Notes under the pieces: generated by a model
What the model saw: the letters and a program-made list of their open reading frames with translations, nothing else
The model's database searches: none
Told to the model about the DNA's origin: nothing
Translations under genes and position numbers: made by a program
Shown: positions 1 to 64,000 of the stretch, in pieces
How the letters are laid out: each line of letters opens with the position of its first letter
Position numbering within the stretch: position 1 is the stretch's first letter
Source of the DNA: Clostridiales bacterium
Lineage (GTDB): Bacteria > Bacillota > Clostridia > Christensenellales > Aristaeellaceae
Direction of reading: 5' to 3'
Length of the DNA stretch: 64,000 nucleotides
Assembly (NCBI GenBank): GCA_015056205.1
Contig: SVGS01000007.1
Span: forward strand, 1 to 64,000

Positions 1-97
<97 letters not shown>

Positions 98-275
98 TAA
101 TCCTTCGATCCGAACTCAAGCCTCTCGACTCTCCGTCCGGTCAAACTCTTCAGAATCTTCGCTGTCTTCTTCCTTAATTGCGCGTTTCTCTCTCTGTATC
201 GTTTTCAAGGTTCGCCTGCCCTTTTCGATCCCTCAGCCCCCCTTCCGGGGCGCCTCGTCTCGAGCGAGCTTGAAT
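98..275 (-). other. rRNA operon leader (16S precursor 5' region)
   Basis: This stretch lies between the promoter at 276-304 and the 16S gene. No protein frame here has a convincing start or ribosome binding site. It would be transcribed as the rRNA leader and removed during 16S maturation. A small hairpin (CCCC/GGGG around 236-250) is visible, but I could not define the processing stem because the 3' side of the 16S gene is outside the window. Confidence 0.6.
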
Positions 276-304
276 AGGATAACAGACTTTTTCCGCTTTG
301 TCAA
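276..304 (-). promoter_or_regulatory. rRNA operon promoter
   Basis: On the minus strand there is a perfect -35 (TTGACA, 299-304), a 17-bp spacer and a -10 (TATCCT, 276-281). The sequence just upstream of the -35 (305-350) is a run of A-rich tracts on this strand, as in an UP element. Transcription would start near 269, about 170 nt before the mature 16S. Position and strength fit an rRNA promoter. Confidence 0.85.
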
Positions 305-406
305 GCGTTTTTTATCCCTTTTTTTGATTTTTTTTTCAGATTTTTCAAGGCTTTCGTGACTTTCCCACATCTTGTGATCCCTTTTCTTCTTCCAATCCAT
401 ATTTTG

Positions 407-435
407 TGGACAATTGACTCCTTTCCTGTTACAAT
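407..435 (+). promoter_or_regulatory. Putative rlmD promoter
   Basis: A -35-like TGGACA (407-412), 17-bp spacer and -10 TACAAT (430-435) precede the GTG start at 470. A Shine-Dalgarno GGAGG lies at 459-463. Confidence 0.55.
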
Positions 436-469
436 CCTGCCTGTACAAGATCGAAACCGGAGGCTGACC

Positions 470-1822
470 GTGAAAAAAAATGATGAATTGCTGCTGACTG
501 CGGATGGTCTGGATTCAAACCAGGCGGGTGTCTGCCGTCATGAAGGCATGGTCGTATTCGTTCCCGGACTGCTGCCCGGAGAAACCGCCCGGGTAAAAAT
601 CATTAAAACCGAAAAGCGTTTCGCTATTGGACGGATGGAAAGTCCGTCGGAATCTCCGGCTCCTTTCCGCCGGATTCCGGATTGTCCGGCCTTTCCCCGC
701 TGCGGAGGATGTTCCTGCCGGCATATGACCTATGAAGCTACGCTGGAAGCCAAACGTCTTCAGGTTCAGAACTGTTTTCATCAGATTGCCGGCCTGGATC
801 TTTCCGTCCCCGTTCCCTCCGGAATGGAGGATCCGACTGCCTATCGCAATAAAACCTCCCTGCCCGTCGGCGGAACGGCCGATCAGCCGCTGATCGGTTT
901 CTTTGCCTCCCGGAGTCACGCCATCATCCCCGTGGATCGCTGTCCGAACGCGATGCCCCCCGCGGAAGAGATCATTCAGGCCTTTCTCCGATGGATTCGG
1001 AAAAAACATATTCCGCCTTATCAGGAATCAGGTCATTGCGGAATCCTCAGGCACCTGGTCATCCGCACAAACCTGCGGGGCGAAAGCATGGTTACGGTTG
1101 TCGGGAACGCCCCGTCCCTTCCCTGCGCGGAGGATCTCGTTCAGGCACTGATCCCGCTGAAAGTGGTCAGCCTGTTTTTTAATTCCAATCGCGAAAAAAG
1201 CAATGTAATCCTTTCGGATTCTTTCCATCATATATATGGAAGGAATACGCTTCCCGTCACACTCTGCGGTCTGCGTTTCGAGCTTTCTCCCGCTTCTTTT
1301 TTCCAGGTCAATCCGATTCAGACCGAAAAGCTCTACGCGTCCGTGCGGTCCATGGCGAACCTGAAACCCGATGATACGGTCTGCGACGTATATTGCGGCG
1401 TCGGTACCATCACGCTGATGCTGGCTTTACACTGCCGGAAAGTCCTTGGTATTGAAGTCGTTCCCCCCGCGGTGGAAAACGCAAAACGAAACGCTGCCTT
1501 CAATGGAATTCAGAATGCTGATTTCCTCTGCGGCGATGCGGAAAAGATTCTTCCCCGGCTGGTGTCGGATGGAATGAAGCCGGACGTGATTGTCGTGGAT
1601 CCTCCCCGAAAAGGCCTGGCGCAGGCAGTGATTCAGGCCATCACACAGGCCGCTCCGGACCGGCTTGTTTATGTTTCCTGCAATCCGGCCACCCTCGCCC
1701 GGGATGTTCAACTGTTTTATGAATCCGGCTATTCCGTGAATCAGGTTCAGCCTGTGGATATGTTCGCCTGGACCAGCGGGGTGGAGACGGTCTGCTTATT
1801 GTCCAAACGAACAGCGGTCTGA
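470..1822 (+). CDS. rlmD: 23S rRNA (uracil-5-)-methyltransferase, RlmD/RumA family
   Basis: This 450-residue enzyme transfers a methyl group from SAM to C5 of uridine in 23S rRNA (by family knowledge U1939 or both U747/U1939; the site cannot be read here). Residues 1-60 look like a TRAM RNA-binding domain. Cys72, Cys78 and Cys81 (CPAFPRCGGC) are placed like the iron-sulfur ligands of RumA. The C-terminal half has the Rossmann methyltransferase fold with DPPRKGL and the nucleophile motif YVSCNPATLARD. I chose the GTG at 470 because GGAGG sits six bases upstream; an in-frame ATG at 356 would add 38 residues unlike the family and lacks a ribosome site. The gene converges on and overlaps the acetyltransferase at 1796 by 27 bp. 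Confidence 0.9.
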   Translation: MKKNDELLLTADGLDSNQAGVCRHEGMVVFVPGLLPGETARVKIIKTEKRFAIGRMESPSESPAPFRRIPDCPAFPRCGGCSCRHMTYEATLEAKRLQVQNCFHQIAGLDLSVPVPSGMEDPTAYRNKTSLPVGGTADQPLIGFFASRSHAIIPVDRCPNAMPPAEEIIQAFLRWIRKKHIPPYQESGHCGILRHLVIRTNLRGESMVTVVGNAPSLPCAEDLVQALIPLKVVSLFFNSNREKSNVILSDSFHHIYGRNTLPVTLCGLRFELSPASFFQVNPIQTEKLYASVRSMANLKPDDTVCDVYCGVGTITLMLALHCRKVLGIEVVPPAVENAKRNAAFNGIQNADFLCGDAEKILPRLVSDGMKPDVIVVDPPRKGLAQAVIQAITQAAPDRLVYVSCNPATLARDVQLFYESGYSVNQVQPVDMFAWTSGVETVCLLSKRTAV

Positions 1823-2344
1823 CTGCCCGGCCGTTTTCCTTCTCCAGACGCTTTTACAGATTTCGGATACTCCGTTCTGATAAGCGCCTTCCCCTCTGAA
1901 ATAAACCTGAAATCCGCATTTTTCCAGCACGCGTCCGGAAGCGGCGTTTTCGGAAAGCCAGATTCCGTATACCTCCCTGATCCCCGCATACTCTGTGACC
2001 GCCGGAAGAAACGCTTTCACCGCTTCGGTCGCGTATCCCTTGCCAGTGTATGCTTTTGCGATATGATAACCGATTTCCCAACAGCCCCCGTCCATCAGTA
2101 CCAGCTGAACATACCCGATATTCTGACCGGTGTCCTTCGTGATCACCGCGAAGATCCAGGGTCCTTCCGCGGATCCGTACCGGGAACGGATGAATTCAAT
2201 GGTTTCCCGCGCTTCCTCCGGGGTTTCAAAAACCTCATCCGGCACATATCTTCTGACATCGTCATCCAGCGAATTCAGATGGACAGCCTCTGCCATATCC
2301 ATCGTCATGTCCATGATAACCAGCCGTTCCGTTTCAATTCTCAT
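1796..2344 (-). CDS. GNAT family N-acetyltransferase (RimJ/RimL type)
   Basis: The 182-residue protein begins RIETERLVI, the usual opening of RimJ/RimL-type acetyltransferases. The acetyl-CoA loop region is IAKAYTGKGYATEAV (around 94-108), followed by the NAASGRVLEKCGF segment typical of the C-terminal part of the fold. The substrate is unknown; relatives acetylate ribosomal-protein N termini, amino acids or small amines. The 3' end overlaps the 3' end of rlmD on the other strand. The last dozen residues (basic, Ser/Gln-rich) lie in that overlap and are poorly conserved-looking. GGGAG lies about 12 bases before the ATG, so the start is likely but not certain. Confidence 0.85.
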   Translation of the reverse strand: MRIETERLVIMDMTMDMAEAVHLNSLDDDVRRYVPDEVFETPEEARETIEFIRSRYGSAEGPWIFAVITKDTGQNIGYVQLVLMDGGCWEIGYHIAKAYTGKGYATEAVKAFLPAVTEYAGIREVYGIWLSENAASGRVLEKCGFQVYFRGEGAYQNGVSEICKSVWRRKTAGQSDRCSFGQ

Positions 2345-2570
2345 TCCAGTATTTCTCCCTGAGCTTTCCGATCAGAACGCTTTTTTCTTTAAACAGCCTT
2401 CCGCCGCTGTAAGGGATTTCTTCCGAAAACGAACATTTCCCTTACCAACGCGTATTCTTTTCTGAAAAGCAGAGATGCCCAGTTTTTCACATAATAACGC
2501 AATCGTTCCGACCTCTCCAAATCCTATTGTCTTTCTTTTCCGGTCTGATTCCCATATACGGTCCGGTTAA
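2345..2570. other. Intergenic region with inverted repeat
   Basis: No gene was seen. An 8-bp perfect inverted repeat, GTAAGGGA at 2409-2416 and TCCCTTAC at 2438-2445, flanks a 21-base interior. It may be a weak hairpin after the ABC transporter gene, which ends at 2571 on the minus strand. There is no clear T-run. Confidence 0.35.
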
Positions 2571-4385
2571 TCAGGATATGCTTCCGGTTTTTTCTTCTCC
2601 GATATTTGCCCGGAACTGCAGCTGATAGAGCCGGTAATAAATGCCCTGCTGCTTCATCAGATTCTCGTGCGTTCCCTGCTCTACGATCTGCCCGTCATCC
2701 ACAACGGCGATTTCATCCGCGTTTTTGATTGTACTCAGCCGATGAGCCACCACCAGCGTGGTTCTGCCGACACAGAGTTCATCCAGCGCGTTCTGGATCA
2801 GTATTTCCGTCGTGTTGTCCAGCGCACTTGTCGCTTCATCCAGAATCAGGATCGGCGGATTCTTCAGAAATACCCTGGCGATGCTCAGCCGCTGCTTCTG
2901 ACCGCCGCTGAGCCGGACGCCTCTTTCCCCGATCACCGTATCATAGCCCTTCGGCAGCGTCATCACATAATCATGAATATTAGCCCGCTTTGCGGCCCGG
3001 ATGATTTCCTCATCGGTTGCATCCAGTCTGCCATATCGGATATTCTCCTTGATGGAGTCATTGAACAGATAGATATCCTGCTGCACAATTCCGATGTTTC
3101 TTCGAAGGCTTTCGGCAGTCAGGCTGTGTATTTCCTTTCCATCCAGCAGGATTTCACCACTGACCACATCATAAAAATGCGGAATCAGATGGCAGATGGT
3201 GGTTTTGCCTCCTCCCGACGGACCGACCAGCGCAAATTTCTTTCCTTTTTCGATGTTCAGATTGACATGGCGCAGCACCCTTTTGTCTTCATCATAAGCA
3301 TAGTTCACATCCCTGAACTCAATATGTCCTTCCAGTTCTCCGGCGTCCACAGCTCCCTCTTCATCTTTTTCTGTCTCTTCATCCATTATTTCACAGAAAC
3401 GCTCGAACCCGGTAATCCCGTTTTCAAACTGTTCCATGAAATTAATCAGCGTCATCACAGGGCCGATAAACATATTGATGGATACGATAAAAGCGGAATA
3501 ATCGCCAAACTGAATCTGTCCGTTGTACAGAAACAGACCGCCGGCAATCAGTACCACAACGTTGAAAATATCTGTGATGAAAGTATTCCCGCTGTGAAAT
3601 CTGCCCATGGCGCTGTAGGATTCCTTCCGGGCCGCCTTAAATCGGTTGTTCCCCTCTTCAAATTTTTCTTTTTCCTTTTCGGCATTCGTGTAAGCCTTGG
3701 TGACCCGGATTCCGCTGATGCTGCTTTCCAGATTCGCGTTAATGTCCGCCATCGCGGTCCGGGTATCCCGGAAAGCCTTTCTCATTTTTTTCCGAAGGGA
3801 ATAGGAAATCACCACCAGAAACGGAACGCAGGAAAAAACGATCAGCGTCAGCCAGATATTGATTGAACTCAGATAAATGAAGGAAATAACAATGCTCAGC
3901 ACGGAGATGATAATGTTCTCCGGTCCGTGGTGAGCCAGCTCAACGACGTCAAACAGATCGTTCGTCATGCGGCTCATAATTTTTCCGGTTTCGTGATTGT
4001 CATAAAAACGGTAGGGCAGTCTCTGCAGATGCTCAAACATATCGCTCCGCATTCTGGCCTGCATGTAAACACCCATCATATGTCCCTGATACTGAATGAA
4101 ATAATTCAGCATCATCTTGCTCAGATACATCATCAGCAGCACGATACCCAGGATGATGATCATCCGGTAATTCCGGTTCGGAATCAGCGTGTTCAGCATG
4201 GTCCGGGTAATGATCGGATAGACCACGCCGATCAGCGCCACCAGAAAGGAGGCCGTCATATCCATGCAGAACAGTTTTTTGTGTGGCTTATAATAGCCGA
4301 CAAAGCGTTTCAGCAGACCGGCTGTTGTTTTACCCGATCGTTTCCTTATTTCATCGGTCTTTGCCGTTTTCCGGATCGCAGTCAT
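2571..4385 (-). CDS. ABC exporter, fused membrane and ATPase domains
   Basis: This 604-residue half-transporter has an N-terminal six-helix type IV ABC exporter domain (about residues 20-320) and a C-terminal ATPase. The ATPase has Walker A GPSGGGKTT, Q-loop IVQQDIYLF, signature LSGGQKQR, Walker B ILILDEATSALD with the catalytic Glu, and H-loop VAHRLST. All are intact, so it could work as a homodimer. Family members export lipids, drugs or peptides; the substrate cannot be told. I chose the ATG at 4385 because GGAGTGGG lies four bases upstream; an ATG eight codons earlier (4409) has no ribosome site. A divergent promoter pair separates it from the DUF1015 gene. Confidence 0.9.
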   Translation of the reverse strand: MTAIRKTAKTDEIRKRSGKTTAGLLKRFVGYYKPHKKLFCMDMTASFLVALIGVVYPIITRTMLNTLIPNRNYRMIIILGIVLLMMYLSKMMLNYFIQYQGHMMGVYMQARMRSDMFEHLQRLPYRFYDNHETGKIMSRMTNDLFDVVELAHHGPENIIISVLSIVISFIYLSSINIWLTLIVFSCVPFLVVISYSLRKKMRKAFRDTRTAMADINANLESSISGIRVTKAYTNAEKEKEKFEEGNNRFKAARKESYSAMGRFHSGNTFITDIFNVVVLIAGGLFLYNGQIQFGDYSAFIVSINMFIGPVMTLINFMEQFENGITGFERFCEIMDEETEKDEEGAVDAGELEGHIEFRDVNYAYDEDKRVLRHVNLNIEKGKKFALVGPSGGGKTTICHLIPHFYDVVSGEILLDGKEIHSLTAESLRRNIGIVQQDIYLFNDSIKENIRYGRLDATDEEIIRAAKRANIHDYVMTLPKGYDTVIGERGVRLSGGQKQRLSIARVFLKNPPILILDEATSALDNTTEILIQNALDELCVGRTTLVVAHRLSTIKNADEIAVVDDGQIVEQGTHENLMKQQGIYYRLYQLQFRANIGEEKTGSIS

Positions 4386-4433
4386 TTTTCCCACTCCATT
4401 GTTCTTCATTCATCCGACAGATTCAGCCTCATC

Positions 4434-4462
4434 ATCCTACCAGAATCAATCCGGGAAAACAA
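4434..4462 (-). promoter_or_regulatory. Promoter for the ABC exporter gene
   Basis: On the minus strand: -35 TTGTTT (4457-4462), 17-bp spacer and extended -10 TGGTAGGAT with the hexamer at 4434-4439. It is back to back with the promoter of the DUF1015 gene; the two -35 elements are only two bases apart, so the two genes may influence each other's transcription. Confidence 0.55.
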
Positions 4463-4464
4463 GC

Positions 4465-4493
4465 TTGTATCTTCCGCAGCGCCGTGATAGGAT
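4465..4493 (+). promoter_or_regulatory. Promoter for the DUF1015 gene
   Basis: -35 TTGTAT (4465-4470), 17-bp spacer, -10 TAGGAT (4488-4493). It lies about 50 bp before the chosen start codon at 4546. Confidence 0.5.
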
Positions 4494-4545
4494 AGGATGA
4501 AGCGCATGATTCGCTTTGATTAATCAGAACAGGAGCGTGTTTCTC

Positions 4546-5802
4546 ATGTCCTTTGATCGCGTCGGTCTTCATCCCGCGTCCATTCTTCTTCCCGATCAGA
4601 ATGTTTCACGTGAAACATGGGCTTGTGTTGCCTGTGATCAATATACTTCCGAACCGGAATACTGGAATCAGGCGGAACAGATTGTCAAAGACGCCCCCTC
4701 CGCCCTGCGGCTGATTCTTCCGGAATGCTTCCTGAAGGACAGCGATACCCTGATTCCCCGGATTCATCAGACCATGAGCCGCTATCTGGAACAGAAAATT
4801 CTGGTTCCCGCTGTGAAAAACGGATTTATTCTCTGCGAGCGTACCATTGCCTCCGGAGTTCGGACCGGCCTGGTCGGCGCGGTGGATCTGGAACAGTATT
4901 CCTTTGAAGCCGGTTCGCTTTCTCTCGTTCGTCCGACCGAGCAAACCATCGCCTCCCGGCTTCCGGCCCGCCTGGCGATTCGCCGGAACGCTCCCCTGGA
5001 GCTGACCCATATCATGATTCTGATTGATGATCCGGATCAAACCGTGATCGAGCCGATCCGGGATCAGAAAGCTTCCCTTTCCAGGTTATATGATTTTGAT
5101 CTGATGCTTGGAGGAGGACATCTGACCGGATATGCCGTCGATCAGCCTGATCATCTGAATGCTCTGGATCATGCTTTAAACGCCCTGCTGGACAGGATGG
5201 GGCCGAATCCTCTGTTCCTGGCTGTCGGAGACGGCAATCATTCGCTGGCGACCGCCAAAGCATACTGGGAGGAAATCAAACCGAACCTGTCTCCTTCCGA
5301 ACAGGCTGTCCATCCGGCCCGTTTCGCGCTCGCGGAAATCGTCAATATTCATGATCCCGCGCTGCTTTTTGAGCCGATTCATCGGATTGTCACCGGAACT
5401 GACCGCTCTCTTCTGACCGCGGAATGGAAAAAATATGCGGAAGCCAGAGGCATGTCGCTTCAGTCCTCCGGCGCCGGTCATTCCTTTACCCTGATTTCCG
5501 AAACCGGAGAAGAAACGGTCACGGTTATTCATCCGGAAGGCGCCATTCCCTGTGAAACCCTTCAGAAATTCCTGGATGATTTCCTGGCCGGTCATCCGTC
5601 TGCCAGCATTGATTATATTCATGGAGATTCCTCTCTCCGCCGTCTGGCTTCAGCGCCGGATACCGTCGGCTTTCTCCTTCCCGAAATTGATAAACACACC
5701 TTCTTTGAGGATGTGAAAACCCTCGGCGTCCTTCCCCGTAAAACCTTCTCCATGGGAGAAGCTGACGAAAAACGGTTCTATATGGAAGCCAAACAGATCT
5801 GA
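4546..5802 (+). CDS. DUF1015 family protein
   Basis: This 418-residue protein matches the DUF1015 family over its whole length, with the characteristic AVGDGNHSLATAKAYW segment in the middle and a C-terminal part containing FLLPEIDKHTFFEDV. The biochemical function of the family is not settled; in many Clostridia and archaea it sits near serine biosynthesis genes, but no such gene is seen here. I chose the ATG at 4546 because AGGAG is about ten bases upstream; an earlier ATG at 4516 lacks one. A perfect parS-like palindrome lies inside the gene at 4602-4617 and is read as the residues VSRET. A terminator hairpin follows at 5871-5907. Confidence 0.85.
   Translation: MSFDRVGLHPASILLPDQNVSRETWACVACDQYTSEPEYWNQAEQIVKDAPSALRLILPECFLKDSDTLIPRIHQTMSRYLEQKILVPAVKNGFILCERTIASGVRTGLVGAVDLEQYSFEAGSLSLVRPTEQTIASRLPARLAIRRNAPLELTHIMILIDDPDQTVIEPIRDQKASLSRLYDFDLMLGGGHLTGYAVDQPDHLNALDHALNALLDRMGPNPLFLAVGDGNHSLATAKAYWEEIKPNLSPSEQAVHPARFALAEIVNIHDPALLFEPIHRIVTGTDRSLLTAEWKKYAEARGMSLQSSGAGHSFTLISETGEETVTVIHPEGAIPCETLQKFLDDFLAGHPSASIDYIHGDSSLRRLASAPDTVGFLLPEIDKHTFFEDVKTLGVLPRKTFSMGEADEKRFYMEAKQI
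4602..4617. promoter_or_regulatory. parS: parS-like ParB (Spo0J) binding site
   Basis: TGTTTCACGTGAAACA is a perfect 16-bp palindrome and matches the conserved bacterial parS consensus. parS sites bind ParB and load SMC, and normally lie close to oriC, often inside genes. It is within the DUF1015 gene. Confidence 0.9.
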
Positions 5803-5870
5803 ACCGGTCCGGATCTGTCGGTTCCGGGGAAAAATGAATCCAGGAAAACCGGAATCCCAGAAAACCATCA

Positions 5871-5907
5871 AAAAAGCCTGCTCTCCGCAAAGAGTCAGGC
5901 TTTTTTT
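5871..5907. terminator. Intrinsic terminator, probably bidirectional
   Basis: AAAAAGCCTGCTCT pairs with AGAG-T-CAGGCTTTTTTT around a short loop; the A-run on the left and T-run on the right mean it could work in both directions. It follows the DUF1015 gene by about 70 bp and lies downstream of the regulator gene read from the other side. Confidence 0.8.
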
Positions 5908-6050
5908 GATCCGGATGATTTCGCCAGTCGGATCGTTTCGTCCTTCTGATCGTTTCGTCATTTCCGGGAACCGGATCTGTCGGTCTCCGTTCTGAGGACC
6001 GTCCCCGCGGCAGAACTCAAAAGAACGTCAGAACAGGATGGTATCCTTGA

Positions 6051-6776
6051 TTACAGTTCAAACGTTACCCGGACGCACCGGCAGATAAAACCGATATCGG
6101 CGATCTGTGCCGTTTCGTATTCAAACTCTCTGTCATAGCTTTGAAGCAGTACTTTCCGGTCATCCAGCATTTTGATCTTTCTCAGGTAGCGGTGCTGGTT
6201 ATAATTGATCAGCATAATAGCTCCGTTCACCGGGCTTTGAGCCGGCACGGTCAGAACCAGATCGCCTTTGTGGATCCTGAATCCTCTCATGCTGTCATCC
6301 GGCGCCAGATACAGAAAAACTTTATCCGGGTTGGCTCCTTCGATCCTTCCGTTTTCCACCGGGATCAGCTTGTATCCGACCGGTTGCATCACGGCATTCA
6401 TGATCGGCACTCTTTTCAGAACGCTCTGAAGCGCGTCCAGCCATACGCTGCCGGCCACTCCCTGATCCTTTTCCTCCGTGCTGGCGACCAGCTCGGCTTC
6501 CTTCTTTTTAGGAGCCGCCGCGGCCGCCATCTTCGGCTGTACCTGAACCAGATCGACAGTCGCCGCGATATCATCCAGCGTGAATTCCGCTTCGTTCTGC
6601 TGTTTCAGACCGATCGTTTTCAGGATCCTTCTGGCCTGATCGTCCGCTATGATTCTGGTTCCGGCTTCCACAGCCTGCAGATAGCTTTCGCTGACGCCGC
6701 ATTTTCGGGCAACCTGCTTCGTCGTCATTTTCTGCCGGATGCGTTCTGTCCGGATTAAATCTCCTAGTCTGCTCAT
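6051..6776 (-). CDS. HTH regulator with LexA/S24-like C-terminal domain
   Basis: The 241-residue protein has an XRE-type helix-turn-helix at residues 1-58 (TTKQVARKCGVSESYLQAVE), an Ala/Lys-rich linker (83-105) and a C-terminal domain resembling the LexA/S24 peptidase fold. Ser162 in APDDSMRGFRIHKGD and Lys200 in HRYLRKIK are 38 residues apart, close to the 37 of the LexA Ser-Lys dyad. An Ala-Gly pair occurs at 108-109, 54 residues before the Ser, farther than in LexA (34), so self-cleavage is uncertain. It may be a DNA-damage or stress regulator, or only a fold relative. AGGAG lies nine bases before the ATG. A terminator separates it from the small gene upstream. Confidence 0.75.
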   Translation of the reverse strand: MSRLGDLIRTERIRQKMTTKQVARKCGVSESYLQAVEAGTRIIADDQARRILKTIGLKQQNEAEFTLDDIAATVDLVQVQPKMAAAAAPKKKEAELVASTEEKDQGVAGSVWLDALQSVLKRVPIMNAVMQPVGYKLIPVENGRIEGANPDKVFLYLAPDDSMRGFRIHKGDLVLTVPAQSPVNGAIMLINYNQHRYLRKIKMLDDRKVLLQSYDREFEYETAQIADIGFICRCVRVTFEL

Positions 6777-6793
6777 TCTTTTAATCTCCTGTT

Positions 6794-6818
6794 AAAAAAA
6801 ACCGGGGGAATTCCCCGG
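6794..6818 (-). terminator. Intrinsic terminator of the small FakA-domain gene
   Basis: Stem CCGGGG/CCCCGG around GAATT, followed on the minus strand by eight T residues. It lies just after the stop of the gene at 6824 and before the start of the regulator gene. Confidence 0.75.
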
Positions 6819-6823
6819 CTTGA

Positions 6824-7075
6824 TCAGCCTTTCAGACCGGCTTCCTGTCTCTCCATGTTTTCCACAACGATATCGTAAATCTCTCCCAGACTGGCGCAGT
6901 ATTTCAGCACTTCCCACGGCTCGTTCGTATGAAAGTGGATTTTAATCAGATCCTCATCGCCGACAGCCAGAAGGCAGTCTCCCTTTAAGTTCTCCGTGAA
7001 ATAATCGTTAATCGCGTCTTCATCCAGGTTTTTCCCGTCAATTAACAGCTGCGTATCGAATTTGTATTCCAGCAC
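6824..7075 (-). CDS. Small protein resembling the central domain of FakA (YloV)
   Basis: This 83-residue protein resembles one segment of the fatty acid kinase subunit FakA/YloV: an N-terminal FDTQLLIDGKNLDEDAI part, then GDEDLIKIHFHTNEPWEVL and a final YDIVVENMERQ. In full-length FakA (about 550 residues) a segment like this links the ATP-binding DhaL domain to the C-terminal part; here it stands alone. I recognise the likeness by motif only. The GTG at 7075 is chosen because GGAGG lies eight bases upstream; an upstream in-frame ATG at 7141 would overlap the promoter. The role could be an adaptor, or it could be a remnant. It has its own promoter and terminator, which argues against simple decay. 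Confidence 0.6.
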   Translation of the reverse strand: MLEYKFDTQLLIDGKNLDEDAINDYFTENLKGDCLLAVGDEDLIKIHFHTNEPWEVLKYCASLGEIYDIVVENMERQEAGLKG

Positions 7076-7120
7076 GTTTCTTTCCTCCCTCTCTCTGCTG
7101 AATCCGTGGGGTACTTTATC

Positions 7121-7150
7121 ATTATATGACATAAAAGTCAATGAATGTCA
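7121..7150 (-). promoter_or_regulatory. Putative promoter of the small FakA-domain gene
   Basis: A perfect -10 TATAAT (7121-7126 on the minus strand) with a -35-like TGACAT 18 bp upstream. Transcription would start near 7114, about 40 nt before the GTG start. Confidence 0.5.
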
Positions 7151-7160
7151 GCGGTTACCG

Positions 7161-9731
7161 TCACTTGGCCTCCGCCCAGTTCTTCCCTTCATGCACCTCC
7201 GCCTTCAGGGGGACCTTCAGCTGAATCACCTGCTCCATGGTTTCCTGCAGAATCCTGGCCGCTTCTTCCTTTTCCTCCGGAGGGCATTCCAGGAGCAGCT
7301 CATCGTGTACCTGCAAAATCAGCCTGCTTCTGAGTCCGTGTTCCCGAAGGTTGCGGTCCACCCGGACCATGGCCAGCTTGATGATATCCGCCGCGGTTCC
7401 CTGTACCGGCGTATTCATGGCCGCCCGCTTTCCGAATTCCCGGATCTGGGCCTTGGGACTTTTCAGTTCCGGCAGATATCTCCTCCGGCCCATCAGGGTT
7501 TCGGCGTATCCCTTTTCGGCTCCCATCACGGCGGTTTCTTCCATAAACCGCCGGACGCCCGGATATTTTTCAAAATACTTGGCGATAAAATCTTCCGCTT
7601 CTTTTCGGCTGATGCCGATATTTCGGCTCAGTCCGAATCCGCTGATACCGTAAATCAGTCCGAAGTTGACGGCTTTCGCCCGGCTCCTCATCTCCGGAGT
7701 AACCCATTCCAGGGGAACCTCAAATACTTCGCCGGCCGTCCTGGCATGGATATCCTCGCCTTTCCGAAACGCGTCCACCAAGGCCGGATCCTCGCTGAAA
7801 TGGGCCATCAGTCTCAGTTCGATCTGGCTGTAATCCGCGTCCAGCAAAACCCATCCTTCCCTGGGCAGAAATGCCTCCCGGATTTCCTTTCCTTCCTCGC
7901 TGCGAACCGGAATATTCTGAAGGTTGGGCTCCGAGGAACTGATCCGGCCGGTGGCTGTGGCTACCTGATCAAAGTAGGAATGAATCCGTCCGTTTCCGTC
8001 GATCAGCGGCAGCATCCCCTCCACATAGGTTCCGTTCAGCTTTGTCAGCTGGCGGTACCGCAGCAGGGGGTTAATCACCTCCGGCGCGTCGAAACGCAGC
8101 CCTTCCAGAACTTCCGCGGAGGTGGAATATCCTTTTTTCGTTTTCTTTCCATGGGGCAGATTCATCTGTTCAAACAGCACATCCCCCAGCTGCTGCGGAC
8201 TGTTGAGGTTAAAGCTGTGGCCTCCGGTCGCCGCGATTACCTGCTTCCGGCATTCCTCAATCTGTTCCTTATACTGTTTTCCGAGCGTTTTCAGCTTCTC
8301 CGTATCCACGGAGAAGCCTGCCTGTTCCATGTGGAACAAAACAAAGCTGAGCGGCATTTCTACATCCTTCATCAGCGCGCTCATTCCGTATTTGAGGATC
8401 TGCTCCTTCTGCCACAGATACAGGGAACAGACGGAGGAAGCGTTTTCCTCCTGATCCGGCGCCAACGCTTTCAGCCGGTAGCTCTTTTCCTGCGGATTCA
8501 GCAAATAAGCGCCGAGCATCGTATCCCATTCCATTTTTTCCGGAAGCTCCGCCCCGAACTGATCCAGACGGTGCAGCCAGTCCTTCATATGGTGAACCAC
8601 GCAGGCTCTTTCCTTCATTTCCTTTCCGACCGTATGCAGAACCTCCGGCAGATCCAGCCCCTGTGTCAGCAGATCCACCTGCAGGGCGGCTTTTGCCCTT
8701 TGGCCGTCGGTTGCCGCAAGCGTCAGAGCCGTTTCCGTCATATGGAGGCAGACTGTCGCCCCTTCAGCTTCCCGGTTTCTGATCCATTCGGTGATCAGGT
8801 CCGTCGATTCCAGATCAGCTTCTTCCTGAAACGTGATTCCCGGAACGGGTATCTGCGCTTCCTCCTGAACGGAATTCCCGGTTCCCTCCAGCCGCCGGAT
8901 GATGCTGTTCAGCTTCAGTTTTTTCAGCGCGGGTATGCTTTCCCTGAAATCCGGCAGGGTGCAGAGCTCCAGGGAAAAAGAAACGGGAGCATTCCTTCGG
9001 ATGGTAGCCAGATCCTTGCTCATCCGGGCCTGATCCGCCCACTGAACGATTTTTTCTCCCAGCTTGCCCTTGATGTTTGTTCCGTTTTCGAGCACGGTTT
9101 CCAGATTCCGGTATTCCTGCAGAAGCCGGACGGCTGTTTTATCCCCGACTCCCGGAATCCCGGGAATATGGTCGCTGGCGTCTCCGGCCAGTCCTTTCCA
9201 GTCCGTCACCTGTTCCGGGGTAAAACCGTATTCTTCATATACTTTGGACGGCGTAAACCGGATGGTTTCACTGATTCCCTTACGGGTAAACAGCACCTCT
9301 GTCCCGCCTCCGACAAGCTGAAGCGCGTCCCTGTCTCCCGTCAGAATCAGCGGAGAAGCGCCCGCTTCGGCTCCCTTCAGGCTCAGGGTTCCCAGCAGAT
9401 CATCCGCCTCCCATCCCTGCAAAGAAAACCGCCGGACCTTCATATCATCCAGCAGGGAATAAATCGTCTCAAACTGCTGTCTCAGTTCCGGCGGCGTTTC
9501 CGCCCGCCCCGCTTTATAGTCCGCATAGGCCAGATGGCGGAAAGTCGGTCCGTGCTCATCGAAGCAGACGGCCAGATACTGAACCTTCTCCTCCTCAATC
9601 ACTTTCAGCAGCATATTCAGAAAACCGTAAACGGCGTTTGTATAGATTCCGTCTGCGTCCATTAAAGGCAGGGCATGGAAAGCTCTGTGCATCAGACTGT
9701 TCCCGTCTACCAGCAGTAATGTATCTTTCAT
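7161..9731 (-). CDS. polA: DNA polymerase I
   Basis: The 856-residue protein has the three-part layout of Pol I. The N-terminal 5'-3' nuclease starts LLVDGNSLMHRAFHAL and includes the DKTAVRLL helix-hairpin-helix. The middle domain has the shape of the 3'-5' exonuclease, but the metal-binding Asp-x-Glu motif is not visible, so proofreading is probably lost, as in many Bacillota. The C-terminal polymerase has motif A DYSQIELRLMAH, the finger helix with RSRAKAVNFGLIYG, and motif C VHDELLLE. It fills gaps and removes primers in repair and lagging-strand synthesis. AGGAGG lies 11 bases before the ATG. A parS-like site is inside the gene at 8323-8338. Confidence 0.97.
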   Translation of the reverse strand: MKDTLLLVDGNSLMHRAFHALPLMDADGIYTNAVYGFLNMLLKVIEEEKVQYLAVCFDEHGPTFRHLAYADYKAGRAETPPELRQQFETIYSLLDDMKVRRFSLQGWEADDLLGTLSLKGAEAGASPLILTGDRDALQLVGGGTEVLFTRKGISETIRFTPSKVYEEYGFTPEQVTDWKGLAGDASDHIPGIPGVGDKTAVRLLQEYRNLETVLENGTNIKGKLGEKIVQWADQARMSKDLATIRRNAPVSFSLELCTLPDFRESIPALKKLKLNSIIRRLEGTGNSVQEEAQIPVPGITFQEEADLESTDLITEWIRNREAEGATVCLHMTETALTLAATDGQRAKAALQVDLLTQGLDLPEVLHTVGKEMKERACVVHHMKDWLHRLDQFGAELPEKMEWDTMLGAYLLNPQEKSYRLKALAPDQEENASSVCSLYLWQKEQILKYGMSALMKDVEMPLSFVLFHMEQAGFSVDTEKLKTLGKQYKEQIEECRKQVIAATGGHSFNLNSPQQLGDVLFEQMNLPHGKKTKKGYSTSAEVLEGLRFDAPEVINPLLRYRQLTKLNGTYVEGMLPLIDGNGRIHSYFDQVATATGRISSSEPNLQNIPVRSEEGKEIREAFLPREGWVLLDADYSQIELRLMAHFSEDPALVDAFRKGEDIHARTAGEVFEVPLEWVTPEMRSRAKAVNFGLIYGISGFGLSRNIGISRKEAEDFIAKYFEKYPGVRRFMEETAVMGAEKGYAETLMGRRRYLPELKSPKAQIREFGKRAAMNTPVQGTAADIIKLAMVRVDRNLREHGLRSRLILQVHDELLLECPPEEKEEAARILQETMEQVIQLKVPLKAEVHEGKNWAEAK
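8323..8338. promoter_or_regulatory. parS: parS-like site inside polA
   Basis: TGTTCCATGTGGAACA differs by one base from the palindrome TGTTCCACGTGGAACA, a parS variant. It lies within polA and is the second of three such sites within 10 kb. Confidence 0.65.
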
Positions 9732-9771
9732 ATCGCTTCAGACCTCCTGAGTCTGTTCTTCCGTTTTTTTC

Positions 9772-9801
9772 ATTATACCGGTTTTTTTCTCCTTCTGTCT
9801 A
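9772..9801 (-). promoter_or_regulatory. polA promoter
   Basis: On the minus strand: -35 TAGACA (9796-9801), 18-bp spacer, perfect -10 TATAAT (9772-9777), about 40 bp before the polA start codon. Confidence 0.65.
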
Positions 9802-9891
9802 TTCTTTTCAAATTTTTCGAAACATGCTATACTTTTCCGGATCATTCATTCCACCCCCTGCGTCATAATGATATTTATGAAAGGAATGGCC

Positions 9892-11208
9892 ATGTCGTAT
9901 TCAGTAGGAACGGTTTCCCTCGGCTGCAACAAAAACCGTGTGGATACGGAAATTGCTCTGCAGCTTCTCGTTGACCGGGGATATACCATTACTTCCGATC
10001 CGGCCCGGGCGGATATTCTCTTCATTAATACCTGCGGTTTTATTGAATCCGCCAAGCAGGAATCGATCGATGCCATTCTGGAAATGGCGAAATATAAAGA
10101 AGCCGGTACCTGCAAACTCCTGATTGTTTCCGGTTGTCTGATTCAGCGATATGAAAAGGAACTGATGGAAGAGCTGCCGGAAGTCGATCTTTTTCTCGGA
10201 GTCAATCAGTATGCCCGGCTTCCCGACCTGATTCAGAAAGCGCTGGCGGGACACCGGATTTCCTCCTGTCAGGATGACAGAACCATTTTTGAATACGGCC
10301 GGTATCTGACCACACCTTTTTATTCGGCTTACACGCGGATCGGGGAAGGCTGCTCCAACCGGTGCACCTTCTGTGCCATTCCTTCCATCCGCGGTCCTTA
10401 CCGAAGCCGGGAAGAATCGCTGATTCTTCAGGAAATCCGTACCCTGGCGGAAAAGGGTGTACGGGAGCATATCCTGATTGCCCAGGATACCACCCGGTAC
10501 GGAACCGATCAGCATGCCCGTTCCACTTTGCCGGATCTGATGAAAAAAGCGGCGGCGATTCCCGGTGTGGAATGGCTGCGGGTTCTGTACTGCTATCCGG
10601 ACGAAACAAAGGAGGATCTGCTGGACGTTCTGGCCGGTATCCCGAATATCTGCCCGTATCTGGATATTCCGATTCAGCACATCAATCACGAGATTCTTCG
10701 CAGAATGAACCGGCGGGGAGATCAGTCGGATATTCTCCGGGCCGTCCGGGGCGCCCGTGAAAGAGGCCTGACGCTTCGAACCAGTCTGATCGTCGGGTTT
10801 CCGGGTGAAACGGAAGAGCAGTTTCAGGAACTGCTCAGCTTTGTGGAAGAAACGGAGTTTGACCGTCTCGGCGCCTTTATCTATTCTCCCGAAGACGGTA
10901 CGCCGGCCGCAAAAATGCCCGGCCGGATTCCGCCGGAAGTCAGCCAGGATCGTCTGGACCGTCTGATGAGCCTGCAGCAGAAGGTATCCCTGAAGCGGAA
11001 TCGGTCCCGGATCGGCCAGGTGGAAAAGGTTCTGATTACCGGATCCGCCGGTCCCGACGCGTGGGTTGGACGCAGTTCCCGTGAAGCGCCGGAAATCGAC
11101 GGTCAGATTCTGGTTCAGGGCACCGGTCATTCTCCCGCAGTTGGATCTTTCGTCTCCGTTCGGATCACGGAAGCCGATGTTTATGATCTGAAGGGGGTGA
11201 TCCTTTGA
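9892..11208 (+). CDS. rimO: Ribosomal protein S12 methylthiotransferase
   Basis: RimO adds a methylthio group to a conserved Asp of ribosomal protein S12, using two [4Fe-4S] clusters and SAM. The 438-residue protein has the N-terminal MTTase domain starting VSLGCNKNRVDTE (Cys ligands here, in NTCGF and in VSGCL), the radical-SAM motif GEGCSNRCTFCAIP (CxxxCxxC) and a C-terminal TRAM domain. The LGCNKNRVDTE opening is that of RimO rather than MiaB or MtaB. I chose the ATG at 9892 because AAAGGA is six to seven bases upstream; the ATG at 9868 is eight codons earlier. The stop overlaps the TTG start of pgsA by four bases, so the two are translationally coupled. Confidence 0.9.
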   Translation: MSYSVGTVSLGCNKNRVDTEIALQLLVDRGYTITSDPARADILFINTCGFIESAKQESIDAILEMAKYKEAGTCKLLIVSGCLIQRYEKELMEELPEVDLFLGVNQYARLPDLIQKALAGHRISSCQDDRTIFEYGRYLTTPFYSAYTRIGEGCSNRCTFCAIPSIRGPYRSREESLILQEIRTLAEKGVREHILIAQDTTRYGTDQHARSTLPDLMKKAAAIPGVEWLRVLYCYPDETKEDLLDVLAGIPNICPYLDIPIQHINHEILRRMNRRGDQSDILRAVRGARERGLTLRTSLIVGFPGETEEQFQELLSFVEETEFDRLGAFIYSPEDGTPAAKMPGRIPPEVSQDRLDRLMSLQQKVSLKRNRSRIGQVEKVLITGSAGPDAWVGRSSREAPEIDGQILVQGTGHSPAVGSFVSVRITEADVYDLKGVIL

Positions 11209-11738
11209 ACCTGCCGAATAAGCTGAGTATTCTGCGTGTACTAAGCATTCCGGTAATCGTCACTTTTATGATGATTCAGGACAGAACCTGCCAGTGGATC
11301 GCGCTGGCGCTGTTCATTCTCGCTTCCTTTACCGATTATTTAGACGGCCATATTGCCCGGAAACACGGGCTGATTACGGATTTCGGCCGTTTCATTGATC
11401 CCATTGCCGATAAGCTGCTGGTTCTGTCAACCATGATTATGCTGATTTATCAGGGTTTTCTTCCGCCGTGGGCGGTGATCATTATTCTGGCCCGGGAGCT
11501 CAGCGTGGATGGTCTGCGGTTGATTGCCGTCACGAAGAAGACCGTCATCGCCGCTTCTCCCCTGGGAAAAATCAAAACGGTCACCCAGATGATTCTGATC
11601 ATATGGACCATGGCTCTGCAGCGCTCCGTTTATTCCCACTGGACCGGCCTGGTTCTGCTGATTCTCGCGGTCTTCATGACGCTGCTTTCGGGTGTGGATT
11701 ATTTCCGGAAAAACGGCCGTTTTCTCAGTCAGTCCTGA
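11205..11738 (+). CDS. pgsA: CDP-diacylglycerol-glycerol-3-phosphate 3-phosphatidyltransferase
   Basis: This membrane enzyme makes phosphatidylglycerophosphate, the first step to phosphatidylglycerol and cardiolipin. The 177-residue protein has several hydrophobic helices and the full CDP-alcohol phosphatidyltransferase signature D-x2-DG-x2-AR-x8-G-x3-D-x3-D, starting at DYLDGHIAR. The start is a TTG overlapping the rimO stop, with AAGGGGG about nine bases upstream. Its length is normal for the family. It ends about 350 bp before dnaN. Confidence 0.92.
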   Translation: MNLPNKLSILRVLSIPVIVTFMMIQDRTCQWIALALFILASFTDYLDGHIARKHGLITDFGRFIDPIADKLLVLSTMIMLIYQGFLPPWAVIIILARELSVDGLRLIAVTKKTVIAASPLGKIKTVTQMILIIWTMALQRSVYSHWTGLVLLILAVFMTLLSGVDYFRKNGRFLSQS

Positions 11739-12084
11739 CCTTTTCATCCTGTGCATGAGTTTTCAACAGCCGGAAAAAATCTGTGCATGAAAGGCTTTTT
11801 TCCGGCCCTCCGCGTCCCCTTTTTCGCTTCCGTTCTGTCCGGATCCGGAGTTCATCTCCCGGTTCCGGCTTCCCAAAGAAGGATTTACGGCCGGATGAAT
11901 CGAATAATGAACTGGATTTTCACTTTTTCCCGGTTTTGTTCACATCTTTCGTTTCTCTCCGGGCAAGGTATTTCCATGGTTTGCGTGTTTTCCACAGAAC
12001 TCACAGGCCCTACAATGAGTACGATATATATTATATAATCAATAGGAATCCATCTTCCCTATTTCGACGAAAGAAGGTTGTCCA
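11739..12084. other. Intergenic region before dnaN with DnaA-box-like sites
   Basis: No convincing gene is seen in these 346 bases. TTTTCCACA at 11988-11996 is a good DnaA box and TTGTTCACA at 11936-11944 a weaker one; TGTGCATGA occurs twice (11750 and 11782 areas). An AT-rich stretch follows with a -10-like TATAAT at 12034-12039, which may serve dnaN. It is one of three gaps with such sites around dnaN-recF. Confidence 0.5.
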
Positions 12085-13200
12085 ATGAAGTTTTCGATGA
12101 ATACGCAGGATCTGCTGGAAGGGCTGACGACGGTAACAAGATCTCTTTCCGCCCGTCCGGCGAAACAGATTCTGGAAGGAATTCTCTTTTCCGCCAGGGA
12201 TGGCCGCGTCACGATGACCTGCTCCGATGGCTCCATGGTGATTGAATATACGAACGCGTCCGATATTGAAGAGGAAGGGGAAACGGTTCTTCCCGGCCGG
12301 ATGATTACGGAGCTGATCCGAAAGATGCCTGCCGGAACGGTTTCCGTGCAGGTAACGGAGGGGCGTTCCGCCGTGATTCGCTGCATGAAAAACCGCAGTA
12401 CGCTGGCTGTCATGGATCCCGCGGAATATCCCGTCATTCAGCATCTTCATCAGGGAACCCTGGTCAAGATTCCGCAGAAGAAGCTGAAGGATATGATCAG
12501 CCACGTGACTTTTGCCATTGCCAGTGACGAAAGCCGTCCGATTCTGACCGGCAGCCTGATGGAAATCAGCCGCAGTGAAGCGAGGCTGATCGCTCTGGAC
12601 GGATTCCGTCTTTCCCTGCAGAAACTGTTCCAGCCCTTTGAGCTGCCGGCGGGCATGGAGATGATCAAAGCCATTATTCCCGGAAAGGTGATCAATGAGA
12701 TGGCCCGGATCCTTCCCGATGATGATTCCTTCTGTGTGATGACGGTGGATAACGGGCGGATTCAGTTCAATTTCGGCAATATATGTCTGATCAGCTCTCT
12801 CCTCAGCGGGGAATATATTGACTATCGCCGGATTATCCCGACGGAGTATAAGGTGGAAGCGCTGGCAGATCGGTCTTCGGTTCAGGATGCGATTGAACGG
12901 GCCAGCCTGATGGCCAGGGAAGGAAAGAACAATATGATCAGAATGTCTTTCCGCCAGAATGTTCTGAAGATCACGTCCAACGCGGAGATGGGCAATATCG
13001 AGGAGGAGATGGAAATCTCCATGAGCGGCGAAGATCTGGATATTTCCTTTAACGCCCGCTACATTATTGATCTGATCCGGAATGTGTCGGAGGATGTTCT
13101 CTGCATGCGATTCAATTCCAGCGTGGCGCCCTGTGTTGTGGTTCCGAAACAGGGGGATCAGTATCTTTATCTGGTTCTTCCCGTGAGAGTGGCGCAGTAA
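12085..13200 (+). CDS. dnaN: DNA polymerase III beta subunit (sliding clamp)
   Basis: The clamp encircles DNA and tethers the replicative polymerase and repair proteins. The 371-residue protein shows the three-domain DnaN pattern: the N-terminal LSARPAKQILEGILF region, the middle LTGSLMEIS...RLIALDGFRLSL element and the C-terminal YIDLIRNV...VVVPKQGDQYLYLVLPVRV end, which forms the peptide-binding pocket. AAGAAGG precedes the ATG. It is followed by recF after 16 bp, the usual pairing near oriC, but dnaA, its usual upstream neighbour, is missing here. Confidence 0.97.
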   Translation: MKFSMNTQDLLEGLTTVTRSLSARPAKQILEGILFSARDGRVTMTCSDGSMVIEYTNASDIEEEGETVLPGRMITELIRKMPAGTVSVQVTEGRSAVIRCMKNRSTLAVMDPAEYPVIQHLHQGTLVKIPQKKLKDMISHVTFAIASDESRPILTGSLMEISRSEARLIALDGFRLSLQKLFQPFELPAGMEMIKAIIPGKVINEMARILPDDDSFCVMTVDNGRIQFNFGNICLISSLLSGEYIDYRRIIPTEYKVEALADRSSVQDAIERASLMAREGKNNMIRMSFRQNVLKITSNAEMGNIEEEMEISMSGEDLDISFNARYIIDLIRNVSEDVLCMRFNSSVAPCVVVPKQGDQYLYLVLPVRVAQ

Positions 13201-13216
13201 CCCTTTTGAATGCAAA

Positions 13217-14398
13217 ATGATAATTCAGGAATTAACGCTTTCCCATTTCAGAAATTATGAAAAACTGAATATCCGTCCGTCGGAAGGCGTCAATCTCTTT
13301 TTCGGATCGAACGGTTCCGGAAAGACAAATATCCTGGAAGCGATTCATTATTGTTCGCTCGGAAAATCGCACCGGATGAATCATGATCAGTCCGCGGTTC
13401 AGTATGGGGAAGCCGCCTCGCTGTGCCGTGTTTCCGTTGCGGACAGCAGAACGGCGCGTCAGATCTCCGTTCAGCTTTATGCGTCCCCTTCCATGAGAAA
13501 GACGATTTTACTGGATGACAGAAAAATCAGCCGTTTCTCCGAACTCATGGGCTGCCTGCAGTGCGTTATTTTTTCGCCGGAGGATCTGGGTCTGATCCGG
13601 GAAGGTCCTTCTGTCCGAAGGCGTTTTCTGGATATGATGATCAGCCAGGTCAACCGGAAGTATTTTATCGCGCTTCAGCAGTACCGGGTCGGCCTGGATC
13701 AGCGGAATGCGCTGCTGAAAACGCTGAAAAGCAACAGATCGCAGTCTGCGGACTGGCTGAGCGATTTTGACAGGGCGCTGGCCGGTCCGGCGGAAATGAT
13801 TGTCAGGGAGCGAAAAACGGTCTGCGAGCGGCTGAACCAGCTGGCCATGGAAAGCTACAGAAGAATCACCGGTCTGGATCAGGAAGAATTTGCGCTGTCC
13901 TATCACAGTTCTCTGAAGGATGAGGAAAAGATCGGAGAAGCGCTGATCAGCCAGCTGACCCGCTCCCGGGAGGAAGATATCCGGCTGGGGCTGACCTCGG
14001 CGGGCCCTCACCGGGATGATCTTCTGTTCTCGCTGAACAGGAGAAACATGAGAATGTTTGCCTCCCAGGGTCAGACGCGGACCGCGGCCCTCAGCATCAA
14101 GATCGCGGAAATGAATATGCTGATGGAGCTGAGCGGAGAAAAACCGATTCTGCTGCTGGATGATGTGATGAGCGAGCTGGATCAGCACCGAAGGGACGGC
14201 CTGCTGAGAGAAATCGCGTCGTTTCAGACCTTCATTACCTGTACGGACCGGATCGACCTGATGAAGGAGCATCAGCGCTTTTTTTCGGTCTCCAGTCATG
14301 AGGGAAAAGGGAAAGTGAAAAAAATCCACAGCGAGTCGGATCCTGATGAATCAAGCGTTTCACATGAAACACTGAAAGAGGATCCGCTCTTTGTCTGA
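13217..14398 (+). CDS. recF: DNA replication and repair protein RecF
   Basis: RecF is an SMC-like ATPase that helps load RecA at gaps. The 393-residue protein starts MIIQELTLSHFRNYEK, typical of RecF, and has Walker A GSNGSGKTNILEA, ABC-type signature SQGQTRTAALS and Walker B PILLLDDVMSELD. It is slightly long for the family (about 360-370); the extra C-terminal residues (from about 370) are Ser/Glu-rich and overlap a parS-like site at 14356-14371. No strong ribosome site is seen before the ATG, so translation may depend on coupling to dnaN 16 bp upstream. Confidence 0.95.
   Translation: MIIQELTLSHFRNYEKLNIRPSEGVNLFFGSNGSGKTNILEAIHYCSLGKSHRMNHDQSAVQYGEAASLCRVSVADSRTARQISVQLYASPSMRKTILLDDRKISRFSELMGCLQCVIFSPEDLGLIREGPSVRRRFLDMMISQVNRKYFIALQQYRVGLDQRNALLKTLKSNRSQSADWLSDFDRALAGPAEMIVRERKTVCERLNQLAMESYRRITGLDQEEFALSYHSSLKDEEKIGEALISQLTRSREEDIRLGLTSAGPHRDDLLFSLNRRNMRMFASQGQTRTAALSIKIAEMNMLMELSGEKPILLLDDVMSELDQHRRDGLLREIASFQTFITCTDRIDLMKEHQRFFSVSSHEGKGKVKKIHSESDPDESSVSHETLKEDPLFV
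14356..14371. promoter_or_regulatory. parS: Degenerate parS-like site at the 3' end of recF
   Basis: CGTTTCACATGAAACA matches the parS consensus TGTTTCACGTGAAACA at 14 of 16 bases. It is in the non-conserved tail of RecF. Confidence 0.55.
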
Positions 14399-14623
14399 CA
14401 AAAATCCACAGGTTTTGCACAGGTCATAAATCCTTATTTTTCAACGATTTCGGCGTTTTTTGATGAAGTGCCTGTGGAAAACTGCAAATCACCCGGTCAG
14501 AAAAATGGAAAACGCCGCAGAAAGCGGTTGACGAATGGAAAACGAAATGATATCCTACAGAGAGATACAAGTCCGTACAATTGTTGTGCGGTCATGAAGC
14601 ATGAAAAATGAGGGGGTAAGGTT
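14399..14623. other. Intergenic region after recF with DnaA-box-like sites
   Basis: AAATCCACA (14402-14410), TTTTGCACA (14413-14421) and, on the other strand, TTTTCCACA (14473-14481) resemble DnaA boxes. The interior is AT-rich (TTATTTTTCAACGATTT). A promoter for the next gene follows at 14528-14556. No gene is seen. Confidence 0.5.
14528..14556 (+). promoter_or_regulatory. Promoter of the fucose-isomerase-like gene
   Basis: -35 TTGACG (14528-14533), 17-bp spacer, -10 TATCCT (14551-14556); transcription would start about 60 nt before the ATG at 14624, which has GAGGGGG upstream. Confidence 0.65.
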
Positions 14624-16108
14624 ATGGAGAACATTCCTGTGATCAAACTGGGTCTTGTGGCAGTGTCCAGAGACTGCTTTCCGATCGTGCTGAGCGAAAA
14701 GCGCAGAAAGGCGATTGCCGAAAAGTGCGGCCAGAAGGAACTGAATTTTGTTGAGATTAAAACCACTGTGGAAAATGAGCTGGATATGCTCAAAGCGGTG
14801 GAAGAGCTGAAGGCGAATGAGTGCAACGCGGCCTGCGTGTTCCTCGGAAACTTCGGTCCGGAAACGCCGGAAACCCTGATCGCGGCGAAGTTTGACGGCC
14901 CCGTGATGTATATTGCGGCGGCTGAAGGCGACGGCGATATGATCAATGGCCGCGGCGATGCCTATTGCGGCATGCTGAACTGCAGCTACAATCTCGGAAT
15001 GCGTCATCTGAAGGGATATATCCCGGAATATCCGGTCGGCACGGCGGATGAGCTGGCGGACAAGATTGCCGAGTTTATTCCGATCGCCCGGGTGATCGTC
15101 GGACTGAAGAATCTGAAGATTATCACCTTTGGACCCCGTCCCCAGGATTTCTTTGCCTGCAACGCTCCGATCAAGGGCCTGTATGAGCTGGGTGTGGAAA
15201 TTGAGGAAAACAGCGAGCTCGATCTGCTGGTCAGCTATAAAGAGCATGCCGGCGATCCCCGGATTCCCGCCATCTGCGAGGATATGGCGAAGGAAATGGG
15301 CGAGGGTAAGTATTATCCCGAGCTGAGCGAGCGGATGGCCCAGTTTGAGGTCACGCTGCTGGATTGGGCGGAAAAGCATAAGGGATCCAGAAAGTATGTT
15401 GCCTTTGCGGATAAGTGCTGGCCCGCTTTCCCCTCCCAGTTTGGTTTCGAGCCCTGCTATGTGAACAGCCGTCTGGCCGGCCGCGGCATTCCGGTCAGCT
15501 GCGAAGTGGATATTTACGGAGCGCTGAGCGAGTATATCGGCACCAGCTTGACCGGCGATGCGGTCACGCTGCTGGATATCAACAATTCCGTTCCGCAGTA
15601 TATTTACGATGAGGATATCAAGGGCAAGTTTGATTACACCCTGACTGATACCTTCATGGGCTTCCACTGCGGCAATACGCCCAGCTGCAAGATGTGCGCG
15701 GACCGCGCTGTGAAGTATCAGCTGATTCAGCACCGTCTGCTGGAGCCGGAAGGAAGCGATCCGGATTTCACCCGCGGAACGCTGGAAGGCGATATCGCGG
15801 AAAGCCCCATCACCTTCTATCGTCTGCAGTGTGACAGTGAAGGAACGGTCCGCGCCTATATCGCGGAGGGCGAAGTGCTGCCTGTGGCAACCCGTTCCTT
15901 CGGAGGAATCGGTGTCTTCGCCATTAAGGAGATGGGCCGCTTCTATCGTCATGTGCTGGTTCAGAAGCGCTATCCGCACCATGGCGCGGTGGCTTTCGCT
16001 CATTGCGCGAAGCAGCTCTTCGAAGTCTTCAAGTATCTCGGCGTGTCGGATATCGCGTATAATCAGCCGAAGACCCTTCCTTATCCGACAGAAAATCCCT
16101 GGGCCTGA
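14624..16108 (+). CDS. L-fucose isomerase-like protein
   Basis: The 494-residue protein has the layout of the FucI/AraA-like aldose-ketose isomerase superfamily: two Rossmann-like N-terminal domains and a C-terminal domain. The metal-site residues of FucI appear to be present: a Glu in SCEVDIYGALSE, an Asp in TLLDINN and a His in GAVAFAHCAKQLF. Such enzymes interconvert L-fucose, D-arabinose or related sugars with their ketoses in the cytoplasm. No other sugar-catabolic gene (kinase, aldolase, transporter) is next to it, so the substrate is open. It has its own promoter and a strong terminator. Confidence 0.75.
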   Translation: MENIPVIKLGLVAVSRDCFPIVLSEKRRKAIAEKCGQKELNFVEIKTTVENELDMLKAVEELKANECNAACVFLGNFGPETPETLIAAKFDGPVMYIAAAEGDGDMINGRGDAYCGMLNCSYNLGMRHLKGYIPEYPVGTADELADKIAEFIPIARVIVGLKNLKIITFGPRPQDFFACNAPIKGLYELGVEIEENSELDLLVSYKEHAGDPRIPAICEDMAKEMGEGKYYPELSERMAQFEVTLLDWAEKHKGSRKYVAFADKCWPAFPSQFGFEPCYVNSRLAGRGIPVSCEVDIYGALSEYIGTSLTGDAVTLLDINNSVPQYIYDEDIKGKFDYTLTDTFMGFHCGNTPSCKMCADRAVKYQLIQHRLLEPEGSDPDFTRGTLEGDIAESPITFYRLQCDSEGTVRAYIAEGEVLPVATRSFGGIGVFAIKEMGRFYRHVLVQKRYPHHGAVAFAHCAKQLFEVFKYLGVSDIAYNQPKTLPYPTENPWA

Positions 16109-16142
16109 TCGGATCCGGATAACGGGATAACGGAATAATTCA

Positions 16143-16170
16143 GCGGACTGTCATTGACAGTCCGCCTTTT
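16143..16170 (+). terminator. Intrinsic terminator after the isomerase gene
   Basis: Perfect 10-bp stem GCGGACTGTC/GACAGTCCGC with an ATT loop, followed by CTTTTCATTCTTTTT. Confidence 0.9.
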
Positions 16171-16265
16171 CATTCTTTTTAATCCGAAAGTGGGGGAATA
16201 ACATCTTTTCAACCAATTTTTAATATGTTGAGTGGTAATAATAACGTGTTTTGAACAGGCAATAT

Positions 16266-16295
16266 TTGACATTTCCCAATGAAATGTGGTAAAAT
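16266..16295 (+). promoter_or_regulatory. Promoter of the MBL-fold gene
   Basis: Perfect -35 TTGACA (16266-16271), 18-bp spacer and extended -10 TGGTAAAAT with the hexamer at 16290-16295; the leader is about 70 nt. Confidence 0.75.
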
Positions 16296-16372
16296 GACAC
16301 CCAAGGTGTTCCTGTTTTCTGAAGAGGCCGGTTGGCGGGAAAGAAAATAAAGCTGAAAAGGAGCGCAGTTCC

Positions 16373-17299
16373 GTGAGCAGAGTACTGAGAATTACTCATT
16401 ACTATCACAGCGGCTTTTCCGTTTCGGAAGGTCAAATTCTGCTGGTTTTTGATTACTGGCGCGGCGAGGAGGGGGAATTAACCCCGGATCTGGAGCTGAC
16501 CCCGGAAATCCTGCGGGAATTTCAGCAGGTCTTTGTCTTTATCAGCCACGAGCATATCGATCATATGGATCCGGTGGTTTTCACCTGGAAGGATGTGGCG
16601 AACGTATCGTATATTGTTTCGTCCGATATGCCGGTCGGCACCAGGGGAAAGAGAATGGCTCCCGGGGATACGCTGACGCTGGCGGAGGGACTGACGGTAA
16701 CGGCGTTCGATTCGACGGATCTGGGGGTCAGCTTTCTGGTGGACTGGAACGGATTCCGTTTTTTCCACGCCGGGGACCTGAATTTCTGGCACTGGCGGGA
16801 GGAATCCTCCACACAGGATATGGAGGAGGCGGAAAAGGAATTCCGGAAGGCGATGGAGCCGCTGACGAAGGAAAGGATCGATCTGGCGTTCTTCCCGGTG
16901 GATCCCAGGCAGGGGTCCATGTACGATGCCGGCGCCAATTATTTCATCATGGCCGTGAAGCCGACGCTGTTCATCCCCATGCATTATTTCCATCGGGCGG
17001 ATGTGGCGATGGAGTTTGCCCGTACCGCCGGCAACCGGCTGACCGAGGTGGTGGCCATGCCGGGGTATGGCGATGTGATCCGTCTGGAAATAACGGACGA
17101 CGGATATTTTGATCTTTCCTTCCCGGTGCGGAACGTGCCGGCCGGAATGTATGATGACGGCACCTATGTCAACCAGGAGGAAACCGAAGAGAAGGCGGAT
17201 GAGGATCAGGATCAGTCGCTGGAGGAGACCTATGAGAATGATCCTTTTGCGGATACCGATCTCCCGCTTTCCATGCTGATGAAAGAGAAGCACGATTAG
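16373..17299 (+). CDS. MBL-fold metallo-hydrolase
   Basis: The 308-residue protein has the metallo-beta-lactamase metal motif SHEHIDHMD (HxHxDH) near residue 60, a later HAGDLNFWHW Asp/His segment and FIPMHYFH with a further His ligand. It resembles the UlaG/YtnP-like branch of MBL-fold hydrolases, with unknown substrate. The last 55 residues are a highly acidic tail rich in Glu and Asp (NQEETEEKADEDQDQSLEE), probably disordered and unusual for the family. The start is GTG at 16373 with AAAAGGAG upstream. The stop is directly followed by the cluster of DnaA-box-like sites. Confidence 0.8.
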   Translation: MSRVLRITHYYHSGFSVSEGQILLVFDYWRGEEGELTPDLELTPEILREFQQVFVFISHEHIDHMDPVVFTWKDVANVSYIVSSDMPVGTRGKRMAPGDTLTLAEGLTVTAFDSTDLGVSFLVDWNGFRFFHAGDLNFWHWREESSTQDMEEAEKEFRKAMEPLTKERIDLAFFPVDPRQGSMYDAGANYFIMAVKPTLFIPMHYFHRADVAMEFARTAGNRLTEVVAMPGYGDVIRLEITDDGYFDLSFPVRNVPAGMYDDGTYVNQEETEEKADEDQDQSLEETYENDPFADTDLPLSMLMKEKHD

Positions 17300-17560
17300 T
17301 TATTCACATTTTCCACAGGTTTTCCACAAATGACGGAAACTTTTCAACACCCCCTTGTGAATCGCTGAAAGCCTTGAAAATTAAGGATTTTTACATTACA
17401 AAACTGTTAACTTGGGAAAATACAAGACAGCGGGACCTGTGGAAAACGTGATTTGTGGGATCGGGTTATGATTTGCTCCAAAAAAGAAAAAGCGGCTCCG
17501 GAACAGAAACCGGGCGGAAAAGAAAACCTGCGGCCGTAGATAAAAAGCCTGAAGAAAGAG
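17300..17560. other. oriC: Candidate oriC: DnaA-box cluster next to AT-rich DNA
   Basis: Three box-like sites follow one another almost without gaps: TTATTCACA (17300-17308), TTTTCCACA (17309-17317) and TTTTCCACA (17320-17328). TTTTCAACA (17341-17349) is a weaker site, and TTTTCCACA occurs on the other strand at 17438-17446. Between them lies an AT-rich stretch (17374-17425). Tandem DnaA boxes beside AT-rich DNA is the usual form of a bacterial unwinding region. parS-like sites at 4.6, 8.3 and 14.4 kb and nearby dnaN-recF support it. dnaA is not adjacent, and the gaps flanking dnaN-recF are competing candidates. Confidence 0.55.
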
Positions 17561-17589
17561 TTGCAAAATAGTTAAAAACAAGATAAAAT
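17561..17589 (+). promoter_or_regulatory. gap promoter
   Basis: -35 TTGCAA (17561-17566), 17-bp spacer, -10 TAAAAT (17584-17589). The leader is about 47 nt with AAGGAGG at 17626-17632. Confidence 0.7.
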
Positions 17590-17642
17590 AAGCTTTGGAA
17601 CTAATTACGCCAAGAGCGATTGATTAAGGAGGGTTTTCCAAA

Positions 17643-18713
17643 ATGGCAGTTAAAGTTGCTATCAATGGTTTTGGTCGGATTGGCCGTCTCGCGTTCCGTC
17701 AGATGTTCGGGGCCAAAGGATATGAAGTGGTCGCGATTAATGACCTGACCAGCCCCGCCATGCTGGCTCATCTGCTGAAGTATGATACCGCCCAGAGGGG
17801 CTACTGCGGTGTGATCGGCGAGAATAAGCACACCGTTGCCAGCAAGGAGCCCGTTTTTGAAGAAGACGGAAAGACCGTGAAGGTTCCCGGATCCATCACC
17901 GTTGATGGTAAGGAAATCACGATTTATGCTGAGCCCAAGGCTGCGAATCTGCCCTGGAAAGCGCTGGATGTTGACGTGGTTCTGGAGTGCACCGGCTTCT
18001 ACACCTCCAAGGCGAAGGCTGAAGCTCATATCCAGGCCGGCGCCAAGAAGGTTGTTATCTCCGCTCCCGCCGGTAACGATCTTCCTACCATCGTTTACAA
18101 CGTGAACCACAAAGTGCTGAAGCCCGAAGATACCGTTATTTCCGCCGCTTCCTGCACCACCAACTGCCTGGCCCCCATGACCAAGGCGCTGAATGACACC
18201 TTCCCGATCGTCAGCGGTATCATGACCACCGTGCATGCCTACACCGGTGACCAGATGATCCTGGATGGTCCTCATCGGAAGGGCGATCTGCAGCGGGCCC
18301 GGGCCGGCGCGGCCAATATCGTGCCCAACTCCACCGGCGCCGCCAAGGCGATCGGTCTGGTAATCCCCGAACTGAACGGCAAGCTGATCGGCTCCGCCCA
18401 GCGTGTACCCGTGCCCACCGGCTCCACCACGATTCTGGTTGCCGTCGTCAAGGGCAAGGATGTGACGAAGGAAGCGATCAACGCCGCCATGAAGGCCCAG
18501 AGCTCTGAGTCCTTCGGTTATACCACTGAGAAGCTTGTTTCCTCCGATATTATCGGCATGACCTATGGCTCCCTGTTCGATGCCAACCAGACCATGGTGA
18601 CCAAGATCGATGATGACACCTATCAGGTGCAGGTCGTTTCCTGGTATGACAATGAGAACAGCTACACCAGCCAGATGGTCCGTACCATCAAGTACTTCGC
18701 GGAACTGAAGTAA
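17643..18713 (+). CDS. gap: Glyceraldehyde-3-phosphate dehydrogenase (type I)
   Basis: This glycolytic enzyme oxidises glyceraldehyde 3-phosphate to 1,3-bisphosphoglycerate with NAD. The 356-residue protein has the NAD-binding [16 protein letters not shown] start, the catalytic SAASCTTNC (Cys171) and the C-terminal [14 protein letters not shown] motif. It is about 20 residues longer than most GapA proteins, with the extra length partly near [12 protein letters not shown] (73-84). Codon choice (AAC, CTG, ACC, GTT) is that of a highly expressed gene. A strong ribosome site, promoter and terminator flank it. Confidence 0.97.
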
Positions 18714-18785
18714 TTCTTCCGCCTGCTGATCCGACAGGCTCTTCTTGCTGAGCTGCTGAGCCTGCCGGGGATAAGATGGTCTTTC

Positions 18786-18820
18786 ATGCCCGCTTTCGGA
18801 GAACGAGAGCGGGCATTTTT
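18786..18820 (+). terminator. Intrinsic terminator after gap
   Basis: ATGCCCGCTTTC pairs with GAGAGCGGGCAT (one bulge), followed by TTTTT. Confidence 0.8.
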
Positions 18821-18933
18821 ATGCTTTTTCGGAATCAAAAACAGGCTCATCCGGAATGAATGGCAGACAAAGCCGGACCCGGTTTCCCGGTCCGCGGACG
18901 GAATCGTAGAAAACCGGATCCAATGGAGGTAAG

Positions 18934-20778
18934 ATGAGCAATCAGGAACAGACGAATCAGTCCCGTCTCCACCGGGCGGGGCTGATCTGGCAATTTTTGA
19001 AGGGCAGCCGGTGGTTTTTCCTGCTCTGTATGCTCTGCGCCGCGGTGTCCACCCTGGCGGATATGGTCACGCCGCAGATTATCCGGGTCACGGTGGACCA
19101 GGTGCTGGGTTCCGCCCCGGCGGATCAGCTGAGCCCGGCGGTGCGAGGCCTGCTGGAAGCCGCGGGCGGCGCCGGACGGATCAGGGATCAGCTGTGGATC
19201 GTCGCGGCGGCGGTGATGGCCGTGGCGGTGGTGAAGGTGATCGCCCTCTACGGTTTCCGGGTGATGAATGCCCGCGGCAGCGAAACCCTGGTCAAAACCA
19301 TGCGGGATACGCTGTACCGTCATATCGAGCGCCTGCCCTTCCAGTGGCATATGCAGCATCATACGGGGGATATCATTCAGCGCTGCACCAGCGATATTGA
19401 AACCACCCGTAATTTCATTTCCGAGCAGATGACCAATCTGATCCGGATTCTGATTCTGCTGGTGATGAGCCTTGTGTTTATGCTGGGCATGAACGCCCGG
19501 CTGACGCTGATCGCCATGATTCCCCTCCCCGTGATTATCTGGTATTCCCTGTTTTTCCACAAGCGCTTCCGGAAGGGCTTCCAGGCCTGCGATGAAAATG
19601 AGGGCCGCCTTTCCTCCATGGCGCAGGAAAACCTGACGGGGGTGCGCGTGGTCCGGGCTTTCGGCCGGGAACGCTATGAGCGGGATCGCTTTGAGGCGCA
19701 GAACCGGTATTATACCTCCCTGTGGGTCAGGCTGGGCAAGCTGATGAGCCTGTTCTGGTCCACGGCGGATATTCTCTCCGGCCTGCAGGTCATGCTGGTG
19801 ATTGTTTTCGGTGTGCTGTTCTGCCTGCGGGGCCAGATGACCAGCGGCGAGTTTATCGCCTTTGTCAGCTATAACGGCATCCTGGTCTGGCCGGTTCGCC
19901 AGCTGGGCCGGATGATCAGCGAGATGTCGAAGGCCGGCGTGGGAATCGACCGCATCGGTTATATTATCGATGCGGAGGAGGAGCAGGATCTTCCGGGCTC
20001 GGAGGACGCGCCGATGGACGGCGATATCCGCTTTGAGCATGTTTCCTTTGCGTATGAAGGATGTCCGGAAATGCTGCATGATATCAGCCTGACGATTCCC
20101 GCCGGCTCGACCCTGGGCATCCTGGGCGGCACCGGTTCGGGAAAAAGTACCCTCATGTATCTGCTGGACCGGCTGTATCCCCTGGAGAAAAACAGCGGCC
20201 GTATCACGATCGGCGGCCGGGATATCCGGCGGATCCGCCTGGACCATCTGCGCCGCAATATCGGTATCGTGCTGCAGGAACCCTTCCTCTTTTCTCGTAC
20301 GCTGCGGGAAAACCTGAGCATTGCCTCCCGGGATCTTTCGGAGGAGGATCTGCGTTCGGCGGCGAAGGCCGCCTGCCTGGAGGATACGGTTGCCGGCTTC
20401 TCGAAGGGGTATGATACCTTTGTGGGAGAGAGGGGCGTCACGCTCTCCGGCGGCCAGAAGCAGCGCGCGGCGATCGCCCGCATGCTGACGCGCCCGACGC
20501 CCATCATGATCTTTGATGATTCCCTGTCGGCGGTGGATACGGAAACGGATGCCAGAATTCGTGCCGCGCTGGAGCAGCGTTTCGGCACGGCGACCATTAT
20601 CCTGATCTCGCACCGGATCACGACCCTTTCCAAAGCGGATCAGGTGCTGGTCCTGGATCATGGAAAAATGGCCCAGCTGGGCACCCCGGAGGAGCTGCGC
20701 GCCCGGCCGGGGCTCTATCAGGAAATCGATCGGATTCAGTCCATGCACCGGGAGGAGGTGAAGGAATCATGGAAATGA
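18934..20778 (+). CDS. Heterodimeric ABC exporter, subunit with degenerate ATPase site
   Basis: The 614-residue half-transporter has an N-terminal six-helix exporter domain and a C-terminal ATPase: Walker A GGTGSGKST, Q-loop VLQEPFLF, signature LSGGQKQR, Walker B IMIFDDSLSAVD, H-loop ISHRI. The residue after the Walker B Asp is Asp instead of the catalytic Glu, as in the non-hydrolysing half of heterodimeric exporters (BmrC-type, TM287-type). Its signature motif is intact and would complete the active site of the partner encoded next, whose frame overlaps by ten bases. Likely cargo is drugs, lipids or peptides. GGAGG lies four bases before the ATG. Confidence 0.92.
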   Translation: MSNQEQTNQSRLHRAGLIWQFLKGSRWFFLLCMLCAAVSTLADMVTPQIIRVTVDQVLGSAPADQLSPAVRGLLEAAGGAGRIRDQLWIVAAAVMAVAVVKVIALYGFRVMNARGSETLVKTMRDTLYRHIERLPFQWHMQHHTGDIIQRCTSDIETTRNFISEQMTNLIRILILLVMSLVFMLGMNARLTLIAMIPLPVIIWYSLFFHKRFRKGFQACDENEGRLSSMAQENLTGVRVVRAFGRERYERDRFEAQNRYYTSLWVRLGKLMSLFWSTADILSGLQVMLVIVFGVLFCLRGQMTSGEFIAFVSYNGILVWPVRQLGRMISEMSKAGVGIDRIGYIIDAEEEQDLPGSEDAPMDGDIRFEHVSFAYEGCPEMLHDISLTIPAGSTLGILGGTGSGKSTLMYLLDRLYPLEKNSGRITIGGRDIRRIRLDHLRRNIGIVLQEPFLFSRTLRENLSIASRDLSEEDLRSAAKAACLEDTVAGFSKGYDTFVGERGVTLSGGQKQRAAIARMLTRPTPIMIFDDSLSAVDTETDARIRAALEQRFGTATIILISHRITTLSKADQVLVLDHGKMAQLGTPEELRARPGLYQEIDRIQSMHREEVKESWK

Positions 20779-22598
20779 CCGCCGGAAAGAAAAGCCGTCC
20801 GCGGGACCGGAAAGGTCTGCGCTTCTTCGGCATTCCGCTGATCATGCCCTATATCAGGGTGTACCGGAAAACGCTGATCCTGATGATCCTCTGCGGCCTG
20901 GGGGGCAGTGCGGTGGATATCATCCTGCCGCTGTTCCAGCGCTATGCCCTGAATCATTTTATTGCCGGCAATACGATGGATACGCTTCCCTGGTATATTG
21001 TTCTGTATGTCGGCGCCATTCTGTTTGCCTCCGTCATGAATTATATCTCCTGCCGGGGAGCCATGACCACGGAGGTTTCCATTAACCGGGATCTGCGCAC
21101 CGCTGCCTTCAATCATCTCCAGACCCTTTCCTTCAGTTATTTCAATCAGAACAGCGTGGGCTATATCCATGCCCGGGTCATGAGCGATACCGGGCGGATC
21201 GGATCCCTGGCTTCCTGGACGCTGATGGACTCGGTCTGGCATCTCAGCTATCTGATCGGGGCCCTGGCGGTGATGCTCGTGATCAATCTGCGGCTGGCGC
21301 TGCTGGTGATGCTGATCCTTCCGCTCCTCGCGATTCTCTTCGCTTTCTTCCAGGGTAAACTGATCCGGGCCAACCGTCAGATCCGGGAGCTGAACAGCCG
21401 GATCACCGGGGATTTTAATGAGGGAATCACCGGGGCGAAAACCATCAAGACCCTCGTCATTGAGGACCGGATGGCGAAGGATTTCCTCCGGGATACGGGT
21501 GAAATGAGGGAAAAAAGCATCCGCGCGGCCCGGCTGCGGGGAGCCTTCGCGGTCGCGATGAATCTGGCCTCCTCCCTGGCCCTGGCGATTGTGCTGTGGA
21601 AGGGCGGCTATATCGCCGCGGAGGAAGTGGGTACCTTCTCCATGTTCATGAGCTATGCCCAGGGCATGATGGAGCCGGTGCGCTGGATCGTGGATGCCAT
21701 TTCGGATGTGATTACCACCCAGGTGAATATTGAGCGGCTGACCCGGCTGCTCCGTACGCCCTCGGATGTCTCGGATACGCCGGAAGTGATTGAAAAATAC
21801 GGGGATTCTTTTTCGCCGAAGAAGGAAAACTGGGAGCCCATCCGGGGCGATCTGGAGTTCCGGGATGTCACCTTCCGTTATCCGGACGGGCATGAAAATG
21901 TCCTGGAGCATTTTAATCTGAAGATCCCCTTCGGCAGCAATATTGCCATCGTGGGGGAAACCGGCGCGGGAAAAAGCACCCTAGTCAATCTGGTCTGCCG
22001 TTTCTTTGAGCCGACCTCCGGCCGGGTGCTGATCGACGGCCGGGATGCCCGGGAGCGCAGCCAGCTCTGGCTTCACAGCGCCATCGGCTATGTGCTTCAG
22101 ACGCCCCATCTCTTCTCCGGCACGATCCGGGAAAACCTCCTCTACGGCAATCCCGACGCGACGGAGCAGGAGATTGAAAAAGCCCTTCGCCTGGTTTCTG
22201 CCGATGAAGTGATCGCGAAAATGGAAAAGGGAATCGATACCGATGTGGGCGAGGGCGGGGAGATGCTCTCGACGGGTGAAAAGCAGCTGATCTCCTTTGC
22301 CCGGGCGATTCTGGCGGATCCGCGGATCCTGGTGCTGGATGAGGCGACCGCCTCCGTGGATACCCTCACGGAGCAAAAAATTCAGTCCGCCATCGATACG
22401 GTGATTCAGGGGCGGACTTCCCTCGTGATCGCCCATCGTCTCTCGACGGTGCGAAACGCGGATCTGATTCTGGTGGTGAAAGACGGGAAAATCGTGGAGC
22501 AGGGCACCCATCAGCAGCTGCTGGAGGCCCGGGGAGCGTATTACCGGCTGTATACCCGCCAGTATGAGGAGGAGGAAACCAGCAGTCTCCTCCGGTAA
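20769..22598 (+). CDS. Heterodimeric ABC exporter, catalytic subunit
   Basis: This 609-residue partner has Walker A GETGAGKST, Q-loop VLQTPHLF and a complete Walker B ILVLDEATASVD with the catalytic Glu and H-loop IAHRLST, but a degenerate signature (LSTGEKQ instead of LSGGQ). The two subunits are therefore complementary: the consensus site is Walker A/B of this protein with the signature of the preceding one. That is the standard asymmetric design of the BmrCD/TM287-288 group. The ten-base overlap suggests coupled translation in equal amounts. Confidence 0.93.
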   Translation: MEMTAGKKSRPRDRKGLRFFGIPLIMPYIRVYRKTLILMILCGLGGSAVDIILPLFQRYALNHFIAGNTMDTLPWYIVLYVGAILFASVMNYISCRGAMTTEVSINRDLRTAAFNHLQTLSFSYFNQNSVGYIHARVMSDTGRIGSLASWTLMDSVWHLSYLIGALAVMLVINLRLALLVMLILPLLAILFAFFQGKLIRANRQIRELNSRITGDFNEGITGAKTIKTLVIEDRMAKDFLRDTGEMREKSIRAARLRGAFAVAMNLASSLALAIVLWKGGYIAAEEVGTFSMFMSYAQGMMEPVRWIVDAISDVITTQVNIERLTRLLRTPSDVSDTPEVIEKYGDSFSPKKENWEPIRGDLEFRDVTFRYPDGHENVLEHFNLKIPFGSNIAIVGETGAGKSTLVNLVCRFFEPTSGRVLIDGRDARERSQLWLHSAIGYVLQTPHLFSGTIRENLLYGNPDATEQEIEKALRLVSADEVIAKMEKGIDTDVGEGGEMLSTGEKQLISFARAILADPRILVLDEATASVDTLTEQKIQSAIDTVIQGRTSLVIAHRLSTVRNADLILVVKDGKIVEQGTHQQLLEARGAYYRLYTRQYEEEETSSLLR

Positions 22599-22611
22599 GG
22601 AAAGGCGGAGC

Positions 22612-23712
22612 TCAGGCCTCCGGCTTCAGCCGGGCGAATACCATCCGTCCGGCGGAGGTCTGCAGCACGCTGGTTACGAGAATGTCGGTTTCCTCTCCGA
22701 TCTTCTTTTTCCCGTCCTCGATCACGATCATGGTGCCGTCGCTTAGGTATCCGACGCCCTGGCCCGCTTCCTTGCCTTCCCGGCTCACGCGGATCCGCAG
22801 CTCCATGCCCTGGATCACCGTCGGCCGCAGGGCTTCCACCAGCTCGTTCACGTTCAGGGCCTTGACCCCGCTCACCGCCGCGGCCTTCTGCAGGTTGTAG
22901 TCCACGGTGATCACGGTGCCGCCGCAGTCCCGGGCCTGGCGGAGCAGCTTGACGTCCACGTCGCTGATGCCCTCGATGTCCGCGTCGTCGATGGTCAGCT
23001 GCCGCAGCTTTTCCTTCATCTCCTGCAGGATTTCCAGCCCGCGCCTTCCGCGCTCCCGCCGGGAATCGTCCGCCGAATCCGCCACGTGCTGCAGCTCGTC
23101 GACCACAAACTGGGGAATCACGAATTCCCCCTCGATGAATCCGGTCCCCGCGATTTCCAGAATCCGGCCGTCAATGATGGCGCTGGTGTCCAGAAATTTC
23201 CGGGCCGCGTATCCGTGCTTGCGGATCTTGCTTTTTTCCCGCGCGCCGGACAGGCGGGTGATCATGGTCATGAATTCCCGGCTGCGCCGCTTGCCGATGT
23301 TGTATCCCAGCGCCCCCAGCACCAGATAGAGGATGGCGCTCAGGGTGGAGGAAAGAATCCCCGGCCCCAGGGTGATCATCTGGCGCAACAGCGCCGCCAC
23401 GATCAGCCCCAGAATCAGCCCCAGCACGGCGCTGAGCAGCTGATTCAGGGGCATTTTGTCAAATTGTTTCTGTACGTCGTTGGAAAAACGCGTAAAATTC
23501 CGGATCATTTTTCCGGAAAAAATCATGAGCAGAATCCCGCCGATCAGTCCCATGGCGGTATAGCCGATCACGGGATACTGGGCGGGTATTTTGGTGTCCG
23601 GATTGGCGGTCCGGTAAAGATCCAGGCCGATCTGGGTCACCGCCAGGCCGATGCCGACGCCCAGCAAAACCAGCAGAAACCGGAGCAGCCGCTCCGTGCC
23701 TTTGGATTTCAT
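22612..23712 (-). CDS. PIN-TRAM domain membrane protein (YacL family)
   Basis: The 366-residue protein starts with four hydrophobic segments (about residues 8-30, 48-68, 88-110, 115-135), followed by a PIN nuclease-like domain (FLDTSAIIDGRILEIAGTGF, VVDELQHVADSADDSRRERG) and a C-terminal TRAM-like RNA-binding stretch near the end. This is the YacL architecture. PIN Asp and Glu residues are present (LDTSAIIDG, VDEL), so RNA cleavage is possible, but the cellular role of the family is not settled. It lies 38 bp after radA on the same strand, the same neighbourhood as in many Bacillota. Confidence 0.85.
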   Translation of the reverse strand: MKSKGTERLLRFLLVLLGVGIGLAVTQIGLDLYRTANPDTKIPAQYPVIGYTAMGLIGGILLMIFSGKMIRNFTRFSNDVQKQFDKMPLNQLLSAVLGLILGLIVAALLRQMITLGPGILSSTLSAILYLVLGALGYNIGKRRSREFMTMITRLSGAREKSKIRKHGYAARKFLDTSAIIDGRILEIAGTGFIEGEFVIPQFVVDELQHVADSADDSRRERGRRGLEILQEMKEKLRQLTIDDADIEGISDVDVKLLRQARDCGGTVITVDYNLQKAAAVSGVKALNVNELVEALRPTVIQGMELRIRVSREGKEAGQGVGYLSDGTMIVIEDGKKKIGEETDILVTSVLQTSAGRMVFARLKPEA

Positions 23713-23750
23713 TGCATTTCACTTCGCTTTCTGTTAAAAAAAAGAACGCT

Positions 23751-25124
23751 TTAAAATAGAACGCTCAGGGTCTGGGCAACCGTGTCCACGCCGATCAGGG
23801 TAACCCCCTCCGGGGCGTGAATCCGCCGGGCGTTGGACCGGGGAACGATCACGGTGGTGAATCCGAGCCGGGCGCATTCACTGATGCGCCGCTCGCACTG
23901 GGGAATAGTCCGCACCTCTCCGGCCAGCCCGACCTCGCCCATCACCGCCACCTCGGGGGAAAGGGTCCGGTCCTTCAGGCTGCTGGCCACCGCCACGCAC
24001 AGGGCCAGATCCGCCGCGGGTTCGCTCAGCTCCAGCCCCCCGGCCACGTTGACGTATACGTCCTGGTTGTAGGTCCGCTGGCTGGCCCGCTTTTCCAGCA
24101 CCGCCAGCAGCAGGGCCACCCGGCCGGCGTCGGCACCGTTCACGGTGCGCCGGGGCGTGCCGAAGTAGGTGGGGCTGGTCAGGGCCTGCACGTCGCAAAG
24201 CAGGGGGCGGGATCCCTCCAGCCCGCAGAATACGGCGCTGCCGCTGGCGCCCTTGGCCCGGTGGCTCAGCAGCTCCTCGCTGGGGTTTTCCACCGTCTGC
24301 ATGCCTTTTCCCGTCATCCGGAAAACGCCCAGCTCGTTCACGCTGCCGAACCGGTTTTTCACGGCCCGCAGCAGCCGGTAATCCTGCTGCCGGTCCCCCT
24401 CGAAGTATAGCACAACGTCGACCATATGTTCCAGCATCCGGGGACCGGCGATGGCCCCGTCCTTGGTCACGTGGCCGACCAGAAAGATGCTGGTCCCGGT
24501 TTCCTTGCATAGCCGCATGATCAGGCTGGTGCTTTCCCGGATCTGGGATACGCTGCCCGGGGCGGAGGCCATCTCGGGCCGGTACATGGTCTGAATGCTG
24601 TCGATGACCGCCACGTCCGGCTGCAGATCCCGTATTTTGTTCTCCACCTCGTCCAGCGCGTTTTCCGCCAGGATGTACATGGGTTCGGAAATTTCCAGCC
24701 GCGAGGCCCGCAGCTTGATCTGCCGGGCGGATTCCTCCCCGCTGACATACAGCACGCGCTTGCCCTGCCGGGCCAGATGGGAGCAGGCCTGCAGCAGCAG
24801 GGTGCTTTTCCCGATGCCCGGATCCCCGCCGATCAGCATCAGTCCGCCCTCGACGATGCCGCCGCCGAGCACCCGGTCCAGCTCGCTGATCTCCGTGGGA
24901 ATCCGCAGGGTGATGTCCTCGGGTATGTCCTTCAGCAGCATGGCCTTCGCGCCGGTGCCCGGCCGCTGGTTGGCGGCGATTTTCCCGGCGGAGCCTTTGT
25001 CGGCCGCGGCGGCGATCGCCTCCTCCATCGTGTTCCATGCGCCGCATCCCGGGCATCGCCCCGTCCATTTGGGACTTTCGTATCCGCAGGCGCTGCAGGT
25101 GTAGCATACTTTGGCTTTGGCCAT
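23751..25124 (-). CDS. radA: DNA repair protein RadA
   Basis: RadA (Sms) is a RecA-like helicase that promotes branch migration in recombination. The 457-residue protein has an N-terminal C4 zinc finger (CYTCSACGYESPKWTGRCPG region), Walker A GGDPGIGKST, the RadA-specific KNRFGSVNELGVF motif and a C-terminal Lon-like domain. I chose the ATG at 25124 because AGGAGG lies nine bases upstream and the zinc finger begins there; the frame stays open much farther upstream but has no other support. Confidence 0.95.
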   Translation of the reverse strand: MAKAKVCYTCSACGYESPKWTGRCPGCGAWNTMEEAIAAAADKGSAGKIAANQRPGTGAKAMLLKDIPEDITLRIPTEISELDRVLGGGIVEGGLMLIGGDPGIGKSTLLLQACSHLARQGKRVLYVSGEESARQIKLRASRLEISEPMYILAENALDEVENKIRDLQPDVAVIDSIQTMYRPEMASAPGSVSQIRESTSLIMRLCKETGTSIFLVGHVTKDGAIAGPRMLEHMVDVVLYFEGDRQQDYRLLRAVKNRFGSVNELGVFRMTGKGMQTVENPSEELLSHRAKGASGSAVFCGLEGSRPLLCDVQALTSPTYFGTPRRTVNGADAGRVALLLAVLEKRASQRTYNQDVYVNVAGGLELSEPAADLALCVAVASSLKDRTLSPEVAVMGEVGLAGEVRTIPQCERRISECARLGFTTVIVPRSNARRIHAPEGVTLIGVDTVAQTLSVLF

Positions 25125-25219
25125 GGCTCGGCCCTCCTGATAAAGAACGGGAGCAGGGCGGAATCGCGCCCTGCTTCCTGATTGGATGTGATGGATGGTT
25201 TCCGGGAATTCAATAGGGT

Positions 25220-27115
25220 TTATTTGTGCCCGTTCGGAGCGTTCTCCCAGGCGTACTGGATGGCTTCGGTGTGATATTTGTCCACCGAGCTGCCGGTGTG
25301 GGTCCGGCTGTTGGTGAAGTGGATGCACAGCTGGCCCTTGAAGTCGTTGGTGGAAATGGTGTCGCCTTCCGGATAGTTGTGCGGCACGCCGTACAGGGAG
25401 CAGGCGAAGGTTCTCGTGCCGATGGTCACCAGCAGAGGCCGCCGCTGCCACAGGTTCTTGTCCGCGATTTCCTGCGCGGTGGTCACGCCGTAGCTCTTGC
25501 ACAGGCGGGCGGTGTCCGCCGCGGTCAGGGGCTCCGCGTCTACGTGGTATCCGCCGGCCCAGCGGTGCGCCCACCAGACGATGCCGGTCTTCACGTCGTA
25601 TACCTTGTAGTTGTCGCCTCTGGCCCATAGCTCGTTGATGCCGCCGGTGTACCAGTCGATCTTTTCCGCCGGATACATCACGAATTCCAGGTTGCTCTTG
25701 TCGGCCGCGCCGATGGGCACGGTGCCGTAGAGCTTGTGCTGGGTCGCCGCGCCGGCCACGCCGTCCACGGTCAGCCCCTTGGCCTTCTGGAAGGTCATGA
25801 CGGCGTTCTTGACGGCGGTGGTGTAGTTCCGTGTGGGTGATCCGTTGTAGTATCCCTGCTTCTTCAGCTCCGTTGTCAGGTTCAGCACCGCGTCGCCGGT
25901 GGATCCGACCTTCAGGGTGTTGTAGCTGGCCTCCTGCTGGGAGCTGCTGGATCCGGTGTTGCTGCTGCCGTTGTCGGGCCTCAGGTTGCCGTTCGCGTCG
26001 CAGAGGGAAAGATAGTTGCCGTGGAGCCATCCCGTGCCCAGGGTGGGATGAACCACCTGGAACCAGGTCACGCCCTTGACCGAGCTTGTTTTGTAGTAGG
26101 GCATGATTACGCCGCGGTCGACCCGGCCCATGGGTTCGGTGAAGCCCGCCTCTTTCCGCAGGTTGACGCCGCCGGCGGTCGTGATGACGTATCCGATTTT
26201 GTCGTCGTCCGGGTCGGTGGTCGGCGGTGCGGAGGTGGGATCGCCCCCGCCGCCGACGACCTTGACCACGTCGTTGCGCAGGTAGCCCCGGTTGGCCCCG
26301 GCCTGCACGAAGTACCAGGTGTATCCGCCCTTCTGCGCGGGGGCCAGCAGGTAGGGAAAGGTTTCGCCCTTGCCCAGCTGGCGGATCACGGAACCGCCCA
26401 TGGTGGCCCGCAGATTGACGCCGCCGACGGTGGTCATGACGTAGCCGAGCACCTCATCCGGCTTGACGGTGGGGGAAGGGGGCACGGGCTGCGGGGATCC
26501 GGATTCCTGCAGGAAGGTGGACATGATGTATCCCACGGTGCTCCCGGTCTGAATCTTGTAGAAGGTTTCGCTGCTGTTCTTGACGGAGGGAGCCTCCAGA
26601 ATGGTCACCACGTCTCCCCGGTTCAGCTTCAGCAGGCTGGGGTACCTTGTTCCGGGCCCCTGGCGTACGTTGACGCCGCTGCCGTTGACCACGATGCCGG
26701 TCATGCCGCTCACGGTGGTGTTCTCGTTCACCACGGCGCTGCTGGAGGAGGCGGTGGTGCCGCTGGTCTGGTAGGTGTTGGCCTCCTCGTCCGTCAGCCG
26801 GCGGAAACAGTCTCCCCGGATATATCCGATCTGCTTCCGGCCGTTCTCGGGATCGATGGCCTCGACCTGGAACCAGTGGTATCCCTCCTGGTCCACCTCG
26901 TTCAGCACGGTGCATACATACTGGTTCGGCAGCCGGACGATGTATTCGCTCTTCGGGCTGGCGGAATAGCGCAGGTTCACCTTGTCCGCGGTGGTCATGC
27001 CCAGATCGTTCTCCGCGGCAGCCGGCCGCTGCAGGGTCAGGGGAATCAGCGCTGTCACCATCATCAGCGTCAGCGCGAAAGCCAGTAGCCTGCTTCGGAA
27101 TGTAGTCATCTTCAT
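25220..27115 (-). CDS. Secreted protein with SH3-like repeats and peptidoglycan-binding domain
   Basis: This 631-residue protein has a signal peptide (1-34, LLAFALTLMMVTALIPL core). Four SH3-like repeats follow at about 38-108, 138-202, 224-286 and 308-371, each with a VNLR or VNVR motif, separated by Ser/Thr/Pro linkers. A peptidoglycan-binding domain is at 399-464 (LKVGSTGDAVLNL, GVAGAATQHKLYG). The C-terminal 160 residues contain YGVPHNYPEGD and QLCIHFTNSRTH. The Cys597 and nearby His residues recall an L,D-transpeptidase, but the order of motifs is not that of a standard YkuD domain. It probably acts on or binds the cell wall. Start could be ATG 27115 or 27109; GAGGTG fits the latter better. 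Confidence 0.8.
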   Translation of the reverse strand: MKMTTFRSRLLAFALTLMMVTALIPLTLQRPAAAENDLGMTTADKVNLRYSASPKSEYIVRLPNQYVCTVLNEVDQEGYHWFQVEAIDPENGRKQIGYIRGDCFRRLTDEEANTYQTSGTTASSSSAVVNENTTVSGMTGIVVNGSGVNVRQGPGTRYPSLLKLNRGDVVTILEAPSVKNSSETFYKIQTGSTVGYIMSTFLQESGSPQPVPPSPTVKPDEVLGYVMTTVGGVNLRATMGGSVIRQLGKGETFPYLLAPAQKGGYTWYFVQAGANRGYLRNDVVKVVGGGGDPTSAPPTTDPDDDKIGYVITTAGGVNLRKEAGFTEPMGRVDRGVIMPYYKTSSVKGVTWFQVVHPTLGTGWLHGNYLSLCDANGNLRPDNGSSNTGSSSSQQEASYNTLKVGSTGDAVLNLTTELKKQGYYNGSPTRNYTTAVKNAVMTFQKAKGLTVDGVAGAATQHKLYGTVPIGAADKSNLEFVMYPAEKIDWYTGGINELWARGDNYKVYDVKTGIVWWAHRWAGGYHVDAEPLTAADTARLCKSYGVTTAQEIADKNLWQRRPLLVTIGTRTFACSLYGVPHNYPEGDTISTNDFKGQLCIHFTNSRTHTGSSVDKYHTEAIQYAWENAPNGHK

Positions 27116-27163
27116 ATCACCTCGCGGATAGTATCGCGGTCATGTGTAAACGAACACACCCTT

Positions 27164-27192
27164 ATTTTATTAAAAAACTGTTACAATGTCAA
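27164..27192 (-). promoter_or_regulatory. Promoter of the SH3/peptidoglycan-binding gene
   Basis: Perfect -35 TTGACA (27187-27192), 17-bp spacer, -10 TAAAAT (27164-27169) on the minus strand, with a leader of about 45 nt. Confidence 0.75.
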
Positions 27193-27223
27193 TAAAAAAT
27201 GAAAAAATCCTTGAAGAAAGTAT

Positions 27224-27259
27224 ATAAAAACAGCGACGGATTTGTTGAATCCGCCGCTG
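27224..27259 (-). terminator. leuS terminator
   Basis: On the minus strand, CAGCGGCGGA pairs with TCCGTCGCTG (one mismatch) around a ten-base loop, followed by TTTTTATATA. It lies just after the leuS stop. Confidence 0.8.
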
Positions 27260-27275
27260 TATGCTTCGTTTCGCT

Positions 27276-29699
27276 TTATTTGACCACGATGTTGACGATC
27301 CGTCCCTTGACGTAGATTTCCTTCACGATGGTCTTGCCCTCCACGTAGGTCTGCACGTTCTTCATGGCGTGGGCCTTGGCCAGCACGCTGTCCTGCTCCT
27401 CGTGTACGCCGATTTCCACCGTGGCCCGCACCTTGCCGTTCACCTGTACGGGAATCTGCAGGGTGTCCTCCTTCAGGGCGGCCTCGTCCCATACGGGCCA
27501 GGGCTCGCGGGCCAGCGATTCGCCGTGGCCGAGCAGGCTCCACATCTCCTCGCCGATGTGGGGGCAGATGCAGCTGAGCATCTTGATGAAGGCCTCCGCG
27601 TAGGCTTTCGGGCAGCTTCCCGCCTTGTAGCAGGCGTTCACGAAGATCATCATCTGGCTGATCGCGGTGTTGAATCCGAGGTTTTCGAAGTCCTCCGTCA
27701 CCTTTTTGACGGTCTGGTGATAGATCTTGTCCAGCGATCCGTCCCCGTCCCCGGTGATGTTCTCCTCGTTGGTGAAGAAGGTCCATACGCGGTTCAGGAA
27801 TTTCCGGGCGCCCTCGACGCCCTGCTTGCTCCAGGGCTTGGATACCTCCAGCGGCCCCATGAACATTTCGTACAGCCGCAGGGTGTCCGCGCCGTAGTCC
27901 CGCACGATGTCGCTGGGGTTGACCACGAATTCGGGAAAACGCTTGCCCATCTTGATGCCGTTCTCGCCCAGGATCATGCCCTGGTGCACCAGCTTCCGGA
28001 AGGGCTCCTTCACGGGGCTCAGCCCCTTGTCGTACAGGTACCGGTTCCAGATCCGGCTGTACATCAGGTGGCCCACCGCGTGCTCCGGCCCGCCGATGTA
28101 AAGGTCCACCGGCAGCCAGTGCTTCAGCAGCTCCTGGTTGGCGAATTCCTGATCGTTGTGCGGATCGATGTATCGCATGTAGTACCAGCTGGATCCGGCG
28201 GATCCGGGCATGGTGCTGGTTTCCCGCAGGCCCTTCACGCCGTGCCGGTCGTAGTGCTTCCATTCCTCGGCGTTTTCCAGGGGCGCCTTTCCGTTCCGGC
28301 CCTTGTAGTCCTCCAGCTCCGGCAGCACCAGCGGAAGTTCGTCGTCCGGCAGGGGATAGATGGTCCCCTCTTCCGTGTGCACCATGGGTACCGGCTCGCC
28401 CCAGTAGCGCTGCCGGGCGAAGATCCATTCGCGGAAGTGGTAGTTCACGGTGCGCTTCGCCACGCCCGCCTTTTCCAGCTTGGCGGTAATGGCTTCCTTG
28501 GCTTCCTCCACGGTCAGCCCGGTGAATTCCTCGCTGTTGATCAGCCTGCATCCTTTGCCAAGGTAGTCCTGCTTCTCGAAGGCGTGCTCGCTCACGTCCG
28601 CCCCGTCGATTACCTGAATCATGGGAATCCCGTGGGCGGTGGCGTATTCGAAGTCCCGCTGGTCGTGGCTGGGCACGGCCATCACGGCGCCGGTGCCGTA
28701 GCTGGCCAGCACGAAGTCGCCGATGAACAGCGCCGCTTCCTTCCCGTTGGCCGGGTTGATGCAGGTCACGCCCTCCAGCCGGCATCCGGTCTTGCCCTTG
28801 TTCAGCTCGGTCCGGTCCATGTCGTTCTTTTTCCGGGTCTCCTCGATGTAGGCCTGAACCTCTTCCTTGTTCCGGATCCGGGGCATCAGGTCCTGCACCA
28901 GCTGCCCGTCCGGCGCCAGCACCATGAAGGTCACGCCGTATATGGTCTCGATGCAGGTGGTAAAGATGCTGAAGCTCCCCCCGCCCTGAATCTGGAAGGT
29001 AACCTCCACGCCCTCGCTCCGGCCGATCCAGTGGCGCTGCATGTCCTTGGTGCTCTCGGGCCAGTCGATCTCGTTCAGCCCCTCGAGCAGCTTCTCGGCG
29101 AAGGCGGGCTGGTTGATGACCCACTGCTTCATGTTCTTCCGGATCACGGGATATCCGCCGCGCTCGCTCTTCCCGTCGATTACCTCGTCGTTGCTCAGCA
29201 CGGTGCCGAGCTCCTCGCACCAGTTCACGGGCATGTCGATGTACTGGGCGTATCCGTCCAGATACAGCTGTTTGAAGATCCACTGGGTCCATCGGTAGAA
29301 GGAGGGATCGCTGGTGGCGATCATCTTGTCCCAGTCATAGTCGAATCCGAGCTCCTTCAGCTGGCGGCTGAAGGTTTCGATGTTGTGGGCGGTGAAGCCT
29401 TCCGGATGGTTCCCCGTGCTGATGGCGTATTGCTCCGCCGGCAGCCCGAAGCTGTCGTATCCCATGGGATGCAGCACGTTGTATCCCTGCATGCGCTTCA
29501 TCCGGCTCACGATGTCCGTCGCGGTGTATCCTTCCGGGTGCCCGGCGTGCAGCCCGACGCCGCTGGGATAGGGAAACATGTCCAGGGCGTAGAATTTGGG
29601 CCTGGAAAAATCCCATACGTCGGTGTGGAAGGTCTGATGCTCGGCCCAGTATTCCTGCCATTTTTTCTCGATTGTTTTCGGGTCATACACGTGTTCCAT
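27276..29699 (-). CDS. leuS: Leucyl-tRNA synthetase
   Basis: This class I synthetase charges tRNA-Leu. The 807-residue length, the HIGH-type motif (PYPSGVGLHAGHPEGY), the editing domain with TCIETIYGVTFMVL and DQRDFEYA, and the SSWYYMRYIDPHN region identify it as LeuRS. The KMSKS loop reads KMGKR (coding bases 27939-27953), a variant in which the two Ser positions are Gly and Arg. The rest of the catalytic fold looks intact. It has its own promoter, and the short leader (about 60 nt) has no room for a T-box. Confidence 0.95.
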   Translation of the reverse strand: MEHVYDPKTIEKKWQEYWAEHQTFHTDVWDFSRPKFYALDMFPYPSGVGLHAGHPEGYTATDIVSRMKRMQGYNVLHPMGYDSFGLPAEQYAISTGNHPEGFTAHNIETFSRQLKELGFDYDWDKMIATSDPSFYRWTQWIFKQLYLDGYAQYIDMPVNWCEELGTVLSNDEVIDGKSERGGYPVIRKNMKQWVINQPAFAEKLLEGLNEIDWPESTKDMQRHWIGRSEGVEVTFQIQGGGSFSIFTTCIETIYGVTFMVLAPDGQLVQDLMPRIRNKEEVQAYIEETRKKNDMDRTELNKGKTGCRLEGVTCINPANGKEAALFIGDFVLASYGTGAVMAVPSHDQRDFEYATAHGIPMIQVIDGADVSEHAFEKQDYLGKGCRLINSEEFTGLTVEEAKEAITAKLEKAGVAKRTVNYHFREWIFARQRYWGEPVPMVHTEEGTIYPLPDDELPLVLPELEDYKGRNGKAPLENAEEWKHYDRHGVKGLRETSTMPGSAGSSWYYMRYIDPHNDQEFANQELLKHWLPVDLYIGGPEHAVGHLMYSRIWNRYLYDKGLSPVKEPFRKLVHQGMILGENGIKMGKRFPEFVVNPSDIVRDYGADTLRLYEMFMGPLEVSKPWSKQGVEGARKFLNRVWTFFTNEENITGDGDGSLDKIYHQTVKKVTEDFENLGFNTAISQMMIFVNACYKAGSCPKAYAEAFIKMLSCICPHIGEEMWSLLGHGESLAREPWPVWDEAALKEDTLQIPVQVNGKVRATVEIGVHEEQDSVLAKAHAMKNVQTYVEGKTIVKEIYVKGRIVNIVVK

Positions 29700-29762
29700 C
29701 TGCGCTCACCGGTCCTTGTTCGTTGTTGGATCCCCGCCGGGGCGGGGAAAAAATCAGAAGAA

Positions 29763-29791
29763 AGTATAGCATAATCCCGGTGTTTCATCAA
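29763..29791 (-). promoter_or_regulatory. leuS promoter
   Basis: On the minus strand: -35 TTGATG (29786-29791), 17-bp spacer, -10 TATACT (29763-29768). It overlaps the last codons of the glycosyltransferase gene upstream. Confidence 0.6.
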
Positions 29792-31431
29792 CCTAAACCA
29801 TAGTTCGCTTTCTCCCGGGAAAATCGCTCGCTGTAGCAGGGATCGTGGATCTTCTCTCCCCACCGGGCGCGGAATCGTTCGGCGTCCGCCCCGTTCCGCT
29901 CCCTCCCGCTGAGCAGCAGGGCGGAGGGAGCGTGGATTGCGGTCGCCTGGGGGGTCAGGATGAAGCGCTTCCCGGCCTCCCGGGCCTTCATGGCCCAGTC
30001 GATGCTGACCAGCCCGCCCTCGTATTCCTCGCTCAGGTCGATCCATCCGCTTCTTTTGACCATGCAGCAGCACAGGCTCACGGCGCTCACGTTGTGTACC
30101 TTGTTCATCATGTCGTGCCATCCGCCGGCCGTGCGGTAGAGCCCCTCGTTGATGCACTGGGCGATGCCCTTCATCCCCAGGGCGTATCCCCCGTGGGTAA
30201 TGCGCTGCTTACGGTCGGTGATCACGGGGGTCACGGCCGCCACGTCCTCCCGCTGGGCGTACATGATCATCTCCCGCAGAAAGTGCCGGTTCATGCCGCC
30301 GGTCCCCGCCTCGATGATCAGCAGGTAGTCCGCCTCGCTCTCCCGGGCGGCCTCGTTGATCATCTTCCATTTGTCCCGCCCGTTCCCGGTGATCAGCACC
30401 CCGCTGATCTTTCCCCATCCGGTCAGGAAGGCCAGCTCCCCGAGGCAGCTTTCGCATTCTTCCTCGTCCCCGCCCCATACCAGGGCCTCCACCGAGGCGG
30501 AGGGGTCGATCTCGTACCATAGCCGGATTTCCTTGTGAACCGGCACGGCGGTCACCGGCCGCCCCATCCGCGCCTCGTGCTCCTCGACCGCCCGGCATCC
30601 GTTTTCCAGGCACCGCAGCAGGTTCCGGTGGCTCATGCTCCCGAAGTTTTCCCGCCAGCTGTACAGGGTGTAGGGCAGGTGGATGATCCGGTCCGTCTTT
30701 TCCGCCAGCCGCAGAAAAAGGTCGTGGTCCTGGCTCCCGTCGAATCCGCTCCGCAGCCCGTGAATCTCCTCCAGCAGCGCCTTCCGGATCACGGCCAGGT
30801 GGCAGATGTAGTTGTCGGATACCAGGTTGTCCGGGCAGTAGTCGGGCTTGTAGTGGGGATCCATGTGCCTGCGCCCGCTCTGGGTGATCCGGTCCTCGTC
30901 GCTGTAGATCAGGTCCGGCTGCTCCCTCGCGATGCATTCCGCGGCCCGCCATAGGGCGTCCGGGGTCAGCAGATCGTCGTGGTCGCACAGGGCGCAGTAG
31001 GTCCCCCGGGCCAGGGCGATGGCGGCGTTGGTGTTCCCGCTGATGCCCCGGTTCTCCCCGCCGTGAATCACGCGGAAGCGGGGTTCCCCCTCCGCGGCGG
31101 CCTGCAGCGCGGCCAGGGTTTCCGGCCGGGTGCTCCCGCCGTCGTACAGGATGGCCTCGTAATCCCCGTAGCTCTGCGCCTTCAGGCTGTCGAGCAGGGC
31201 GCCCAGCATGTGCGGCTCCGTGTTGTATATGGGTATCACCACGGAAATCAGCCCCGCCGCGGGGGGATGCTGCCGTTGCCGTTCCAGCTCCTCCCGGCTG
31301 CAGGCCTCCCTGCAGAATCGCCGGTCATAGGTGCCGATCAGCCGCTCCCGTCCCTTCTGCGCCAGCCGTTTCAGGGTGTATCGGGTGCCGTGGCTTTTCC
31401 GGTATTCCCGGATTCGCTCGATGGCGCTCAT
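29788..31431 (-). CDS. Family 2 glycosyltransferase
   Basis: The 547-residue protein has a GT2 catalytic domain at about residues 60-290: LISVVIPIYNTEPHML, LYDGGS, and the metal-binding DHDDLLTP. The rest (about 290-547) repeats features of a second, less conserved GT-A-like half (EADYLLIIEAG, RITHGGYALGM). Similar two-part proteins add rhamnose or other sugars to cell-wall polymers. It is alone, between leuS and an AraC regulator. No membrane segments were seen. GGAGG lies seven bases upstream of the ATG. Confidence 0.8.
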   Translation of the reverse strand: MSAIERIREYRKSHGTRYTLKRLAQKGRERLIGTYDRRFCREACSREELERQRQHPPAAGLISVVIPIYNTEPHMLGALLDSLKAQSYGDYEAILYDGGSTRPETLAALQAAAEGEPRFRVIHGGENRGISGNTNAAIALARGTYCALCDHDDLLTPDALWRAAECIAREQPDLIYSDEDRITQSGRRHMDPHYKPDYCPDNLVSDNYICHLAVIRKALLEEIHGLRSGFDGSQDHDLFLRLAEKTDRIIHLPYTLYSWRENFGSMSHRNLLRCLENGCRAVEEHEARMGRPVTAVPVHKEIRLWYEIDPSASVEALVWGGDEEECESCLGELAFLTGWGKISGVLITGNGRDKWKMINEAARESEADYLLIIEAGTGGMNRHFLREMIMYAQREDVAAVTPVITDRKQRITHGGYALGMKGIAQCINEGLYRTAGGWHDMMNKVHNVSAVSLCCCMVKRSGWIDLSEEYEGGLVSIDWAMKAREAGKRFILTPQATAIHAPSALLLSGRERNGADAERFRARWGEKIHDPCYSERFSREKANYGLG

Positions 31432-31492
31432 ACACGGCCTCCTTTCCTCATAAAAAAACCTTGTTGATTTGGTGGTTTCAGCCCTTCAGCCC

Positions 31493-31522
31493 TTGACAGG
31501 AAAGAAGAATGGGGCGTATACT
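31493..31522 (+). promoter_or_regulatory. Promoter of the AraC-family gene
   Basis: Perfect -35 TTGACA (31493-31498), 18-bp spacer, -10 TATACT (31517-31522); the start codon is 48 bp downstream. Confidence 0.7.
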
Positions 31523-31569
31523 GAATCCAGGTTTTGTCATATTTGGTCGCTTTGGATGGAGGATAAGCC

Positions 31570-32478
31570 ATGACTTCCTATCTCCTGAGCCAGGTTCCTG
31601 AAAAAATGGAACCGTTGGTGGTGGAAGGCTTCCACCGGCCGGGCAGTCTGACCCGGGCGAGCGGCGCCTGGATTCATGCCGCGGGCTCCTTTGTGGTGGA
31701 AAAGGGCGAATATGATCTCCGCCCTCATGAGCAGTGGGTCTGGCTGGCGGTGGAGAAGGGGGATATCCTGCTCCGGTGGGATGGTAATGAGTTGCCTCTT
31801 TCCGCGGGGTTCACCTGCTTCCTCCCCGGGGGGGATAAGCCCTGCTGGGTGGAGACGGGGGAGTACGCCCGCTGCCTGTGGATCGCGCTGGAGGGCCCCC
31901 TGAGCCCGATGGTGGTGCGTAAAATGGGGGCGCTCCTGCATATGCCCCTGCGCCAGGGCGCCCTCCCGAGCCAGCTCTATCTCGCGGAGCAGATTGTCCA
32001 GGTCATCGTCCGCCATTCCGGCACCGCCGATGCCACCTATCAGCTGCAGCACCTCATGTACGGCATGGTCGCCTCCCACTGGGGCCAGCCCGTCGCCATG
32101 GATGCCATGCTCTCCCATGAGATCGCCAAGGTGGTGGATACCCTTCGGGCCAATCAGTACCGGGATAATTATTCCCTGGCGGAGATGGCGGCCATCTCCC
32201 GCATGCCGATGGAAACCTTCCGTAAGCGCTTCGTGGCGGAGGTGGGCATGCCGCCCCTCTCCTATGTCCTCCATTGTAAGATGGAGCGGGCCAAGGAGCT
32301 CCTCCGGGATCAGAACTGTTCCGTCCGCCAGGCGGGCGTCGAGGTGGGTATGCAGGATCCCTATCATTTCTCGAAGCAGTTCAAGCATATCGTGGGCATC
32401 AGCCCGAGCGCCTTTATGAAGCAGGCCTCGGTCCCCAGCGCCACGATCCGCGGCGTCGCCCCGAAAAAGAAGAAATAA
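31570..32478 (+). CDS. AraC-family transcriptional regulator
   Basis: The 302-residue protein has a cupin-like N-terminal sensor domain (about 1-150) and a C-terminal double helix-turn-helix. The first helix pair is around YSLAEMAAISRMPMETFRKR and the second around SVRQAGVEVGMQDPYHFSKQ, followed by the canonical FKHIVGISPSAF. It should bind DNA and respond to a small molecule, perhaps a sugar. Neighbours (a glycosyltransferase behind, an acyltransferase ahead on the other strand) do not reveal the target. The tail is basic (PKKKK). GGAGG lies upstream of the ATG. Confidence 0.88.
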   Translation: MTSYLLSQVPEKMEPLVVEGFHRPGSLTRASGAWIHAAGSFVVEKGEYDLRPHEQWVWLAVEKGDILLRWDGNELPLSAGFTCFLPGGDKPCWVETGEYARCLWIALEGPLSPMVVRKMGALLHMPLRQGALPSQLYLAEQIVQVIVRHSGTADATYQLQHLMYGMVASHWGQPVAMDAMLSHEIAKVVDTLRANQYRDNYSLAEMAAISRMPMETFRKRFVAEVGMPPLSYVLHCKMERAKELLRDQNCSVRQAGVEVGMQDPYHFSKQFKHIVGISPSAFMKQASVPSATIRGVAPKKKK

Positions 32479-32504
32479 CCCCGTCCAGAAGGAATCCGTT
32501 CCCC

Positions 32505-33692
32505 TCAGGCCTCCGCTTCGGAGGCCTGTTTTCGTGCGCGCCGGCGGTCCATCAGCCGCCCGCAGGGCTTCTCGATCCCGTAGGTAATCAGGATGGCCGC
32601 CCCCAGGGACAGCCCGAAGGCCAGCAGGGTAAACTGGTTCTGCCAGGGCTGCTCTCCCGCCATGTGCGGCGTCTCGCTCGCAGAGGGGGGAAAGTGAATC
32701 CGCTTCATGTGCACCACGATTACCTGGTGGATCAGGTAGTAGTTCATGCTGATCCCGGCCAGGAATCGGGTCACCCGGTTCCCCAGCAGCGCCCGCAGGG
32801 GCCGGATCCCGAAGATCCCACCGCCCATCAGCCCCAGAAAGAGCAGGGCGTACAGCGGCCGGTAGATCATCTGCCGGGCCTGAATCTGGTCGTATCCGTT
32901 GGATCCGGCCTGGTGCTTCAGCAGCGCCGTCAGCCCGGCCACCGCGCCGATGAATAGCGCCGTGGCGGCCGCCTCGGCAATCCTCCGGCCCTTCCGCCCC
33001 GCCTGGCGCATTTTCGCGTCCGCCCCGGTGTAGAGTACCGCCCCCGCCATCCCGATCACGTATACGTCGAGAAAGTTGATCAGCTGGTTCACCACCATGC
33101 CGTATTCCGTCAGCCCCCACAGGCACCACGCCCGGAATCCGAAGCAGATCCCCAGCAGGCATCCCGCGGTCTTCAGGGGGTGGCGCATCGCGCACCGCGC
33201 GATCCAGGGGAATAGCAGGTAGGCCTGCGCCTCGATGGCCAGGGTCCAGCTGGCCCCTCCCAGCGGGGTGGCCATGTAGGTGTCGAAGAAAAAGGGAAAG
33301 GTAAAGGTCAGGTGGGTCGCCAGATCCTTCACCATCCAGGGCCCGTTCCCGTGGTACAGGTCCCAGGGCAGGCAGATGGCCAGAAAGGTGAGGAGGATGA
33401 TGAAGTAGTGGGAGGGCAGAATCCGCCGCGCCCGGCGGTAGTAGAATTCCTGCGGCTCGGGCAGGGCGCCTTCTCCCCGCGTGGCCCGAGCGTAGGGCAG
33501 GGAAAGCAGAAAGGCGCTCATCAGCACCGTTCCGTCCACCCATACGTATCCGCTCCGCACCAGCCAGTCCAGGCTCGTCCGGCCGATCATGGGCTGCAGC
33601 CAGCTCTGCTGCCAGATGTGGTACCAGCTGACGATGAAGATCATGATCGTCCGAAGCCCGTCCAGCGGGGGAATCCGTTCCTTTCCGTTCAT
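32505..33692 (-). CDS. Acyltransferase family 3 membrane protein
   Basis: The 395-residue integral membrane protein starts with PPLDGLRTIMIFIVSWYH, the classic opening of acyltransferase-3 proteins, whose conserved His transfers acetyl or other acyl groups to exported sugars or peptidoglycan. About ten hydrophobic segments follow. I chose the ATG at 33692; a frame extension to 33752 adds 20 very basic residues and is unlikely. The acceptor cannot be told; surface glycans are likely. Confidence 0.85.
   Translation of the reverse strand: MNGKERIPPLDGLRTIMIFIVSWYHIWQQSWLQPMIGRTSLDWLVRSGYVWVDGTVLMSAFLLSLPYARATRGEGALPEPQEFYYRRARRILPSHYFIILLTFLAICLPWDLYHGNGPWMVKDLATHLTFTFPFFFDTYMATPLGGASWTLAIEAQAYLLFPWIARCAMRHPLKTAGCLLGICFGFRAWCLWGLTEYGMVVNQLINFLDVYVIGMAGAVLYTGADAKMRQAGRKGRRIAEAAATALFIGAVAGLTALLKHQAGSNGYDQIQARQMIYRPLYALLFLGLMGGGIFGIRPLRALLGNRVTRFLAGISMNYYLIHQVIVVHMKRIHFPPSASETPHMAGEQPWQNQFTLLAFGLSLGAAILITYGIEKPCGRLMDRRRARKQASEAEA
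32506..32532 (+). terminator. Intrinsic terminator of the AraC-family gene
   Basis: Perfect stem CAGGCCTCCG/CGGAGGCCTG with a three-base loop, then TTTT. It overlaps the last codons of the convergent acyltransferase gene. Confidence 0.75.
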
Positions 33693-33813
33693 CCTCGTCC
33701 CCTGTCTTCGCCGTCTCCCGTGATTTGCCGTTCGTTCCCGTTCCCCGTTCATCCCTGCGTCTTCCCGGGTTCCCGTGGTTCGCCGCCCGGCCTCGTCCCC
33801 TGCTTTTTCTCCC

Positions 33814-36546
33814 TTATTCGCCGTCCACCACGGTGAAGCTGTCAGCGCTGCCGTCCTCCGGCGCGCTGCTGTCCGCCGGTGCGGCGCCGGTCTCGCCGGT
33901 CCCGCCGGTTTCCGCCGGCCCGGCCGTTTCCCCGTCCCCGCTCGCCCGGTTCAGGCTGTATAGGGTGGCCGGCTCGCTCCGCAGGTCCCGCAGCCCCAGA
34001 TGGTTCTCCGTCAGGTCGGAGATCCGGATGTTGCTCTCCAGGTGGCCGGCGTCGGGCCCCGTCTCCAGGCTGTAGCTGTTGGCCAGCCGGAAGGCGAGCT
34101 CCTCCCCGGCGAGGGTGCAGCTCCCGTCCTCCCGGAATTCCGCCTGCGTGTTCCCCTCCCGGTCCGTCCAGCTCCCCAGAATCAGGTAGCAGGGGGCTTT
34201 CAGCCGGTTGGCGGCCTGCCGGGATTCCGGCGCCGCGGCCCGGAAGTAGGGCAGGGCTTCGTATACCTTGCCGTCCCGGTACAGGGCGGCCCCCGCTTCG
34301 TATAGCGCCTGGGGATAGAGCGCCTTCAGCCCGGCATAGGCCTCGGGCAGGTCGTCCAGGTTCAGGCTCTCCAGCAGCGTCACCGCCAGGGCGTATTCCC
34401 CGTTGCGCATGGCCTCCCGGATGGCCCTGTCCCGCTCCCCGTAGTAGGCGTCGTATTGGGCCTTCGCCTTTTCTTCGGCATCCAGGTATTTGCCCGCCCG
34501 GGTGTAGTAGTCCGCCGCGGTCAGGGCCTCGTTCCGTTCGGCCGCGCTCTCCCCCAGGGTGTAGTACAGGCTCGCGATGGTTTCCTTCGCCTCGGCGTAG
34601 TCCCCCAGGGCCAGCAGCGCCTCCAGAATTTCCTTTGGGTCGCCGCCGTTCTCGGCCTGCGCCTTCAGCCGCAGCCAGGTCAGCCGCTTTTCCAGCGCCT
34701 CCCGCGCGGGCGTTTCGTCCATCTGGCGGATCACGTTCTCCGCTCCGGTCAGATCCCCCTGGTCCATTCGTTCCCGGGCCCAGGCTTCCCGGGCGGCTGC
34801 CAGCCGGTCCGCCGCGTCCTTCTCGTCCCCCGCCTGCTCCATCAGCCCGGCGGCGGTTTCCCATTCCTTCCGCTCCATGGCGGCCAGCCCGGCGCGGTAG
34901 GCGCTCCGCTTCCGCAGCGCGGCGGTGTCCTCGTATTCGTCCGGCACGGTGCTTAGCAGCTCCAGCGTGCGCAGGTATTCGGTGTCCGCGTAGCTTTTCA
35001 CGGCCAGGCTGTGCAGGCAGTACCAGCTCTTCTCCTGCGCCCCCGGATAGTCGGGTATGGAGGAATAAAGCGGCGCGGCCTTGGCGATGTCCCCTTCCGC
35101 CAGGGCGGCTTCCGCCTGGGCGTATACCATGGCCATGGCCTTTTCCCGGGCGTCGTCCCAGTCGGCCGCCAGCAGGTATTCCGCGGCCGCCCCGTCGGGA
35201 TCCCCGGCCTTTTCCAGCATCATGCCCTTCAGATAGTGGCATTTCAGGATCAGCGTCCGGCTGTCCTGATAGTTGATGATGCCGGTCAGCGCGGCGATGG
35301 CCTCGTCGTATGCCCCGTCCTCGATCAGCTGCAGCGCCGGCTCGTATACGCAGGCCGCCGCCAGGTCGGCCGCGCCCTCATAGCTCCCCAGTTCCAGAAA
35401 CTGTTCCCGGGCGATGGTGAATTCCTTGTTGTCCAGGTGCTCCTTCGCCTCGGCGAAAAGGCAGTCCTGCAGCAGCGCCTCCCGTCCGGGCGCCCCTTCC
35501 CGGGTCCGCGTTGCCCTCTCCCGGGCGCCGGCCCAGTCGCCGCCGTCCAGAAGGATCCGCGCGGCCTTGATCCCCGCCTCGTCCGCCAGGTCGGCCGCGT
35601 CCTCCCGGTCCCCGAGGGCCCGCAGGGCTTCGGCGGCGGCGTCCAGCTCCGCCGGATCCTCGCTCTCCCGCGCGGTTTTCCCGGCTTTCCGGAATCGGGT
35701 CTCCTTCAGCTGCGCCTCCGCGTTCCCGAAGGATCCCAGCGAGGTGTAGATGGCTTCCGCCTCCTCCAGCCGCCCTTCCTCCAGGGCCTGGTTCCCGCTT
35801 ACCAGCTGCAGCGCGGGCGCGGCGCCGAAAAACGCGCCGGCGGCCAGCCCGATCCCGGCCAGCCCGGCCAGGGCGGTGCGAATCCGCCGCTTCCGCCGGT
35901 CCCGGATTCGGTTGTATTCCTCTTCTCGGATCCGCTGCAGCCGCAGGGTGTCCTCCCGGGCGTTCCGGGTGTCCAGCTCCAGCCGCCGCTCCTTCTGGCT
36001 CAGCTGCAGCTCCACCGCCTCCCGGTTGTATCGGGTAAAGATCGTCTGTTTTTCCCGCCGGCACCGGGCGCAGTAGGCCTCCCGGTCGGAGTTGGGCCGT
36101 CCGCATACGCATACCCATAGCCCGTCCTGCTGGCTGGGAAAGCCGACCGCCGTTTCCCCGGCGATGTATTTCAGGGCCGTCAGCCCCTGGCTCACGGGCA
36201 GCTGGTTGGGAATGTATTCGATCTCCGCGGCAGGATCCCGGCGCCATACGGCGTTGTCCGCGAACCATACCTTCTCGATCACCGCCTCCGCGCTCCGGGC
36301 GTCCGGATCCGCGGTGCAGGGAATCATCATGGTAAAGGTGGAGTGGGGCCGCCCGTTCAGCGCCCGCGCCCGGTATACTACCTTTTCCCGCTCCTCCCCG
36401 GCGGCTCCCCGCAGCCGCAGCGTCGCCTCGGCGGAGGAGATTACCCGGTCGCTTAGGTTGTATAGCAGCAGCCCGGCCGCCGGTATCTCCTCCGTCGGCA
36501 GCTCTGTCCGGAATATCTCCGCGGGACAGGTCAGATCGATCGTCAC
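33814..36546 (-). CDS. Membrane-anchored zinc-ribbon/TPR-repeat protein
   Basis: I do not recognise a named family. The 910-residue protein has an N-terminal all-beta-looking region (1-120), a zinc ribbon (Cys146, 148, 159, 162), a charged coiled-coil-like stretch (180-222), one membrane helix (223-249) and then about 20 TPR/Sel1-like units (250-770) rich in the patterns EEAEAIYTSLG and FGNAEAQ. A beta-rich segment follows (770-860), and the end is an acidic Gly/Thr/Glu/Ser tail. The N-terminal part would be cytoplasmic and the repeats outside, which suggests a scaffold for envelope complexes. The start is GTG (GGGAGG eight bases upstream). The gene is GC-rich with heavy C- and G-ending codons. 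Confidence 0.7.
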   Translation of the reverse strand: MTIDLTCPAEIFRTELPTEEIPAAGLLLYNLSDRVISSAEATLRLRGAAGEEREKVVYRARALNGRPHSTFTMMIPCTADPDARSAEAVIEKVWFADNAVWRRDPAAEIEYIPNQLPVSQGLTALKYIAGETAVGFPSQQDGLWVCVCGRPNSDREAYCARCRREKQTIFTRYNREAVELQLSQKERRLELDTRNAREDTLRLQRIREEEYNRIRDRRKRRIRTALAGLAGIGLAAGAFFGAAPALQLVSGNQALEEGRLEEAEAIYTSLGSFGNAEAQLKETRFRKAGKTARESEDPAELDAAAEALRALGDREDAADLADEAGIKAARILLDGGDWAGARERATRTREGAPGREALLQDCLFAEAKEHLDNKEFTIAREQFLELGSYEGAADLAAACVYEPALQLIEDGAYDEAIAALTGIINYQDSRTLILKCHYLKGMMLEKAGDPDGAAAEYLLAADWDDAREKAMAMVYAQAEAALAEGDIAKAAPLYSSIPDYPGAQEKSWYCLHSLAVKSYADTEYLRTLELLSTVPDEYEDTAALRKRSAYRAGLAAMERKEWETAAGLMEQAGDEKDAADRLAAAREAWARERMDQGDLTGAENVIRQMDETPAREALEKRLTWLRLKAQAENGGDPKEILEALLALGDYAEAKETIASLYYTLGESAAERNEALTAADYYTRAGKYLDAEEKAKAQYDAYYGERDRAIREAMRNGEYALAVTLLESLNLDDLPEAYAGLKALYPQALYEAGAALYRDGKVYEALPYFRAAAPESRQAANRLKAPCYLILGSWTDREGNTQAEFREDGSCTLAGEELAFRLANSYSLETGPDAGHLESNIRISDLTENHLGLRDLRSEPATLYSLNRASGDGETAGPAETGGTGETGAAPADSSAPEDGSADSFTVVDGE

Positions 36547-36690
36547 TTCTTCTCCCTCCCGGCCTTCCCGGCCGCTGTCAACCCTTTCCTGATCGTTTGC
36601 CGGGCTTCATCGGATGAATGATTTCGGCCGCTGATAAATCCTTTCGGGATGAATAACCCTGTGGATGAATCATCCCACGCAGGATGAATA
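36547..36690. other. Intergenic region with GGATGAAT repeats
   Basis: No gene is seen. GGATGAAT or close variants (TCGGATGAATG, GGGATGAATAA, TGGATGAATCA, AGGATGAATAT) occur four times between 36612 and 36690. It could hold part of the promoter of the minus-strand gene at 33814, but no convincing one was found. Confidence 0.35.
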
Positions 36691-37911
36691 TTATTCGGTC
36701 ACAACCATCAGATAGAGGCTCGTCATCATGGCCCCTTCGTATCCCATCTTCATCTGGATTTCCCGCCCGTCGCTCATCAGGGTGGCGTAGGTCAGGCTCA
36801 TCCCGTCGTCCCCGGCGTAGTCCGCCATGCCGTAGGGCGCCTTTCCCGCCTCGCCGTACAGCAGCTCCGTCACGCCGTCGGTCTCGTTCTCCCCGTGGCG
36901 GAAGCGGTTCATGTCTTCGTACAGGGCGTCCCCCAGCCGCACGGCCCGGGGCCCTTCCAGATCCTCTCCCGTAATGTCGAAGCTCAGCAGCTGCGGGTGG
37001 CTTCCGTCCGCCTCGCAGGTGTATACCGCCTCGTATCCGTCCCCGGCGACGCGGATCGCCCAGGAGTTTTCATCCCATGCCTCCGGCCCGAAGATGTCCG
37101 GGTTTCCGGGCAGCTCTTCCGGCAGTCCGCCGTCCAGGTTGAAAGCCCCGAAGTGCAGATCCTCCGGCCCGAAGGCGGTCAGATCCGTCCCCGTGGCGGA
37201 GGTGGGAACCCGGCGGTATCCGCCCTCGCCGATCAGGCTGCGGATCTCCTGATATAGCTCGTTCCTCAGGCTCGCGTCCGCCAGCCCGGCGGCGCCCAGC
37301 CCGGTGGCCTGAATCTCGCTCACCATGCCGCTCTGCAGGTGGTAGGTCAGCCGGGCCAGCCGGTACTGCTCCCCTTCCTTCTCCGCGGATCCGTAGATGA
37401 TCTGGCGCAGCCGCTGTCCGTCCCGCACGATCATGCCGTAGCGGAAGCTGCCCTCCCCGTCGTCGGCCAGATACAGAATCGCGGCGTTCCGGGTGCCGTT
37501 CATCTCCGGGTTTCCGTTCGGATATTGGGCCAGCACTTCCTCCGTGCTGCTGTCGATGCCGGTTCCCCGCATCAGGAGGTCCCTGCCGGCCTGAATGGAA
37601 AAAGCCTGAATCTCCGTCTCCGCGGTCATCTCCGTCCGGTCGCAGTAAAGGCTCGCGAACTCGTACCGCATCAGGATGCCGTCCTCGTATCGGGCGTCCT
37701 CTCCGGCGGGATCGTTCAGGGGAGCGGCGCCCAGCGCCAGGGTTTTCAGCTGTTCCGCCAGCGCGGCGATCTCGGCAGAGCCCGGCGCGCCGCTCAGATC
37801 GACGGGCGGAGCGGGGGTCGCGGCGGGTGTCGCGGCGTCGCTCGCCAGGGCGAAGCCCCCCAGGCTCAGCGTCAGCATGACGGCCAGCAGGATTCCCATG
37901 ATTCTTTTCAT
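36691..37911 (-). CDS. Secreted protein of unknown function
   Basis: I do not recognise the family. The 406-residue protein starts with a signal peptide (MKRIMGILLAVMLTLSLGG core, cleavage near ALASDA), with no lipobox Cys. A Pro/Ala/Thr linker (TPAATPAPP) precedes a globular domain with several TGxD-type loops and few Cys residues (SLYCDRTE, YTCEADG). The start is ATG 37911 with GGGAGAA upstream. It precedes the TPR-protein gene by 143 bp on the same strand; both may be envelope proteins. Confidence 0.65.
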   Translation of the reverse strand: MKRIMGILLAVMLTLSLGGFALASDAATPAATPAPPVDLSGAPGSAEIAALAEQLKTLALGAAPLNDPAGEDARYEDGILMRYEFASLYCDRTEMTAETEIQAFSIQAGRDLLMRGTGIDSSTEEVLAQYPNGNPEMNGTRNAAILYLADDGEGSFRYGMIVRDGQRLRQIIYGSAEKEGEQYRLARLTYHLQSGMVSEIQATGLGAAGLADASLRNELYQEIRSLIGEGGYRRVPTSATGTDLTAFGPEDLHFGAFNLDGGLPEELPGNPDIFGPEAWDENSWAIRVAGDGYEAVYTCEADGSHPQLLSFDITGEDLEGPRAVRLGDALYEDMNRFRHGENETDGVTELLYGEAGKAPYGMADYAGDDGMSLTYATLMSDGREIQMKMGYEGAMMTSLYLMVVTE

Positions 37912-37978
37912 GACAGCGGTTCTCCCTTCGATCCCTTCCGGTTCCGGCCCGGATTGAAATTTCCCCATAATCCTGTCA

Positions 37979-38008
37979 ATTATATCACATCTCTTCGCCC
38001 CGTGACAA
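37979..38008 (-). promoter_or_regulatory. Promoter of the secreted-protein gene
   Basis: On the minus strand: -35 TTGTCA (38003-38008), 18-bp spacer, perfect -10 TATAAT (37979-37984). Confidence 0.55.
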
Positions 38009-38118
38009 TCGTTTCCCCGCCGCGCCGTCCGCTGCGTCATTTTCTCCGCACCATCCGCCCTGCGCTGTTCGGGATTCCCTCCTACTATATCTGGGGGATA
38101 CCCGCCCCTCGTTTCTTC

Positions 38119-38127
38119 TGGTATAAT
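38119..38127 (+). promoter_or_regulatory. Extended -10 promoter of the Ser/Pro-rich protein gene
   Basis: TGGTATAAT is an extended -10 with perfect hexamer (38122-38127). The -35 region is weak. The start codon is about 90 bp downstream. Confidence 0.55.
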
Positions 38128-38214
38128 GACCCGGAAGAGAGAAAACAGAAGAATAACCGATAAACCGAAAAAACATAATGCAATCGCGAAATGATCGGAC
38201 GGGGAGGATCTTCC

Positions 38215-39357
38215 ATGAAAAAAACGAAACGTTCGCCGGCATTCTTCCAGCGGACGGTCCTTCGAAAGTCGCTGCGGGCGACATTGCGAACATCGCTGCG
38301 GACGGCGTTGCTGCTGGCGCTGCAGGCAGTGTTCCTGGGCGTGCTCCTGGCCGGCTCCGCCGTTGCGGATGAATGCCTCTGCAAGGTGGGGGCGGTGACC
38401 CTGGAGGAGTGCCGGGCGGAGGGTGGCTATCCTCCGACGGAATCCTCCCCGGGCCGGGAGCCGGATCTTTTCTGCCCGTATTGCGGGGATCTGGTTCGCG
38501 CCGGGGCGGAAATTCCGCCGCTGGCTTCCAGCTGGAATGAGGAGGAACCCATTCTGCCTCCCGAACCTGAACCCGAGCCGGAACCAGAACCCGAACCTGA
38601 GCCCGAACCGGAGCCGGAGCCTGAACCCGCGCCGCCCCCGCGGGATCCCGATCCCGCCCCCTCATCCGGCGGTTCTTCCGGCGGCTCCTCATCCTCCGGC
38701 TCCTCCTCTGGTTCTTCCGGCCGGTCGGCCTCGGAATCCCCGGTGCTCCCGCCCTCTGCGTCGGAACCGGCGTACTCCTCCGGTTCCTCGTCCTCCGGTG
38801 GCTCCTCTTCCTCTTCCGGCTCCTCTTCCGGCCGTTCTTCCTCCGGCTCTTCGTCCTCTTCCGGCCGGTCGGCCTCGGAATCCCCGGTGCTCCCGCCCTC
38901 CGCGTCGGAACCGGAATCTTCCTCCGGCACCTCCGGCCGTCCCTGGTCCTCTTCCGGCTCCTCCGGCTGGTCCTCCTCGGAATCCCCGGTGCTTCCGCCC
39001 TCCGTTTCGGAGCCGTCGGACAGCGGCCTCTCCCTCCCGCCCGTTCCCGCCTGGACGGAGACGAATCAGGAGGAATACGCCCCGGTGGTCACCTATGAGG
39101 CGGAGCTTCCGCCCCCCGCCCCGGCGATCCGGCCTTCCGATCCGGAGCCTTCGGCGAATCCCTCCGGCTCCTCCCGCTCCTCTTCCTCCGGTTCCGCGGG
39201 CCGCTCCGGCAGCTTGTCCGCCCTTTTCCCGTATCGCCGCTTTCTCCTGGCGCCGCAAAATCTGGTCTTTCCCCGGGCGGGGCTCCTTCGCTGGTCCTCC
39301 CGTCAGCAGCCGGATAAAGGGGGCCTTTTCGGCTCCTTCTTCACCCGGGATCCCTGA
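38215..39357 (+). CDS. Secreted Ser/Pro/Glu-rich repeat protein
   Basis: The 380-residue protein begins with a basic and then hydrophobic signal sequence (TALLLALQAVFLGVLLAGSA). A short Cys-containing domain follows (CLCK, EEC, FCPYCGD), perhaps a zinc or disulfide site. Then come a run of Glu-Pro dipeptides (coding bases about 38566-38635) and a Ser/Gly stretch with three copies of an SESPVLPPS-SEP motif (38719-38770, 38863-38914, 38965-39015). The end is basic and aromatic (FPYRRFLLAPQNLVF). It looks like a surface stalk protein, possibly glycosylated; no LPxTG signal is seen. The ATG at 38215 has GGGGAGGA seven bases upstream. Confidence 0.65.
   Translation: MKKTKRSPAFFQRTVLRKSLRATLRTSLRTALLLALQAVFLGVLLAGSAVADECLCKVGAVTLEECRAEGGYPPTESSPGREPDLFCPYCGDLVRAGAEIPPLASSWNEEEPILPPEPEPEPEPEPEPEPEPEPEPEPAPPPRDPDPAPSSGGSSGGSSSSGSSSGSSGRSASESPVLPPSASEPAYSSGSSSSGGSSSSSGSSSGRSSSGSSSSSGRSASESPVLPPSASEPESSSGTSGRPWSSSGSSGWSSSESPVLPPSVSEPSDSGLSLPPVPAWTETNQEEYAPVVTYEAELPPPAPAIRPSDPEPSANPSGSSRSSSSGSAGRSGSLSALFPYRRFLLAPQNLVFPRAGLLRWSSRQQPDKGGLFGSFFTRDP
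38719..39015 (+). repeat. Three imperfect 52-bp coding repeats
   Basis: Copies at 38719-38770, 38863-38914 and 38965-39015 encode the SESPVLPPS-SEP motif and match closely at the DNA level; the first two are almost identical. They are 144 and 102 bases apart, with Ser-rich sequence between them. Confidence 0.8.
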
Positions 39358-39567
39358 TCCGAATCCGGCAGTTGACCCGCTATTCCATAATCAGCCCGCC
39401 GCCTGCCGTCCTGCGATCGTCCGCTGTCCCTCTGTTTCCCCAAATTCGTCCTGTCATCTGCCGCCGCCCACTGCTCCACCATTCCCGCGCCGCAATGAGC
39501 CCAATGAGCCCAATGAACAGGTACAATGAACGCCATCTGACGCCTCTGGCGAATTATTACAAATTAG
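39358..39567. other. Intergenic region, no gene seen
   Basis: No convincing frame, RNA gene or strong promoter is seen between the end of the Ser/Pro-rich gene and the consensus promoter at 39568. A short direct repeat CCCAATGAG occurs near 39502. Confidence 0.4.
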
Positions 39568-39596
39568 TTGACAAATATTACCTCACTTGTTATAAT
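39568..39596 (+). promoter_or_regulatory. Consensus sigma-70 promoter upstream of rny
   Basis: Perfect -35 TTGACA (39568-39573), 17-bp spacer and perfect -10 TATAAT (39591-39596), the best promoter match in the window. Transcription would start near 39603. Confidence 0.85.
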
Positions 39597-39602
39597 TAAT
39601 CT

Positions 39603-39829
39603 GTTCGGCTGTGTGGGGTGTTCCCCCGCTGCTGTTGTCGATAGAGTTTTCCCAATTGCTCCGCGATTCATTCGCGATCTGTTTTCGGGCGCCGCCTGGC
39701 GGTGAACCGCATAGTTTTCCACGGACAGGGGGTTTTCTGCCCTTTTCCGCGGAAGAGATGGTATCCCGGGATTTCCTCCTTCGGAGCAGCGTACAGCCGT
39801 GCGAAGCGTAGCTTTTCGCACGGTTTTTT
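39603..39829 (+). ncRNA. Candidate structured RNA or leader upstream of rny
   Basis: A consensus promoter, about 227 nt without a credible protein frame, and an intrinsic terminator mark a discrete transcript. The ends pair: CGGCTGT (39606-39612) with ACAGCCG (39793-39799), and CGCTG (39627-39631) with CAGCG (39787-39791). Short hairpins sit inside: GGGG-TGTT-CCCC (39615-39626), CGCGA-TTCAT-TCGCG (near 39661) and CTCC-TTC-GGAG (39776-39786). The rod-like closed layout recalls 6S RNA, but I do not recognise its conserved sequence. It could also be a regulatory leader of rny, with the terminator acting as an attenuator. Confidence 0.5.
39797..39829 (+). terminator. Intrinsic terminator before rny
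   Basis: CCGTGCGAA (39797-39805) pairs with TTCGCACGG (39815-39823), followed by TTTTTT. It lies 85 bp before the rny start and ends the candidate RNA. Confidence 0.85.
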
Positions 39830-39913
39830 GCCGTTCACGGAGCATTGGCCTCCGTTTCAGTGGATGTTGGACCCGGTGAAGAAAAAAACGGAAGAGAGAA
39901 AGGGAGGGGAGCC

Positions 39914-41497
39914 ATGAATGCGATTGTAGTGATTTTGATCGCTCTGGCGACCGCGGCCGTCGGCGGTCTGGTGGGATACACCTGGCGGAAGAACTACACG
40001 GAAAAGAAAATCGAGCGGACCGAGGAATATGCCAAGCGCCTTTATGACGATGCGGTGCATAAGGCGGAGGAATATAAGAAGGAAAAGGTGCTGGAGGCCA
40101 AGGAGGAAATCCTGAAGGCGAAGGCGGAAAACGACCGGGAGCGGGCGGAGAACGAGCGGGAAATGCGCGAGCGCCGCAATGAGGTGCAGAAGAACGAGCG
40201 CCGCCTGATTCAGCGGGAGGAAACCCTGGATAAAAAGGCGAACAATCTGGAGTCCCGGGAGGAGAACCTGAATAACCGGGCCCAGGAGCTGGCTCGCCAG
40301 AGCGAGGAGCTGGAGAAGTACCGTCAGGAAATCGATGCCCTGAAGGAAAAGCAGCTCCAGGAGCTGGAGCGGGTGGCCGCCCTCTCGAAGGAGGAAGCGA
40401 AGCAGATCGTCATCGACCGGGTGCAGAAGGAAGCCTTCCATGATGCCGCCGCCATGGTCCGGGATATGGAGACCCAGGCGAAGGAAGAGGGCGAAAAGAA
40501 GGCCCGGAATATTATCGCCATGGCCATCCAGAAGTGCGCCGCCGATCATGTGGCGGAGACCACGGTCAGCGTCATCAACCTGCCCAATGATGATATGAAG
40601 GGCCGCATTATCGGCCGCGAGGGCCGGAATATCCGGGCGCTGGAAACGGCGACCGGCGTGGATCTGATTATTGATGATACGCCGGAGGCGGTCATCGTTT
40701 CCGCCTTCGATCCCGTCCGCCGCGAGGTGGCCCGGGTGGCGGTGGAAAAGCTGATCATGGATGGGCGTATTCATCCCGCCCGCATTGAGGAGATGGTGGA
40801 AAAGGCCCGGAAGGAAGTGGATAATCAGATCCGCGAAGCCGGGGAAAACGCGATCTTCGAAACCAATCAGCATGGTATTCATCATGAGCTGGTCAAGCTC
40901 CTGGGCCGCCTGAAGTATCGGACCAGCTATGGCCAGAATGTGCTGAAGCATTCGATCGAGGTCAGCCATCTGGCGGGCCTGATGGCGGCGGAGCTGGGCG
41001 CGGATGTCCAGCTGTGCAAGCGGGCCGGCCTGCTCCATGATATCGGCAAGGCCGTGGATCATGAGAGCGAGGGCACCCATGTCACCCTGGGCGCCGAGCT
41101 GGCCCGGAAGTATCATGAGAATCCCGAAGTGGTCCATTGCATCATGGCCCATCATAATGATGTGGATCCCCAGACGGTCGAGGCGGTCCTGATTCAGGCC
41201 GCGGATGCGATTTCCGCCGCCCGTCCCGGCGCCCGCCGCGAAAGCCTGGAAAATTATATCAAGCGGCTCGAAAAGCTGGAGGAGATCGCGAACTCCTTCG
41301 ATGGTGTGGATAAGTGCTATGCGATCCAGTCCGGCCGCGAGGTGCGGATCATGGTCAAGCCCGAGGATGTCAATGATGACGGCATCAAGGTCATGGCCCG
41401 GGAGATCGCCAAGCGGATCGAGGAGCAGATGGAGTATCCCGGCCAGATCCGGGTCAATGTCATCCGCGAAACCCGCAGCACCGAATACGCCAAATAA
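39914..41497 (+). CDS. rny: Ribonuclease Y
   Basis: RNase Y is a membrane-anchored endonuclease that starts mRNA decay in many Bacillota. The 527-residue protein has an N-terminal membrane helix ([20 protein letters not shown]), a long charged coiled coil (about 25-200), a KH RNA-binding domain ([20 protein letters not shown]) and an HD domain with [11 protein letters not shown] chose the ATG at 39914 because AGGGAGGGGAGCC precedes it; an upstream in-frame ATG at 39845 gives an uncharacteristic extension. The candidate RNA and terminator in front suggest controlled readthrough. Confidence 0.95.
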
Positions 41498-41513
41498 TTA
41501 CCCCGCGGATAAA

Positions 41514-41544
41514 GAAGAGCCCCGGCCGTCGGCCGGGGCTCTTC
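41514..41544. terminator. Strong hairpin between rny and asnS
   Basis: GAAGAGCCCCGGCC pairs perfectly with GGCCGGGGCTCTTC around GTC. It lies between two convergent genes. Only the minus-strand side has a T-rich tail (TCTTTATCC), so it fits asnS termination best. Confidence 0.7.
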
Positions 41545-41568
41545 CGTACTTCGCGCAATCGTCTTTTT

Positions 41569-42948
41569 TCAGAATTCGCAGTTCATGGGCGTCCGGGCGT
41601 AGGGAATCACGTCCCGGATGTTTTCGACGCCGGTCAGATAGATCAGCAGCCGCTCGAATCCCATGCCGAATCCCGCGTGGGTGCATCCGCCGAATTTCCG
41701 CAGGTTCACGTACCAGTACATCTCCTCCTTGGAGATGCCCAGCTCGTCCATCCGTTCCGTCAGCTTCTCCATCCGGTCCTCGCGCTGGCTGCCGCCCATC
41801 AGCTCCCCGGCGCCGGGCACCAGCAGGTCCACGGCGCTGACGGTCTTCCCGTCGTCGTTCTGATACATGTAGAAGGCCTTGATTTCCTTCGGCCAGTCGT
41901 ATACGAATACAGGACTGTGGAAATATTCTTCCGTCAGGTATTTCTCGTGCTCCTTGGCGGTGTCCCCGCCGTACTGGGGCTCAAATTTGAATTCCGTGCC
42001 GTTCTCCATCGCCTTCCGCAGAATGGTGATGGCCTCCTCGTGGGTGATCCGGGCGCATTGGCTGGTCAGCAGCGCCTTCAGCTTGTCGGTCAGCCCGCCG
42101 CCGCTGAATTTGTCCAGGAAGGCCAGCTCGTCCGGGCATTTCTCCAGCACGGTCCCCACGATCGCCTTCAGGAAGTCCTCCTCGATGTCCATCAGCTGGT
42201 TCAGATCGCAGAAGGCGATCTCCGGCTCGATCATCCAGAATTCCGCCGCGTGGGTCTTGGTGTTGCTGTTCTCCGCCCGGAAGGTGGGCCCGAAGGTGTA
42301 GATGCGGGAAAAAGCCATGGCGAAGGTCTCGCCCTCCAGCTGGCCGGTCACGGCCAGGCTCGTGTTCTTCCCGAAGAAGTCCTCCTGCCCGGCCGCCCGC
42401 TCCTCGGGCGTCAGGGTGGTCACGGTAAAGGTGTTGCCCGCGCCCTCCGCGTCGTTCCCGGTGATCAGGGGCGTGTGTACGTATACGTATCCCCGGTCCT
42501 GGAAGTAGGTGTGTATGGCCATCGCCGCCACGCTCCGCACCCGGAATACGGCCTGGAAGAGCCGTGTCCGAGGCCGCAGATACGCGATCTCCCGCAGATA
42601 TTCGAGGCTGTGCTTCTTCGGCTGCAGCGGATAGTCCTCGGGGCAGTCGCCCTCGAGCACGATGGCGGAGGCCTGAATCTCCGGCGTCTCCGGATCCTTG
42701 TAGCTGGGCACCACCGTCCCCGTCACCTGCACGGCGGCGCCCACGTGCAGCGCCTGAATCTTCTCGAAGTCGGCGATGTTCTGGTCGTATACCACCTGCG
42801 GGTTCTTGAAGCACATCCCGTCAAAGAAGTCGATGAACCCCATGTTCTTCTGTTTCCGGTGGTTCCGGATCCATCCCCGCAGGGTCACTTCGGTCCCCTG
42901 CAGCGAGGCCAGCTGTTCCTTCAGTTCCCGGGTGGTGAGTGTTTTCAT
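41569..42948 (-). CDS. asnS: Asparaginyl-tRNA synthetase
   Basis: This class IIb synthetase charges tRNA-Asn. The 459-residue protein has an OB-fold tRNA-binding domain (VTLRGWIRNHRKQKNMGFID), motif 2 (FRAENSNTKTHAAEFWMIE) and motif 3 (GFGMGFERLLIYL). The ENSNTKTHAAEF sequence is characteristic of AsnRS rather than AspRS. Length is normal for the family. GGAGG lies before the ATG. Confidence 0.95.
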   Translation of the reverse strand: MKTLTTRELKEQLASLQGTEVTLRGWIRNHRKQKNMGFIDFFDGMCFKNPQVVYDQNIADFEKIQALHVGAAVQVTGTVVPSYKDPETPEIQASAIVLEGDCPEDYPLQPKKHSLEYLREIAYLRPRTRLFQAVFRVRSVAAMAIHTYFQDRGYVYVHTPLITGNDAEGAGNTFTVTTLTPEERAAGQEDFFGKNTSLAVTGQLEGETFAMAFSRIYTFGPTFRAENSNTKTHAAEFWMIEPEIAFCDLNQLMDIEEDFLKAIVGTVLEKCPDELAFLDKFSGGGLTDKLKALLTSQCARITHEEAITILRKAMENGTEFKFEPQYGGDTAKEHEKYLTEEYFHSPVFVYDWPKEIKAFYMYQNDDGKTVSAVDLLVPGAGELMGGSQREDRMEKLTERMDELGISKEEMYWYVNLRKFGGCTHAGFGMGFERLLIYLTGVENIRDVIPYARTPMNCEF

Positions 42949-43004
42949 GAAAACGGTCCTCCAGTTCGTTTGGAATGCTTCGCGCCAATTCTACCACAAT
43001 CGGC

Positions 43005-43100
43005 CGGGAAACACAAACATAACGCGAACGCGCATTCGGCGGGAAACACAAACATAACGCAAACGCGCAATCGGCGCGCATTCGGCGGGGAAACACAAAT
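43005..43100. repeat. 35-bp direct repeats upstream of asnS
   Basis: A unit of about 35 bp (GGGAAACACAAACATAACGC followed by RAACGCGCAWTCGGC) occurs at 43005-43040 and 43041-43075, with a partial third copy ending near 43100. They lie in the gap between asnS (minus strand) and the plus-strand glycosyltransferase, upstream of both. Confidence 0.8.
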
Positions 43101-43104
43101 GATG

Positions 43105-43158
43105 GACGATCATTGGGAAATCCCTTATATTGACGATAATTGGTAAAACCCTTATAAT
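43105..43158 (+). promoter_or_regulatory. Tandem 27-bp repeat and promoter of the glycosyltransferase group
   Basis: GACGAT-ATTGG-AAA-CCCTTATA occurs twice with a 27-bp period (43105 and 43132). The second copy carries the promoter: -35 TTGACG (43130-43135), 17-bp spacer, perfect -10 TATAAT (43153-43158). The first copy has a weaker TATATT, so the repeat may be a duplicated promoter or a regulator site. A hairpin, GTGCGCA/TGCGCAC, follows around 43169-43205 in the leader. Confidence 0.65.
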
Positions 43159-43321
43159 ATAGGATAGGGTGCGCATGGATAGCAGGGAGGCACGTCCTGC
43201 GCACGCTTATTTTATCTGTGGATCCCAGAATCATAGGATCACAGAATCGGACAGGAATCAGACAATTCATAATAATCAGATAAGGATGGAAATTCGAAAC
43301 ATGACAGATGAGGGCTTGAAA

Positions 43322-45109
43322 ATGGATCGGAAAGGGACGCGGGTTCTGATCGTTGTTTTTGCGCTGGTTTGTGTGCTCGGCCTTGTGACGAGTGTTTCCA
43401 TGAATCTGGTCAATCGCTCCCTCTGGCTGGATGAGGCGAGCCTGTCCGTTTCTTTCCTGGATCGCTCCCTGGCCAATCTGTGGGATGGCCCCTTCGAGGG
43501 CAATCAGACGGCGCCCCTCGGCTGGCTGTATGTCACGAAGCTGATCACGGTGATTTTCGGCACGTCGGAGTTTGCGCTCCGCCTGGGCTCGGTGCTGTTT
43601 TATCTGCTGACGATTGGGGCCGTCTGGCTGGCCGCGAGGAAAATCTTTGAGGTTCCCCCGGTTCTGGCGGCGGCCGCCGCGGCGCTTTTTGCCAATATCA
43701 CCTATGTCCTGGAATATTCGAATGAGTTTAAGCCGTATATCGCCGAGGGCTTCTTTGTCCTGCTGGTGCTTCTCGCCTTCCATGCGTATCGGAAGGGGAA
43801 AATAAAGGCCTGGCTCCTGGCGCTGATCTGGGCGGTCCTGATCTGGTTTTCGAATCCGGTCTGCTTCCTGGAGGGCGGCTGCCTGCTGGTGGAGGGGATT
43901 CGTCTTCTCCGGGCGAAGAACCGGAAAGGGCTGCTGGCCCTGGTGGGGGTCGGGGCTGCGATCCTGGCCAGTTTTGCCGTGTATTATTTCTTCTGGCTGA
44001 AGCCGGTGGCCACCCGGGACGGAATGCAGAGTTACTGGAATGATTATGCGTTTCCGCTGATCCCGACGTCGAAAACGGCGCTGGTGAATCTGGCGAAGTC
44101 GGTTTACCGGATGTTCCGCGGCTTCGGGCTGGATATGTGGGTCATGCTTCCCCTCACGGTCCTGGCGGCGGTCTATGTCCTGGTGAAGCGGAAGGCCTGG
44201 GGCCTGTATATTCTGGCGGGCTTGTTTGTGGCCCTGGTGGCGTCCTGGCTGCATTTCTTCCCGGTCATGGACAGGCTGTGGCTGTTTCTGATCCCGCTGG
44301 ATATCGTCTTTTGCTTCGGCGCGCTGGCGGATTTCTGCGCCTCGCTCCTGCGGAAAGGGCAGCGCCTGCCCGCGGTCCTGCTCGGTCTGGTTCTGCCGGT
44401 GGTTCTGGTCGTTGCGGCCTGGGGCATTCCCACCTATCTGGGCCATCCGGAGCGGGTTTACCGCCCCGGCGAGGAGGTCAATTCGGAGATCGCCTATGTC
44501 CGGGATCATATTCAGCCCGGGGATCAGGTTTATGTCTTCCGTTCCAGTGTCAATACCTATCAGTATCGCATGGGGAAGGAAAACCGGAGTCTCGGAGGGA
44601 TGCCGGATAATGTGATCCTGGGCGATGTGCATTTTGCTGAGCATGGGGAGTGTGACCGGGAGATCAGCCGCCTGCTGGAGGCGGACCGGCTCTGGATCAT
44701 CAGCTCCCATGTCGCGGAGAACCCGGAAAGGCTCTCCCTCCTGATGGAGGCGCTGCAGCGGAACGGCCATCTGGAGCTTGCGGCTTATCCGTATGAATCC
44801 CCCCTCTGGTATTATTGCCGTAATCGGGAGGAGGGCCATCTGCGCTTCTCCCTCACGGTGGAAGGGTCGGATGCGGGCGCCTGTTCCGTCCGGATCCGGA
44901 ATGAGGGCCCGGCCTGGCTGAATCATGATTATGAAACGGTCCGCCTTCTGGATCGGACGTCCGGTACCCGGGTGGATCTTCCCCGGAAGAAGATCGCCCC
45001 GGGGGAGGAAGTGGTGGTAACGATCAAGGTCGATGCGGCCGCGGCCGATTTTGATCTGGTGAATGATGAGGGATCTGTTGGGGTGAAAGGAGCTTCGGTG
45101 AATGAATAA
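43322..45109 (+). CDS. GT-C type membrane glycosyltransferase (ArnT/PMT-like)
   Basis: The 595-residue protein has a dozen or so hydrophobic segments and an early WLDEASLSVSFLD motif: the Asp-Glu pair in the first outer loop is the catalytic acidic site of GT-C enzymes such as ArnT and PMT. These use polyprenyl-phosphate sugars outside the membrane. The neighbouring GT2 gene (8-bp overlap) could supply the polyprenyl-phosphate donor. I chose the ATG at 43322 with GAGGG seven bases upstream; 43301 is an alternative. The last 130 residues are a soluble domain. Confidence 0.75.
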   Translation: MDRKGTRVLIVVFALVCVLGLVTSVSMNLVNRSLWLDEASLSVSFLDRSLANLWDGPFEGNQTAPLGWLYVTKLITVIFGTSEFALRLGSVLFYLLTIGAVWLAARKIFEVPPVLAAAAAALFANITYVLEYSNEFKPYIAEGFFVLLVLLAFHAYRKGKIKAWLLALIWAVLIWFSNPVCFLEGGCLLVEGIRLLRAKNRKGLLALVGVGAAILASFAVYYFFWLKPVATRDGMQSYWNDYAFPLIPTSKTALVNLAKSVYRMFRGFGLDMWVMLPLTVLAAVYVLVKRKAWGLYILAGLFVALVASWLHFFPVMDRLWLFLIPLDIVFCFGALADFCASLLRKGQRLPAVLLGLVLPVVLVVAAWGIPTYLGHPERVYRPGEEVNSEIAYVRDHIQPGDQVYVFRSSVNTYQYRMGKENRSLGGMPDNVILGDVHFAEHGECDREISRLLEADRLWIISSHVAENPERLSLLMEALQRNGHLELAAYPYESPLWYYCRNREEGHLRFSLTVEGSDAGACSVRIRNEGPAWLNHDYETVRLLDRTSGTRVDLPRKKIAPGEEVVVTIKVDAAAADFDLVNDEGSVGVKGASVNE

Positions 45110-45800
45110 GGATTCTTTTGTGTTGTCTGTGGTGATTCCCTGCTATAATGAAAAAAACAGCATCCATGCGATTATTGATAAGGTGCGCAGCGCCCCGGTG
45201 AAGAATATGGAGATCATCGTCGTGGATGATAAGAGTACGGACGGTACGTCGGAAATCCTGGACCGGGATATCGCGCCGCTGGTCAGCAAAGTGATTCATC
45301 ATCAGGTGAATCAGGGCAAGGGCGGTGCCCTCCGCACGGGCTTTCAGCATGCCACCGGGGATGTGGTCATTATTCAGGATGCGGATCTGGAGTATGATCC
45401 GAATGAGTATCCCCGGGTGGTGCTGCCCGTCGTCTCCGGTGAGTGCGATGTCTGTTATGGTTCCCGCTTCCTGAATCAGGCGGCGAAGGGATATAAGGCG
45501 AATCAGCTGGCCAATAAGGCGCTGACGAAGCTGTCCAATGGCTTTACCCATCTGCGCCTCACGGATATGGAAACCTGCTATAAGTGCTTCCGCCGGGATA
45601 TTATTCAGTCTGTGGATATTCAGGAAAAGCGCTTCGGCTTCGAGCCGGAGATTACGGCGAAAATTGCGCGTATGCCGGGGGTCCGGGTGAAGGAAGTGCC
45701 GATTTCCTATTATCCCCGCACGAATGAGGAGGGGAAAAAGATCGGCTATAAGGATGGGGTTCGGGCGATTGTCTGTATCTGGAAATATCGCAAGGGCTGA
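45102..45800 (+). CDS. GT2 glycosyltransferase, DPM1-like (polyprenyl-phosphate sugar synthase)
   Basis: The 232-residue protein has the full GT2 core without membrane helices: VVIPCYNEKNSI, EIIVVDDKSTDGT, VVIIQDADLEYDPNEY (metal-binding DxD). Its size and sequence resemble dolichol/polyprenyl-phosphate mannose synthases. It probably transfers a sugar from a nucleotide sugar to a polyprenyl phosphate, for use by the GT-C enzyme whose gene overlaps it by eight bases. A GDP-mannose maker (manC) is encoded nearby. Confidence 0.82.
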   Translation: MNKDSFVLSVVIPCYNEKNSIHAIIDKVRSAPVKNMEIIVVDDKSTDGTSEILDRDIAPLVSKVIHHQVNQGKGGALRTGFQHATGDVVIIQDADLEYDPNEYPRVVLPVVSGECDVCYGSRFLNQAAKGYKANQLANKALTKLSNGFTHLRLTDMETCYKCFRRDIIQSVDIQEKRFGFEPEITAKIARMPGVRVKEVPISYYPRTNEEGKKIGYKDGVRAIVCIWKYRKG

Positions 45801-45821
45801 CACAGAGGGAGGCGCGTTGCC

Positions 45822-47753
45822 ATGAATGACCGGAAACCCATTGAGCTTTTTGTCCCGGGGCGTCTCTGCCTCTTTGGCGAGCATTCGGACTGGGCCGGTA
45901 TGTACCGTACGGTGAATTCGTCGATTGAAAAAGGCCGTGCCATTGTCTGCGGCACGGAGCAGGGGATTTATGCCCGGGCGGAGCGTGCGGACCGGTTTAT
46001 CATGTGCGGCGAGGAAGAAATTTCGGAGGATGAACACTGGGAGTGTGAAATGGATTCCGCCCGTCTGCTGGAAACGGCGCAGCAGGGCGGCTATTTTTCC
46101 TATGTGGCGGGTGTCGCGTCTTATATTAATGATAATTACAGCGTCGGCGGGGTGAAGATTACGCTCCTTCGCCGGGATCTGCCGCTGAAGAGCGGCCTTT
46201 CCTCCTCGGCGGCGATCTGTGTGCTCGTGGCCCGGGCCTTTAATCAGCTCTATCATCTGCGGATGAATATTAAGGGCGAAATGCAGGCGGCCTTCCGGGG
46301 GGAGCAGCGTACGCCTTCCCGCTGCGGGCGGCTGGATCAGGCCTGTGCCTATGGCGTCAAGCCGGTCCTCATGGAGTTCGATGGAATGGAAATCGATTCC
46401 CATGAGCTCCGGGTGGGAACCACCTTTCATTGGGTGATCGCGAATCTGATGGCCTCCAAGGATACCATTCGGATCCTGGGGGATCTGAATAAGGCCTTTC
46501 CCTTTGCGGAAAATGAAGCGGAGCGCCGGGTGCAGGAAGCCTTCGGCGCGGATAACCAGGCCATTGTCCGCCGGGCGGAAATCTGCCTGCGGGAAGGGGA
46601 TCCGGAAGGCCTGGGCCGCCTGATGGATGAGGCGCAGCGGAATTTTGACCGTAAGGTGATGCCCGCCTGCGAGGAGCTGAAGGCGCCGGTCCTGCATTCC
46701 GTCCTTTCGGATCCGGCCATCCGGCCCTGGATCTGGGGCGCGAAGGGCATTGGCTCCCAGGGGGATGGTTCGGTCCAGTTTCTGGCCCGGAGCGCCGGTG
46801 ATGCCGCCGCGCTTCAGGCGTATCTCCTGAATCAGAGGGGCATGCCCTCCTTTACGCTGACCGTGAAGCCGGGCCAGACGGTGAGAAAGGCGGTCATTCC
46901 CCTGGCCGGTTTCGGTACCCGGGTCTTTCCGGCGACCAAATGTGTGCGAAAATGCTTTATGCCCCTCCTGGATACGGATGGCATCCTGAAGCCCGCCCTG
47001 ATGATCATGATGGAGCGCCTGCTGGAGGCGGGCATTCAGGATATCGCCCTGATTATCGGGGAGGATGAGCAGCCGGAGTTTGATCGTTTCTTCCAGCCGC
47101 TTCCCGAGGCGCATCGGGAAAAGCTCCCCCCGGATAAGCTGAAGTGTGAGGAAAAGATCCTCGAGCTCCGTCGTCATGTAACGTATATTTATCAGTCGGA
47201 GCGCCGGGGCTTTGGCCACGCGGTGTGGCTGGCCCGCCGGTTTTCGGAGGGCGATCCGGTGCTGCTCCTCCTGGGCGATTTTGTTTATCGGTCCAATACC
47301 GGCGTCAGCTGCTGCCGCCAGGTCATTGATGCGTATAAGGAGTGCGGCCGTCCCCTCGTCAGCATCGCGGAAATTCCCCTGGACCAGGTCGTGCATTATG
47401 GCATTCTCCATGGCGTCTGGGATGAGAATGAAACCATGATGAAGGCGGACGTGATGGTGGAAAAGCCGACCGATGATTATGCCCGGGAATATCTGGGGGT
47501 GGAAAATGCCCGGGGCGAGCGCAAGTATTATGCCACCTTCGGCCAGTATGTGCTCACGCCGGAGGTTTTCGAGGAGCTGGAAAAGGAAATCCGTTCCGGT
47601 AAGCCGGCCCATGGCGGAGAATTCGGGCTCACGGAAGCGCTCCAGAAGGTCTGCGAGCAGCAGGGCTTAATTGGATTCGCCCCGGATGGCCGTTCCTTTG
47701 ATATCGGTCTTCCGGAGGCGTATCGGACAACGATGTGGGAATATTGTAAGTAG
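45822..47753 (+). CDS. Fusion of GHMP-type sugar kinase and GalU-like nucleotidyltransferase
   Basis: The N-terminal half (about 1-345) is a GHMP kinase: VPGRLCLFGEHSDWAG, the ATP loop LKSGLSSSAAI, and a third motif GIGSQGDGSVQFL. The C-terminal half (353-643) resembles UTP-glucose-1-phosphate uridylyltransferase: PLAGFGTRVFPATK, RRGFGHAV, LLLGDF, VEKP and FDIGLPEAY. One polypeptide may thus turn a free sugar into the sugar-1-phosphate and then into an NDP-sugar, like the FKP fucose salvage enzyme but with the domains reversed and a GalU-type partner. The sugar is unknown; galactose would feed the Glf enzyme encoded at 62 kb. The gene starts 21 bp after the GT2 gene. Confidence 0.8.
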   Translation: MNDRKPIELFVPGRLCLFGEHSDWAGMYRTVNSSIEKGRAIVCGTEQGIYARAERADRFIMCGEEEISEDEHWECEMDSARLLETAQQGGYFSYVAGVASYINDNYSVGGVKITLLRRDLPLKSGLSSSAAICVLVARAFNQLYHLRMNIKGEMQAAFRGEQRTPSRCGRLDQACAYGVKPVLMEFDGMEIDSHELRVGTTFHWVIANLMASKDTIRILGDLNKAFPFAENEAERRVQEAFGADNQAIVRRAEICLREGDPEGLGRLMDEAQRNFDRKVMPACEELKAPVLHSVLSDPAIRPWIWGAKGIGSQGDGSVQFLARSAGDAAALQAYLLNQRGMPSFTLTVKPGQTVRKAVIPLAGFGTRVFPATKCVRKCFMPLLDTDGILKPALMIMMERLLEAGIQDIALIIGEDEQPEFDRFFQPLPEAHREKLPPDKLKCEEKILELRRHVTYIYQSERRGFGHAVWLARRFSEGDPVLLLLGDFVYRSNTGVSCCRQVIDAYKECGRPLVSIAEIPLDQVVHYGILHGVWDENETMMKADVMVEKPTDDYAREYLGVENARGERKYYATFGQYVLTPEVFEELEKEIRSGKPAHGGEFGLTEALQKVCEQQGLIGFAPDGRSFDIGLPEAYRTTMWEYCK

Positions 47754-47774
47754 AAAATATTCTTGTATGGCAGA

Positions 47775-48815
47775 TCAGGGCCGCGCCGCGGCCTTTTCCG
47801 CCTTTGCCAGCTGCAGGTCGTGCTCCGCCATGATCCGGCAGAGCTCCTCGCAGCTGGTTTTCAGGGGATTCCACCCCAGCTGGGTCTGGGCCTTGGTGGG
47901 GTCCCCCAGCAGGTTAACCACGTCCGTCGGCCGGTACCATTTGGGGTTGACGCATACCACCATTTTGCCGGTCTTTTTGTCGTATCCCTTTTCGTCGGCT
48001 CCCTCGCCCCGCCATTCGATGTCGATCCCGTCATGGGCGAAGGCCAGGGTCGTGAATTCGCGTACGCTGTGCTGCACCCCGGTGGCGATCACGAAGTCAT
48101 CCGGCTCCTCCTGCTGCAGGATCAGCCACATGCATTCGACGTAGTCCTTCGCGTATCCCCAGTCCCGCAGGCTGTCCAGGTTCCCCAGCTCCAGGTGGTC
48201 CTGCAGCCCCATGGCGATGCGCCCTGCCGCTCGGGTGATTTTCCGGGTCACGAAGGTTTCGCCTCGCCGCTCGGATTCGTGGTTGAACAGGATCCCATTG
48301 CAGGCGAACTGCCCGTAGGCTTCCCGGTATTGCTTCACGATCCAGAATCCGTATTGCTTCGCCACCGCGTAGGGGGAGTAGGGGTGAAAGGGCGTGTTCT
48401 CGTTCTGTGGCACTTCCTCCACCTTGCCGTATAGCTCGGAGGTGGAAGCCTGATAAATCCGGCAGCTCCGGTCCAGCCCGGCGTTGTGCACCGCCTCCAG
48501 CAGCCGCAGCACCCCCAGGGCGTCGACGTCCCCGGTGTATTCCGCCGCGTCGAAGGATACGTGCACGTGGCTCTGCGCGGCCAGGTTGTAGATCTCGTCC
48601 GGCCGTACGCTCAGCACGATTTTGGCGATGCTGGAGCTGTCGCTCAGATCCCCCTCGTGCAGGTGCAGCTTTTCCAGGATCGGCTGGATGCGCTGGGTGT
48701 TCGGCAGGGAGCTGCGGCGGATGATGCCGTGCACCTCGTATCCCTTCTCCAGCAGGAATTCGGCCAGAAAGGATCCGTCCTGTCCCGTAATGCCGGTGAT
48801 CAGTGCTTTCTTCAT
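47775..48815 (-). CDS. gmd: GDP-mannose 4,6-dehydratase
   Basis: Gmd makes GDP-4-keto-6-deoxymannose, the precursor of GDP-fucose, GDP-rhamnose and GDP-perosamine. The 346-residue SDR enzyme has the NAD(P) motif [21 protein letters not shown] with IIRRSS, catalytic [20 protein letters not shown] (Ser/Thr) with YAVAKQ (Tyr-x3-Lys). These and [14 protein letters not shown] are Gmd signatures. It is the last gene of the minus-strand group and follows manC by 16 bp. Confidence 0.95.
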
Positions 48816-48831
48816 GCCCTTCTCCTTTGTT

Positions 48832-49908
48832 TTACAGTAGCTCGGTCCGGTTCACCGCCCGCAGGATTTCCACCACGCGCTTGATGTCCCCCGCGCTTTC
48901 CTTGGAGCATACCAGCAGCGCGTCCGGTGTGTCCACGATGATGATGTCCTCCAGGCCGACCATGGCGATGGTCTTCCTGTCCCCCTGAACGATGCACCGG
49001 GTGGAGTTCACGGTCACCACGTCGCCCTTGATCACGTTGCCCATGTCGTTGGTGGGGTTGATGCGCCCCACCGCCAGCCAGGATCCCACGTCGTCCCATC
49101 CGAAGGACGCGGGCAGCACGTATACGTTTTTGCTCCGCTCCATGATCCCGTAGTCCACGGAGATGGATTTCATCCGGATGAACCGGCTTTCGAGAATTTC
49201 CTGCTCCGCCGGGGTGCCGATGGCTGCCTCGATGGCCACCAGTTCCTCGTAGTTTTCCGGCAGGTATTCCTGCATCTCCCGCAGAATGGCGGAGGTTTTC
49301 CATATGAACATTCCGCTGTTCCATAGGTATTCCCCGCCGGCCAGGTACCGCTTGGCGGTCTCCAGATCCGGCTTTTCCGCGAAGTGCTTCACCCGGAAGG
49401 CGCCGTGCCCGCCGGGCAGGCTCTCCGTGTCGAACTGGATGTATCCGTATCCGGTGTTGGGGGAGGAGGGCGGAATCCCCAGGGTCACCAGGGCGTCCGT
49501 TTCCTCGGCCGCGGCGATGGCGTTCCGCAGCACGCTGTGGTACAGCAGGGGCTGCAGCACGATGTGGTCCGAGGGCAGCACCACCATCATGGCGTCCCCG
49601 TATTTTTTCCGCATGGCCACCGCGCCCCATCCGATGCAGGGGGCGGTGTTCTTCGCCTCCGGTTCGCAGAGGATGTTCTCCTCCGGAATCTGGGGCAGCT
49701 GTTTGCGTACCAGCTCCCGGTAGTCCCGGTTGGTGGCGATGAATATGTCCTCCGGGTTCACCATGGGCAGAATCCGGTCCACGGTGCTCTGGATCATGGT
49801 CCGGTCGGAGTTGGTCAGCGTCAGAAACTGCTTCGGAAACCGCTTCCGGCTTTTCGGCCAGAATCGCTCGCCCCGTCCCCCGGCCATGATTAGCGCGGCT
49901 GTCTTCAT
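48832..49908 (-). CDS. manC: Mannose-1-phosphate guanylyltransferase
   Basis: The 358-residue enzyme makes GDP-mannose from mannose 1-phosphate and GTP. The nucleotide-binding motif [20 protein letters not shown] and later [15 protein letters not shown] and NSGMFIWK are typical ManC signatures. It lacks the C-terminal isomerase domain found in bifunctional ManC/RfbM proteins. ATG 49908 overlaps the stop of the glycosyltransferase gene upstream by four bases (ATGA), so they are translationally coupled. With gmd next, it begins the GDP-deoxysugar route. Confidence 0.93.
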
Positions 49909-50636
49909 GCCTGTCCGCCCTTTCTGCTCTTTCCTTCGTATCGGATCCGCATCCAGGTCAGCCGGAAAAGGCTCTTGATGTATCCGATGATGAAGGGAAT
50001 CGTCCGCCTTTTGGATTCGCCGTACCGCCGCAGCTCGAAGGTGATGGGAACCTCGCCGATCTTCAGATCCGGCTTGTTCAGCCGCAGCTTCAGCAGCACC
50101 TCCTGCAGCACGTCGTAGTTCTTGTTCTCCAGCTCCACCCGCTTCAGCTGCTGCGTGTTGTACAGCCGGAAGTCGGTGGAAATGTCGTGGGCCTGAATCC
50201 CCAGGGCGATCCGGAACACGGTGTTCAGGATCTTGCTCATCACGATGTGGCTCTTCAGGTCGTGGTTCTTTCCCCCGGGCACGTATCGCGATCCGATCAC
50301 GATGTCGCAGTTCTCGCCCGTGTATTTCTGATAGATGGCGGGAATGTATTCCGGCCGGTGGGATCCGTCCCCGTCCAGCAGCATGGTCAGATCCCGGTGG
50401 GATTCGGCGATCGCGGTCTTGAAGGCGTCCGCGAATCCCGTCCCCCGTTGGTTGACGTATCGGGCGTTCAGCTTCCGGCATACCTCTTCCGTGTTGTCCA
50501 GCGGTTCCTTCGTGTCGATCACGACGATCTCGTAGTCCGCGCCGATTTTGCCCATCTGCTCATGGATTTCCGGCAGCAGCACCGCCAGGTTTTCCGCCTC
50601 TTTGTAGGCCAGCAGGGATACCGTTACGCTTTTCAT
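49905..50636 (-). CDS. GT2 glycosyltransferase
   Basis: The 243-residue protein has a GT2 core (SVTVSLLAYKEAENLAVLLPE, EIVVIDTKEPLDN, LTMLLDGDGSHRPEY) with no clear membrane helix, like polyprenyl-phosphate glycosyltransferases. It follows the perosamine-synthase-like gene by 17 bp, so it may transfer perosamine or a related sugar. I chose the ATG at 50636; the frame is open further upstream, into the previous gene, but has no ribosome site there. Confidence 0.8.
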   Translation of the reverse strand: MKSVTVSLLAYKEAENLAVLLPEIHEQMGKIGADYEIVVIDTKEPLDNTEEVCRKLNARYVNQRGTGFADAFKTAIAESHRDLTMLLDGDGSHRPEYIPAIYQKYTGENCDIVIGSRYVPGGKNHDLKSHIVMSKILNTVFRIALGIQAHDISTDFRLYNTQQLKRVELENKNYDVLQEVLLKLRLNKPDLKIGEVPITFELRRYGESKRRTIPFIIGYIKSLFRLTWMRIRYEGKSRKGGQA

Positions 50637-50653
50637 GTCTCTTTGTCCGCCTC

Positions 50654-51775
50654 TCAAAACAGCTTCCGCAGTTCCTCCGCCACGTATGCCTGCTGCTCCC
50701 GGGTCAGGCCCAGTCCGCTGGGAATGTAGAATCCGTGGGTGCTGATGTAGTTCGCGTTGGGATACAGGCTGTCCTCCAGGCTCTCCTTCGGGCAGCATCC
50801 CTCCTTCAGCAGGGCGGGCTGTTTATGCATGGGGTAGAAGAAGTGCCGGGTCCCGATCCCCTTCTCCCCCAGTTTTTTCATGATCTCGTCCGCGTTCCGG
50901 TCGGGATCCTTCAGCACGATCCCGAATACCCAGTAGATGTTCTCCGCGTATTCCGTCCGCGGAAGGGGCAGCTGAATCCCGTCGATCCCCTGCAGCGCTT
51001 CCTGGTAGTAGGCGCCGATCTCCCGCTTCCGCTTCACGGTGGTCCCGATCTGCTCCAGCTGGGCCAGCCCCACGGCGGCCTGCATGTTGGTCATGCGAAA
51101 GTTGCTGCCGAATTCGGAGTGAATGTAGCGCCGCTCCGGGTCGAAGAAAAGGTTCCGGGCGCCCCGGGCCCGGTCGCGGACGGCCTCGTCGCTGGTCATG
51201 ATCATGCCGCCTTCCCCGCTGGTGATGTGCTTGTTGGGAAAGAAGCTGAAAATGCTCGCGTCGCCCATCCCGCCGCAGGGCTCCCCGCGGTAGGTCAGCC
51301 CATGGGCTTCCGCCGCGTCCTCGATGATTTTCAGGTTGTGCTTCCGGGCCAGCTCCCGGATGGGGTCCATGTCCGTCGGCAGGCCGTAGATGTGAACCAC
51401 CATGATCGCCCGGGTCTTGTCGGTGATCTTTGCCTCGACCTGGCTCACGTCCATGTTCCATGTGTCCGCCGTGCAGTCGACCGGCACGGGAATCAGCCCG
51501 GCCTTGACGATGGCCTGAACGCAGCTGATGATGGTGAAGTCGGGCAGGATCACCTCTCCGCCCTTTTCCAGGTTCAGGGCCAGCACGGCCGCCTCCAGGG
51601 CGGCGGTCCCGTTGCATACGGCGATGCCGTATTTCTGCCCCGTCAGCTCCGCCATGCCCTGCTCAAATTTCTCGATATAGGCCCCGGCGGAGGAGATCCA
51701 TCCGGTGTCGATGCAGTCCATCAGGTATTTCTTCTCGTTCCCCTGAAATACGGGGGTATTGACTGGTACGTTCAT
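50654..51775 (-). CDS. DegT/DnrJ/EryC1 aminotransferase, probable GDP-perosamine synthase
   Basis: The 373-residue PLP enzyme has the family signature FSFFPNKHITSGEGGM (PLP-binding Lys) and the EDAAEAHGLTYRG segment. The opening VNTPVFQGNEKKYLMDCIDTGWISSAG and the IISC/WNMDV stretch closely resemble known perosamine synthases. With manC and gmd nearby, it should aminate GDP-4-keto-6-deoxymannose to GDP-perosamine. Substrate assignment is by motif and context; other keto-sugar aminotransferases are possible. Confidence 0.82.
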   Translation of the reverse strand: MNVPVNTPVFQGNEKKYLMDCIDTGWISSAGAYIEKFEQGMAELTGQKYGIAVCNGTAALEAAVLALNLEKGGEVILPDFTIISCVQAIVKAGLIPVPVDCTADTWNMDVSQVEAKITDKTRAIMVVHIYGLPTDMDPIRELARKHNLKIIEDAAEAHGLTYRGEPCGGMGDASIFSFFPNKHITSGEGGMIMTSDEAVRDRARGARNLFFDPERRYIHSEFGSNFRMTNMQAAVGLAQLEQIGTTVKRKREIGAYYQEALQGIDGIQLPLPRTEYAENIYWVFGIVLKDPDRNADEIMKKLGEKGIGTRHFFYPMHKQPALLKEGCCPKESLEDSLYPNANYISTHGFYIPSGLGLTREQQAYVAEELRKLF

Positions 51776-51792
51776 GTGTTTTCTTCCCTTCT

Positions 51793-52188
51793 TTAAAACC
51801 GGGTCTTGTCCGCGGGGCCGGGATAGGGCCCCTGCTTGATCTCGACCATCTCCGTGTCCTCGATCATTTTGAATCCGTGCCCGCCGGAAAACAGCGTCAC
51901 GATATCCCCGGCCTTCATCCGGAAGCTGTGGATAATCTCCCGGTTTTCGTATAGGTCGACCTGCATGATGCCCTTGCGCATCACCAGCGTCTCGCAGGTA
52001 TAGTCGATCGTCCGCGGGTTGGGGTTGTGGTAGTGGCGCTGAATCTCGTGCCCCGCCGGGTGCCCCATAAAGGCGACCTGCTGCGGGTCTTCGTCCCGGG
52101 TGAAAAACTCGATCCCCGTTACGGAGTGCTCCGCGGGGATGACCAGGGCCATCACGTTGCCCTTGCTGTCGCGGTAGGTGTTCGTCAT
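51793..52188 (-). CDS. Cupin-fold protein
   Basis: The 131-residue protein has a cupin signature: HRHYHNPNPRTIDYT-like His pair (EIQRHYHNPN) and the second motif MKAGDIVTLFSGGHGFKM. It may be a sugar-binding or sugar-modifying protein, since similar small cupins occur in nucleotide-sugar operons. It is the first gene of the group cupin, aminotransferase, GT2, manC, gmd. AAAGGAG lies eight bases before the ATG. The function is not established. Confidence 0.65.
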   Translation of the reverse strand: MTNTYRDSKGNVMALVIPAEHSVTGIEFFTRDEDPQQVAFMGHPAGHEIQRHYHNPNPRTIDYTCETLVMRKGIMQVDLYENREIIHSFRMKAGDIVTLFSGGHGFKMIEDTEMVEIKQGPYPGPADKTRF

Positions 52189-52306
52189 ATCCGGACTCCT
52201 TTTCGGATCAGTGTTCTTTCGCGCGGCCGTCTGCCGCCCGCGGGCCGGTCCTGTCTCGTGGAATCATATCCTGCAAACGGATTGTGCCTGAAACCGCCCA
52301 ATCCTT

Positions 52307-52336
52307 AGCATATCACAAAGTATAGGAAAAATACAA
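52307..52336 (-). promoter_or_regulatory. Promoter of the GDP-sugar operon
   Basis: On the minus strand: -35 TTGTAT (52331-52336), 18-bp spacer, -10 TATGCT (52307-52312). It lies in the 150-bp gap between the fusion gene and the cupin gene. Confidence 0.55.
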
Positions 52337-52338
52337 CC

Positions 52339-55098
52339 TCAGGGCTGGGTCTCGATGGTCCATTTCTCCCGGTTGAGTACCTCGTCCCCCTCCAGGGTCA
52401 GAGAAATGGGATCGGTAAAGGTGTTCCCGGTGTTCTTTTCCGCGTGCCAGTCCGCCTGCAGTATGTGGTGAATCGGATCCTTCTTTGCCTCGTTGCTCAT
52501 GTTGACGTCCAGGAAGGGGTTCCGGGGCTCCTTCACGATGCCGTCGAAGGCCAGGAAGGGGGTGTCCGCGTTGGTCATGAAGGTGTTGTCGGTCCGGATT
52601 TCCCCGCTGTCCCCGAAGTCCTTGACCATCAGCAGCGGGTTGTAGATCATGGCGTCGGTCCATTCGTCCGGATCGTTTCTCCGCAGCTCCATGTCGAAGA
52701 ATCCCAGGCTGAATCCGTGGTCCGATACGATGATGATCCGCGTGTTGTCGTATACCCCGTTCTCCCGCAGATAGTCCATCCACACCCCCAGTTGCAGGAA
52801 GGCGGTCATGTCGGATGTGTAGTGCTCCTCCTGGTTGTCGTTGGTGATGCGGATCGTCCGCCCGTCCCATGCGGTCTTGACCCGGTGCTCCTCGTTGTAG
52901 GTGGATTCCGGATCGCGGATTTCCGGGTCGTATGCGGGCCCCTGCACGGAGATGACGTCGTGCATCGTGTCGTTGGTGAACATGAGGAAGGTGTTCTGCC
53001 CCTCGTCCGTGATCCGGGTCATGTAGCTCATGTTTTTCAGTGCCAGATAGGCGTTCACGAAGCTGCCGCGCAGCCCGTTCAGCCCCTTCGCGCCGATGTG
53101 GTTCTCCACGTCCGTCTCGTTGTATTTTCCGCTGTCGTACAGCAGGGTCTGCAGCGCGACGGGGGCGCTCCGGGTCAGGCTGTAGCAGAACAGGTTCCGC
53201 TGCCGGATCCGGTCCTCCCGCTCATGGATGGCGTCCCCGTATTCGAGGAAGGAGTGCCCGGTGTTGTAGGTGTGGATCTCCGGATATTCGTCGTAGATCT
53301 CCAGCGAGGGGATCCAGGTATAGTTGGCATAGGGCGGATCGCATACCGTCACGTTGTATTTCTCGTTCAGAAAGTTGAGGGGCATGATTTTCAGCGCCTC
53401 GTTGTGCTTCGTGACCAGCGGCGTGTCCGTCCGGGCCTCAATCTTCTCCGGTAGATATTCGTATCCGCCGAAGAGCGCCGGGGCTCCGACCAGGGTGTGC
53501 GCGCCGTAGGACAGGGTGTTGGGGTACCAGGTGAAGCCCTCGAACTGCTTTTTGAGCTCCGGCTTCTCCTCGAATAGGAAGGGCACGAAGGAGCCGATCC
53601 CCCGGTCCATCATGATCACGACCACGTTCTTTCCGCTTTTGTCCAGGGCGAAGCTGGGCTTTTCCCGGGAGTTCCGCAGCGAGGCAACCTGGATGTTCTG
53701 ATATTCGCTGTGAATATTCACCATGTTGATCCCGGAAAGCACGCACAGGGCGATCATCCCGGCGGCCATCACGGCGTTCAGAATCTTCCGGTTCTTTCGG
53801 AAAAGGAAGATCATCGCCCCGGCGATCAGGATCAGCGCGCCGGTGTTCAGCAGCAGCCCCTTGCCCCGGATCTGGATGGGCAGGTCGTATTTCAGCAGGG
53901 AGGACAGGTTCCCGTATTCCTTCCCGAAGAACATGAAGGTGATGGTGCACCCCAGGGCGGCGATGGCGAAAATCAGGCTGACCCGGGCCCGCTTTTCCCG
54001 GGCGGTCAGGTACCGGAATACGCCCCCCCATACGCAGAAGGTCCCGAATCCCATTGCCCCGGACCACAGCAGATAGCGGATGGGGTTCGCCGGATGGGAA
54101 GAGTCGATGAATTCCGCCACGGAGGCTTTCACTACGGCGGAGGGAATCAGCAGTCCGGTCAGCACGGAAAGCAGGATCGCGCTGCACCAGAATAGGCCCT
54201 TTTCCTCCCGGATGTTCCGGGCGGCAGCCGGCCGGGGGCGAAGCCGGCCTTCCTTTTCCTTTTTGCCGATGAGAATTTCGCGGATCAGGGGAATCTGCAG
54301 CGCCAGGGCGGCGGCTACGGCCGCCGCCTGCCGCGCGAAGCCGTTCAGGGGCCGCACCGCGGTGAAGAAAATGCCGAGGATGATCCCCGCCAGGGAGAAG
54401 AAAACCCACAGCACCATCCGGGGCTTCTTCAGCCGCGCGGCGCAGTTCTTGACCAGGGAGAACAGGTTGTTCAGCGTCCAGTAGAACACGAGCCCCGCCG
54501 GCGAGTTGTACAGAAGCACCAGGAAGAGTAGCGCCATGCCGTACAGCTGGATTTTGCTCCGGATCGGCATCCCCTTGGTGTAGATGGCGCCGGATACGAT
54601 GTTGATCCCGGTCATCAGGATGGGCAGCAGGTTGATGCTCATCCCGGCGATCTTCAGCATGCCGTCCGGGGCGCCGAGGTCGGCGATGGGCCCGAAGGAA
54701 ACCCCCTGCAGAATCTGCAGCCCGCTCAGAAAGTTGTAGGCCGCGATGAAAAAGGGAATCTCCAGCAGCAGGGATATGCTGCCCTTCAGCGCGTGCCAGG
54801 GCTTGTAGTGGTTCTGGCGGTAGTAGGTCTGCTGCATCATTACCCGCTCGTCGCCCTTGAATACCTTCCGGATGTGGGCCAGGCCGGGGGCCATCTTTTC
54901 GGACTGCCGCCGCTCCTCGTCCTGCACGGCGTCCGCCCGCCGGTATAGCGGCAGCACCAGCAGGTTGACCACCAGGCTCAGCACGATGATGGTCAGCCCG
55001 GGGTTCTGCAGGATTGCCAGCGCCAGGCAGAATATGGTGTCGAACAGCAGGTGCAGGGGACCGATGATCATCTGGTAAAGAAAGTCGAAGAAGCTCAT
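52339..55098 (-). CDS. Fusion of YidC/Oxa1-like domain and sulfatase/LTA-synthase-like domain
   Basis: The 919-residue protein starts with a YidC/Oxa1-type domain (1-225): GLTIIVLSLVVNLLVLPLYR, LEIPFFIAAYNFLSG and NSPAGLVFYWTLNNLFSLV. Several further membrane helices follow (230-460). The C-terminal part (about 485-919) is an alkaline-phosphatase-superfamily domain with metal-binding Asp498 (VIMMDRG), a possible nucleophile Thr535 in SYGAHTLVGA, and Asp793-His794 in VSDHGFS. The conserved Arg of the YidC groove is Asn45 here. The frame overlaps the glycerophosphotransferase-like gene by four bases, so the pair may build or modify a glycerol-phosphate-type polymer. The outer position of the phosphatase fold resembles LTA synthase. 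Confidence 0.8.
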   Translation of the reverse strand: MSFFDFLYQMIIGPLHLLFDTIFCLALAILQNPGLTIIVLSLVVNLLVLPLYRRADAVQDEERRQSEKMAPGLAHIRKVFKGDERVMMQQTYYRQNHYKPWHALKGSISLLLEIPFFIAAYNFLSGLQILQGVSFGPIADLGAPDGMLKIAGMSINLLPILMTGINIVSGAIYTKGMPIRSKIQLYGMALLFLVLLYNSPAGLVFYWTLNNLFSLVKNCAARLKKPRMVLWVFFSLAGIILGIFFTAVRPLNGFARQAAAVAAALALQIPLIREILIGKKEKEGRLRPRPAAARNIREEKGLFWCSAILLSVLTGLLIPSAVVKASVAEFIDSSHPANPIRYLLWSGAMGFGTFCVWGGVFRYLTAREKRARVSLIFAIAALGCTITFMFFGKEYGNLSSLLKYDLPIQIRGKGLLLNTGALILIAGAMIFLFRKNRKILNAVMAAGMIALCVLSGINMVNIHSEYQNIQVASLRNSREKPSFALDKSGKNVVVIMMDRGIGSFVPFLFEEKPELKKQFEGFTWYPNTLSYGAHTLVGAPALFGGYEYLPEKIEARTDTPLVTKHNEALKIMPLNFLNEKYNVTVCDPPYANYTWIPSLEIYDEYPEIHTYNTGHSFLEYGDAIHEREDRIRQRNLFCYSLTRSAPVALQTLLYDSGKYNETDVENHIGAKGLNGLRGSFVNAYLALKNMSYMTRITDEGQNTFLMFTNDTMHDVISVQGPAYDPEIRDPESTYNEEHRVKTAWDGRTIRITNDNQEEHYTSDMTAFLQLGVWMDYLRENGVYDNTRIIIVSDHGFSLGFFDMELRRNDPDEWTDAMIYNPLLMVKDFGDSGEIRTDNTFMTNADTPFLAFDGIVKEPRNPFLDVNMSNEAKKDPIHHILQADWHAEKNTGNTFTDPISLTLEGDEVLNREKWTIETQP

Positions 55099-56354
55099 TT
55101 TTCTCCCTCCCCGCTGTTTTTCTTGTTAGAATGCAGGCGGTCCCGGGTGCGGATCAGATAGTCTGCGATGGCCTCCACGGACTTTCCGGGGTTGGCCCAG
55201 GCCTGCTGCCGGGCCAGCTCCCGCCCGGCCTTCAGCTCCGGCGCCTGCAGGGCGTCCTCGATCACCCGGCCGATCTCCCCGATCTTCTCCTCCGTCAGCG
55301 GCACGCCGATCTTCGGCAGAATCTCGAAGTTCCACATCTCCTCCTTCAGCCACCAGGCGTCGTATACCCCCTTGTCGAAGGATACGTCCGCGTAGATCAC
55401 CGGCCGGTCGAATACCAGCGCGAAGTCGAATACCACGCCGGAATAGTCGGAAATCAGCACATCCGACCGGCGCAGCGCCTCGAAGTTGTCGTTGTCAAAG
55501 TTCCATTCGATCTGTTCCCCGTCCGGATAGGCCGCCCGCAGCCGGTCGATCATCTCTTTTTCGGATGTCATGGATTGGGGATGGGGCCGGATGATGATGG
55601 TATTTCCGGTCCGGATCAGGCTCTCGATCATGCGCTCGCCGTATCGGTTAAAGATGCTGTTGCTTCCCCAGGAGGGCGCCAGCAGGATCGTCCGCTTCCC
55701 GTCCTCGCGCGGGCAGCTTCCCGCCTTCGCCAGCTTTTCGGCCAGGTCGTCCAGCTGGGGCAGCCCCACGAGCACGGCCTCCTTCTCGGGCAGTCCCCGC
55801 AGCTTTTCCAGCGCCCGTATTTCCCGGATCTGGAATTCCCCGTTGACCAGCACGGCGTCGTAGTAATCGGTCCCGAACATCCGGTATCCGGTAATGTCGT
55901 TGGCGGCGTGCATCACATGCGCGTACCATTTCACGTCCCGGGACCGCTTCCATTGGTATACGTCGAGCCCCGGCGTGCTGGAAAGCACCACGTCCGCCCG
56001 CAGAAAGTTCATCCGGGCGAAGGCCTTGTTCCCCTCTCCGGCGAATTCGGTCTTGACGTATTGATATCTTTCCCCCAGCAGGGGATCGTCCGCCGAGGCG
56101 GTCAGATACAGCGCCGCCTGCTGCCGTTTTTCCATTTCGTCGCATAGCGGCTTGAAGATGGCCTGATAGCGTTTGCTGTCGGTGAAAAACACGATGGGCT
56201 CCCGGGCCTTTTCGCCTTTTTGCTGTTTTCCGCCGCTGGCCATGAACCGGATTTTCACCAGCACGTTCCGAAAGGCGTAGATCAGTACCCCCAGGATGCT
56301 GATCAGGATGGTGAAGAGCATGCTCCCCGTACCGGGATCGATGTACAAACGCAT
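55095..56354 (-). CDS. CDP-glycerol glycerophosphotransferase-like protein
   Basis: The 419-residue protein begins with a membrane helix (MLFTILISILGVLIYAF) and has a GT-B-like TagF domain: IIIRPHPQ and SDYSGVVFDFALVFDRPVIY match the TagB/TagF family that polymerises glycerol or ribitol phosphate. TagF proper is larger (over 700 residues), so this may be a shorter TagB-like priming enzyme or act on another polyol. It is the first gene of the group that includes the YidC-sulfatase fusion; the reading frames overlap. No tagD-like gene for CDP-glycerol is seen in the window. Confidence 0.82.
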   Translation of the reverse strand: MRLYIDPGTGSMLFTILISILGVLIYAFRNVLVKIRFMASGGKQQKGEKAREPIVFFTDSKRYQAIFKPLCDEMEKRQQAALYLTASADDPLLGERYQYVKTEFAGEGNKAFARMNFLRADVVLSSTPGLDVYQWKRSRDVKWYAHVMHAANDITGYRMFGTDYYDAVLVNGEFQIREIRALEKLRGLPEKEAVLVGLPQLDDLAEKLAKAGSCPREDGKRTILLAPSWGSNSIFNRYGERMIESLIRTGNTIIIRPHPQSMTSEKEMIDRLRAAYPDGEQIEWNFDNDNFEALRRSDVLISDYSGVVFDFALVFDRPVIYADVSFDKGVYDAWWLKEEMWNFEILPKIGVPLTEEKIGEIGRVIEDALQAPELKAGRELARQQAWANPGKSVEAIADYLIRTRDRLHSNKKNSGEGEK

Positions 56355-56449
56355 GGAAAAAATCTCCTTGTCAGTTAGCTGATGTCAGCGGATTTCGTCT
56401 GTCCGGCCAAAAGGAAATAAACCTGTCGGCTGTCCAGGCGTCGATATGG

Positions 56450-56479
56450 ATTATATTCTGGATCATAGAAGCTTGTCAA
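56450..56479 (-). promoter_or_regulatory. Promoter of the glycerophosphotransferase/fusion operon
   Basis: On the minus strand: perfect -35 TTGACA (56474-56479), 18-bp spacer, perfect -10 TATAAT (56450-56455). The leader is about 90 nt. A second TTGACA-like element lies 15 bp further upstream. Confidence 0.8.
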
Positions 56480-56528
56480 TCGAACCCTGTCAATCATTTC
56501 CATGGCTCTGTTTTTTTTCCGGGTTCTG

Positions 56529-56537
56529 TGGTATGCT
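56529..56537 (+). promoter_or_regulatory. Putative extended -10 promoter of the dTDP-sugar operon
   Basis: TGGTATGCT is an extended -10 with hexamer at 56532-56537, about 40 bp before the rfbC start. No good -35 is visible. Confidence 0.45.
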
Positions 56538-56578
56538 GAAGGGCAGAAAGCAGGTTGATCTCGGAGGGAGGAGTTGCT

Positions 56579-57193
56579 GTGGGTCAGATCACGGTGGAGC
56601 GGGATGTGGATGGAATCCGCGGCCTGTGTGTTATTACGCCGGCCGTGCATGGGGACAGCCGGGGTTATTTTATGGAAACCTATCATCAGCGGGATATGGA
56701 GGAGGCCGGGCTGAACCTCACCTTTGTCCAGCATAATCAGTCGGGCAGCGTCAAGGGCGTCCTTCGCGGCCTGCATTATCAGAAGCGCTTTCCCCAGTCG
56801 AAGCTGGTCCGGGTCATCCGCGGTGCGGTTTATGATGTGGCGGTGGATCTGCGCCGGGACAGCCCCACCTTCGGCCGGCATCACGGTGAGCTCCTTTCGG
56901 AGGAAAACCGCCGCCAGTTCCTGATCCCCCGGGGCTTTGCCCATGGCTTCCTCGTGCTCAGCGACCGGGCGGAGTTCTGTTATCTCTGCGATGATTTTTA
57001 TCATCCGAATGATGAGGCCGGCCTGGCCTGGAATGATCCGGCCCTGGGCATCGCCTGGCCGGGGCTGGAGGGCGATTATCATGGCTCCCCCTCCGCGGAG
57101 GGCTACCGGGTGGAGGGCGTTCCCCTGATTCTCTCGGAAAAGGATCAGCATTGGCCGCCGCTGCGGGAGGCCCCGGTGTTTGATCTCCCCTGA
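56579..57193 (+). CDS. rfbC: dTDP-4-dehydrorhamnose 3,5-epimerase
   Basis: The 204-residue RmlC-type cupin epimerises dTDP-4-keto-6-deoxyglucose on the way to dTDP-rhamnose. It has PAVHGDSRGYFMETYHQ, VQHNQSGSVKGVLRGLHYQ (catalytic His), and the SPTFGRHHGELLS and GFAHGFLVLSDRAEFCY parts. The GTG at 56579 is preceded by GGAGGGAGGAG. rmlA, rmlB and rmlD are not in the window, so they must be elsewhere if rhamnose is made. It heads an operon of deoxy-amino-sugar enzymes. Confidence 0.92.
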   Translation: MGQITVERDVDGIRGLCVITPAVHGDSRGYFMETYHQRDMEEAGLNLTFVQHNQSGSVKGVLRGLHYQKRFPQSKLVRVIRGAVYDVAVDLRRDSPTFGRHHGELLSEENRRQFLIPRGFAHGFLVLSDRAEFCYLCDDFYHPNDEAGLAWNDPALGIAWPGLEGDYHGSPSAEGYRVEGVPLILSEKDQHWPPLREAPVFDLP

Positions 57194-57250
57194 CCGGGTG
57201 CGGGATCCGGATCGTCTGAATTCTGAATTTTTGTGTATTGGGAGATTGTC

Positions 57251-57703
57251 ATGCAAATTCAGTTCCTCGATTTTCAGCCCCATGGGGATGACCGGGGCCA
57301 GCTGATTGCCCTGGAGGAAGGAAAGGAAATCCCCTTTCCGATCCGCCGGGTTTATTATGTGTATGCCACCACGCCGGAGGCGGTGCGGGGCCGGCATGCC
57401 CATCGTTCCCTGCGCCAGGTGCTGGTCTGCGTCCATGGCTCCTGCCGGGTTCGGTTGGATGACGGCCGGGAGCGGTGTGAAGTCCTGCTGGATTCACCCC
57501 GGCGGGGGCTGGAGATCGATGGTCTCCTCTGGCGGGAAATCGATCATTTCTCCCCGGATGCCGTCCTGATGGTCTTGGCTTCGGAACTCTATGATGAAAG
57601 CGATTATATCCGGGATTATCAGGCCTTCCGCGCCCTCGCGGAGGAAGCTTGGAAAGAAAAAGAGTTGGGAGAAAAAGAATTCGGAGAGGAGGAGCGCCCG
57701 TGA
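57251..57703 (+). CDS. dTDP-4-keto-6-deoxyglucose 3,4-ketoisomerase (FdtA/QdtA-like)
   Basis: The 150-residue cupin matches the WxcM-like/FdtA family: [37 protein letters not shown] and [19 protein letters not shown]. These enzymes move the keto group from C4 to C3, so that FdtB-type aminotransferases can make 3-amino sugars; the next gene encodes one. Whether the product leads to Fuc3N or Qui3N cannot be read. The C-terminal tail is Glu/Lys-rich. GGGAG precedes the ATG at 57251. The stop overlaps the next GTG start. Confidence 0.82.
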
Positions 57704-58812
57704 CGGTTCCCTTTGTTTCCTTTCGGCCTCTGGAGCGGGAGTTGGACGCGGATCTGCGAGCGGCCTTTGACCGGGTGTACCGCCGCTCCTGGTATATCGG
57801 CGGTGAGGAGGACGCGGCCTTTGAGCGGGCCTTTGCCGCCTTCTGCGGCGTCCGCTGCTGCGTGGGGGTCGGTAACGGCCTCGACGCCCTCATGCTGATC
57901 CTGAAGGCCCTGGGCATCGGTCCGGGCGATGAGGTGATCGTCCCCTCGAATACGTATATCGCCACCGCCCTGGCGGTCACCTATGCCGGCGCCCGGCCGG
58001 TGCTGGTGGAGCCGGTCCCGGATACCTTTAATCTGGATCCGGACAGGATCGAGGCGGCCCTTTCCCCCCGTACGAAGGCCCTCCTCCCGGTGCATCTTTA
58101 TGGCCAGGCCTGCGATATGGATGCGGTCATGGCCGTGGCGGACCGCCATGGCCTCCCGGTGGTGGAGGATTGTGCCCAGGCCCACGGCGCCTCCTGGCGG
58201 GGAAAGCGGGTGGGCTCCTTCGGGGTCGCCGCCGGCTTTTCCTTTTATCCGGGTAAGAATCTCGGGGCCCTGGGGGATGCCGGCGCCGTGGTTACGGATG
58301 ATCCGGCCCTGGCGGAAAAGGTTCGGGCCTTGGGCAATTATGGCTCGCTGGAGAAGTATCATCATTTATATAAGGGGCATAATTCCCGCCTGGATGAGCT
58401 CCAGGCGGCCTTCCTCCTGGCGAAGCTGCCCCTTCTGCCCCGGATCGGCGCCGATCGCCGCGCCGCCGCGGATCGTTATCTGCGGGAAATCCGCCATCCG
58501 GAGGTGCGCCTCCCGGTCGTCCGGCCGGAGGCGGAGCCGGTGTGGCATATCTTTGCCGTTCGCTGCGCCCGCAGGCAGGCGCTGGAGCGCCATCTGGCCT
58601 CCTGCGGCATTCAGACCGGCCGCCATTATCCGGTCCCGATCCATCGCCAGCCCTGCTATGGGGATCTGAATCTGCCGGAGGGGTCCCTCCCGATCGCGGA
58701 GGAAATCAGCCGCACGGAGCTTTCCCTGCCCATGTATTATGGCATGACCCCGGAGGAAATCGGGGCGGTGGTGGCCGCGGTGAACAGCTTCCCGGCGGAG
58801 GGGGCCTTATGA
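57700..58812 (+). CDS. dTDP-3-amino-3,6-dideoxysugar aminotransferase (FdtB/QdtB-like)
   Basis: The 370-residue DegT-family PLP enzyme starts [19 protein letters not shown] and has [45 protein letters not shown] and the PLP-Lys region [16 protein letters not shown]. This is the profile of FdtB/QdtB, which aminate 3-keto-6-deoxy sugars. The GTG start (57700) overlaps the FdtA-like stop (GTGA) and has GGAGGAG upstream. With the preceding isomerase it would make dTDP-Fuc3N or dTDP-Qui3N. Confidence 0.87.
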
Positions 58813-59324
58813 GGCTGCGTCCGCTGGAGCTCCGGGATGCCGGGGCGATGCTCTCCTGGATGCATGATCCGGAGGTCACGTCTCTCCTTTCCGCGAATTT
58901 TGCGGCGAAAACCCTGGAGGACTGCCGGGCCTTTATCGCCTCGGCCGCGCGGCCCGGTCCCGCGCTGCACTGGGCGATCGCGGATGATGGGGATGAATAT
59001 ATGGGCACGGTCAGCCTCAAGGCGGTGGATCCGGCCCGGGGCACGGCGGAGTTCGCCATTGCCACCCGGCGGGAGGCCTGGGGTCGGGGCTTCGCGGCCT
59101 TCGCGATCCGGGAAACGCTGCGCTTTGCCTTCCGGGATCTGGGGCTCTCGGTGGTTTATTGGTATGTGAACCGGGAAAATGCCCGGGCCGTTCGTTTTTA
59201 TCAAAAACAGGGGTTTGCGCCGCTGCCGGCTCCCCCCTCCGTCGCCCCTCCCGCCCTCGCGCGGGATGCCCGGATGGTGTGGTTCCTGGCGTCCGCCCCC
59301 GTCGGGGAGGATGCGCATGCCTGA
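58809..59324 (+). CDS. GNAT family acetyltransferase, likely amino-sugar N-acetyltransferase
   Basis: The 171-residue protein has a RimJ/RimL-like GNAT fold: [42 protein letters not shown] (acetyl-CoA loop) and [17 protein letters not shown]. The ATGA overlap with the aminotransferase gene and the operon context suggest that it acetylates the 3-amino group of the dTDP-sugar. Known FdtC/QdtC enzymes for this step use a different (left-handed beta-helix) fold, so this would be a replacement, as WecD is for 4-amino sugars. The end is Pro-rich. It overlaps the next gene by eight bases. Confidence 0.75.
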
Positions 59325-60408
59325 GATCAGTGTGGTGGTCCCGGTCTATCGGGGGGAGCGGACGCTGGAGCGGTGCGTGGAAAGCATCCTCGCCCAGACC
59401 TTTGCGGATTTTGAGCTGATCCTCGTGGAGGATGGCTCCCCGGATGCCAGCGGCCGGCTCTGTGATGCCCTCGCCGCCCGGGATTCGCGGATCCGCGTCC
59501 TGCATCAGCCGAACCGGGGCGCGGCGGCGGCCCGTCAGGCCGGGCTTCTCGCGGCCACCGGCGAATCGGTCATCTTTCCGGATTGCGATGACTGGCTGGA
59601 TCCGGATATGCTGGCCCTCCTGCGCCGGGGAATGGCGGATACGGGGGCGGATGTTGTCGCCGTCGGCTTCTGGAAGGAGGAGGAGGGCAAGCCCCCGCTC
59701 CCCTGCGCCAATGCGATCCCTCCCGGGGTGGTGGATCTGCGGGACAGGCGCTCCCCCGAAGCCGCCGCTTTTGCGCGCCGGGCGCTCTATACCGGCTCCT
59801 TTTATACGCCGGGCATCGTTCCCGCCCTCTGGTGTAAGCTGATCCGGCGCTCTCTCCTCCTGTCCCTGCCGTCTCTGCCCCCGGATCTGCGCATGGGGGA
59901 TGACGCGGCGGTAACCTATCCGGCCTTGGCCCGGGCGTCCCGGGTGGCGGTGCTGACGAATGCCTTTCCCTATCATTACCGGGTGTCTCCCGCCTCCCTT
60001 TCGAATGCCTGGGATCCGGATTATCTGCCCCGGGCGGAATCCCTCTTCCGCGCGTTGCGGGAGGGGCTGGCCCCCTGTCCGCCCATGGCGGAATCCCTGA
60101 CCTATTATGCGCTCTTCATCCTGCAGCAGGGGATCGATCGTTTTCTTTTTTTTAATCGCCGGGCTCCCCGGGAGGAAAAAAGGAAGATGATTCTCCGGTT
60201 TGTTCGTGCGCTGGAGCCCCTTTTCCCCACTTCCCGGGATGGCAGTTCTCCTCCCTCCCTGGAATCTCGCTTCGACTGGTCCGGCTTTTCCGCGGAGGAT
60301 CAGGCCCTGCTCCGGCCTTTTTGTCGTCGGGATACGGACGCGGTGATTTCGCTCCTTGCGAAACGCCGTTTTTCTGCTAAAATAAGGTCGGTGCTGCGCC
60401 CCAAATAA
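59317..60408 (+). CDS. GT2 glycosyltransferase
   Basis: The 363-residue protein has an N-terminal GT2 domain: [49 protein letters not shown] and the metal site PDCDDWLDPD. The C-terminal 130 residues are of unknown fold, with several Arg-rich helices. It should transfer one of the sugars made in the operon to a lipid-linked intermediate. ATG 59317 has GGGGAGG six bases upstream and overlaps the acetyltransferase stop. Confidence 0.82.
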   Translation: MPEISVVVPVYRGERTLERCVESILAQTFADFELILVEDGSPDASGRLCDALAARDSRIRVLHQPNRGAAAARQAGLLAATGESVIFPDCDDWLDPDMLALLRRGMADTGADVVAVGFWKEEEGKPPLPCANAIPPGVVDLRDRRSPEAAAFARRALYTGSFYTPGIVPALWCKLIRRSLLLSLPSLPPDLRMGDDAAVTYPALARASRVAVLTNAFPYHYRVSPASLSNAWDPDYLPRAESLFRALREGLAPCPPMAESLTYYALFILQQGIDRFLFFNRRAPREEKRKMILRFVRALEPLFPTSRDGSSPPSLESRFDWSGFSAEDQALLRPFCRRDTDAVISLLAKRRFSAKIRSVLRPK

Positions 60409-60443
60409 GGGGCGCTCCGGCGCCGGAGAGGGCGGGATCAGTC

Positions 60444-62015
60444 ATGTCGGTGTTTAACCGGGCCTCTCGTACGAAAAATGCCATGAAGACCTCCGTGGCC
60501 GGGGTGGCTGTTAATCTCTGCAAGATTTTGCTGGGTTTCGGTTACCGCAGCCTGTTTTTGATGATCCTTTCGGAAACCTATCTGGGTATTAACGGCCTCT
60601 TTACCAGTATTCTGCAGGTGCTCTCCCTGGCGGAGCTGGGCATTTCCACGGCGATCGTCTATCGGTTTTATGATCCGATCAACCGGGAGGATGTGCAGTA
60701 TGTCGGTATGCTGATGAATTTCTTCCGCCGGGTTTACGGGGTCATCGCCGGGGTGATTCTGGCCCTGGGGCTGGCCGTCATGCCCTTTATTCATCTCCTG
60801 ATCCGGAACGCCTCGGAGGTCCCGCCGGATGTCAATCTCTATGTCGTTTATCTCCTCTTCCTCCTGAATACCCTCTCCACCTATCTCTTTACCTATAAGC
60901 TCACCCTCCTCACGGCGGACCAGCGGAATTACTGGTTCTCCCTGGCGGATCTGGCGGCTACCCTCGCGCGCTATGTGTCCCAGATCGTCGTCCTCCTCCT
61001 GACCCGTAATTTTACGCTCACCCTGGGCGTGGGCATCGGCCTGGTCCTTCTGGTGAATTATGCCTTCTCCCGCTGGGTCACCGCGCAGTATCGCCCGGTG
61101 TTCCGGGTGCGGGAAATGCTCCCGAAGGAGGAGCGCGGCCGGATTTACCGGGATACCCGCGCGGTCATGTATCATAAGGTGGGCGCCACGGTTCTCGTCT
61201 CCACGGATAACGCGGTCCTGACCCGCATGGTTTCCCTCGCCGCCACCGGCATTTATTCGAATTATGCCATGATCCTGCAGTATATCCAGATTCTGATCGG
61301 CCAGTTCCTGGGCAATTTTACCCCCAGCGTCGGTAACGCGAGGCAGAATATGACCCGGGAGGCGTATTATGCCCTCTTCCGGAAGATGGTGTTTCTGGGG
61401 CTCTGGGTGGCGTCGGTGGTCACGGTCTGCTGTTATGCGGCCATCGATGATCTGATCGCCGTCTGGCTGGGGCCGAAGTATATGTTTCAGGGGTGGACCA
61501 CCCCGGTCCTTTGTCTCCAGCTGTTTATGACGGTTTCCCGCTCTGTGAACGGAGCCTTTATCACCGCGGACGGTCTTTTTGTCAAGGACCGGATCCGCCC
61601 CCTGATTGAGTCCGCCCTGAATCTGGGTATTTCGATCGTGCTCACCCGCTGGCTGGGTATCACCGGCGTCTTTCTGGGCACGGTGATCTCCACGGGGCTC
61701 ACGGCCCAGTGGCGGGAACCCCTGCTGATGTATCGTTTTGCCTTTCGCCGCCGGGTACGGGAATACTGGTTCCGCTATGGCGCCTTTGCCGCGCTGACCC
61801 TGGCCCTGTCCGCTGGGGTGGGGTTCCTGAAGTCCCGCCTGGCCTGGACCCCCGGCTGGGCCCTGCTCCTGGCGGAAACGGCGGCCGCCTTTCTGCTGGT
61901 GAACGGCGTCCTGATCCTGCTCTTCCGCCGGGCGGAGGAATATCAATATCTGAAACAGCTGGCCGGCCGGGGGCTCGCCCGGCTGCGCCGGTCGGGAGGA
62001 GGAATCCCGCGTTGA
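60444..62015 (+). CDS. Oligosaccharide flippase (Wzx/PST-type)
   Basis: The 523-residue membrane protein has about 12-14 hydrophobic helices and the MATE/Wzx-like opening TSVAGVAVNLCKILLGFGYRSLF, with ETYLGINGLFTSILQVLSLAELG. Such proteins flip polyprenyl-linked oligosaccharide repeats across the membrane for Wzy-type polymerisation. No wzy-like gene was recognised in the window. The stop overlaps the TTG start of glf. Confidence 0.85.
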   Translation: MSVFNRASRTKNAMKTSVAGVAVNLCKILLGFGYRSLFLMILSETYLGINGLFTSILQVLSLAELGISTAIVYRFYDPINREDVQYVGMLMNFFRRVYGVIAGVILALGLAVMPFIHLLIRNASEVPPDVNLYVVYLLFLLNTLSTYLFTYKLTLLTADQRNYWFSLADLAATLARYVSQIVVLLLTRNFTLTLGVGIGLVLLVNYAFSRWVTAQYRPVFRVREMLPKEERGRIYRDTRAVMYHKVGATVLVSTDNAVLTRMVSLAATGIYSNYAMILQYIQILIGQFLGNFTPSVGNARQNMTREAYYALFRKMVFLGLWVASVVTVCCYAAIDDLIAVWLGPKYMFQGWTTPVLCLQLFMTVSRSVNGAFITADGLFVKDRIRPLIESALNLGISIVLTRWLGITGVFLGTVISTGLTAQWREPLLMYRFAFRRRVREYWFRYGAFAALTLALSAGVGFLKSRLAWTPGWALLLAETAAAFLLVNGVLILLFRRAEEYQYLKQLAGRGLARLRRSGGGIPR

Positions 62016-63142
62016 ATCCGTCTGCTGTCTATGATGTCCTGATCGTCGGCGCCGGGCTGTATGGCGCCGTCATGGCGAACCGGGCGAAGGCCGCCGGCCT
62101 GAAGCCCCTCGTGCTGGAGCGCCGGGATCATATCGCCGGCAATGTGTATACGGAAAAGGTGGAGGGCATCCATGTCCATCGCTATGGCGCCCATATCTTC
62201 CATACCAATGATCCGGCGGTCTGGGAATTTGCGAATCGCTTCGCCGTCTTTAATCGCTTCACCAATTCCCCGGTGGCCAATTATCATGGCGAGCTCTATT
62301 CCCTTCCTTTTAATATGTATACCTTCAATAAGATGTGGGGGGTCGTCACGCCGGAGGAAGCCCGGGCGAAGATTGAGGAGCAGCGCCGTCAGGCGGGCAT
62401 TGCCGAGCCCCGGAATCTGGAGGAGCAGGCGGTCTCCCTCGTCGGGCGCGATTTGTTTGAAAAGCTGGTCAAAGGCTATACGGAAAAGCAGTGGGGCCGT
62501 CCCTGCCGGGATCTTCCCGCCTTTATTATCCGACGCCTCCCCGTCCGCTTCACCTTTGATAATAATTATTTCAATGCCCTTTATCAGGGCATCCCTGTCG
62601 GGGGTTATACGCGGTGGGTTTCCCGCATGCTGGAAGGGGTGGAGGTCCGCCTGGGTCAGGATTATCTGGCGGATAGGCAGGCCTGGAATGCGCTGGCGAA
62701 GCGGGTCGTCTATACCGGCCCCGTGGATGCTTATTTTGATTTCCGCTTCGGTCCCCTGGCTTATCGTTCCGTCCGCTTTGAAACGGAAGTCCTGCCCCAG
62801 CCGAATTTCCAGGGCAACGCCGCCGTCAATTATACGGACCGGGAAACGCCCTGGACCCGGATTATTGAGCATAAGTGGTTCCAGTTCGGCCTGGATGATG
62901 AGGGTCGCGAGCTCCCGAAGACGGTGATCAGCCGGGAGTATTCCAGCGAATGGCGCCCCGGGGATGAGCCCTATTATCCCGTCAATGATGAGCCGAATTC
63001 CGCTCTGTACCGGCGCTATCGCGATCTGGCGGACCGGGAGTCCGGGGTCGTTTTCGGCGGCCGCCTCGGGGAATATAAGTATTATGATATGGATCAGGTC
63101 ATCGCCGCGGCCCTTCGCCGGGCGGAGGAACTTTTCGGATAA
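62012..63142 (+). CDS. glf: UDP-galactopyranose mutase
   Basis: Glf turns UDP-galactopyranose into UDP-galactofuranose using reduced FAD. The 376-residue protein has the FAD motif LIVGAGLYGAVMANRAKA, ERRDHIAGNVYTE, HVHRYGAHIFHTND and, near the end, a DQVIAAALRRAEELF helix typical of the family. The TTG start (62012) overlaps the flippase stop, and GGAGGAATC precedes it. It implies galactofuranose in the surface polymer. Confidence 0.95.
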   Translation: MNPSAVYDVLIVGAGLYGAVMANRAKAAGLKPLVLERRDHIAGNVYTEKVEGIHVHRYGAHIFHTNDPAVWEFANRFAVFNRFTNSPVANYHGELYSLPFNMYTFNKMWGVVTPEEARAKIEEQRRQAGIAEPRNLEEQAVSLVGRDLFEKLVKGYTEKQWGRPCRDLPAFIIRRLPVRFTFDNNYFNALYQGIPVGGYTRWVSRMLEGVEVRLGQDYLADRQAWNALAKRVVYTGPVDAYFDFRFGPLAYRSVRFETEVLPQPNFQGNAAVNYTDRETPWTRIIEHKWFQFGLDDEGRELPKTVISREYSSEWRPGDEPYYPVNDEPNSALYRRYRDLADRESGVVFGGRLGEYKYYDMDQVIAAALRRAEELFG

Positions 63143-63179
63143 TTTTGTAATAATTTTGTAAAAAATTTTTCCAAACCTG

Positions 63180-63208
63180 TTTACAAATTTGGATGCGGAT
63201 GATAAAAT
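63180..63208 (+). promoter_or_regulatory. Promoter of the terminal SH3-like gene
   Basis: -35 TTTACA (63180-63185), 17-bp spacer, -10 TAAAAT (63203-63208), about 37 bp before the ATG. The preceding 60 bases are very AT-rich, with two TAATTTTGTAA-like runs. Confidence 0.65.
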
Positions 63209-63244
63209 CATCTCATCACACCTGGAAAGGGGATGCGATGGAGA

Positions 63245-64000
63245 ATGAAGCGTATTGGTAGCTTGCTGCTGTTGGTAGTCCTGTTGATGAGTCTGGTGGT
63301 GGCGGAGGCGTTTGCGACCACCTATCCGACCGATGGGGAAACCCGGGTGAAGACGACTCTGCGCAAGGATCCGAAGCCGAAGGGAAAGAAAGTGGCGGAT
63401 CTGAAGGCCGGTTATGAGCTGGTGGAAGGCGTGCTGGAGCCGGTCATCGGTGAGGATGGTCAGGTCTGGTATAAGATCATTACACCCAAGGAAAAGGAAG
63501 GCTATATCGTCGGTACGGATCTGGCCGTCGTGGATAATGACCGGGATGAGGATGCCCGGAACGCGGTGGTGCATGATATCCTTCTTCTGGACTTTAAGGC
63601 GACCTGTACGGATTATCAGGGCCTGGGAAAGAAGTATACCCGGAGCTTTGAAATCAACGGCAAACCCCTGACCGGCCGTCATCCGCAGACGGAAATCGGC
63701 GCCGATGCGGAGTTCACGATTTATACCAAGATGACCAATACCGGTAAGAGCAAGGCCACCGGTGAGGCCCGCAGCCTCTTCACCCCCACGATTGAGGATA
63801 TCTATAATGGTTTCGCGGTGCAGCAGAAGGTCACCTGTGTCGCCGGCGATAAGGAAGTGGAATGGACCGTCACCTATACCTTCCTGCCCCGCGGCATAGA
63901 AAAGGCTCCGGTCACCTATACCGTGGATAATGTGGAAAGCTTTGAAACCGGCGTCTCCGCCGCGAATAACACGGTCATCGCCGGCTCCAATGCCCAGACG
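63245..64000 (+). CDS. Secreted SH3-like domain protein (partial, no stop in window)
   Basis: The first 252 residues are visible and the frame is open to the window edge. It starts with a signal peptide (IGSLLLLVVLLMSLVVAEAFA) followed by an SH3-like segment (DGETRVKTTLRKDPK, VWYKIITPKEKEGYIVGTDL). The rest has repeated beta-strand patterns, with TPTIEDIYNGFAVQ. The C-terminal part is missing, so the function cannot be given; it probably binds the cell wall. GGAG is only two bases before the ATG, so the exact start is uncertain. Confidence 0.7.
   Translation, partial: MKRIGSLLLLVVLLMSLVVAEAFATTYPTDGETRVKTTLRKDPKPKGKKVADLKAGYELVEGVLEPVIGEDGQVWYKIITPKEKEGYIVGTDLAVVDNDRDEDARNAVVHDILLLDFKATCTDYQGLGKKYTRSFEINGKPLTGRHPQTEIGADAEFTIYTKMTNTGKSKATGEARSLFTPTIEDIYNGFAVQQKVTCVAGDKEVEWTVTYTFLPRGIEKAPVTYTVDNVESFETGVSAANNTVIAGSNAQT

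Follow-up and report, generated by a model that had tools for sequence, protein, structure and literature searches.

The YidC/Oxa1 insertase fold, a TagF-like CDP-alcohol phosphotransferase and an outer alkaline-phosphatase (AP) superfamily domain form a well-supported association, in which the three domains travel together as two interchangeable fusions: a YidC-AP protein with a separate TagF-like partner (architecture A), and a YidC-TagF protein with a separate AP gene (architecture B). Because the YidC-AP and TagF pair often lies beside phosphocholine or aminoethylphosphonate (AEP) genes, it suggests an undescribed way of attaching charged groups to surface sugars. We hold with about even confidence that the three form a machine that attaches phospho- or phosphono-headgroups to exported surface glycans. 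A literature search, with subscription journals mostly outside its coverage, returned no publication describing the TagF plus YidC-AP layout.

The fusion and its TagF-like partner in the window

The window, the whole 64,000-nucleotide stretch that was analysed, carries architecture A within a surface-polysaccharide locus; the features are as follows.

45822..62015, no strand given: surface-polysaccharide locus, with GDP-mannose dehydratase, DegT aminotransferase, dTDP-sugar isomerase, FdtA and others
52339..55098, minus: YidC-AP fusion gene (architecture A), 919 aa
54424..55098, minus: YidC/Oxa1 domain, residues 1-225, with five predicted transmembrane helices and a cytosolic hairpin (Pfam, PDB profile, AF2)
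54964..54966, minus: Asn45, at the position of the YidC groove Arg (alignment to YidC structures)
54214..54423, minus: linker with helices, residues 226-295 (AF2, alignment)
53671..54213, minus: five-helix membrane part of the EptA/LtaS-like unit, residues 296-476 (AF2, Foldseek)
52342..53640, minus: outer AP superfamily domain, residues 487-919
53605..53607, minus: Asp498, presumed metal ligand (115/115 relatives)
53494..53496, minus: Thr535, presumed nucleophile (115/115 relatives)
52960..52962, minus: His713, presumed substrate His (115/115 relatives)
52717..52722, minus: Asp793-His794, presumed metal ligands (115/115 relatives)
55095..55098, minus: four-base overlap of the TagF-like stop and the fusion start
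55095..56354, minus: TagF-like transferase, 419 aa, an N-terminal helix followed by a GT-B fold
56322..56345, minus: YIDPGTGS motif, N-terminal in the TagF-like protein

An earlier note on this DNA had described a YidC/Oxa1 domain, extra helices and an outer AP/LTA-synthase-like domain in a single 919-residue protein, and this layout was confirmed; a frameshift or misassembly joining two genes is ruled out by many homologues of identical full-length layout. The N-terminal part scored 83 bits with Pfam 60KD_IMP (PF02096; cut-off, 35) and matched a PDB YidC profile at an E value of 1.6e-11, while TIGR03592 gave 83.7 bits, slightly below its cut-off of 84.3. Among the matches that Foldseek listed for the fusion, which the AP domain fills, there is no YidC chain; the YidC assignment rests on the profiles. 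In the alignment, linker residues 226 to 295 are mostly absent from some relatives, for example L035. A tblastn search against plasmid records gave 12 records, every one matching YidC residues 28 to 219 only.

Like YidC/Oxa1/Alb3 proteins, the fusion has a five-helix fold with the cytosolic hairpin, both kept in the AF2 model, and exceeds the 60KD_IMP cut-off; architecture A differs in its groove Asn, its occurrence in long open frames only (27/27 in a 391-genome sample) and its position in a clade apart from ordinary YidC. The replacement of the groove Arg by Asn45, also proposed in the earlier note, is borne out among relatives, in which a non-Arg residue is conserved (Asn in 110/115; 117 fusions minus 2 duplicates). 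Architecture A thus lacks the positive groove residue (Arg or Lys) of the family, which ordinary YidC proteins from the same bacterial family retain in 14/14 cases. Architectures A and B and ordinary YidC form three distinct clades in an unrooted YidC tree, which is compatible with one recruitment or two.

About residues 296 to 919 form a unit resembling EptA, LtaS and PbgA (YejM), with a five-helix membrane part (AF2 helices 296 to 476) ahead of an AP fold carrying the conserved Thr nucleophile and Asp/His metal ligands of the EptA/LtaS type; the roles of Thr535, Asp498, His713 and Asp793-His794 are ones that we presume from knowledge of the AP family. Foldseek matched this unit to EptA (5fgn) and PbgA (6v8q and 6xlp), the 6xlp alignment beginning at fusion residue 295, with a high rmsd of 13.5 that spans both domains. 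The fusion differs from these enzymes in its N-terminal YidC domain, its recurring TagF partner and the phosphocholine or AEP donor genes at some of its loci. That the AP domain is a hydrolase, trimming headgroups off a lipid or glycan, is highly improbable: its membrane part and AP domain together match the EptA/PbgA architecture, the invariant residue at the nucleophile place is Thr, as in AP-superfamily transferases, and the gene sits beside synthesis genes.

The TagF-like protein exceeds the Glyphos_transf cut-off, has a GT-B fold that matches TagF and TarL in structure comparison, and contains the RPHP and SD.SG motifs; the profiles of Cps3D and TarL match it weakly, over the C-terminal half. 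It differs from TagF and TarL in its small size and in having one domain, preceded by either a YIDPGTGS helix or a YidC domain, and is probably not a polymerase. Residues Y4 to G10 are invariant across 34 sequences, and a YIDPGTGS-type pattern is present in 72/75 TagF partners.

Association of the three domains across relatives

At least 570 stretches encoding some relative were found by a scan whose two patterns both lie in the AP domain, so that YidC is not necessarily present in all of them; the best 79 loci were kept, and the pairing rate below is therefore one for close relatives. In 69/86 loci TagF and the fusion were no more than 250 bp apart (TagF upstream in 46 and downstream in 23; among the 86, L041 repeats L033 and L075 overlaps L060). 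The two-gene pair therefore recurs across relatives; the earlier note had set such recurrence, together with a conserved non-Arg at residue 45, as grounds for a new function, and the four-base overlap that it reported is also found in other loci, as a recurring -4 spacing. Two or more near-full-length fusions were present in 24 loci, two of which overlap, and 20 of the 24 showed one TagF; L077 carries six fusions.

A less biased view comes from 391 evenly drawn genomes of the class, where 4 or 7 candidates were scored per genome and copy numbers are lower bounds. The YidC subfamily was found in 12 genomes and TagF in 11, all of them among those 12. Fifteen of 18 TagF copies lay directly beside a fusion (in G409 on the opposite strand), two were separated from it by 4 to 5 kb (the copy of G307 and one of the pair in G284, where AEP genes fill the interval), and one, G000:C22, had no fusion; 14 copies were read in context (window and L118 to L129), and four were judged by coordinates (two in G234, and those of G409 and G460).

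YidC-TagF fusions, the core of architecture B, were found in 29/250 genomes of the bacterial family. Pfam identified 60KD_IMP in 4/4 and Glyphos_transf in 3/4 of the proteins searched, and an AP gene lay within 1 kb on the same strand in 19/30 loci. In five genomes (G066, G132, G552, G574, and G613) the AP protein carries a shrunken YidC part, and YidC-TagF was present in all five, as against 2/8 genomes with an intact YidC-AP fusion in the same in-genus comparison. Pfam at an E value of 0.001 gave no family in the shrunken-YidC AP proteins of L195 and L037; their kinship is based on our custom profile and alignment. Of the 25 proteins in the AP comparison, 5 came from loci without an adjoining YidC-TagF gene. 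A shift of the YIDP motif, as a module, to the AP partner in architecture B was considered and is given no weight, the pattern occurring in L215 and L216 only and, by eye, in L194.

Since YidC is fused to AP in architecture A and to TagF, with AP nearby, in architecture B, the three look like parts of one machine. Counting against it are the 14/86 loci without TagF in the stretch examined (some being short contigs), the 11/30 YidC-TagF genes without an AP gene inside 1 kb, and a second, solo TagF in the window's genome, for which the 20 kb inspected contained no fusion.

YidC could serve assembly instead of lipid passage. A built-in insertase or chaperone that folds the polytopic AP enzyme or its partner, leaving the chemistry to TagF and AP, would account for the preserved fold and hairpin and for the higher mean conservation of YidC residues across fusions (0.71, versus 0.62 for the AP domain). 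We nevertheless consider it unlikely, as architecture B joins YidC to TagF, a soluble-type protein for which no insertion step would be expected, architecture A has lost the groove Arg, and the window's genome also encodes an ordinary YidC.

Donor-synthesis genes and the proposed relay

Choline-type (LicA/B/C-like) or AEP genes lay within 8 kb of 35/89 architecture A TagF genes, and genes of choline or AEP type were present at 9/30 architecture B loci; the remaining 54/89 TagF genes lacked donor genes of these types over that distance, which counts against the machine. AEP genes adjoin the pair in cultured carriers such as Butyrivibrio sp. INlla21 (L039) and Schwartzia succinivorans DSM 10502 (L051). 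PEP mutase was found near 10/89 TagF genes, versus a rough expectation of about 0.05. At L051, PepM, Ppd, and PhnW pass NCBIfam equivalog cut-offs. Among the proteins of L048, those resembling LicC, LicA, and LicB match structures solved for CTP:phosphocholine cytidylyltransferase, choline kinase, and LicB, respectively. No NCBIfam model over its cut-off names the scanned LicC- and LicA-like proteins, and for the "PntC-like" protein the solved LicC structure is a better match than that of PntC. By genome, PepM co-occurred in 8/11 versus 23/380, a comparison confounded by one genus, outside which the count was 3/4. A quickly built TagF tree shows at least eight changes for each of the two labels, choline and AEP, so the donor link has been gained or lost repeatedly. 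From their genes, these neighborhoods suggest CDP-choline or CMP-AEP as the donor of the TagF-like enzyme in relatives.

The donor-synthesis genes are of the same kinds as in the Lic (LicA/B/C/D) and Pnt systems. LicD-like genes differ, being present in the examined stretches of 1/17 choline loci (L124, one of 18 so labeled, is omitted), so another transferase may act there in place of LicD, and the TagF/YidC-AP pair appears to take that role. The TagF-like protein might instead act alone like LicD, on intracellular glycan repeats, with YidC-AP performing a separate step outside, such as the transfer of phosphoglycerol from phosphatidylglycerol. The scarcity of LicD, which TagF could replace, and the fold match to TagF and TarL, enzymes that act on polymers, are consistent with this; it leaves unexplained both the movement of YidC between TagF and AP and the close co-occurrence of TagF with YidC-AP, and we consider it improbable.

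In the three-part machine, the membrane-anchored TagF-like enzyme would load the headgroup of a CDP or CMP donor (CDP-choline, CMP-AEP or, in the window's genome, some CDP-alcohol) onto a lipid on the inner side of the membrane. The YidC domain, its fold kept and its groove changed, would bring the lipid headgroup to the outer side, and the EptA-like AP domain, judging from its fold and conserved residues, would pass it to an acceptor glycan outside. We infer this lipid relay. The logic would parallel the three components of GtrA/GtrB/GtrC glycan modification, in which a lipid donor is made at the inner face, moved by a flippase and used by an outer transferase, although the protein families are unrelated and a phospho-headgroup replaces the sugar.

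Architecture B retains Lys or Arg in its groove (29 K and 1 R among 30), which implies that a lipid-carrier or translocation role does not depend on losing the groove Arg. Such reuse of the insertase fold, a part of the earlier note's proposal, is favored by the YidC-TagF architecture and by the scrambling of lipids in vitro by E. coli YidC, as described in the accessible text of PMC10491306. The association may be a natural case of a YidC-family fold in a role other than insertion, and would bear on the lipid scrambling by insertases treated in that text. The accessible text of PMC6697681 calls the AEP tailoring steps of Pnt pathways unknown and contains no mention of YidC, insertase, sulfatase, TagF, or glycerophosphotransferase; the machine is a candidate for those steps, the route of AEP to a surface glycan after CMP activation. 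More specifically, and with confidence a little short of even, we propose that the YidC/Oxa1 domain is a dedicated headgroup flippase or channel, with the TagF-like enzyme making a lipid-linked phospho- or phosphono-alcohol donor that AP uses outside, which would supply the missing transfer steps for AEP and for LicD-less phosphocholine in Clostridia.

Distribution, and donor supply in the window's genome

Many contigs of Clostridia from rumen and gut carry relatives, and the decoration may be widespread there, masked by annotation as plain YidC, sulfatase, or teichoic acid enzymes, a reading tempered by its presence in only 12/391 genomes of the even class sample.

Neither PEP mutase nor choline kinase was detectable in the window's genome (assembly 91% complete), which counts against the machine. 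For glycerol-3-phosphate cytidylyltransferase (TIGR01518) the best score there was 56 bits against a cut-off of 165; this sole match falls within an open frame whose sequence we read as HldE-like, and it was rejected as a source of CDP-glycerol. The glycerol-phosphate polymer, the other part of the earlier note's proposal, is unsupported, the recognizable donor genes beside relatives being of choline or AEP type. A lipoteichoic-acid-like polymer synthase would fit the resemblance of the AP unit to LtaS and the family name of TagF; the recognized donor genes and the lack of an above-cut-off cytidylyltransferase in the window's genome make it very unlikely. Six NTP_transf_3 proteins are encoded in that genome, none matching LicC- or PntC-like queries well. 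An IspD-family enzyme adjoins a LicD gene on the same contig, at about 116 to 118 kb, and may be a candidate donor supplier.

Recurrence and conservation of the fusion

A seven-row profile run against a species-genome collection found at least 570 stretches encoding a relative; its patterns sit in the alkaline-phosphatase (AP) domain, so YidC is not necessarily part of every match. The best 79 of these loci were retained, most of which match almost the whole query. By title they come mainly from rumen and gut Clostridia, with single loci from Schwartzia, Solobacterium, and Eggerthellaceae. Among the best-matching loci, window included, a TagF-like gene is present in 72 of 86, and in 69 of the 86 it lies on the same strand within 250 bp of the fusion (46 upstream, 23 downstream); the gene pair that the earlier note had picked out thus recurs. 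Across 391 genomes of the class, a TagF-like gene was found in 11 and the YidC subfamily in 12, which include all 11. The 27 subfamily copies listed there have frames of 847 to 943 residues, and no stand-alone copy was seen among them at the threshold used. At least two near-full-length fusions occur in 24 loci, 20 of which have only one TagF. One 20.8-kb stretch, L077, encodes six near-full-length fusion paralogues and two overlapping fragments, with a single TagF-like gene. A complete pair is also found on a contig titled Eggerthellaceae (Actinomycetota; L056), for which transfer and a binning error are candidate accounts.

Alignment to YidC structures matched fusion residue 45 with an Arg of solved YidC, which we take to be the groove Arg. 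Ordinary insertase work had been doubted in the earlier note because this residue is Asn, and the non-Arg state proved to be conserved: of 115 relatives, 110 carry Asn, 2 carry Ser, and the 2 shrunken forms, L037 and L038, carry Cys, the position being absent from one truncated row. Ordinary YidC proteins from the same bacterial family (n = 14) have Arg in 11 and Lys in 3; a 15th row, L013, was left out, having turned out to be a YidC-TagF fusion. Mean conservation was 0.71 for the YidC part, the highest of four regions compared, versus 0.62 for the AP domain, in which D498, T535, H713, D793, and H794 are invariant in all 115 relatives. Both halves of the fusion are thus strongly constrained.

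YidC joined to the TagF-like enzyme

Some genomes of the same genus carry an AP protein with a shrunken YidC part (L037, L038); these hold instead a 635-residue protein with YidC N-terminal to a TagF domain. A profile built from such proteins identified 30 copies of YidC-TagF in 29 of 250 family genomes, and four of these proteins were run against Pfam (60KD_IMP in 4/4, Glyphos_transf in 3/4). An AP gene lies within 1 kb on the same strand of 19 of the 30 genes, and AEP (2-aminoethylphosphonate) or choline-type genes lie within 8 kb of 9. AP neighbors in L193, L204, and L216 passed the Pfam Sulfatase cut-off, one of them strongly, and that in L161 fell just below; the catalytic residues of YidC-less AP proteins agree with the fusion in 24 of 25. 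The groove residue of YidC-TagF is Lys in 29 copies and Arg in 1.

Within the window's genus, YidC-TagF occurs in 5/5 genomes with the shrunken form versus 2/8 with the intact fusion, a trade-off that is suggestive only, the genomes being relatives. In L195 (8984-11473), an AP protein of the fusion's type with no recognizable YidC part adjoins a YidC-TagF gene and may be an evolutionary link from one architecture to the other. YidC thus swaps its host, being joined to the enzyme inside in one architecture and to the enzyme outside in the other, and the three parts still travel as a set; no other observation points as strongly to a role of YidC in the pathway itself.

The one exception among the 25 YidC-less AP proteins, a paralogue in L169 (3296-5302), has lost the Asp/Thr/His catalytic residues, adjoins an intact copy, and is likely a pseudoenzyme. 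The AP protein encoded beside YidC-TagF in L204 (7802-9790) begins with a signal-like segment and contains PG_binding_1 repeats (Pfam, L204 only), and neighbors in L201 to L209 look like it by eye; these features hint at a cell-wall acceptor. In L215, L216, and L194, AP proteins of the YidC-TagF architecture carry a YIDP-type motif close to the N terminus, resembling the YIDPGTGS start of the TagF that accompanies the fusion.

Choline and AEP genes and a proposed relay

Neighbor clustering revealed two types of gene near the pair: choline-type, comprising a kinase, an EamA transporter, and a cytidylyltransferase, and AEP. One or the other type lies within 8 kb of 35 of 89 TagF genes. PEP mutase is near 10 of the 89 versus ∼0.05 expected, a rough figure from its frequency in 391 genomes. 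It is present in 8 of 11 genomes carrying the TagF-like gene versus 23 of 380 (Fisher, 8.8e-8), a comparison dominated by a single genus. Pfam as well as NCBIfam bore out these identities. In the Schwartzia locus L051, PEP mutase (406.6 bits; cut-off, 319.55), phosphonopyruvate decarboxylase (471; 312.5), and AEP aminotransferase (447.3; 360.8) all exceeded their NCBIfam cut-offs. In L048, the cytidylyltransferase matches solved CTP:phosphocholine cytidylyltransferase (E = 7.6e-35), the LicB-like protein matches solved LicB (2.8e-28), and the kinase matches solved choline kinase at 9.1e-43, although its match to a choline/ethanolamine kinase family protein is slightly better; no NCBIfam model above cut-off names either the cytidylyltransferase or the kinase. 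"PntC-like" was assigned by position among AEP genes, and against solved structures this protein matches LicC (2.1e-27) ahead of PntC (6.2e-10). L123 is a compact run of fusion, TagF, PntC-like, PhnW, PepM, and Ppd genes. Both the choline label and the AEP label switch eight or more times across a quickly built tree of TagF, and a LicD-like gene occurs in 1 of 17 choline loci. The Schwartzia PEP mutase (L051, 13962-15257) is fused with a CTP_transf_like domain; fusions of this type are reported in other Ppm proteins (PMC6697681).

The YidC, TagF, and AP parts are linked, and their association with phospho/phosphono decoration is probable. The family of the inner, TagF-like enzyme uses CDP-alcohols, and that of the outer, AP enzyme takes headgroups from lipids. 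We infer a lipid intermediate, its passage, and an acceptor: a headgroup would be moved from a CDP or CMP donor onto a lipid on the inner side, the lipid headgroup would pass via the YidC groove, and the headgroup would be handed to a glycan on the outer side. Such a relay is the simplest account of an inner enzyme, a membrane groove, and an outer enzyme, and we give it in full an even chance; if a number of outer enzymes drew on a single lipid donor, loci with multiple fusions and a lone TagF would be accounted for. E. coli YidC, a member of the family to which the groove belongs, scrambles lipids in liposomes (PMC10491306).

The individual parts are already known; no description of the whole arrangement was found in the literature searched. 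PMC6697681, on Pnt nucleotidyl activation, describes the route to phosphonyl modification as unknown in its steps; searching its available text for YidC, sulfatase, and TagF returned no mention of any of them. We place the arrangement, with its mechanism so far a proposal, within envelope headgroup decoration; a stronger claim would be merited if the relay is true.

The window's own genome

The window's pair is located in a surface-polysaccharide locus. No PEP mutase, choline kinase, or clear glycerol-3-phosphate cytidylyltransferase was found in its genome. A second TagF-like gene stands by itself on another contig (L118, 9814-11298; G000:C22:45811-47040), with no fusion recognized near it in the 20 kb read. 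Beyond the window on its own contig, another glycan locus has a LicD gene adjoining an IspD-family cytidylyltransferase (L139, 12118-13786; G000:C21, about 116 to 118 kb). Within the window, positions 45822-47753 encode a 643-residue GHMP kinase/NTP transferase fusion, as identified by Pfam.
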